Of a stretch of DNA of 35,231 nucleotides, positions 1 to 35,231 are shown one piece after another. Location: assembly GCA_938034975.1 (NCBI GenBank), contig CALHNI010000006.1, forward strand, positions 71,790 to 107,020, given 5' to 3'. The position numbers and the translations under genes are program-made. The stretch is from Candidatus Goldiibacteriota bacterium (GTDB taxonomy: Bacteria; Oederibacteriota; PGYV01; DYJU01). The first letter of the stretch is position 1. Every line of letters starts with the position of its first letter. Below the pieces are notes generated by a model. The model did not search any database. It had not been told where the DNA came from and saw only the letters and a list, made by a program, of their open reading frames with translations.

Positions 1-763
1 TTTTTTCCTTACTATCTTTTTTTATCTCATTTATTTCAACTTTTTTAATCTCGGCAATTTTATAAATAAGTTTTTCCACTTCTTCTGCTTTTAGTTTTGT
101 AATATAGGCAATATAAAAAGTATTACCAAATTTTCCTTCTTCTAAATCCTTTGCACTGGGAAAGGACTTAATAACTTCTCCTTTTTCACTTAAATTCCTG
201 TTTACCATAAAAACCCGAACATTTTTAAACACACAATCTTCAGCAAGAATTATTTTTATAGTAAAAACATTTAAATTTTGCTTTTGAGCTTCATTTAAAA
301 TTATTTCTTCAATTTTTAATTCCTGCTCTTCTTCTTTTAAAGACTCTTTTGTGTTTATTTCGTCAGGTAATTTAATAGCACCTGATTTTGTATATTCTTT
401 GTATTTATTTATCAGTATTTCGTATCCTTCGGCTGTATCCAAATTATTCTGTGCTATATTTTCTAAAAATTTTTCTATTATATCTACACCTTTAAATAAA
501 AGTCCTATAATTTCTTTATCTGCTTTTAATGTTCCATTCCTGATATTATCAAGTATATCTTCAAGAGAATGGGTAAACTCGGTCATTTTGTCATAACCCA
601 TTGTTGCTGCCATACCTTTTAATGTATGCGCCGCTCTGAATATATCATTAACAGGCGTTAAATCAAAAGGGTCTTTTTCGAATTTTAACAAAGCAGAATT
701 AAAAATTTTTATATTATCCTTTGCTTCTTCTATAAAAATTTCCCTGTAATTATTAATATCCAT
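1..763 (-). CDS. cheA: CheA chemotaxis histidine kinase, N-terminal part (cut by window edge)
   Basis: CheA autophosphorylates and passes phosphate to CheY and CheB in the receptor signalling complex. The visible 254 codons start at ATG 763. Residues 1 to about 110 form an Hpt (P1) domain with the phospho-acceptor His46 in RAAHTLKGMAATMGY. A second alpha/beta segment around residues 165-240 fits the P2 CheY/CheB-docking domain. The dimerisation, ATPase and CheW-like domains lie beyond position 1. The gene starts 3 nt after the cheB stop and has no clear Shine-Dalgarno site, so translation is probably coupled to cheB. It is the last visible gene of the chemotaxis operon. Identity is firm from the Hpt motif and context. 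Confidence 0.95.
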   Translation of the reverse strand, partial: MDINNYREIFIEEAKDNIKIFNSALLKFEKDPFDLTPVNDIFRAAHTLKGMAATMGYDKMTEFTHSLEDILDNIRNGTLKADKEIIGLLFKGVDIIEKFLENIAQNNLDTAEGYEILINKYKEYTKSGAIKLPDEINTKESLKEEEQELKIEEIILNEAQKQNLNVFTIKIILAEDCVFKNVRVFMVNRNLSEKGEVIKSFPSAKDLEEGKFGNTFYIAYITKLKAEEVEKLIYKIAEIKKVEINEIKKDSKEK

Positions 764-766
764 GGT

Positions 767-1825
767 TTATTTATTTGTTAAATTTTTTATTTCTTCAATT
801 ATAACCGCTGCCATATCATTTATGGAAACTATCCTGTCAACAACGCCTCTTTCAATAGCTGATTTGGGCATACCGAAAATAACCGAAGTGTCTTTATCCT
901 GTGCAATAACAATGCCATTTTTTTCTTTTACTTTTTCAGCACCAGCTGTGCCATCTTTTCCCATTCCGGTTAAAATAACACAAATAATTTTGCCATCAAA
1001 ATTTTTAACAGCAGATAGTATAGTAATATCGGCACAAGGCCTTACTCCTAATTTAGGTGGTTTTTGATTTAATTCAACTTTATAAGTCATCCCTTCTTTT
1101 TTAACTTCCATATGAAAATTCCCGGGTGCAACCAAAGCACGACCTGGTTTTATTTCATCTCCATCTGCTGCTTCCTTTACCTCTATTAATGAAAGAGAGT
1201 TAAGCCGATTAGCAAGAGAAGTAGTAAACCCCTGAGCCATGTGTTGTATAACCAAAAATCCGGCATTTAAATCACGGGTCAATTGGGGAATAACATCGCT
1301 TAATGCTTTTGGACCACCGGTTGATGCCACAATAATGATTAAAACTTCATTTTTTAATTCTGTTTTTTTTTCTTTTAAAGTATCTTTTACTTTTTCTGTT
1401 TCATAAAATTTTATTTTTTTTATGTCAACAGTTTTGGCTAATTTTATCTTTTCGATTAATTCCTTTTGAATTTTTTTTATATCAATAGAAATTTCACCAG
1501 ATGGTTTACATACAAAATCAAAAGCGCCTGCTTCAAGTGCCTGCATTGTTATATCTGTTCCTTTTTGTGTATAAGCTGAAAGCATAATAATCGGAGTTGG
1601 TTTTTCATTCATTATATATTTTAAAGTTTGAAGTCCATTAAGCCCTGGCATTTCAAGATCCATGGTAATTACATCAGGAGAGTTTTCTAAAATATATTTT
1701 AAAGCTTCTTTGCCGTCCTTTGCTGTTCCTATTATTTCTATTTCGTTATCTTCTTTTAGCATTTCTGATATTATTTTCCGCATAAAAGCAGAATCATCAA
1801 CAACAAGAACTTTTATTTTTTCCAT
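767..1825 (-). CDS. cheB: CheB protein-glutamate methylesterase / response regulator
   Basis: CheB removes methyl groups from receptor glutamates and resets receptor sensitivity; phosphorylation by CheA activates it. The N-terminal receiver domain (about 1-120) shows Asp10/Asp11, phospho-acceptor Asp56 and Lys108. The C-terminal methylesterase domain (about 158-350) shows the Ser168-His195-Asp291 triad in VASTGGP, VIQHM and GMGKDG. I chose ATG 1825 because the protein then begins MEKIKVLVVDD like other CheBs; a TTG at 1858 would add 11 unlikely residues overlapping cheY. An AGGAG overlapping the cheY stop codon lies 13 nt upstream, suggesting coupled translation. Length (352 aa) is normal for the family. 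Confidence 0.96.
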   Translation of the reverse strand: MEKIKVLVVDDSAFMRKIISEMLKEDNEIEIIGTAKDGKEALKYILENSPDVITMDLEMPGLNGLQTLKYIMNEKPTPIIMLSAYTQKGTDITMQALEAGAFDFVCKPSGEISIDIKKIQKELIEKIKLAKTVDIKKIKFYETEKVKDTLKEKKTELKNEVLIIIVASTGGPKALSDVIPQLTRDLNAGFLVIQHMAQGFTTSLANRLNSLSLIEVKEAADGDEIKPGRALVAPGNFHMEVKKEGMTYKVELNQKPPKLGVRPCADITILSAVKNFDGKIICVILTGMGKDGTAGAEKVKEKNGIVIAQDKDTSVIFGMPKSAIERGVVDRIVSINDMAAVIIEEIKNLTNK

Positions 1826-1835
1826 AAAAATTTTA

Positions 1836-2198
1836 TTACTCCTGAAATGTTCTGTCAATTGCTTCCCAAACCCTTGCCGCCTGAAAAGGTTTTATGACAA
1901 AATCTTTGGCTCCTGATTGTATTGCCTCAATAACCAGCGCCTGCTGTCCCATGGCACTGCACATAATTATTTTTGCATCCGGATTGATTTTTATAATTTC
2001 TTTTACTGCCTGTATGCCGTCAACTTCCGGCATTATTATATCCATCGTAACCAGATCAGGATTAAATTCCTTATATTTTTCTACTGCTTCCCTGCCATTG
2101 CTTGCTTCGGCAATTATATTAATACCTTTTTTTGTAAGTATACTCTTTAACATGTTTCTCATAAATTTTGTGTCATCAACTATCAGTGCGGTTTTCAA
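1836..2198 (-). CDS. cheY: CheY-like chemotaxis response regulator (second copy in operon)
   Basis: This is a single receiver domain of 120 aa, expected to carry the CheA signal to the flagellar switch or act as a phosphate sink. The acidic pocket is Asp8/Asp9, the phospho-acceptor is Asp53, and Ser81 and Lys103 complete the switch set. The start is TTG 2198, inside the end of cheW (23 nt overlap), with GGAGG 9 nt upstream within cheW codons. It is clearly paralogous to the CheY at 5039-5404: both share CSAxGQQ, LVIEAIQ and the GAKD..KPF segment. Which copy binds the motor cannot be told from sequence. Confidence 0.93.
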   Translation of the reverse strand: MKTALIVDDTKFMRNMLKSILTKKGINIIAEASNGREAVEKYKEFNPDLVTMDIIMPEVDGIQAVKEIIKINPDAKIIMCSAMGQQALVIEAIQSGAKDFVIKPFQAARVWEAIDRTFQE

Positions 2199-2667
2199 TC
2201 TTTTCTTCCTCCATTTTAATTATTTGAGCCATATCGTCTTTTTCTTCTTCTGTAAATATTTTTTCAATATTTAAAAGGACTATAATTCTTTCTTCAATTT
2301 TTATTATTGCTTCTATGTATTTACCACCTGCGCTTATAAGCGTTGATGGTGGTGGTAAAATTTCTTCTTTTTTAACATTTAACACTTTTTGAATTTCATC
2401 AACTATAACTCCTGCAAGCTGATTTTTCTGCAATTCAATTATTATTATTCTGCTTTCTTTTGTTTTTTCTTTTGATTCAAGATTAAATCTTTTTCTTAAA
2501 TCAATTATAGGTATTATTTTACCGCGTAAATTTATTATTCCTTCCATGAATAAAGGTGCTGTAGGAACCTCTGTTATTTCCTTTATCTTTATTACCTCAA
2601 CTATTCTCATAATATCAAAAGCAAACTCTTCATCTTTTATTTTAAAACTGACAACCTTTTTTTCCAC
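2176..2667 (-). CDS. cheW: CheW chemotaxis coupling protein
   Basis: CheW bridges receptors and CheA. The 163-residue product has the typical CheW pattern: an N-terminal VVSFKIKDEEFAFDI strand pair, GIINLRGKIIPIIDLRKRF in the middle, and a C-terminal ILPPPS...YIEAI segment followed by a charged tail. I prefer the GTG start at 2667 (7 nt after GAGG) to the TTG at 2670, which is only 4 nt from it. The gene lies just downstream of the receptor gene and its last codons overlap cheY, which fits a co-translated signalling operon. Confidence 0.95.
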   Translation of the reverse strand: MEKKVVSFKIKDEEFAFDIMRIVEVIKIKEITEVPTAPLFMEGIINLRGKIIPIIDLRKRFNLESKEKTKESRIIIIELQKNQLAGVIVDEIQKVLNVKKEEILPPPSTLISAGGKYIEAIIKIEERIIVLLNIEKIFTEEEKDDMAQIIKMEEEKIENRTDS

Positions 2668-2676
2668 CAAATAACC

Positions 2677-3939
2677 TCATAATATAAATCTGTTTACAAT
2701 ATTTTTAAGGGTTTCAACAGCCTGAGCAAGTTCCTGCGCCTGAGCTGCTATTTCCTGCATTGATGCTGTTTGCTGTTCAGTAGATGCTGATGCTTCCTGC
2801 GTTCCTGCTGCGGTTTGTTCTGCAACTGCTGATATTTCTTCAACTGCTTTAACAACTTTATCAGTATCCTGTGCTTGTGCTTTTGTTAAATTAAATATTT
2901 CGTTTGCTAAGGTTACCACCTTTTCTACAACATCATTTATTGCTTTCAAAGCATCTTCGCTTAATTTTACTGCTTTTTTCCCTTCTTCTGTTTCATCAAC
3001 AGCATTTAAAATAGTTTTTTCAACCCCGCTTATTTTTTCGTGAATTTCATATACGAGTCCGAAGATCTCTTTTGCAGCACCTGCTGATCCTTCTGCAAGT
3101 TTTCTAACTTCATCAGCAACAACAGCAAAACCACGACCAGCCTCACCTGCTCTTGCAGCTTCAATTGCCGCATTTAAAGCAAGTAAGTTTGTTTCATCCG
3201 CTATCTCTGTAATTATGTTTACTATCTCTTCTATTTTTTCAGAATAGGTCCTTAAATCATCTATTGCCTTTTTGGTATTATCTGTAACTGAAACTATATC
3301 ATCCATTTTTTTTATTGTTTCTTTCACTGCCTGTATTCCGTTATCTGTTGCCTCTTTTGCTTTTTTAGCTACCTCTAAAACTTCTTCTGAACGCCTTGCA
3401 ACATTCTGTATTGAATTAGACATATTTTCCATAATACGTGATGTTTCCAAAGTTCTTTCTGCCTGCTGTTCAACACCGCGTGCTATCTGTTGAACAGTTG
3501 ATGATATTTCTTCTGATGAAGCATTTATTTCTTCTGTTGATGCAGATAAATTTTCAGAAAGAGAAAGAATTTTTACAGTTACATCGTTTACCTGTTCTAT
3601 TATACTTTTTAAGCCATCAACCATTTTATTTATAGTATCGCTAAGATTTTTTAAATATTGTTTTTCTTCTATTTTTACAGTTAAATTTCCCTCTGAAATC
3701 TGCTTAAAATGAACAGCAAGATTTTCAAGCATTTTATTGATTATATTTAAAGATAAAATTATATTTCCGGCTAATAAAACTAAAATTGTACTGAAACATA
3801 AAACAAAAAAAGAAAAACTTTTTAATTCAATCTTAAAAAAAATCAAAATTAACATAAAAAATAAAAAAACTATAAGTCCATAAATGATACCCATATGTAT
3901 TAATCTTTGTATTATATCTTTTCTATCATATATTTTCAT
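2677..3939 (-). CDS. Methyl-accepting chemotaxis protein lacking a periplasmic sensor domain
   Basis: This is a 420-aa chemoreceptor. Two hydrophobic segments (about 13-36 and 43-64) are separated by only a few residues, so there is no external ligand domain. A HAMP-like linker follows (about 65-117), then a long coiled-coil signalling domain. The conserved hairpin tip is at about 243-275 ([17 protein letters not shown]...[16 protein letters not shown]), and Glu/Gln-rich candidate methylation helices flank it (about 150-200 and 370-395). No C-terminal CheR-tethering pentapeptide is seen. The ATG overlaps the cheD stop as ATGA. It may sense membrane or cytoplasmic cues, or partner with other receptors; this is inference. 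Confidence 0.95.
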
Positions 3940-4406
3940 ATAATTTTTTCACCTTTTGCATAACTTTTTACAATTGCCTTTTTTGTCACAACATCAAACT
4001 CTATTGTTCTGCCATAATTACTGCCTGTGTCTTCGCCTGATATTTTAATTCCTTTTTTTGAAAGTATTTCTTTTGCCATTTTTATATTTTTTTCTCCAAT
4101 GCTTTCAGAACCTGATTTTATATCAAACATCGTTGCTCCACCGAAAATTTTTGCTTCAATATTATTAATACTCACATCAAGGTTTATAAGTTCTTTTATT
4201 AAATTTTCAATACCTGCATCTACGAACCTGTTTTCCGATACACCTTTTTTCTTTTGTGGAAGTATTGCATGAAGCATGCCTGCAATCGGTGCGTATTTAT
4301 CATAACAAACAACAACAACACATGAACCAATACCATATGCAGAAAATTTAAAATATCCTTTTGCAACTTTTAATTCTCCAATGTTTACTCTTATGTTATC
4401 CGCCAT
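3936..4406 (-). CDS. cheD: CheD chemoreceptor glutamine deamidase
   Basis: CheD deamidates selected receptor glutamines and, in Bacillus and Thermotoga, is bound by CheC to form an adaptation loop. The 156-aa protein has the family core YGIGSC with catalytic Cys29, MLHAILP with His46, and the later FGGATMF segment. Aligned by eye to my recollection of Thermotoga CheD, the catalytic Thr falls on Ala23 here, with Ser22 next to it. The stop overlaps the receptor start by 4 nt, so enzyme and a likely substrate are made together. Confidence 0.94.
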
Positions 4407-4413
4407 TTACAAC

Positions 4414-5037
4414 TTATGAACCTTTTATCGTTGCATCCAATGCATCCATAATTTTTATCATAGCATCTTTATCAGGGATAATAATCAATGTTGTTGAAAT
4501 TTGTGATGTTTCTTCTATCATATCATTTTCTATTAAAAGAGCTTCTTCGTCTATCTCTGCAATTTCTGATGATATAGTCTGAAAAATGGCTTCTATCATA
4601 TCAATGGCAAGAGCCGGAACAGAAGGCACAGAATTTAAACCAATAAACTTTGCTATTGCATTAAGATAGGCTGATACAATTATATTTCCTATTTCTTTTA
4701 AAGCTGATTGCTCATTTTCTCCAAGTTCTTTTGTTTCCCTGGTTTTTCTTTTCATAACCAAATCAAGTATGGGAAAAATTTTTTCCTTCGGAAAAATTAT
4801 CAACGCCTTTGCAGTTATTTCACCGTAAATTCTTAAATAAACCGCTGCAACAATTTCGTTTTTGTTTTTTGCATTTTCTGTTATTTTTACAACAGGAATA
4901 AAATTTATGGAAGGAACACTTAATTTAATATTTTTTCCAATAAGCTGGGATAATGCTGTTGCCGCATTCCCGGAACCAATATTTGCAAGTTCAATTAATG
5001 CATCTTTTTGAAAATCAGAAAATTCTTTTTTACTCAT
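4414..5037 (-). CDS. cheC: CheC-type CheY-P phosphatase
   Basis: CheC dephosphorylates CheY-P and binds CheD. The 207-aa protein carries the first signature ELANIGSGNAATAL at about 16-29 (active Glu and Asn) and a second, more diverged one, EIGNIIVSAYLNAI, near 114-127. The second keeps Glu and Asn, so both active sites may be functional. The start ATG 5037 lies 1 nt after the stop of the upstream cheY, and cheD follows after 7 nt, so enzyme, target and partner are encoded together. CheX or FliY are alternatives, but the two-site pattern and the cheD neighbour favour CheC. Confidence 0.93.
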   Translation of the reverse strand: MSKKEFSDFQKDALIELANIGSGNAATALSQLIGKNIKLSVPSINFIPVVKITENAKNKNEIVAAVYLRIYGEITAKALIIFPKEKIFPILDLVMKRKTRETKELGENEQSALKEIGNIIVSAYLNAIAKFIGLNSVPSVPALAIDMIEAIFQTISSEIAEIDEEALLIENDMIEETSQISTTLIIIPDKDAMIKIMDALDATIKGS

Positions 5038-5038
5038 T

Positions 5039-5404
5039 TTATTTACCTATAATTTTTCCGATTGTTTCCAAAACATTATCCTGATCAAAAGGTTTTACTA
5101 TATAATCTTTTGCACCTGCCTGTATTGCTTCTATTACAAGCGTTTGTTGTCCTATTGCACTGCATATTATAATATTAGCATCTGGAATTTCTGAAATAAT
5201 TTGTTTTATAGCTTCAATCCCGCCCATTTCCGGCATTATCATATCCATGATCAATAAATCAGGCTTTAATTCCTTAAACATCTGAATAGCTTCTTTACCG
5301 TTATTGGCTTCTCCAACAATTTCATAACCTGCTGGAACTAATATATTTTTCAGCATCATCCTCATAAATGATGCATCATCAGCAAGTAATATTTTTTTAG
5401 CCAT
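5039..5404 (-). CDS. cheY: CheY chemotaxis response regulator (first gene of operon)
   Basis: This 121-aa single receiver domain has Asp9/Asp10, phospho-acceptor Asp54, Ser82 and Lys104. It begins at ATG 5404, 7 nt after a strong AGGAGG, and is the first gene of the chemotaxis operon. The upstream ~360 bp hold no gene but contain the ~185 bp repeat. It is followed after 1 nt by cheC, its likely phosphatase. The close similarity to the CheY at 1836-2198 points to an in-operon duplication. Confidence 0.94.
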   Translation of the reverse strand: MAKKILLADDASFMRMMLKNILVPAGYEIVGEANNGKEAIQMFKELKPDLLIMDMIMPEMGGIEAIKQIISEIPDANIIICSAIGQQTLVIEAIQAGAKDYIVKPFDQDNVLETIGKIIGK

Positions 5405-5478
5405 TTATATCCTCCTGAATTTTTATATATTATAACATATTTTATTTTACATCACTACATATTAAAAGTCCAGTATTT

Positions 5479-5665
5479 TACCTGAAAATTGCAATAGAAA
5501 ATTACAATTTTTAAGTAGAAAAAAATATTATCAATCAAATAAAATTTATTTTAAATAATAAGTGGAATAAAAGTAATACATAATAAAAATAAAAATTTAT
5601 TAAATAAAATATATAAAAATATTTGGTTTTCCCTTAAAAACGTTTTTTAAAATGCGATTTTACGG
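5479..5665 (-). repeat. ~185 bp non-coding repeat, copy A (minus orientation) with hairpin ends
   Basis: This is the only recognisable content of the 361-bp gap between recR and cheY. Each end can form a hairpin. The 5479-5517 end pairs 15 of 17 positions around an AGAAA loop. The 5632-5665 end is imperfect and includes TGCGATTTTACGG. Read on the minus strand, the interior contains AAATATTTTTATAT, then AATAAATTTTTATTTTTATT, then TATTACTTTTATTCC. The same order is found at 25314-25486 and 35038-35231. The element is too AT-rich and stop-laden to code. Any promoter for the chemotaxis operon must lie in or beside it, but none is convincing. Confidence 0.75.
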
Positions 5666-5765
5666 TTTTATCCTTTAAAAGTAAACCAGGTATTGGATTT
5701 TAATATAAAAAAATTATAAATTTGTTTATTTCATCCTACTGCCAGCAATTATAAATCATTATTTA

Positions 5766-6371
5766 TTAAATCTCTTTCCTCTCCAATATTGCCTGCCCAA
5801 GTGTTATTTCATCAGCATATTTTATATCAGCACCTGTTGGCAACCCCTTTGCTAATCGTGTTATTTTTATATTGTTTTTTATTTTTTTTATTTCTTTGTA
5901 AATATATAAAGATGTTGTGTCTCCTTCTACGGTATGATTCAGGGCAAGTATTGCTTCATGAATTTCATCATCTGCGTTTAATCTTTCAATTAACTCTCTT
6001 ATTTTTAAATCTTCAGGCATAATTTCATTTATAGGATTTATAAGACCGTATAAAATATGATATACACCGTTGAATTTTTCTGTTTTTTCAATGGTTACAA
6101 CATCTTCCGGTGATTCTACTATGCATACAATATTTTTATTTCTTGTTTTATCACTACATATTAAACAAATATCTTCTTCACTTATGTTAAAACAAATCTT
6201 GCAAATTTTTATATCTTTAATACCATCAATGGCATTTTTAAGTTCATCTGCTGCGTTTTGATAATTTTTCATTAAATAAAGAGTAATACGTTCTGCCATT
6301 TTTGGACCAACACCGGGGAATTTTGATATTTCATTTATAAGTTTTTTAATCTGATTTGGATAACTATACAT
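5766..6371 (-). CDS. recR: RecR recombination mediator protein
   Basis: RecR acts with RecO (and RecF) to load RecA onto SSB-coated DNA. The 201-aa length is typical. An N-terminal helix-hairpin-helix region (KFPGVGPKMAERI, about 18-30) is followed by a four-Cys zinc site (Cys57, Cys60, Cys69, Cys72). A Toprim domain comes next (about 80-175; CIVESPEDV, then ILALNHTVEGDTTS) with TRLAKGLPTGADIKY after it. It starts 2 nt after the ybaB stop and ends the dnaX-ybaB-recR operon. Confidence 0.97.
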   Translation of the reverse strand: MYSYPNQIKKLINEISKFPGVGPKMAERITLYLMKNYQNAADELKNAIDGIKDIKICKICFNISEEDICLICSDKTRNKNIVCIVESPEDVVTIEKTEKFNGVYHILYGLINPINEIMPEDLKIRELIERLNADDEIHEAILALNHTVEGDTTSLYIYKEIKKIKNNIKITRLAKGLPTGADIKYADEITLGQAILERKEI

Positions 6372-6373
6372 TT

Positions 6374-6700
6374 TTAAAAAATTCCGGGGAAATTTATTCC
6401 AAGCCCACCTGTTATTTTTTTTGTTTCTTCTTCCAGCATTTCCTGTGATTTATTTATAGCTTCATTAATACCAGCGACAATTAAATCCTGAAGCATATCT
6501 ATATCTCCACTTTCTATTAATTCTTTGCTTATCTCTACCTTAACTATCTGTTTTGCCCCGTTGGCAACAACTTTCACAGCTCCGCCACCTACTGTTATCT
6601 CAACAGTTTTTTGTTTTAACTCCTCCTGTATTTTTTGAAATTTTTCCTGAAGTTCCTGAGCCTTTTTTAAAAAATTATTTATATCTCCAAAACCTCTCAT
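6374..6700 (-). CDS. YbaB/EbfC family nucleoid-associated protein
   Basis: This small (108 aa) DNA-binding protein of the YbaB/EbfC family forms a homodimer and is almost always encoded between dnaX and recR. The N-terminal half is a charged helix (KKAQELQEKFQKIQEEL). The centre has the family strands VEITVGGGAVKVVANG and the C-terminal part has DLIVAGINEAINKSQE. The ATG follows AGAGG by a short spacer. The gaps to dnaX (12 nt) and recR (2 nt) show co-transcription. Its precise role (nucleoid organisation or recombination) is not settled. Confidence 0.95.
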   Translation of the reverse strand: MRGFGDINNFLKKAQELQEKFQKIQEELKQKTVEITVGGGAVKVVANGAKQIVKVEISKELIESGDIDMLQDLIVAGINEAINKSQEMLEEETKKITGGLGINFPGIF

Positions 6701-6712
6701 TTTTTAACCTCT

Positions 6713-8362
6713 TTAGTTCGTTTTTTTTATTTTTATTTCTGAAAATTCACCGAATATTTCTTCTAATTTTTTTACAACCGGATGATTTTTCACTTCTTCA
6801 ATAATTACATCTTTCTGGATTTGCATTCTTTTTAAATAACTTTCTTTTTCTATAATATTAATTTTTATTTTTCTTTTAAATTCATCTTCTAAAATTTTCT
6901 GTAAAATATCTGTTTTTTTTAATATTCTTCCATATAAAAATGAATTGTCAACCAAAAGAAATAAAATGTTATCTTCAAAATTAATTATTGCACATTTTTG
7001 CAACGCCTGGACAAAATCATCTTCTTCTTTTAATGAAACAGCTCTTTCAATGATATTTTGCCATCTTTTATTTATAATTTCTTTTGTTAATTCTTTTACT
7101 TCTTCATCTTCTTCTATATCTTCAACAATAAATTTTTTTTCATCTTCGTCTATTCTTTCTTCTTTTATATCAGTTTTGTGTTTATTATTTTCATTTATTG
7201 TTTTATTTTCTACCTCTTTTTTACCTTCAACATTCAATTCGTTTTCTTTTATTTTTCCTTCACTAATTGCTGTTTTAAAAATAATATCAAGTAATGATAT
7301 TTCCAAAGTTAGCCCTGCTATATGTGATTTTGCCAACATCTGTTCCATTTCAAAAAATTTTTGCAAATAAATTAATAGTTGTTTTTTATCTATATCTGCT
7401 GCTGCTTTCTTTAAAAAATCCAGGTCATCTGCTGGGATATTTTTACCAAACTCTTTTTCATCAATTTTTATAAGTAAAATATTACGAAAGGCATCTGTTA
7501 ATTCTCTTACAAAATGTTTCAAGTCATATCCTTCTTCAAAAATTTTTTCTATATTTTCTATAAGCAATTTTATATCTTTTATTAATATAGCGGATATTAT
7601 TCTTTTCAACATATCTCCTTTTATAATTCCAAGTAAATCTCCCACAATTTCTTCTGTAATTTTTTCGCCTTTTGAATAAGTTATTGCCTGATCCACTATC
7701 CTTTGAGCATCACGTAAAGCACCATCTGCATATCTGGCAATAGCAAATAGAGCTTTTTCATCCGCATCTATTTTTTCACTTTTTAATATTAACTTTAAAT
7801 TATCAAAAATTAAATTGGCAGATAATCTTTTAAATTTAAACTGCTGACATCTTGAAAGTATTGTCTGTGGAATCTGCTGCGGATCTGTTGTGGCAAAAAT
7901 AAAAATAACATGACTTGGTGGTTCTTCCAATGTTTTTAAAAGAGCGTTGAATGCTTCTTTTGTAAGCATGTGAACTTCATCTATTATATAAATTTTATAT
8001 TTTCCTTTTGCTGTTCCAAAAGCAACATGTTCACGTAACTCTCTTATTTCATCTATACCGCGATTTGATGCGCCATCTATTTCAATAACATCTAAAGACG
8101 AACCATCTGTAATTTCCCTGCATGCACTACATTTATTACAAGGATTTTCTGTTGGACCTTTTTCACAATTTAATGCTTTGGCAAAAATTCTTGCTGTTGT
8201 TGTTTTTCCAACCCCACGTGGTCCAGAAAATAAATAAGCATGCATAATTCTATTTAGCTGTATTGCCCTTTTTAAAGGTATTACTACATGGTCCTGTCCT
8301 ATAATTTCTTCAAATACTTTTGGCCGCCACTTTCTTGTAAATACAAGATAATCCTGTTTCAT
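6713..8362 (-). CDS. dnaX: DNA polymerase III subunit gamma/tau
   Basis: DnaX is the motor of the sliding-clamp loader. The AAA+ region shows Walker A GPRGVGKT (47-54), a zinc module with Cys66, Cys75, Cys78 and Cys81, Walker B IYIIDE (about 124-129), and the arginine-finger segment TILSRCQQFKFKR. Domain III ends near 360. A highly charged Lys/Glu linker (about 370-430) leads to a tau-specific C-terminal domain, for a total of 549 aa. The linker holds a run of eight adenines with an early stop in the -1 frame (separate entry). The SRP RNA ends about 41 nt upstream and ybaB-recR follow. Confidence 0.97.
   Translation of the reverse strand: MKQDYLVFTRKWRPKVFEEIIGQDHVVIPLKRAIQLNRIMHAYLFSGPRGVGKTTTARIFAKALNCEKGPTENPCNKCSACREITDGSSLDVIEIDGASNRGIDEIRELREHVAFGTAKGKYKIYIIDEVHMLTKEAFNALLKTLEEPPSHVIFIFATTDPQQIPQTILSRCQQFKFKRLSANLIFDNLKLILKSEKIDADEKALFAIARYADGALRDAQRIVDQAITYSKGEKITEEIVGDLLGIIKGDMLKRIISAILIKDIKLLIENIEKIFEEGYDLKHFVRELTDAFRNILLIKIDEKEFGKNIPADDLDFLKKAAADIDKKQLLIYLQKFFEMEQMLAKSHIAGLTLEISLLDIIFKTAISEGKIKENELNVEGKKEVENKTINENNKHKTDIKEERIDEDEKKFIVEDIEEDEEVKELTKEIINKRWQNIIERAVSLKEEDDFVQALQKCAIINFEDNILFLLVDNSFLYGRILKKTDILQKILEDEFKRKIKINIIEKESYLKRMQIQKDVIIEEVKNHPVVKKLEEIFGEFSEIKIKKTN
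7122..7141 (-). other. dnaX: Candidate dnaX frameshift/slippage site (A8 run)
   Basis: On the coding strand the zero frame reads GAA AAA AAA TTT ATT GTT, codons 408 onward, with A8 at 7133-7140. This fits the slippery form A AAA AAA. A -1 ribosomal shift, or transcriptional insertion of one A, gives ATT TAT TGT TGA, ending at residue 413 just after the AAA+ core and so yielding a gamma-like product. E. coli and Thermus use comparable A-rich sites at an equivalent place. No convincing stimulatory hairpin or upstream Shine-Dalgarno is visible, and A8 runs are not rare in such AT-rich DNA. Confidence 0.45.
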
Positions 8363-8403
8363 TTTTACCTTCTTTTTTATTTAATTTTAAAAATTTTCTT
8401 ATA

Positions 8404-8685
8404 TGCCATACCTGTCTTATCCTTGTATATGCTTTCAGTATATAAAACATTTTTTATTCCTCTGGTCAGGCATCCTTATATCATCTCTTTAAAAATTTTC
8501 TACCGTTGCTTCCTTCCGGACCTGGCGGGGTTTGAAAACCAAAAGAATGTATAAGACCCGACCTTCACCGGAATAAAAATATTTTAAAAATACTTAAGCA
8601 TATCCGCGGATAAGTTTTTCAGCCCGGCATAAAGCGGGTTTCCGGTTACAGGGCACCGCTAACGCCCCGCTTTAAGGTATGGCAC
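8404..8685 (-). ncRNA. ffs: Signal recognition particle RNA, long form with Alu domain
   Basis: This is the RNA core of the particle that directs nascent membrane proteins to the Sec translocon. Near the 3' half, the conserved Ffh-binding tip AGGTCCGGAAGGAAGCA lies at 8507-8523 (minus strand). Near the 5' end, GCGTTAGCGGTGCCCTGTAA matches the Alu-domain loops of Bacillus-type SRP RNA. The termini pair: TGCCATACCT at the 5' end with AGGTATGGCA at the 3' end. This gives about 282 nt, so it is the long form and not the short 4.5S type. Its position just upstream of dnaX-ybaB-recR matches the order in Bacillus. Exact ends are inferred from the closing helix. Confidence 0.93.
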
Positions 8686-8709
8686 TTCTTTTTTTTAATA
8701 AGATCCAAA

Positions 8710-9414
8710 TCAATCAAAAAATCTATACCATATTATTTTAAAAAAAGCAATAAAACCATCTTTTGTTCTTATCTTTTTTCCTTCTTCATAACTTCTTCCA
8801 TAATAATTTATAGGCACTTCATATATTTTATATTTATTTTTTAAAATTTTTGCTGTAATTTCCGGTTCAAAATCAAACCCCTTTGACTTTAAATTTATTT
8901 TACTTATAACTTCGGTTCTGAACATCTTATAACAGGTTTCCATATCAGTAAGGATGGTATTAAAAAGTAAATTTGTAATAAAGTTAAGAATTTTATTTGC
9001 AATATAATTCCAGAACAAAAAAGCCCTGTGGGTTCCTAAAAATCTTGACCCATAAGTGACATCTGCTTTTTCTTCAATAATTGGTTTTAAAAGTTTTGGT
9101 AAATCCTGTGGATCATACTCTAAATCTGCATCCTGAATCACAGAAACTTCTCCTTTTATGTAAGGAATTGCTGTTTTTATTGCGGATCCTTTTCCCTCGT
9201 TTTTTTCTTTAAAAATTACTGTTATATTTTTTTTATTTTTAATTATTTTTTTAAGTATATCCCTTGTTCCATCTGTTGAACAATCATCAACAATGATAAT
9301 CTGTTTTTTTACTTTATTTATTTTTACTTTTATTACTTTATCAATAATTTGCTTTATTGTGTTTTTCTCATTAAAAACTGGAATTATAATTGTCAAGATT
9401 TTAACTTTTTTCAT
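8710..9414 (-). CDS. GT2-family glycosyltransferase, dolichol-phosphate mannosyltransferase-like
   Basis: This 234-aa GT-A fold enzyme is expected to transfer a sugar from a nucleotide donor to a polyprenyl phosphate. Motifs are IIIPVFNEKNTI (about 9-20), VDDCSTDGT with Asp43/Asp44, and the metal-binding QDADLEYDP with Asp95-Ala-Asp97. There is no C-terminal membrane extension, so it resembles soluble DPM1-type synthases. It starts 5 nt after the stop of the GT-C membrane protein, which would use the lipid-linked sugar. Sugar and acceptor cannot be predicted. It ends about 25 nt before the SRP RNA. Confidence 0.88.
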   Translation of the reverse strand: MKKVKILTIIIPVFNEKNTIKQIIDKVIKVKINKVKKQIIIVDDCSTDGTRDILKKIIKNKKNITVIFKEKNEGKGSAIKTAIPYIKGEVSVIQDADLEYDPQDLPKLLKPIIEEKADVTYGSRFLGTHRAFLFWNYIANKILNFITNLLFNTILTDMETCYKMFRTEVISKINLKSKGFDFEPEITAKILKNKYKIYEVPINYYGRSYEEGKKIRTKDGFIAFFKIIWYRFFD

Positions 9415-9419
9415 CTTAT

Positions 9420-11276
9420 TTAAACCTTTTTTGAGTTTAATTTCAGGAATAATAAAATAATAATAGTAAAATAAATTATAACCAAAAAATAATTGTATAT
9501 TATATTATCATAAAAAGATGGAAAAAAATATAAAATTTTTTTAAAAAAAGAATTTTGTAAAACAGCATAAATTTTTTCTTTGCCGCTAAAATATCTAATT
9601 GCAGGAATTATCATTAAAAAATAAGATATAAAAAATGAAAAAGAAATTAATATCTTAAAAATTTTTGTTTTTATGAATTCTGTGCGTTCAAGAAAATAAG
9701 CTGTATAATAAATAAAAACCGGCAAAACCGGGATTAACTGCCTTGCAGGAGTCATTGAGCCCCCCCAGTCTTTCCATAAAAGAAAAAGTATATAATATGG
9801 CAAAATAAATAAAAGTTGTAATAACTTTTCCTTTTCTTTTTTAAAAATAACAAGCAATATACCCCATATAAATATAATACAAAAAGGGTTATAAATGAAT
9901 AAACCATAATCTCTGTCAAATAGAGTTGCTAAAAATGCTTTTATAAAATGTTTTATACTGAATATAAAATAAAAGGATTCAGAAGTATAAATGCTTGTAA
10001 GTGCACCTGTTGCAGTTTTTCCATATATACTATAATAGTATAACATAAATAAAAATGCTGTTATTAAAACCAAAATGTTGTTTAGTAATTCATTCTTTAT
10101 TTTTAATTTTTTTGATTTTAATAATAAAAAATAATAATAAAGATAAAAAATTACTGAAAATAAAGCAAGTTTAGAATGTATGAAAGGCAGAAAGGATATA
10201 CCAATAAAAAATAATATATGATCTTTTTCTGAATTAAACTTTGTTAAAATCAATAATGCATAAGTTATAATTAACACTGCAGGAATTTCAGTTAAAACGA
10301 GTGAAGAATTTATTAAAAAAGGAACTGTTAATGCTGTTATAAAAACTGTTAAAAATGCAATTTTCTTTGAAATACCAGCTGCCTGCAAATAAAGAAATAA
10401 AACAATTATGAACAGAGCAGTTAAAAAATTCATAAAAATCTGAACACCTATTCTTTTTCCAAGAAAATAAGGCAGGGATATTAAAAATGGAAGCCCTGGT
10501 GAGTGAATTGAATAAATTCCTTTTCCAGTTTTATCTTTTGTATTATGAATATTTTCATATTCTAAAAAAGCCGGATAAAAATCCATATAAAATTTTGTAT
10601 CTGTATAATTATTTTCAAGATTAAAATCCCTGTCATAAATTAAACTTTTGGCTATAAGTAAATAATGTGGTTCATCTCCTGTTGGCGGGTATATTGTTGT
10701 TATATATGTGGTTGTTATTACATAAAACAAAAATAGTAATAAGAAATATTTTTTTAATCTGTCTTTTAAAAAAACATTTATCGTATCATTATATTCATTG
10801 AATATGAATCTCAGCATAAAGAAAAATGCAATTGATATCAGATAAAATCCAAAAATCATTATTAAAAAATATCCTGGAAATAAAAAATGAACAAATTTTC
10901 CAAAAGGCAAATAAACAAAACCAACCATTTTTAAATTAATCATTTTTAATTTTTCATAGATAAAAAAATACAACGGCAAAATAAATAAAAGCGATAATGG
11001 AAGACAAAAAATTATAAAATTTTTATTTAATTCAGTTTTAACATCAATTCTATTTAGTTTTGCTGAAAAAATTGAAATTATCATATAAAAAACAGTATAA
11101 AACACACTAAAAAAAATCATTAAAAACGCAAGTAAAAAATAGTTGATTTTGAATATTGATAAATTTCTATCGCCTGCCTGTGATATAATTAAAAAAAATA
11201 ATATACCTGATAAACCACCTGATAAACTTATAAAAATTGATTTTAAAAAAATTCCTTTAGGCTCTTGATTTTTCAT
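9420..11276 (-). CDS. GT-C fold membrane glycosyltransferase (ArnT/PMT-like)
   Basis: This 618-aa protein has many hydrophobic segments and is very rich in Phe, Ile and Leu. The first large non-cytoplasmic loop carries TTIYPPTGDEPHYLLIAKSL with Asp201-Glu202, the acidic pair that serves as catalytic/metal site in GT-C enzymes such as ArnT and PMT. A second family-like motif, YSIHSPGLPFLI, follows about 50 residues later. It probably moves a sugar from a polyprenyl carrier to lipid, polysaccharide or protein outside the membrane. Its neighbour at 8710-9414 could make that carrier. It begins 1 nt after the preceding stop. The substrate is unknown. Confidence 0.83.
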   Translation of the reverse strand: MKNQEPKGIFLKSIFISLSGGLSGILFFLIISQAGDRNLSIFKINYFLLAFLMIFFSVFYTVFYMIISIFSAKLNRIDVKTELNKNFIIFCLPLSLLFILPLYFFIYEKLKMINLKMVGFVYLPFGKFVHFLFPGYFLIMIFGFYLISIAFFFMLRFIFNEYNDTINVFLKDRLKKYFLLLFLFYVITTTYITTIYPPTGDEPHYLLIAKSLIYDRDFNLENNYTDTKFYMDFYPAFLEYENIHNTKDKTGKGIYSIHSPGLPFLISLPYFLGKRIGVQIFMNFLTALFIIVLFLYLQAAGISKKIAFLTVFITALTVPFLINSSLVLTEIPAVLIITYALLILTKFNSEKDHILFFIGISFLPFIHSKLALFSVIFYLYYYFLLLKSKKLKIKNELLNNILVLITAFLFMLYYYSIYGKTATGALTSIYTSESFYFIFSIKHFIKAFLATLFDRDYGLFIYNPFCIIFIWGILLVIFKKEKEKLLQLLFILPYYILFLLWKDWGGSMTPARQLIPVLPVFIYYTAYFLERTEFIKTKIFKILISFSFFISYFLMIIPAIRYFSGKEKIYAVLQNSFFKKILYFFPSFYDNIIYNYFLVIIYFTIIILLFLKLNSKKV

Positions 11277-11277
11277 A

Positions 11278-11943
11278 TTAATCCTTTTTTCTATAATGAT
11301 TCAATGGTTTTCTTCCAAGGACATAAACATTTGTTTTTCTTCTACCCCATTTAAGTGCTTCTTCTGTTGTATTATAACAAAGGTCTATTCTTTTTCCTTT
11401 TATTGCACTGCCTGTATCACCTGCCCAGGCAAACCCATAGCCTTCTATATATAAAAGCGACCTTAAAGCAATTATCTTAGGGTCAACTGCTGCTATGCCA
11501 TATCTTGTTCTCCATCCAAGTTTTGTAATTCCTGCCCATTCTATATTGTTTGATTCGGGTGAAGGATCGTATGCCGTCGCTTCCATATTATATTTATAAT
11601 GAACGTATGTTTCCTGTGGCACAGTTATTGGGTGTTTTTTTTCAGAAGCGCCAATTATCAATAAAGCATCTTCGGGTTTTTTTAGTATATCTGATTTAAA
11701 AATATTTTTTTCATATATTTTTTTACCCAATATTTTATATTCTTTCTTTACTATTTTTTTATAGCCATGTCTGCCTTCTCTTACCCATATTTTCCATCCC
11801 TGCTGGATATCGTTGGTTTTTTTAGATATTATTTTGAATGGTATATTTTCATTTTCAATATAATATTTTTTATTTAAAAAAAACAGAATACAAAATAAAT
11901 AAAGTAAATATAAACCAAATAAAAAATATATAATTTTTTTCAT
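11278..11943 (-). CDS. G5-like and 3D-domain cell-wall protein
   Basis: This 221-aa protein has an N-terminal membrane anchor (about 3-23), a G5-like region (about 35-100, including KIWVREGRHGYKKIVKKEY), and a C-terminal 3D domain (about 115-210). The three Asp residues that give the domain its name are Asp154 (VDP), Asp176 (AGDTG) and Asp187 (RIDL). ATAYDPSPE precedes them and TTEEALKWGRR follows. 3D domains share the MltA double-psi barrel fold and occur in peptidoglycan-cleaving Rpf/YabE-type proteins, so a cell-wall hydrolase in the periplasm is likely. Its ATG overlaps the cyclase stop as ATGA. Confidence 0.88.
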   Translation of the reverse strand: MKKIIYFLFGLYLLYLFCILFFLNKKYYIENENIPFKIISKKTNDIQQGWKIWVREGRHGYKKIVKKEYKILGKKIYEKNIFKSDILKKPEDALLIIGASEKKHPITVPQETYVHYKYNMEATAYDPSPESNNIEWAGITKLGWRTRYGIAAVDPKIIALRSLLYIEGYGFAWAGDTGSAIKGKRIDLCYNTTEEALKWGRRKTNVYVLGRKPLNHYRKKD

Positions 11944-12995
11944 ACTATCATTTTTCTTGTTATAACGGAATATATATTATGAAGCCCTGTTTTACCTTTT
12001 AATTGAATCGGTGGCAATAATTCAACAACAATATAATTTTCTACAATATGATAAATATCCTCTGTAATTATAACCTGCCCGTCTTTTGCAATATCGCATA
12101 ATCTGCTTGCAATATTAACTGTATCACCAATTACCGTATATTCCATCCTTTCTTCTGAACCAATATTTCCCATAATTACCTCTCCTCTTGCAAGTCCGAT
12201 ACCAAGTCCTACTGATAAATCAGAATCTATTTTATCTTTCCATTTTTTTTGCAGCATTTTAAAATTTGTCTGCATATCAAGAGCGGCAATTATTGCTTTA
12301 TCGCAATCTACATAATCAGCATATTTAGGTGCTTCTTCAAAAATAGCCATAATTGCATCACCTATATATTTATTTACTCTTCCTCTGTTTTTATTTATTG
12401 TTTTAGTTGAAATATCAAAATAATCATTTAATATTTCAACAACATCTTTTGCATTATACTTTTCTGTTAATGACGTAAATCCCCTCAAATCAGAAAAAAG
12501 AATAGTTACTGTCTTTTTTTTACCCCCAACATAAATTTCATGTATCCCCCTGTTTTCTATTTCTGTTTTTAAAGATGGGTCCATATATATCTGTATCACT
12601 TTTGAAAATTTGTCTTTGTCCTGTTTTAAAGAAGAAAATAAATGCAAAAAAGAGTCAAATATATGCGCAATATCTTCATATAATTTACCTGTTTTTATCT
12701 TTAAAGAATATTTTACTGGCAAAATCTCTTTTTTTCTCAATTCAGAAATTAAATATCGTAATAACTTTTTGGCAAAAAATGTAAGAAAAAAATCAATAAA
12801 AAAGTAAATTATAAATCCAATAATAACTCCGGAAATTAATAAAGCTATGATTTCTTCGTATGGTGTTAAGACCAAATTTTTCTTTAAATTATTAGCAATA
12901 AAATCAGAAAAAGGGATAAAACCCATAGAAATTAAAATCCCTAAAAACAAACTAAATATAAAAATTATTCCAACGGGTATTTTTATTTTTTTCAA
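11940..12995 (-). CDS. Class III adenylate cyclase, membrane anchored
   Basis: This 351-aa protein is predicted to make cAMP from ATP. Two membrane segments (about 7-25 and 48-74) are followed by a linker and a catalytic domain (about 155-345). All key residues are visible: metal-binding Asp169 (LFSDLRGFT) and Asp213 (YIGDAIM), adenine-selecting Lys209 and Asp291 (VIGDTVN), and transition-state Asn294 and Arg298. The Lys/Asp pair argues for ATP over GTP. The start is TTG 12995 with AGGA upstream; later ATGs would remove the first membrane segment. The operon also encodes a CRP-family regulator, a natural effector. Confidence 0.92.
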   Translation of the reverse strand: MKKIKIPVGIIFIFSLFLGILISMGFIPFSDFIANNLKKNLVLTPYEEIIALLISGVIIGFIIYFFIDFFLTFFAKKLLRYLISELRKKEILPVKYSLKIKTGKLYEDIAHIFDSFLHLFSSLKQDKDKFSKVIQIYMDPSLKTEIENRGIHEIYVGGKKKTVTILFSDLRGFTSLTEKYNAKDVVEILNDYFDISTKTINKNRGRVNKYIGDAIMAIFEEAPKYADYVDCDKAIIAALDMQTNFKMLQKKWKDKIDSDLSVGLGIGLARGEVIMGNIGSEERMEYTVIGDTVNIASRLCDIAKDGQVIITEDIYHIVENYIVVELLPPIQLKGKTGLHNIYSVITRKMIV

Positions 12996-12997
12996 AT

Positions 12998-13651
12998 TTA
13001 TTTTCCTTTTGAAAATAATTTATTTATCTTATTCAATGTGTTATTATCAAACTTTTTTATAACAATATCTGCGCCTTTTATTTTTCTGTTTTCTCTGCTT
13101 ATAGCTACACATTTCATTTTTGCTCTTTTAGCTGAAATTATACCATTTAAGGAATCTTCAAAAACAACGCATTCTTCCGGTTTTAATTTTAACTTTTTTG
13201 CCGCTCTTAAAAATATATCGGGGGCTGGTTTTCCCCTTTTTAAAAATGCCCCGTTTGCATCAACATCAAAATATTTATAAATTCCCATTTTTTTCAAAAT
13301 TACTCCTGCGTTTTTACTTGATGTTGCAATTGCGGTTTTAATATTTTGTTTTTTTATTTCTTTTAAAAATCTCAATGCATCTGTATATAATTTGGCTTTT
13401 TCCTTTTTTATAATTTTATTAAAATAAAACTGCTTTTTTCTGCAAATATCATTGATTTTTTCTCTTGAAAATTCAGGGAATATAAAAGCTGCTCCTTTAT
13501 CCCTTGGCATACCGTCAATTGTTTTTTTAAACTCATCAAATGTAAATTTTTTTCCATATTCTTTAAAAACTTTTTCCCAAGCTTTATAGTGAAGTTTTGC
13601 TGTTGCTATAACTACACCATCTATATCAAAAACAGCGCCTTTAAATTTCAT
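12998..13651 (-). CDS. HAD-superfamily phosphatase/phosphomutase, beta-phosphoglucomutase-like
   Basis: This 217-aa HAD subfamily IA protein has all four core motifs: Asp9/Asp11 (FDIDG), Thr110-Ser111 (IATSSKN), Lys141 (RGKPAPDIF) and Glu165-Asp166 (VFEDSLNG). The helical cap (about 16-85) has the beta-phosphoglucomutase-like HYKAWEKVF and GMPRDKGA segments. It may be a sugar-phosphate phosphatase or a hexose-phosphate mutase; sequence alone does not separate these. It lies between crp (9 nt) and the adenylate cyclase (2 nt), so it is probably in the same transcript. Confidence 0.88.
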   Translation of the reverse strand: MKFKGAVFDIDGVVIATAKLHYKAWEKVFKEYGKKFTFDEFKKTIDGMPRDKGAAFIFPEFSREKINDICRKKQFYFNKIIKKEKAKLYTDALRFLKEIKKQNIKTAIATSSKNAGVILKKMGIYKYFDVDANGAFLKRGKPAPDIFLRAAKKLKLKPEECVVFEDSLNGIISAKRAKMKCVAISRENRKIKGADIVIKKFDNNTLNKINKLFSKGK

Positions 13652-13660
13652 TTATTTTAC

Positions 13661-14323
13661 CTATGAAATAAATTCTTTAAATTTTTTAAAGTCTTTAATA
13701 AAAATTTTATTTTTTTTTGTATCAACAATCCCTTGCTTTTTAAATTTATTAAGCACACGCGTAACCGTTTCTCTTGTTAATCCTGCCAGATTTGCAATTT
13801 CCTGATGAGAAATCTCTGCTTTATTGTCTTCAATTATATCATGGAGCACATTTGCAATTTTTTCATCAGCACTGCCAAAGGCAAGATTTTTTATTTGTTT
13901 ATCACATTTTACCAGTCTTTCTGATAGTGTTTTAATAATATTTAATGGTATTGATGGTTCTTTTCTGATTAAGTATTCAAAATCATATGCATCAATGCTT
14001 AAAGTAACAACATCGGTCATTGCTTGGACAGTTGCGGAACGTTGCTCTTTTGTAAGTAAAGCCATTTCGCCAAAACTATCTTTTTCTTTAAGTATAGCAA
14101 TATTTTTTTCCTTCCCATTTTTATCTAATTTTAATATTTTGACTTTACCTGATACAATAATATGCAAATTATTCCCTGTTTCTCCTTCGTTAAAAATTAC
14201 TTCTCCTTTTTTATAATTATTTTCTTTTGTATGAGCAGAAAGAATGGAAAGTCCTTTTTCAGACATTTCTTTAAATAAAAAAACCAATTTTAAAAAATTT
14301 ATTTTTTGTTGTCCGGTAAGCAT
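13661..14323 (-). CDS. CRP/FNR-family cyclic-nucleotide-responsive transcription regulator
   Basis: This 220-aa regulator has a cyclic-nucleotide domain (about 20-135) with the phosphate-binding cassette FGEMALLTKEQRSATV (Glu86, Arg95, Ser96). A C-helix and a winged helix-turn-helix follow (about 165-215). The recognition helix LTRETVTRV keeps the Arg-Glu-x3-Arg of E. coli CRP, so the DNA site may be close to TGTGA-N6-TCACA. The adenine-contacting Thr127/Ser128 of E. coli CRP align with Cys140/Asp141, so the ligand is less certain. I chose ATG 14323, 4 nt after the gyrB stop; a TTG at 14368 would overlap gyrB by 41 nt. No Fe-S cysteines of FNR are present. Confidence 0.9.
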   Translation of the reverse strand: MLTGQQKINFLKLVFLFKEMSEKGLSILSAHTKENNYKKGEVIFNEGETGNNLHIIVSGKVKILKLDKNGKEKNIAILKEKDSFGEMALLTKEQRSATVQAMTDVVTLSIDAYDFEYLIRKEPSIPLNIIKTLSERLVKCDKQIKNLAFGSADEKIANVLHDIIEDNKAEISHQEIANLAGLTRETVTRVLNKFKKQGIVDTKKNKIFIKDFKKFKEFIS

Positions 14324-14327
14324 TTTT

Positions 14328-17271
<2,944 letters not shown>

Positions 17272-17273
17272 TA

Positions 17274-18662
17274 TTAATTATTAAGAATAAACGGACTGCT
17301 AAAATAAATGGTCCCTTTTGCAGAAATTATTATTTTGGATATATTTCCTCTCGGGCTTATTATATAATTATATGATGGTTCTATTCTAATAGTAAAAAAT
17401 TTTAATATATATAATTCACATCCCAAAGCAGCAAGAATTGTATAATTGCTTTCGTTAAACTTTTTTGTTTCTTCTGTTACATATTTATACTGTTCGGATA
17501 ATAAAGAAATGCCATTTCCAACTTTAATATATGGAACAAAAAAAACATTTGGATGATACCCTAAATAACCGTAACAATTTAAAAAAAATGATGTTGAATT
17601 ATAATTATAATCATATTCTGTTTTATCCTTGTTTGTCATTTTTAAAATTTTACCTTCAAGTCCCAGTGCAAAAGCACCTGTTAAATTTAATAAAAATTCA
17701 GTTTCCATAGCGATACCATAATCAGCCTGATTTTTAAGGAGATCTGGTGTAAATGGTTTAAAACCAGATGCTCCTGCGGAAAAACCAAACCTGCCTGGCT
17801 GCTCATCAGGTCTTTTTAAACTTAAATAAATTTTAACAAGAGAAATAAAAGAAGGCGGCGGATCAGGCAAATTAATTTTTTCTTTAAAAAAAGGGATGTA
17901 ATTTACATTCCCAACTTTAGGGTTGTTTTTTTTGTCAAAAATTGAATTTGATATGCTTTTCTCATCTATTACACCCCAAAAATTTTCTTTGCATTGAATA
18001 TCTTTTATTCCATAATTTGTTATATTAACAGTGTTATTAAAAAAATTATTTTTAGTTATAAGTTCTGTATCTGACTTTTTAATATATACGGCAAACCTGT
18101 TCTTGTTAAAGGTGTTTTGAATTATACTATACTGTGTTTTCTCACCATCAACATAAACTCCATAAGTGTTATTATAAAAATAATTATCTTTTATCACAGC
18201 ATTGGCAAAATGAAATAATTCTATTCCTGTGGAATTCAAAATATAATTATTGGATATCTCAACTGTGCTGCCTTCAACAGCTATTGTCCCCCGTATAAAA
18301 ATTGCAAATTCCATTATATTTTTATATTTGCTTTCATATTTAATCCCTTCATAAAAACTTTCTCCATCTTCCGGTAAAAATCTTATTGGGTTATTTATAT
18401 TCCCTTTAACATAAAAAACACCCTTTACAGTTATTTTACCGTCTTTTTTAAATTTTATTACAGTTCCTGGATTAACAATGACAATCCCGTTTTTTTCTAT
18501 GCTGACATTTCCAGAGATAATATAAGGTGAATTTGCCTGAGTCCAGTTTTCTTTCTTATCTATAACACCTGAAATTGTTGTATCAGCATAGGAATAAAAA
18601 GTTAAAAAAATAAAAAAAATACAATATTTTATTATTTTAACTACTTCTTTTTCATTACTCAT
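17274..18662 (-). CDS. Secreted parallel beta-helix protein with C-terminal barrel-like domain
   Basis: This 462-aa protein has a hydrophobic signal segment (about 8-26). Residues ~30-265 form a right-handed beta-helix of the NosD/PbH1 type, with short Asn-rich rungs (ISNNYILNSTGIEL, IKDNYFYNNTYGVYV, ITKNNFFNNTVN). This is closed by the ENFWG...GNVNYIPFF ending common in such repeats. A Pro-rich linker (LPDPPP, about 266) leads to ~175 residues of alternating amphipathic strands (FGFSAGASGF, AFALGLEGKI, FFTIRIEPSYNYI), which look like a small outer-membrane barrel. No catalytic residues are recognised. It may be a surface carbohydrate-binding or adhesive protein; this is inference. Confidence 0.72.
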   Translation of the reverse strand: MSNEKEVVKIIKYCIFFIFLTFYSYADTTISGVIDKKENWTQANSPYIISGNVSIEKNGIVIVNPGTVIKFKKDGKITVKGVFYVKGNINNPIRFLPEDGESFYEGIKYESKYKNIMEFAIFIRGTIAVEGSTVEISNNYILNSTGIELFHFANAVIKDNYFYNNTYGVYVDGEKTQYSIIQNTFNKNRFAVYIKKSDTELITKNNFFNNTVNITNYGIKDIQCKENFWGVIDEKSISNSIFDKKNNPKVGNVNYIPFFKEKINLPDPPPSFISLVKIYLSLKRPDEQPGRFGFSAGASGFKPFTPDLLKNQADYGIAMETEFLLNLTGAFALGLEGKILKMTNKDKTEYDYNYNSTSFFLNCYGYLGYHPNVFFVPYIKVGNGISLLSEQYKYVTEETKKFNESNYTILAALGCELYILKFFTIRIEPSYNYIISPRGNISKIIISAKGTIYFSSPFILNN

Positions 18663-18671
18663 ACAAAAAAC

Positions 18672-21140
18672 TTAAAGAATACCTTTCTCATTGTTAAGAT
18701 CAGGTAGTGGTGGTAATTCATCAGGTATTTTTTGTTCTTTTTCCTTGATTTTTTCTTCTTTATTCAAAAGTTCTTTTGGAACAACAACATCTTTACCGGG
18801 CAAATCTATTTTTGGTGTTATATCACTTTCTTTAAAGGATAGCAAATCATTTACAGATAATGTTTCTTTTTTTACTGTATTTTGTTTTGGCGCTTCGGTT
18901 GTTATATCCTGCATTATATTTCTTTGAATTTTTATACCAGTTTGCTGTTGTGCCTGTTGTTCAGTCACTTGTTTTTTTATTTCTATTGTTGGCTGTCCTG
19001 TGGTCTTTTCCGCGCTTTTTATTAATGAAATGACAAAAGTTTTTCCTTTACCTATTTCGGATTCTACCCATATATCACCGCCCATATTATTTATAATTGC
19101 TTTTATTATTGGAAAACGCAAACCAGTATTTGCAAACTCCGGGCCAGCTGAAGATTCAGGTCCATGAAAATTAATAAATAAACTATTGGCTTTTGTTTGT
19201 GGCATACTCATTCCAAAATCAGTAAATTTTATAAAAACTCTTTCTTTTTCTTCTTTTGTTTCTATTATTATTTTACTTCCACGTGGTGATACTTTTAATG
19301 CCTGGTTTAAAAGCTGGGTTATCACATTTGAAAGTCTGCCAGAATCACCAAGGCAATTTGTTAAAGTCGGAGAAAAATTTACTTTTAACTCAATTTTTTT
19401 AATATCTGCTTGCGGTTGTATGGCAAATAAAACATCCTGTATTATTGTATTAACATCAACTGGTTGTCTTAATAGTTTTATTTCTCCTTTTTCAAGTCGT
19501 GCAAGTTCTGTTAAATCATTTATTAATCTTTCTAATCTTGCTGACTTATTTATAACAACTCCTAAAAATTGCTGTTGTGCATCGGTTATTTTTCCTTCTC
19601 CACCCAAAACAGATGATATATAGGTTTTAATAACAGATAAGACCCCTTTTAATTCAGTATTCATCATTAATATTGCTTCCATTCGCATATTTTCTTTTTC
19701 AGCAGGAATTGCTGATTCCTGTGATTTTTTAAGTTCGCTTTTAAATTTTTCCAATTCCTTTGTCAAATCTGAGATTTTCTGGTTTAAAACCGCCTTTTCA
19801 TCTGCCAACTTTTTATCAAATTCAATCTTTTGTTTTTCTACTTCTTTTTTTAATTTTATATTTTCTTCTTCTAAACTTACCTTTGTGTTTTCAATTATTT
19901 TTATTGCATCCCTCATCTGTGAAATTTCTGTGTCAAATTTTGCTGCTTCCCTTGCCATTTCTTCTTCCAATTCCTTTGCCATCTGTGATAGTTTAACTGC
20001 TTTTTCTTCTGCTGCTTTTACCCTGCTACGCAAAATTAAAATTGAATCAATTATTTTTTTGTAAAAACCTTTTTTAACTTTGGGTAAAAATTCTTCAAAA
20101 GATTCATCATCTATTCGCGATAAAGCCCTGATTATTTTACGCAAGGTTGTAAATGGTAAATTACTTACAAAATTTGCATATAATAAAATAATAAAAAATG
20201 CCACTATAAGTATTACATAAACAGGAACATAAAATGATTTATCAAAAAATACTGATTCGTATTTTCTGGATGTTTTACGCATAAAACCATAGTCCACATA
20301 CGGAGTAAATACCCCGATTATAAATTCAAATGGCTCAACTTTTTTATAACCTAAAATGCCTTTGAAATTATTGTATGTTGCTTCTTTTACATTTTCGTCT
20401 TTTACTTCATCTGTGATTATACTTTTTAAATCAGGATAAATAAAAATATTTTCTGTGTTTTCTTTTGTTTTATCTGTATTTAATATTGTCTTACCTGCCA
20501 TATCAAAAATTAAATTGCGGCCGTGAACCGACTGTGTTTCTTTTCTTATATATTCTGCCAATTCTGATATATTTTCTTTGACATATAACACAGAGACTAA
20601 TCTTTCTTTAGTATCTAAAATTGGAATAAAAAATTCCGCATATCCAGCAGAAAAATTAATATCCCTTGATATTTTTTTTGAAGGCAGGGTTTGTAAAAAT
20701 TTATTATTTCTGTTAAAAGATAATGTATTTAATTCTGGCTTATTTGCTATTAATGGATTACCATTTGTGTATAAAAGAACTATATCTGTATCAAACCTTT
20801 TTACCTGTTTTAAAAATTCATCTATTATTCTTTTTTTACCTGATTTTTGAGAATAACTTGAATCCTTGATAATTCTGTTCTGTAAAATCACAGAATATTT
20901 GTTACTTACTTTTTCGTCAGAAAAATTTGCTATTTTAACATTTATATTTTTCAATTTTTCAGTGACTTGCTCTTTAATTACACCTATTTCTTTCTGATTT
21001 TCAGCCCATAATATTTTTGATTGCATATTGTTTAACTGTGTAACTCTTAAATTATCATAATAATAAAGAAGACCTAGTGGTATTCCAAGTGATAAAATAA
21101 TTATTATAAAAATATTTGTCATTATGGTTGATTTATTCAT
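18672..21140 (-). CDS. Membrane sensor protein with degenerate histidine kinase domains (probable pseudokinase)
   Basis: This 822-aa protein has a first membrane helix (about 8-27) and a Cache-like extracytoplasmic region (about 40-300). A second membrane helix (about 304-322) and a long coiled coil (about 370-480) follow. The HisKA-like region (about 485-555) has Thr495 where the phospho-acceptor His is expected (NTELKGVL for SHELRTPL). The HATPase-like domain (about 595-710) also departs from consensus: Gln613 replaces the N-box Asn, DFGMS replaces DxGxG, and NTGLRF replaces GTGLGL. The last ~110 residues are Gln/Pro/Lys-rich and look disordered. It is probably a signalling scaffold, not an active kinase. 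Its ATG follows GGAG, 26 nt after gyrA. Confidence 0.8.
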   Translation of the reverse strand: MNKSTIMTNIFIIIILSLGIPLGLLYYYDNLRVTQLNNMQSKILWAENQKEIGVIKEQVTEKLKNINVKIANFSDEKVSNKYSVILQNRIIKDSSYSQKSGKKRIIDEFLKQVKRFDTDIVLLYTNGNPLIANKPELNTLSFNRNNKFLQTLPSKKISRDINFSAGYAEFFIPILDTKERLVSVLYVKENISELAEYIRKETQSVHGRNLIFDMAGKTILNTDKTKENTENIFIYPDLKSIITDEVKDENVKEATYNNFKGILGYKKVEPFEFIIGVFTPYVDYGFMRKTSRKYESVFFDKSFYVPVYVILIVAFFIILLYANFVSNLPFTTLRKIIRALSRIDDESFEEFLPKVKKGFYKKIIDSILILRSRVKAAEEKAVKLSQMAKELEEEMAREAAKFDTEISQMRDAIKIIENTKVSLEEENIKLKKEVEKQKIEFDKKLADEKAVLNQKISDLTKELEKFKSELKKSQESAIPAEKENMRMEAILMMNTELKGVLSVIKTYISSVLGGEGKITDAQQQFLGVVINKSARLERLINDLTELARLEKGEIKLLRQPVDVNTIIQDVLFAIQPQADIKKIELKVNFSPTLTNCLGDSGRLSNVITQLLNQALKVSPRGSKIIIETKEEKERVFIKFTDFGMSMPQTKANSLFINFHGPESSAGPEFANTGLRFPIIKAIINNMGGDIWVESEIGKGKTFVISLIKSAEKTTGQPTIEIKKQVTEQQAQQQTGIKIQRNIMQDITTEAPKQNTVKKETLSVNDLLSFKESDITPKIDLPGKDVVVPKELLNKEEKIKEKEQKIPDELPPLPDLNNEKGIL

Positions 21141-21166
21141 CAGCGCTTACTCCTTAAATAAAATTT

Positions 21167-23647
21167 TTATTCTTCTTCATCTATGATCCTTGCAACAGCA
21201 CTGACTTTCTCAGTTTCATCTTTAATTCTTATCAGTCTGACTCCCTGTGTATTCCTTCCTATAACTTTTATATCAGCAACTTTTGTCCGAATTAAAGTCC
21301 CTTTTGTTGTAATAAGCATAAGTTCATCTTTATCCGTTGTTAATTTTATATCTACTATTTTACCCACTTTGGGGGTTACTTTTATATTTTTAAGTCCCTT
21401 GCCTCCTCTGCTTTGCTTTCTGTATTCGGTTATTTTTGTTCTTTTACCAAAACCATTTTCTGTAACAGAAAGTAAAGTTGAGTTCTTTTCACCATCTTTT
21501 AATATCGCGCAACCTATTACTTTATCATCTTTGCCTAATTTTATTCCTCTTACCCCCATACCGGTTCTGCCAATTTCTCTTATCTGCTTTGAATCAAATC
21601 TTATTGCCATTCCTTCTTTTGTAGCAAGAAAAACTTCATCTTTTTTATCTGTTATTTTTACATCTATCAAAGTATCATCTTTGTTAAGTTTGATTGCTGC
21701 TATCCCCGAACTTCTTGGTTTTGAAAATAAAGAGAGCCCGGTTCTTTTAATAAGTCCTTTTTCAGTTACCATTATTATATACTGGTCTTCGCTGAATTTT
21801 TCAACAGAAGCATAAGCAGCAATTTTTTCGCCTTCTGATAATTTTATTAAATTTGTTATTGCTTTACCTCTTGATTGCCTTGATTCTTCTGGTATTTCAT
21901 ATACTTTTAACCAATAACATCTTCCTAAATTTGTAAAAAACAGAATATAATTATGAGTATTAGAGACAAACATATTTTCAACAAAATCATCATCTTTTGT
22001 TGTTAGTGCAATTATACCCCTGCCTCCCCTTTTTTGTGCTTTGTAAATAGAAACTGGGGTCCTTTTAATTAATCCTTTATGTGTTATAGTTACAACCATA
22101 TCTTCTTCTTTTATTAAATCTTCAATTGAAACTTCTTTTTCTCTTGCAATTATCTGTGTTTTTCTCGGTTCCCCGAATTTTTCTTTAACTTCTTTTAATT
22201 CTTTAACTATCAAATCTAGAATTTTTCTTTCGCTTGCCAAAAGTGATTTTAACTCTTCTATTAATTTTATCAATTCTTTATATTCTTCATTAATTTTTTC
22301 TATTTCAAGTGCTGTTAACTGCTGTAACCGCATATCCAGTATTGCCTGAGCCTGAATAGGTGTTAATTTAAAATTTTTAATAAGGGCATCTTTTGCTGCC
22401 TCAACATTTGCTGATGATCTGATAAGTTTTATTATTTTATCTAAATATTTAACTGCAATTTTTAATCCTTCTAAAATATGTGCCCGCTTTTCTGCTTTAT
22501 CCAGTTCAAATTTTGTTCGTCTTATAATTACTTCTTTTCTGTAATCTATAAAATTTTCTAGTATTTCTTTTATATTAAGTATTTTTGGTCTTCCATTTAC
22601 AAGCGCTAAAAATATAATTCCAAAATTTGATTTTAAAGCGGTATGCTTATATAACTGATTTAATATTATTTCTGCATTTTCATTTCTCCCTATTTCAATT
22701 ACTATTCTTATACCTTCTTTATCAGATTCATCCCTTAAATCCGTTATTCCTTCAATTTTTTTTAATCTTACAAGGTTAGAAATATTTTCTAAAAGATTTG
22801 ATTTATTTACAAGAAACGGAATTTCAGTAACAACAATTTGCTGTTTTCCTTTTTTGGTTTCTTCTATCTTTGCTTTTGCCTGCATTGTAATAGAGCCTTT
22901 TCCTTCTAAATAAGCCTTTTTAATACCATCTTTTCCTATAATGAATCCTCCTGTTGGAAAATCCGGCCCCTGAATAATCTTCATAAGTTCTTCAATTTTT
23001 ACATTTTCTGATTTATTTTCAATTATATAGATGACTGCATCTATAACTTCAGATAAATTGTGTGGAGGTATATTTGTTGCCATACCAACAGCAATACCTG
23101 AAGAACCATTAATTAAAAGATGTGGAAATTTAACAGGAAATACAATTGGTTCTTTTCGCGATTCATCATAATTTGGAATAAAATCAACAGTATCTTTATC
23201 AATATCTGCTATTAATTCTTCTGTGATTTTTGCCATTCTTGCTTCTGTATAACGCATAGCTGCAGGTGGGTCACCATCAATGGAGCCAAAATTTCCCTGT
23301 CCATCAATCAAAGGCATTCTAAAAGAAAAATCCTGTGCCATTCTTACCATTGTATCATAAATTGCCATATCTCCATGCGGATGATAATTTCCCATTACTT
23401 CACCGACAATTTTAGCTGATTTTCTATATGGTTTACCGTAATGTAATCCCATTTCATACATAGAATAAATAATTCTTCTTTGAACAGGTTTTAAGCCATC
23501 CCTGATATCAGGCAATGCTCTGCCAACAATAACACTCATTGAATAATCAAGATAAGAAACTTTCATTTCTTCTTCTATTGTTGTTTGAAGAATTTGTGAT
23601 GTTTTTTTATTTTCCTGTTCTTCTTTTTTTTCTATTTCCTTTTCCAA
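21167..23647 (-). CDS. gyrA: DNA gyrase subunit A
   Basis: GyrA is the DNA cleavage/rejoining subunit of gyrase. Catalytic Tyr133 is in [10 protein letters not shown]. The winged-helix segment is [17 protein letters not shown], and six beta-pinwheel blades occupy the C-terminal third. The GyrA box is near 550 (QKRGGRG) and a related QSRGGKG lies later. Length is 826 aa with a charged ~25-residue N-terminal extension. The start is TTG 23647, 6 nt after GGAGG; the next likely ATG would remove conserved-looking sequence just before VSYLDYSM. The position equal to E. coli Ser83 is Met94, while Asp87 is kept as Asp98. dnaN lies 25 nt upstream. Confidence 0.97.
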
Positions 23648-23672
23648 AATTATCCTCCGTAAATTTTACAAA

Positions 23673-24779
23673 TTATTTTCTTATTGGCATAATTATATAA
23701 ATAAAGTCGTCTCTTTCCGGAATTTTTATTAATCCAGGATTCATAGAGCTTACAAGGTTTATTTCTATTTCTTCATCTTTAATTGTCTTTAAAAAATCTA
23801 TCAAATACATTGCATTATAGGATACTTCCATAGAATCACCATCGTATTTACTGTCAATTTCTTCCAGTGCTTCTCCTTCATCCTGAACAGAAGAACTTAT
23901 TAATAATTTATTTTTTTCAAATTTTAATGAAACTATTTTTGATTTCTCCGATGTAATTGTTATTATCCTTTCTATAGCAGATAATATTTCTTCTCTGTTG
24001 ATAATTGCTTTTGTAATAAAATCTTTTGGTATTACCTGCTTATAATTTGGATAATTTTCATCTATTATTCTTGAAATTATTTCTATATTTTCTGTTTTAA
24101 ATTCTATTAATTTATCATACAAATTTATTTCAACAAATTTTTCTTCATCTTCTTTTATTATTTTAACAATTTCGTTTACTGTTTTTAATGGTATAATATA
24201 TTCAAATTTTGCTTTTACCGTTTCTTTTATTTCTGTTTTATAAAAAGCCAGTCTATGTGCATCAGTTGCAACAATTTCAAGGTTTTTACCTTCAAGTTTC
24301 ATAAAAACACCATTTAAATTTCTTTTTGAACTTTCTTTTAAAGCAGCATAAGATACAGAATTAAAAATATTTAATAGTAATTTTTGTGATAATTTTATTG
24401 TTTCTAATTTTTTTTCTTCAGGCTGAAGGGTTGTAAATTCTTCTGCTGGGAAACCTGGTATTGTATATTTTGATTTTAAACAGGTAAGATTTATATTATC
24501 ATTTTTAACATTTTGAAAAACAATTTCTGCTTCTGGAAACTTTTTTATCAAGGAAACAATTTTTTTATTAACAGCAACCCTGCCTTCTTCTTCTATTTTT
24601 TCTACTTTGCATTTTATTTTAGCACTTATGTCAAGATCTGTGGATATGATGTTAACTATGTCTTTTTTTACATCAAATAATATGTTTGATAAAGCAGGTA
24701 TTGTTGTTCCGGATGCTATAAAATAACTTGAAATAGACAATGGTTCTGAAATCTCACTTTTTTTTGCTATAAATTTCAT
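23673..24779 (-). CDS. dnaN: DNA polymerase III beta sliding clamp
   Basis: The beta clamp encircles DNA and tethers the polymerase. The 368-aa length is normal. Family features are LSNILFDVKKDIVNIISTDLDISAK near the N-terminus, FPAEEF near residue 113, VATDAHRLA in the middle, and the C-terminal binding-groove ending YIIMPIRK. ATG 24779 follows AGGAGG by 5 nt. dnaA lies upstream but is separated by 708 bp that include a TIR element and DnaA boxes. recF, the usual next gene, is absent and gyrA follows directly. Confidence 0.97.
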   Translation of the reverse strand: MKFIAKKSEISEPLSISSYFIASGTTIPALSNILFDVKKDIVNIISTDLDISAKIKCKVEKIEEEGRVAVNKKIVSLIKKFPEAEIVFQNVKNDNINLTCLKSKYTIPGFPAEEFTTLQPEEKKLETIKLSQKLLLNIFNSVSYAALKESSKRNLNGVFMKLEGKNLEIVATDAHRLAFYKTEIKETVKAKFEYIIPLKTVNEIVKIIKEDEEKFVEINLYDKLIEFKTENIEIISRIIDENYPNYKQVIPKDFITKAIINREEILSAIERIITITSEKSKIVSLKFEKNKLLISSSVQDEGEALEEIDSKYDGDSMEVSYNAMYLIDFLKTIKDEEIEINLVSSMNPGLIKIPERDDFIYIIMPIRK

Positions 24780-24807
24780 AAATTCCTCCTTTTTAATTTA
24801 TTTGTAG

Positions 24808-25049
24808 TGTGAAAAGTTTTAACGCTTTTCACTCAAAAATCCTTTTATTAATATACTTCTGTTGCCTTTTGTTCTCCCTTTATCAAAGGTTAGGGGGATT
24901 TACATACATCCATTCTCTTTTTCTCGCTTTCTTTTAATTTAAAAACTCCCCTAACCCCTCTTTATTAAAGAGGTGGAAATGTATATTATTTTTAATACTT
25001 TTAGTATATATTTTAATCTCTGCATTCCTTTTTCATAGAACTTTTAACA
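24808..25049. mobile_element. MITE-like element with TGTGAAAAGTT terminal inverted repeats, copy 1 (242 bp)
   Basis: This non-coding element is bounded by TGTGAAAAGTT (24808-24818) and AACTTTTAACA (25039-25049; 10 of 11 match to the inverse). Just inside the left end a second dyad pairs GTGAAAAG with CTTTTCAC (24809-24832), giving a stable hairpin. The interior holds CTCCCCTAACCCCTCTTTA with a nearby complementary AAAGAGG. The same left arm, interior and right arm occur at 29728-30147 in the same orientation. It lies 28 nt upstream of the dnaN start, between the DnaA boxes and dnaN. No transposase or ORF is inside. Confidence 0.72.
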
Positions 25050-25313
25050 TTACATTATCAATTCATTTTTTATCCACAATATAACAATATAAACATCAAA
25101 TATCAATTATCAAATTTAAGTATATGTTTATGTTGTTGTATTGTTAATATTGTTAATAAACAAAATTATAAATATTTTATTATTATTTTCTAAAATTATT
25201 ACTGTGAATAATTAACCTATTTTATTATATTTAAGCAAAATTATCCACAAAAATATTTTAAAAAAAAATTATTAACTAATTATATACATGTTATTAATAA
25301 AAATATGTTAACA
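25050..25313. other. oriC: Probable oriC core: AT-rich DNA with three consensus DnaA boxes
   Basis: Between dnaA and dnaN, exact DnaA boxes occur at 25070-25078 (TTATCCACA, plus), 25203-25211 (TGTGAATAA, that is TTATTCACA on minus) and 25241-25249 (TTATCCACA, plus). Very AT-rich DNA with repeated TTGTTAATA/TTATTAA stretches lies between and beyond them and could be the unwinding element. With a second box cluster upstream of dnaA, this fits a bipartite origin like that of Bacillus. The assignment rests on boxes and gene context only. Confidence 0.7.
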
Positions 25314-25486
25314 ATAAAAAAGCATAATAAGAAAACATTTTTTTACCTAAAAAACAAATATTTTTATCTTTTTTATTAAATAAATTTTTATTTTTATAAC
25401 GCATCACCTTTATTTACCATTTTTCAAATAATATTTTTAGTAATTTTTCTTTTGAAAAATTAAATTTTAAATTGCGTTTTCAGGTA
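25314..25486 (+). repeat. ~185 bp non-coding repeat, copy B, abutting the dnaA stop codon
   Basis: This plus-oriented copy has the interior AAATATTTTTATCTTTTTT, then AATAAATTTTTATTTTTATA, then ACGCATCACCTTTATTTACC. It ends in GCGTTTTCAGGTA directly at the dnaA stop (25488-25490). Copies A and C share the same order of blocks. The left terminal hairpin is degenerate here and the right one is weak, so this copy looks older. It fills the space between the DnaA boxes and the 3' end of dnaA. Confidence 0.72.
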
Positions 25487-25487
25487 T

Positions 25488-26846
25488 TTATTTTTGTATT
25501 CTTGCAATCAATTCATTTAATAAAATTTTATATTTTTCATCCTTTTTTATTAATTTTTCTATTTTATCTATAGCATGCATAACAGTTGTATGATCTTTTC
25601 CACCAAAATATTGCCCGATTTGAACAAGGGAATATTCTGTTAATGATCGTGTTATATACATTGCAAATTGTCTAGCAAGAGCAATATTTTCAGGTCGTTT
25701 TTTTGATGATAAATCCTGAACTTTTATATTAAAATAATCAGCAACAACCTGTTGTATAAGGTCAATTCCTATTTTTTTTGAAAAATCTTTAACAGGATTA
25801 GTCATTTTAACAGCTTGTTTTGCCAAATCCATACTTATTTCAACCTTATTCAGATCTGAAAGCGAAATTAAAGTTTTAAAAGTGCTTCCTAATGCTCTTA
25901 CATTTGTATCAACATATTCAGCAATATAAGCAATTATATTATCCGGGATAACCCTGTTTATTTCTTTTGCTTTTTGTTTTAATATTGCAACTCTTAATTC
26001 AAAATCAGGTGGTTGTATATCAGCAATAATACCAGATGAAAAGCGGGATTTTAATCTTTCTTCTAATTTGAGTTCAGAAGGTGGAGAATCAGACGTTGCA
26101 ACTATTTGTTTATTGCGTAAATGGAGTTCATTAAAGGTGTGAAAAAATTCTTCTGTTGTTGATTCTCCTTTTAAATATTGTATATCATCAACCAGCAAAA
26201 GATCAACGTTTCTGTATTTTTCTTTAAATTCGTCCATTCTTTTTTCATTTATATGGCGGACAACTTCAGATAAAAACATTTCAGCTGTTATTATTATTAT
26301 ACGCATTGAAGGATTATGTTCATAAACAAAATTGCCTATGGCGTGTAACAAATGCGTTTTACCAAGCCCTACTCCGCCATAAATAAAAAGCGGATTATAT
26401 GTCTGACCTGGTGATTCTGCAACTGCTTTACAGGCAGCGTGTGTAAATTTATTACTGTTCCCAACAATAAAATTATCAAATTTAAAAGCAGAATTTAAAT
26501 TAGGAATATAATTTATTTTTGTTTCCAGAGGTAAAGTAATTTGTTTTTCTTTGATTGTAATTTTGGGAACATTAAATTTTTTAACCTGCAAAAGTGGATC
26601 TGGTTTTACATTTGTTATGAGAGAAATTTCTTCATTATTTAAAATTTTACGAAGCACAGAAAGAATATCATATTTATATTTTTCATCAAGAGTTTTTTTA
26701 TGAAATGCATCCGGCACTTCTATAACAAACTTATTTTCAGTTTTATCATAAAACCCATTTGCATTTTCAAGCCATATATGTATGTTAGGGAAATTATTTT
26801 TAATTTGATAAATAAAACTATCCCACTCATTTGTATTTGTGGCCAT
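25488..26846 (-). CDS. dnaA: Chromosomal replication initiator protein DnaA
   Basis: DnaA binds origin boxes, opens the duplex and helps load the helicase. The 452-aa protein has a small N-terminal domain I (about 1-80), a short linker, and an AAA+ domain with Walker A GGVGLGKTH (157-165) and Walker B LLLVDD (216-221). The C-terminal domain IV has the DnaA-box helix-turn-helix signature, LVQIGQYFGGKDHTTVMHAI. The ATG follows a GGAGG by about 13 nt, which is long. DnaA boxes upstream suggest autoregulation. Confidence 0.98.
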   Translation of the reverse strand: MATNTNEWDSFIYQIKNNFPNIHIWLENANGFYDKTENKFVIEVPDAFHKKTLDEKYKYDILSVLRKILNNEEISLITNVKPDPLLQVKKFNVPKITIKEKQITLPLETKINYIPNLNSAFKFDNFIVGNSNKFTHAACKAVAESPGQTYNPLFIYGGVGLGKTHLLHAIGNFVYEHNPSMRIIIITAEMFLSEVVRHINEKRMDEFKEKYRNVDLLLVDDIQYLKGESTTEEFFHTFNELHLRNKQIVATSDSPPSELKLEERLKSRFSSGIIADIQPPDFELRVAILKQKAKEINRVIPDNIIAYIAEYVDTNVRALGSTFKTLISLSDLNKVEISMDLAKQAVKMTNPVKDFSKKIGIDLIQQVVADYFNIKVQDLSSKKRPENIALARQFAMYITRSLTEYSLVQIGQYFGGKDHTTVMHAIDKIEKLIKKDEKYKILLNELIARIQK

Positions 26847-26876
26847 ATAAAATAAATTACCTCCAAAAAAATTACT

Positions 26877-26993
26877 TTATCAACAAAAATTACAAAATAA
26901 TCCTAAAGTTATCCACAAAAAAGATATAATAAAATATACTTAAAAACAATAAAAATATTTATTTTTATCAAAAATATCCACATATTATTCACA
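26877..26993. promoter_or_regulatory. DnaA-box cluster upstream of dnaA
   Basis: Within 120 bp there are TTATCAACA (26877-26885, a variant), TTATCCACA (26909-26917, exact), ATATCCACA (26974-26982, one mismatch) and TTATTCACA (26985-26993, exact), all on the plus strand. They lie 30-150 bp upstream of the dnaA start. This is the usual place for an autoregulated dnaA promoter or for the second half of a bipartite origin. The rest of the dnaA-to-barrel-gene gap (26847-27256) holds only AT-rich DNA, one hairpin and one terminator. Confidence 0.75.
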
Positions 26994-27105
26994 ATGATTT
27001 GTTTATTAAATAAAATTTAATATTACACGCTAAAAAATACAAATAATCTTCCATTTTTGTATCATATTATAACAAAAATAAATTTACTTTCAACATTAAT
27101 TTAAA

Positions 27106-27142
27106 ACCGTATAATCGCTTTAGAAGAATGCGATTTTCAGGT
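27106..27142. repeat. Solo hairpin related to the ends of the ~185 bp repeat (D)
   Basis: A 37-nt imperfect dyad runs from ACCGTATAATCGC through an AGAAG loop region to ATGCGATTTTCAGGT. Its left arm resembles the left end, and its right arm the right end, of the long repeats, as if the interior had been lost. About 11 of 15 arm positions pair. It lies upstream of dnaA, about 115 bp from the DnaA boxes. Confidence 0.55.
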
Positions 27143-27200
27143 AAATAAATTAATTTAGTTTTTATAATTTTTATATGGATTAATAATAAAATAAAACAAA

Positions 27201-27236
27201 AAAACCCTGAATGGTTTTTTTACCATTCAGGGTTTT
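27201..27236 (-). terminator. Rho-independent terminator of the beta-barrel gene
   Basis: A perfect 15-bp stem (AAAACCCTGAATGGT at 27201-27215 with its complement at 27222-27236) encloses a 6-nt loop. On the minus strand it is followed by TTTTGTTTTATTTTA. It begins 20 nt after the stop of the outer-membrane protein gene, so it should end that transcript and isolate dnaA. It is the clearest terminator in the window. Confidence 0.93.
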
Positions 27237-27256
27237 AATTAAATAGCGGTAAAAAA

Positions 27257-28591
27257 TTACCAGCTATATTTTACAGAAATCTGAGATGCCATACCTGTTG
27301 TTTTGCCACCAATAAAATATGGACCATCAAATAAAAGCGCATGGTTAATAACACCATCAATTGTTAAATTACCAATAACACATGAAGCACCCATGGAAAT
27401 AACAGGATTAGAAGTTGTGTCAGAAGAAGAAGTTGTTTCTGTTAAAGTATCAAGATTTTTAGATGTTGTTGAAGAAGTCCCAAATATTCCTTTTTGTGCA
27501 CCAACTCTTGCTGACCAGGTATCATTTAATTTGGCTTCTGCTGCAACATTAATACCCAAATTAATGCTAGTTGAAGAATCTTCTGTCCCTTTTGTGTCAT
27601 TGGCAGAATCAAGCTTATCTTTTAAAATTCTACCTTTTTCTGTTGAACTTGAATAATTAAAAGTTAATCCTGATATTATGTTAATATTATTTACTTTTAA
27701 TAATTTGGCAACCCCTAAATCAATTCCCATTAAAGATTTTTCACCAGATATTTCAATTTTTGTGTCAGTTGTCTGGTCTTCCCAATCACCATCGTCATTA
27801 CCATCTTTTTTAAAATTTGCAGTTATTTTCCCTGATGACATTGCAAAGCCAAGATTTGCAATTAAATCTCCACCTATAACACCTCTTGCAGAAATTCCAA
27901 GATCCATACCTGATGCTTCTACTTTATCTTCATTATCTTCTTTGCTTGCATTTTCTGTTCCATCCCATCTTTGGTCAACAACTTTATTGGTAGATGAAGG
28001 TAATCCAAGAGAAAGAGCAACATCTATCGGCATATCACCTTTTAAAGAAACGCCGAGTAAAGCATTAATCTGTGATTGTGAACCAGAAATTTCATCTTTT
28101 GCTTCATACGTTGTTTTGCTTGCTATATTTAAACCAGAAGCAGAATAACCTAATCCAATGCCAATATCCATTCCTTCTAATCCAAGGCCATATAATGCTA
28201 ACAGTTGATTATCAGGAGTATCAACTGTATTATTTAAATTGTAACTTGTTGCTCCAATTGAAGCCGTTGATTTTAATACACCAGGTAAACTAAATATAAA
28301 AGAATTCAAATCACTATATAAACCAGAATTAACAATATCTTTACCAGCATAAATACCAAGAGCATTACCTGATAAATCAAAAGTTGCACCGCCAAAACCA
28401 AATCCTGGTCCAGTTAATTCAAGCAAAGCAAGATTTTTAAAACTATTTAACTGGCCGACATAAGAAAAAACAACTGAATCATCATCAAGAGTCATCCAAA
28501 CAGGAACACCAAGACCTGCTGAATCTGTTGCAAAAGTCATCCCGCTCAAAACAAACGCAAAAACTGCTAAAATTGCCAATAATTTCTTCAT
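27257..28591 (-). CDS. Secreted beta-barrel outer-membrane protein
   Basis: This 444-aa protein has a Sec signal peptide (MKKLLAILAVFAFVLSGMTFA, cleavage near 21). The mature part is rich in Gly, Ser, Thr and Asn with alternating strands (GMDIGIGLGYSASGLNIAS, MPIDVALSLGLPSS, ISMGASCVIGNLTIDGVI). It ends in a beta-signal-like VKYSW with a terminal aromatic residue, as expected for a BAM-inserted barrel. I do not recognise a named family. An AGGAGG 6-8 nt before the ATG, a structured leader and its own terminator suggest a strongly expressed single gene. A general porin or lipid-handling barrel is possible but unproven. Confidence 0.8.
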   Translation of the reverse strand: MKKLLAILAVFAFVLSGMTFATDSAGLGVPVWMTLDDDSVVFSYVGQLNSFKNLALLELTGPGFGFGGATFDLSGNALGIYAGKDIVNSGLYSDLNSFIFSLPGVLKSTASIGATSYNLNNTVDTPDNQLLALYGLGLEGMDIGIGLGYSASGLNIASKTTYEAKDEISGSQSQINALLGVSLKGDMPIDVALSLGLPSSTNKVVDQRWDGTENASKEDNEDKVEASGMDLGISARGVIGGDLIANLGFAMSSGKITANFKKDGNDDGDWEDQTTDTKIEISGEKSLMGIDLGVAKLLKVNNINIISGLTFNYSSSTEKGRILKDKLDSANDTKGTEDSSTSINLGINVAAEAKLNDTWSARVGAQKGIFGTSSTTSKNLDTLTETTSSSDTTSNPVISMGASCVIGNLTIDGVINHALLFDGPYFIGGKTTGMASQISVKYSW

Positions 28592-28631
28592 TCTTTTTCC
28601 TCCTGAAAAATTTTTACTTAATAAATAATTA

Positions 28632-28677
28632 TGGGGAAATCTTTTCCCCAGTTTTTAACTTTTTCCCACCTCCTTTC
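28632..28677 (-). promoter_or_regulatory. Leader of the barrel gene: hairpin plus orphan Shine-Dalgarno
   Basis: On the minus strand, about 40 nt before the barrel gene ATG, TGGGGAAAAGATTTCCCCA forms an 8-bp stem with a 3-nt loop (28632-28650). About 20 nt further upstream is AAAGGAGGTG (28668-28677), a near-perfect anti-16S match, but no ATG, GTG or TTG follows at a normal spacing. The pair could act as a standby ribosome site, an mRNA stabiliser or a regulatory leader. Function is not shown by sequence. Confidence 0.4.
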
Positions 28678-28793
28678 ATATTCATTAAGGATTATTTATA
28701 TAAAATTGTCTTAGAACAATTTTTGTTAAAAATTGATTAATTATTTTTTAAAATATAACAAAAATTTTTAAAAAAGTCAATACATATTTTTTT

Positions 28794-28829
28794 ACTGAAA
28801 ATCGCGATGTAAATTGAGCTTTTCAGGGT
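28794..28829. repeat. Solo hairpin related to the ends of the ~185 bp repeat (E)
   Basis: CTGAAAATCGCGAT pairs with the inverse CTGAAAAGCTCAAT at 12 of 14 positions around a GTAA loop. One outer arm carries TTTTCAGGGTA, like the right ends of the long repeats. It starts 5 nt after the stop of the secreted-protein gene. It lacks a T-run on the minus strand, so it is not a classical terminator, although it may stabilise the 3' end. Confidence 0.5.
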
Positions 28830-28834
28830 ATAAT

Positions 28835-29698
28835 TTACCAGCCAAAAATTGCTTTTTTTAGAATATCTTCTGGTTTTTGTGGAACTGAATTTTTAATTTG
28901 ATCTTCAACGCTTTTTTGAACAGATTTATTAATCAAATCTGTCATTAAATTTTGTGCTGTTTCAGTGCTTCCGGTTGCATAATAATTCTTGGTTAATTCT
29001 CTATCAAGATTTGCAAAAAGAGCGTAAGTGCCAGTTATATCCATATATTGAATTCCTTCTGTTGGCTTGAACATATTTTCATCAACTTTTGCATTTATTT
29101 TATAATTTAGAACTTTGGTCTCCATGAATATTTTGTCATTTTCTTGGGCGATAGTTTTTATTTTGATATTTTGATTATTTATATATGTTTTCATATTATA
29201 GTTTTTTCCCCTTACCTGACAGTTTGCTTCATAAATGTCACATATATATTTTTCATACATTTTAGTTGTTACTTTTTTGTAAATTTCTTCAGGACATAAT
29301 TGAGTTACTTTGGCAACAGTAGTAATATTAATAACCACCCCTTCTTTTTCATTTATGTCCATATATAAATTTACTCCATCAAAATACATTTTATTTTGTT
29401 TTAATTTATCTTTTGGAACATATTTTTTTTCATCAGCGCCTGCATTTTTAAGATCATCTTTTTCAAAATAAGGATGCATAAAATTACCAATAAAAACCTG
29501 TTTTCCATTTTTATAATAAATTTTAAAATAAAATTTAGAAGGAATTTCGCTGAAATCATAAGCAACTTGTTCAACTTCGGCAATCAATGAACTGTTTTTG
29601 AAATTACTACCTGTAACTCCGACAGAAATAAAACTTTCAAGTGAAAAACAAAGAGCAGACAAAACAACAAACGAAAATGCAAATAAAAGTTTTTTCAT
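28835..29698 (-). CDS. Secreted protein of unknown function, possibly LolA/DUF4412-like
   Basis: This 287-aa protein has a Sec signal peptide (cleavage near residue 19, after SALCFS). The mature protein is mostly predicted beta strands with short charged loops: KFYFKIYYKNGKQVFIGNF, NKMYFDGVNLYMDIN, NMKTYINNQNIKIKT, KINAKVDENMFKPTEGIQY. This order recalls the half-barrel of LolA/RseB-type periplasmic proteins and DUF4412, but I cannot confirm it. Three Cys residues occur in the mature part (Cys134, Cys153, Cys160 by count). The ATG follows AGGAGG. A TIR element lies just upstream and a hairpin just downstream, so it appears to be a single-gene unit. Confidence 0.6.
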   Translation of the reverse strand: MKKLLFAFSFVVLSALCFSLESFISVGVTGSNFKNSSLIAEVEQVAYDFSEIPSKFYFKIYYKNGKQVFIGNFMHPYFEKDDLKNAGADEKKYVPKDKLKQNKMYFDGVNLYMDINEKEGVVINITTVAKVTQLCPEEIYKKVTTKMYEKYICDIYEANCQVRGKNYNMKTYINNQNIKIKTIAQENDKIFMETKVLNYKINAKVDENMFKPTEGIQYMDITGTYALFANLDRELTKNYYATGSTETAQNLMTDLINKSVQKSVEDQIKNSVPQKPEDILKKAIFGW

Positions 29699-29727
29699 TT
29701 AAAAACCCCTCCTTTAAAAATTAGTAT

Positions 29728-30147
29728 TGTGAAAAGTTTTTTATTTTTTTCACTTAAAAATCCTTTTATTCATATACTTTGGTTGCCTTTTGTTCCACCT
29801 TTATCAAATGGGAATTTTAGGCGGATTTACATACATCCATTATCTTTTTCTCGCTTTCTTTTAATTTAAAATCTCCCCTAACCCCTCTTTTTTAAAGAGT
29901 GGAATTTTTTATTCTTATTCTTATTTTTTTTCTTCCACTTTGCAAAAGGGGGACAAAGGGCGATTTTCCTCCTCTTTCTTTTTTTCTACCCCTTTGTAAA
30001 AAGGAGATTTATGGGGGATTTGATTCATTATTTTTAAATCTCCCCTGCCCCCTCTTTTTAAAAAGAGGGGGAAATGTATATTATTTTCTATACTTTTAGT
30101 ATATATTTTAATCTCTGACTTCTTTCTTTTTCATAGAACTTTTCACA
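29728..30147. mobile_element. MITE-like element with TGTGAAAAGTT terminal inverted repeats, copy 2 (420 bp)
   Basis: TGTGAAAAGTT (29728-29738) and AACTTTTCACA (30137-30147) are perfect 11-bp inverted ends. Both flanks match copy 1 (24808-25049) closely, including the inner hairpin, TTACATACATCCATT, CTCGCTTTCTTTTAATTTAAAA and TATACTTTTAGTATATATTTTA. The centre is about 175 bp longer and carries several G/C-rich palindromic units (CCCCTCTTTTTAAAAAGAGGGG and CCCCTTTGTAAAAAGG). It fills the gap between fabH and the secreted-protein gene, starting 29 nt before that gene's ATG. The 66-codon ORF inside is a by-product of these units. Confidence 0.75.
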
Positions 30148-30161
30148 TTATCTAAAAATTT

Positions 30162-31139
30162 TTATAATCTTAAAACAGCACCAGCCCAGGTAAGCCCGGC
30201 TCCAAAAGCAGATAAAGCAATCAAATTTCCTTTTTTTATTCTTCCCTGTTCAATTGCTTCTGCAAGGGCAATTGGTATTGTTGCTGCAGATGTATTACCA
30301 TATTTTTGAATATTTACAATATTTTTTTCATCGGGCCAACCAAATCTTTTTGCTATATTATTTATGATTCTTATATTTGCCTGATGAAAAATAACAAAAT
30401 CAATTTTCTCAGAAGGAATATTTGCAAGATTTAAAGCTTTTTCAAGAACTTCCGGCATTTTTTCAACAGCCAGTTTAAAAATATCAGCGCCGTTCATTTT
30501 TAAATAATGCAATCTTTTTTTTACAGTATCTTCTGATGCGGGATTCACGCAACCGCCACCTGGTTGATATAAAAGTTCAAGTTTTGAACCATCCGAATGA
30601 ATAACTGTTGATAAGATTTCACTATCTTCTGATCTTCCTATAATAACGGCACCAGCTCCATCACCAAGTAAAACGCAGGTATTTCTGTCTGTCCAGTCAG
30701 TTATTGCAGATAATTTTTCTGAAGCAACTAAAAGTATATTTTTAAAATCCCCTGATTTTATCAAAGAAGCAGATAATTTTAATCCATAAATAAAACCTGA
30801 ACAGGCAGCTGAAATATCAAAAGCAGGGACATCTGAAAGTTTTAATTTATTAGCAATTATTGTTGCAGTAGAAGGCCAGGGATAATCACCTGTTATAGTT
30901 GCTGTTATTATAAGGTCTATGTCTTCTTTTTTTAAATTGGCGTTTTTAATTGCGTTTTCTGCGGCTTTTACACCCATATCCGAAGTATACTCATCCTTTT
31001 CTGCCAGACGCCTTTGTTCAATACCGGTTCTTGTTTTTATCCATTCATCTGTTGTATCAACCATTTTTTCAAGATCAAAATTTGTAATTATTTTTTTAGG
31101 AACATAATAGCCAGTTCCTAAAATTCCGGCTTTAAACAT
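30162..31139 (-). CDS. fabH: 3-oxoacyl-[acyl-carrier-protein] synthase III
   Basis: FabH (KAS III) condenses an acyl-CoA primer with malonyl-ACP to start fatty-acid synthesis. The 325-aa length fits. The catalytic triad is Cys113 (DISAACSGF), His252 (FHQANIRI) and Asn282 (YGNTSAATIP). The N-terminus (LGTGYYVPKKIITN and DEWIKTRTGIEQRR) and the C-terminal ALSAFGAGLTWAGAVLRL are standard. The ATG follows AAAGGAG. It lies 79 nt after the receiver gene; no other fatty-acid gene is visible. Confidence 0.97.
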   Translation of the reverse strand: MFKAGILGTGYYVPKKIITNFDLEKMVDTTDEWIKTRTGIEQRRLAEKDEYTSDMGVKAAENAIKNANLKKEDIDLIITATITGDYPWPSTATIIANKLKLSDVPAFDISAACSGFIYGLKLSASLIKSGDFKNILLVASEKLSAITDWTDRNTCVLLGDGAGAVIIGRSEDSEILSTVIHSDGSKLELLYQPGGGCVNPASEDTVKKRLHYLKMNGADIFKLAVEKMPEVLEKALNLANIPSEKIDFVIFHQANIRIINNIAKRFGWPDEKNIVNIQKYGNTSAATIPIALAEAIEQGRIKKGNLIALSAFGAGLTWAGAVLRL

Positions 31140-31218
31140 TTAAAATTCTCCTTTAAAATAAAAGTGAAATCATAAAAATTTTTTGAAATAAATTTAGGAA
31201 AATAAAAATATGAAAATA

Positions 31219-31632
31219 TTAATTTTTCTTTTTTTCTTCTATAATTTTTTTTCTCATTTCTACTTTTTCAAAGATTTCCTCTACTTTTTCTATGAGTCGG
31301 GCAGGAGAAAAAGGTTTTACGACATATGCATCTGCCCCTGATTTAAAACCTTTTTCAATGTCGGTAATCTGTCCTTTTGCAGTCAAAATAATGACCGGAA
31401 TAGAAGATGTTTCTTTTGATTTTTTTAGTTGTTTACATGCTTCTAATCCGTCCATTTCAGGCATCATGACATCAAGTATAATTAAATCTGGCTGCACTTT
31501 TTCAACAGTTTTTATGGCTTCTTTACCATTTGAAGCAGTATAAACAGCATAATCTTCGGATAAAGTTTCCTGTAAAGCAGATAGAATAAATGGCTCATCA
31601 TCAGCAACAACTATTTTCTTTTTTTCTGACAT
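31219..31632 (-). CDS. Single-domain response regulator (receiver only)
   Basis: This 137-aa protein is a receiver domain with Asp11/Asp12, phospho-acceptor Asp54, Thr84 and Lys106, plus a short Lys/Glu-rich tail. There is no DNA-binding or enzymatic output domain. Its ATG follows AAGGAGGG, and the gene lies 11 nt after the histidine kinase at 31644-33791, its likely phosphodonor. Output may be through protein-protein contact or a phosphorelay. It resembles OmpR-type receivers more than the two CheY copies. Confidence 0.93.
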   Translation of the reverse strand: MSEKKKIVVADDEPFILSALQETLSEDYAVYTASNGKEAIKTVEKVQPDLIILDVMMPEMDGLEACKQLKKSKETSSIPVIILTAKGQITDIEKGFKSGADAYVVKPFSPARLIEKVEEIFEKVEMRKKIIEEKKKN

Positions 31633-31643
31633 AAAACCCTCCT

Positions 31644-33791
31644 TTAAATAATTTTTGACTTTGGCACATAAAAAGTAAATGTGCTCCCTTTTCCATATTC
31701 GCTTTCAACTTCTATACCGCCGTTATGTAATTCAAGAATATATTTTACTATTGGCAATCCGATACCTGTTCCACCTATTTTTTTTATATCTTCTGTTTTT
31801 GCTCTGTAAAATTTTTCAAATATATGAGGAAGATCATCTTTTGGGATACCTAAACCTTCGTCTTTTACACTTACATAAATTTTATCATTTTTTTCTTCTA
31901 ATGCAATATAAATTTTTCCGCCGTTAGGAGAATATTTAACAGCATTTGATAAAAGATTTGTCATAACCTGTATCATTTTATTTTTATCAACAAAAATTTT
32001 TTCTGAAGTTTCAGGAATATTAAGAACAATTGTATGTTTTTCAGAAGCACTTTTAAAAGTTTCAGCAACGTTTTTTATTATTTCGGTAAAGTCAGTTTCT
32101 TCAAGCGATAAACTTAAACCTTTACCTGATTCTATTCTTGATAGATCCAGCAAATCACCGATTAAAGAACCGAGACGCTGCGTTTCTTTATTAATTATAG
32201 TAGAAAAGGTTTTTATTTTTTCTTCACTTAATTTTCTTGTCATCATAAGTTCGCTATACACCTGAATAGGGGTTAGAGGTGTTCGTAACTCATGGGAAAC
32301 CATATTCAAAAATTCTGATTTCATTTTGTCTAATTCTTTTATATCTGTGATGTCCCTAAAAACCGCAACTGAACCCTGTATTTCTTTTTTTTCATCAAGG
32401 ATAGGAGCAAAAACAGCGGCAAAAACATGCTCTTTATTTCCAAGGGTTAATTTAATTTCACTTTTTGTTATGTTTTTTGTTTCAAGGACTATGTTGAAAT
32501 TATCTATGAATTCTTTTGTTTTGATATAACTTTCTATTGATTTGCCAATAGCGTATTCTGTTTTAAGTGTGAACAATTTTTCTGCAACCCTGTTAGTCAT
32601 AACAATATTTTTTTCTTTATCAACGGCAAGAACTGCATCTTCCATTGACTGTAATATGGATTCAATTCGCCCTTTTTCAATTGAAAGGTTTATCATTGCT
32701 TCTTTTAATTCTTTGTTGAGTTGTTCAGCCCTTTCTTCCAAATGTTCATAAAGGTTTGTGTTTTCAATAGCAATTGCTGCCTGGGAAGCAAGGGCTTCCA
32801 AAAATTTTATTTCTGATTTTGAAAATGTTCCGCCGCCTATTTTATTTAAAACCTGAACAACACCTATTGTCTGATTTCTTACTTTTAACGGCACACAGAT
32901 AATTGAACGTGTAATAAAATGTGTTTGTTCATCAACTCTTTTTGCAAATCGCGGGTCTTTGGAAACATCCGGGACCAAAAGTGATTCTCCGGTATATGCT
33001 ACCCAACCTGCAACTCCTTCCCCCATTTTTAACCTTATTTTTTTTACTTCTTCTTCTTTTGGACCTGTTGCAATTTCAAAATATAGTTCATTTTTTTCAT
33101 TATCAATTAAAAATACGGAAGATGCTTCTGCCTGCATAACTTTTTCTGCGGATTGCATAATTATTTTTAAAAGTTGTTTTAATACACGGGTTGAATTAAT
33201 AATAATACTTGCTTCCATAAGCGCACTCATCTTTGCAATTTCTTCTTCTTTTTGCTTGTTGGCAAGTTGTGTTATGTATTCCTGAACAGAAAGCTCTATT
33301 ACCATATTAAAAAGGTCAACAATAAGATCCCCAAGATTTTTAAGTTTGTCTGCGGTAAAAAATGGAATGTTTTGATATGCCTGTAATAATTCGTTATAAT
33401 TAACACCTGCTTTTTCGCTTAATTCTTTTATTATCTGTTCATTTAATTTTTTTTCTTTTATTCCGACAAGAATGTAAAATTTTCTTCCGTAAAAATATGT
33501 ATTTGCGCAATAATAATCAAAATCTCCATAAAGAGTAACAAAATTATCTTTATTTACTGTGATTTCCTTTACAGAGCAGAGTTTTTTACCATTTTCAGTT
33601 GAGGTTAAGATTTTATAAAATTCGCTAAAATTGCTTTCTTCGGTATTAATTTTTCCGTCTTCACTTATAACCTTTATTGCTATCCCTAACACTTTGGCAA
33701 GTTTATATTGTATTCCTTCCCAGAATTTAATGTTAAATACATGAGCATAATCTATTGTTGAGTTTGTTTTTGATTGTATTATTTCTGCCAT
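31644..33791 (-). CDS. Soluble hybrid-sensing histidine kinase with PocR-like, GAF and PAS domains
   Basis: This 715-aa cytoplasmic kinase has no membrane segment. Residues ~15-170 look like a PocR sensory domain (Cys72 and Cys95; FKF-like start and YFYGRKFYILVGI). GAF is at ~195-345 (GEGVAGWVAYTG, IGVVQVLNK), PAS at ~375-485, HisKA at ~488-555 with His500 (MVSHELRTPL), and HATPase at ~595-713 with intact N (NLLSNAVKYS), G1 (DEGLGI) and G2 (GTGIGLPIVK) boxes. The start ATG overlaps the hypB end by 13 nt, so the kinase is translationally linked to the nickel-maturation genes. The receiver at 31219 is the likely partner. Confidence 0.9.
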   Translation of the reverse strand: MAEIIQSKTNSTIDYAHVFNIKFWEGIQYKLAKVLGIAIKVISEDGKINTEESNFSEFYKILTSTENGKKLCSVKEITVNKDNFVTLYGDFDYYCANTYFYGRKFYILVGIKEKKLNEQIIKELSEKAGVNYNELLQAYQNIPFFTADKLKNLGDLIVDLFNMVIELSVQEYITQLANKQKEEEIAKMSALMEASIIINSTRVLKQLLKIIMQSAEKVMQAEASSVFLIDNEKNELYFEIATGPKEEEVKKIRLKMGEGVAGWVAYTGESLLVPDVSKDPRFAKRVDEQTHFITRSIICVPLKVRNQTIGVVQVLNKIGGGTFSKSEIKFLEALASQAAIAIENTNLYEHLEERAEQLNKELKEAMINLSIEKGRIESILQSMEDAVLAVDKEKNIVMTNRVAEKLFTLKTEYAIGKSIESYIKTKEFIDNFNIVLETKNITKSEIKLTLGNKEHVFAAVFAPILDEKKEIQGSVAVFRDITDIKELDKMKSEFLNMVSHELRTPLTPIQVYSELMMTRKLSEEKIKTFSTIINKETQRLGSLIGDLLDLSRIESGKGLSLSLEETDFTEIIKNVAETFKSASEKHTIVLNIPETSEKIFVDKNKMIQVMTNLLSNAVKYSPNGGKIYIALEEKNDKIYVSVKDEGLGIPKDDLPHIFEKFYRAKTEDIKKIGGTGIGLPIVKYILELHNGGIEVESEYGKGSTFTFYVPKSKII

Positions 33792-34456
33792 TGTTTTTTC
33801 CTTTTTAACCAGTTAAAAAGGACTTTAAGCCATCTTTCAAGATTTTTTTCTTTAATCGCGGATATTTCCATCATTTTTAAATTCGGTTTTATTTTTTTTA
33901 CATTATTTTTTAGATTTACTGTATTTATATTAAGAAAAGGTAAAAGGTCAATTTTATTTATCAAAAGCAAATCTGCAACCTGAAACATCAAAGGATATTT
34001 TAGTGGTTTATCTTCTCCTTCTGTTAAAGAAAGTAAAAGAACTTTTTTATCTTCGCCGAGATAAAAATCAGCCGGACAGATTAAATTCCCAACATTTTCT
34101 ATAATAATTATATCATATTTTTTTTTATTTACTTTTAATTTTTTTAAAGCAAAATTTATCATCCTGGCATCTAAATGACACCCACCGCCAAAAACTTCTG
34201 TTTTTATCTGAATAACATCTTTTATATATTTTTTAATTCTTTTGGCATCATTTGATGTTGTAACATCGCCCTCTATTACACCGACTTTATATTTATTATT
34301 AATACTTTTAAGGGTATTTTCAAGAAGCGTGGTTTTTCCTGCTCCAGGAGAACTCATTATATTTATACAAAGAGTGTTTTTGAGCAATTTTTTATTTTCC
34401 CCGGCAATCTCATCATTACGTTTTAATATATTTTCAAAAATTTCTATTTCAGACAT
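33779..34456 (-). CDS. hypB: Hydrogenase/urease nickel-insertion GTPase HypB, without N-terminal nickel motif
   Basis: HypB is a SIMIBI GTPase that helps HypA deliver nickel to [NiFe]-hydrogenase. The 225-aa protein has the P-loop SSPGAGKTT (35-43), IEGDVTTSNDA, the intersubunit metal site Cys93-His94 (GGCHLDA) and Cys127 (NLICPADF), and the guanine motif NKIDLLPF. It begins MSEIEIF and lacks both the CXXCGC nickel motif and the His-rich stretch found in some HypBs. A matching CXXCGC peptide is encoded separately at 34818-34865. hypA lies 7 nt upstream. No hydrogenase gene is in view. Confidence 0.95.
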   Translation of the reverse strand: MSEIEIFENILKRNDEIAGENKKLLKNTLCINIMSSPGAGKTTLLENTLKSINNKYKVGVIEGDVTTSNDAKRIKKYIKDVIQIKTEVFGGGCHLDARMINFALKKLKVNKKKYDIIIIENVGNLICPADFYLGEDKKVLLLSLTEGEDKPLKYPLMFQVADLLLINKIDLLPFLNINTVNLKNNVKKIKPNLKMMEISAIKEKNLERWLKVLFNWLKRKKQWQK

Positions 34457-34463
34457 AAGTTAA

Positions 34464-34808
34464 CTATTCCTCCATTTCAATAGATTGAATAATAAGTTCC
34501 CTCCCAGATATCATTTCAAGATTTGTTTTATTACAAAAAGGGCATAAATATTCAATATCATTTAGAGAAAAAGTTTTTTTACAGTTTTGACATTTTGCTT
34601 TTATTTCAATAATATCAATATCAATTTTTGCATTTTCAAGCGGTGTATTCTTTGAAATAATTTCAAAAGCAAAAAGCAATGCATCTGGAACCACAGAAGT
34701 TAGTTTGCCTATCTTAAGCGCAATTTTTTTTATTTTTTTGGCTTTATGCTCTTTTAATTTTTCTATTACAATTTCTTTTATTTCTTCTGCTATGGAAACT
34801 TCGTGCAT
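34464..34808 (-). CDS. hypA: Hydrogenase nickel-incorporation protein HypA
   Basis: HypA receives nickel and docks with HypB and the hydrogenase large subunit. The 114-aa protein begins MHE (His2 and Glu3, nickel site) and carries a structural zinc site with Cys73, Cys76, Cys89 and Cys92. The ATG 34808 is 7 nt after an AGGA that overlaps the stop codon of the 15-codon micro-ORF, which suggests coupled translation. hypB follows after 7 nt. Confidence 0.95.
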   Translation of the reverse strand: MHEVSIAEEIKEIVIEKLKEHKAKKIKKIALKIGKLTSVVPDALLFAFEIISKNTPLENAKIDIDIIEIKAKCQNCKKTFSLNDIEYLCPFCNKTNLEMISGRELIIQSIEMEE

Positions 34809-34817
34809 ATAGTATTC

Positions 34818-34865
34818 CTATTTTTTCTTTTTTTTCTTAAGTCCACATCCGCAGGTTTTACACAT
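34818..34865 (-). CDS. 15-residue micro-ORF: CXXCGC peptide, a detached HypB-like nickel motif
   Basis: The ORF encodes MCKTCGCGLKKKKKK and ends in TAG. A full AGGAGGC lies 8 nt before the ATG, as good a ribosome site as any in the window. The first eight residues match the CXXCGC N-terminus of E. coli HypB (recalled as MCTTCGCG), a high-affinity nickel site. The local HypB lacks this segment. Nine nt separate the stop from hypA, whose own AGGA overlaps this stop. The six lysines may form a basic tail. That it is translated and binds nickel is inference; it is too short for ordinary gene finders. Confidence 0.65.
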   Translation of the reverse strand: MCKTCGCGLKKKKKK

Positions 34866-34891
34866 TTTTTATTGCCTCCTTTTAATTTATA

Positions 34892-34969
34892 TGGTGGGCT
34901 GGACTGGACTTGAACCAGCGACTTCCATCCTGTGAAGATGGCACTCTAACCAAACTGAGTTACCAGCCC
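34892..34969 (-). tRNA. tRNA-Val (anticodon CAC)
   Basis: A full cloverleaf can be drawn. The acceptor GGGCTGG pairs with CCAGCCC, the D stem ACTC with GAGT, and the anticodon stem CCATC with GATGG around loop TTCACAG. The T stem GCTGG pairs with CCAGT around TTCAAGT. Discriminator A73 and an encoded CCA follow. Loop positions 34-36 are CAC, reading GUG valine codons; the anticodon lies at 34932-34934. The 78-nt gene ends 26 nt before the micro-ORF ATG. Confidence 0.95.
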
Positions 34970-35037
34970 ATTCTTATATTATTAAACAATTATTATTTTA
35001 CTATCATTTGGAAATTCGTTCAATAAAAATATTTTCT

Positions 35038-35231
35038 CCGTAAAAACGCATTAGAAAATGCGTTTTTACTGAAATATAAAATATTTTTGTCTTTTTTGTT
35101 TAATAATTTTTTATTTTTATAGCACATTACTTTAATTCACCTGTTTTTTAATTTTAAAAATAAATACACTTTTAAAATTCTTATTTGTTTATAAACCTTT
35201 TTTTATATTTTCTCTTTTCCCCTGAAAAACG
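35038..35231 (+). repeat. ~185 bp non-coding repeat, copy C, cut by the window end
   Basis: It starts with a perfect 13-bp hairpin, GTAAAAACGCATT (35040-35052), loop AGAA, and its complement (35057-35069). The interior then repeats the family order: AAATATTTTTGTCTTTTTT, AATAATTTTTTATTTTTATA, and CACATTACTTTAATTCACC. The last bases, CCTGAAAAACG, look like the left arm of the right-hand hairpin, so only that hairpin is missing. It has the best-preserved left end of the three copies. No gene lies between the tRNA and the window end. Confidence 0.75.

Follow-up and report, generated by a model that had tools for sequence, protein, structure and literature searches.

A short CXXCGC reading frame conserved ahead of hypA and a tip-less hypB in Goldiibacteriota: a candidate nickel micro-metallochaperone

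The HypB protein of E. coli binds Ni(II) with a sub-picomolar Kd by means of Cys2, Cys5, Cys7 and the N-terminal amine (PMC7055735), and a passage of the same article cites a HypB-derived peptide as a high-affinity metal binder (its reference 118). In HypB of A. fulgidus, hydrophobic N-terminal residues have been shown to contact HypA (PMC3287977). The window described here (the whole stretch of DNA that was analysed, 35,231 nucleotides of a Goldiibacteriota genome) contains a short open reading frame (ORF) that resembles the nickel-binding N-terminus, or tip, of the E. coli protein and lies ahead of the genes hypA and hypB. A literature search, with most subscription journals outside its scope, turned up no account of a HypB tip as a free peptide, and the original prediction likewise knew of no described case. 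While the chemistry itself is established, the arrangement has, so far as could be checked, not been described.

The tip reading frame and its genomic setting

Features of the locus are listed in Table 1. It had been predicted that a 15-codon ORF encoding MCKTCGCG, Leu and six Lys, preceded by AGGAGG, is located upstream of hypA, and translation of this stretch confirmed it. The frame consists of 48 bases (ATG TGT AAA ACC TGC GGA TGT GGA CTT AAG AAA AAA AAG AAA AAA TAG), and its TAG stop (34820-34818) does overlap the ribosome site of hypA as proposed, this being a weak AGGA ahead of the hypA ATG at 34808. In the genome of the window there is a single MCxxCGCG match. Nine ATGs in the window (35 kb, both strands) have GGAGG 5-18 nt upstream: these belong to the tip ORF and to eight long ORFs of 121-873 aa, among them dnaA, dnaN and hypB. 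The genes dnaN and dnaA adjoin each other at positions 23673-26846, which probably places the chromosomal origin within the window or close to it.

Table 1. Position of the tip reading frame and neighbouring features in the window
Feature	Position	Strand	Remarks
tRNA-Val(CAC)	34892..34969	(-), same strand as tip	26 nt upstream of tip start
AGGAGG ribosome-binding site of tip ORF	34880..34875	(-)	9 nt 5' of tip ATG
Tip ORF, 15 codons, free CXXCGC tip with Lys tail	34865..34818	(-)	translation MCKTCGCGLKKKKKK, then stop
hypA, nickel metallochaperone, 114 aa	34808..34464	(-)	HypA PF01155 7.9e-35, TIGR00100; MHE start, CxxC..CxxC zinc motif intact
hypB GTPase, 225 aa, without N-terminal CXXCGC	34456..33779	(-)	TIGR00073 1.6e-73; GTPase-domain metal residues GCHL, NLICP present

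The HypB of the window begins MSEIEIFENI, 7 nt past the hypA stop, which leaves no room for an overlooked N-terminal tip and rules out a missed N-terminal extension. The Ile residues at positions 4 and 6 fit the hydrophobic HypA-contact residues of A. fulgidus HypB, so the annotated start looks authentic. The protein is intact and of the tip-less TIGR00073 type, possessing the G domain and the metal residues of the GTPase site without the N-terminal CXXCGC, and the original prediction that it starts at its GTPase region was thus borne out. The tip is not covalently joined to this GTPase domain: it is a separate ORF, with hypA located between it and hypB. The end of hypB overlaps the start of a gene for a PocR/GAF/PAS sensor kinase (33779-33791), and a similar kinase gene lies 3' of hypB in three of the related genomes described below (G001, G002 and G007); the hyp genes may therefore share an operon with a two-component system. 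A tRNA-Val(CAC) gene is found directly upstream of the tip and hypA in four genomes of two families (the window and loci L141, L142 and L143) and is possibly co-transcribed with the hyp genes.

The window's genome carries HoxEFUYH, a Hox-type [NiFe]-hydrogenase, together with a maturation protease, and both active-site motifs (RxCGxC and DPCxxCxxH) are present in the Hox large subunit. Besides hypA and hypB in the window, the genes hypC, hypE and hypF (identified by sequence reading) and hypD (identified by Pfam) are located on another contig, so that hypA-F and a [NiFe] large subunit, the components of a [NiFe]-hydrogenase maturation system, occur in the same genome. HydF-, HydE- and HydG-like genes, identified by sequence reading, follow the Hox genes on the same strand (L137, G000:C6:1-12000, positions 2506-11493). 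The presence of these genes resembling [FeFe]-hydrogenase maturases beside the Hox genes suggests that both hydrogenase types are found in one genome.

Conservation in Goldiibacteriota and occurrence elsewhere

The tip is found directly before hypA in five genomes from three families of one Goldiibacteriota order (the window's genome, G000, as well as G001, G002, G007 and G004), the peptides being MCKTCGCGLKKKKKK, MCKNCGCGVNKKKKKK, MCKTCGCGTKTKKTKKSKKTKK, MCKTCGCGVTKKTKKKKKVKK and MCGVCECGCGCGDVKRKKAGKTVKKLKGRSKAGKTIKGKKKKQDA. The four further genomes, which belong to the family of the window and to two others, each possess a strong ribosome site and a Lys-rich tail, followed by hypA and a tip-less hypB; frame and cysteines are kept throughout, and the original prediction did not fail for want of conservation in relatives. 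The four close copies (G000, G001, G002 and G007) all start MC-x-x-CGCG with CXXCGC at residues 2-7, while the third family (G004) has an extended Cys-rich variant, namely a longer tip with extra cysteines and a K/R-rich tail. Within the phylum, MCxxCGCG was identified in four genomes only, namely that of the window, that of its genus mate (G001) and two from the second family, always immediately before hypA. The record DYJU01000009.1 (L007), which shares its tip ORF with G001 and is one of the three Goldiibacteriota cases of the scan described below, is titled Candidatus Methylomirabilis sp., a name that looks outdated or wrong.

Among the four close copies, third positions account for five of the six variable sites in the 8-codon core (P=0.007), and the Cys and Gly codons of the tip differ only synonymously. 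GGAGG precedes the ATG in all five tip ORFs. Tail length and A-run vary among the tips and the CXXCGC residues are kept; at the G004 locus (47% GC) the tail is still K/R-rich, its codons not forming a poly-A run. What is conserved in the Lys tail, to judge from these peptides, is its character and not the sequence itself. His is absent from all five peptides. Conservation, third-position changes and ribosome-site specificity rule out a chance ORF; translation of the peptide, and selection on it, are very likely, and the tip ORF is most likely translated as a micropeptide and comes first among the coding units of a tip-hypA-hypB operon. Furthermore, it follows tRNA-Val in the four genomes with close copies and hypE in G004, two upstream contexts which indicate that the tip stays with hypA across neighbourhoods.

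The six genomes of the order that possess hypB all encode hydrogenase large subunits, and the tip is present in five of them; no MCxxCGCG ORF was identified in the eight genomes of the order without hypB. The remaining genome, G006, encodes a hydrogenase of the same type, hypA and a tip-less hypB, and has the same upstream gene (hypE) as G004, with no tip before hypA. A search of G006 with a relaxed pattern gave background-like matches only, as in genomes without hypB. The tip is thus dispensable at least in G006, where hydrogenase, hypA and tip-less hypB persist with none at this locus. The expected linkage of tip and hypA with a motif-less HypB thus holds in five genomes and is not obligatory, G006 and most genomes with tip-less HypB outside the lineage having no free tip.

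About 85,000 species genomes were scanned for a tip followed by a hypA start within about 70 nt; only ATG starts were considered, the tail had to be short and HypA had to begin MHE, so that longer forms like that of G004 are missed. The scan returned 14 stretches: three from Goldiibacteriota, nine that encode an intact HypB with a fused tip, and two due to chance. Within these criteria, true cases of the short tip-hypA arrangement occur only in Goldiibacteriota, and a widespread split tip is ruled out by the nature of the other stretches. In a sample of 385 genomes, MCxxCGCG was identified in 30, and a reversed-pattern control in one of 385. Of these 30 matches, all of which were read, 18 lie in tip-fused HypBs, one of them truncated at a contig end; four are the Goldiibacteriota tips, five belong to small proteins and three look like chance. 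No Lys-tailed free tips were found in three other phyla (3, 339 and 23 genomes).

The five small proteins are of two other kinds, located away from hyp genes. Those of L036, L037 and L056 (genomes G350, G068 and the 0.8 Mb genome G103) are 55-79 aa long, start MCYxCGCG and possess a conserved D-D-x-G stretch and a ribosome site; they have no Pfam match over the cut-off and, for the members tested, none above the NCBIfam cut-off, and in G103 the protein is present without a HypB match. Those of L047 and L048 are Cys-rich proteins of 36-37 aa that start MCNxCGCG, contain additional CxxC motifs and end in a Lys-rich stretch; they show no Pfam or NCBIfam family over the cut-off (one of the two tested). 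As MCxxCGCG starts occur in small families that are not beside hyp genes, the motif alone is no proof of a HypB-like role.

Possible functions and origin of the free tip

A peptide starting MC-x-x-CGCG has all four nickel ligands of the E. coli site, and for this reason a free nickel carrier for HypA/HypB is proposed. By this analogy, the tip is probably a micro-metallochaperone supplying nickel to HypA/HypB, the free equivalent of the N-terminal nickel site of E. coli-type HypB. The sequences lend support through the conserved frame, cysteines and ribosome site, the linkage to hypAB, the tip-less HypB and the presence of a hydrogenase. With the NCBIfam model HypB_prefix_1 (NF053667), the tips of G002 and G007 score 19.9 and 17.8 bits (E 0.0015 and 0.0067), which is sub-threshold at a cut-off of 30, and the G004 form has no match (first 43 residues tested).

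It is unlikely that the peptide is instead a general metal or thiol buffer, sequestering Zn, Cu or Ni in the manner of a metallothionein so as to protect HypA/HypB or the cell instead of delivering nickel. The extra cysteines of the G004 form (MCGVCECGCGCG) and the small MCxxCGCG proteins away from hyp genes would suit such a buffer, but the tip is tightly linked to hypA in the five genomes and, within the order, confined to hydrogenase-positive members, which argues against a buffer.

Quite unlikely is a leader, whereby translation of the tip opens or regulates hypA through coupling or attenuation, the peptide being incidental or serving in Cys or metal sensing or in poly-Lys pausing. The tip has a strong ribosome site, and in G002 and G007 hypA has no Shine-Dalgarno sequence of its own and starts 2-3 nt past the tip stop, while in G004 the two genes overlap by 8 nt. 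These very short or overlapping junctions and the missing Shine-Dalgarno sequences, which also count in favour of the translated micropeptide, point to translational coupling, and suggest that hypA may depend on translation of the tip; the poly-A/Lys stretch also favours a leader. However, folding revealed nothing unusual in the RNA structure (z -0.33 to -0.76), neither a conserved alternative structure nor a terminator, as of an attenuator, was identified before hypA, and no Rfam element was found besides the tRNA. Moreover, a leader does not account for CXXCGC being kept where tail length and A-run vary, or for the G004 tail codons.

The tip had also been predicted to be part of a split chaperone, and here the HypB tree tells against the prediction. 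Among 61 HypBs (closest matches and tip-bearing matches, not a census), the six from the order form one clade (100/99), with G006 sister to G004, inside a tip-less group (80/83) and away from the tip-fused HypBs. As tip-less HypB is common among the genomes compared and the HypBs of the order branch with it, the tip looks added, not cut off. Addition of a free tip to a tip-less HypB fits these sequences better than recent fission of a fused HypB, which is disfavoured by the tree; a very old fission is conceivable. The simplest history would be that the tip was acquired by the order's ancestor, with later loss in G006, or was gained twice. That the tip is a functionless relic of a recently split HypB is very improbable, for, although it resembles the fused HypB tip, the HypB clade sits with tip-less HypBs, and in three families the tip has retained its frame, cysteines and ribosome site, most of the changes in it being synonymous. 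A tip-HypA fusion made by stop read-through or frameshifting is extremely improbable: tip and hypA are in the same frame in G000, G001 and G007, but frames differ in G002 and G004, which excludes it as a conserved mechanism, G001 has two in-frame stops, and nickel binding by HypA requires its free MH(E) N-terminus.

Proposed mechanism and comparison with known nickel-binding systems

For the nickel carrier favoured here, we infer translation, metal identity, nickel binding, Met removal, delivery, partner and tail role from the analogy with known HypB proteins. The initiator Met would be removed before Cys2, after which Cys2, Cys5, Cys7 and the free N-terminal amine would hold one Ni(II) in the same geometry as was measured in the E. 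coli protein. The peptide would pass the nickel in trans to the HypA/HypB pair, and it would then be inserted into the Hox-type [NiFe]-hydrogenase of the cell. The Lys tail would replace the linker and probably serve in solubility or in docking on some partner; as the net charge of HypB is positive and that of HypA near neutral, simple electrostatic docking of the tail on either is not favoured. Tentatively, the tip may be a stand-alone nickel micro-metallochaperone, that is, a diffusing CXXCGC peptide of 15-45 aa that loads HypA/HypB in trans, CXXCGC being otherwise known only as the N-terminus of HypB; the HypB lineage that gained it would have been without a fused tip from the start or for a long time.

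In this uncultured lineage, whose HypB is tip-less, the same nickel-binding device seems to come as a separate piece and, if this is true, the peptide would be among the smallest metallochaperones proposed. A separate tip peptide beside a tip-less HypB, with a sister genome without the tip, provides a natural test of tip action in trans, and of whether the tip loads HypA, HypB or the hydrogenase. An ORF of this length falls below what routine gene callers pick up, so that similar parts may go unnoticed elsewhere.

In common with the N-terminal CXXCGC site of E. coli-type HypB, the tip has MC-x-x-CGCG at its N-terminus and the same Cys2/5/7 spacing, and is encoded with hypA and hypB. It differs in being a separate protein of 15-45 aa without a GTPase domain, in being Lys-rich where HypB has a linker or His-rich stretch, and in falling below the NCBIfam cut-off. 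The HypB of the window is like the tip-less 'type 1' HypBs (A. fulgidus, H. pylori and Acetobacterium) in consisting of the G domain only, with the Cys-His and Cys metal residues and hydrophobic N-terminal HypA-contact residues, but it is accompanied by a free tip ORF. The small MCYxCGCG and MCNxCGCG proteins of other phyla share the free state and MCxxCGCG start of the tip, whereas their sequences after the motif are different and their genes are not beside hypA/hypB. Like Hpn, Hpn-like proteins and the C-terminal tail of SlyD, the tip would be a nickel reservoir in trans to HypA/HypB, a likeness by analogy only; unlike these, it is not His-rich, has no PPIase domain, is 15-45 aa long and is encoded in the hypAB operon.
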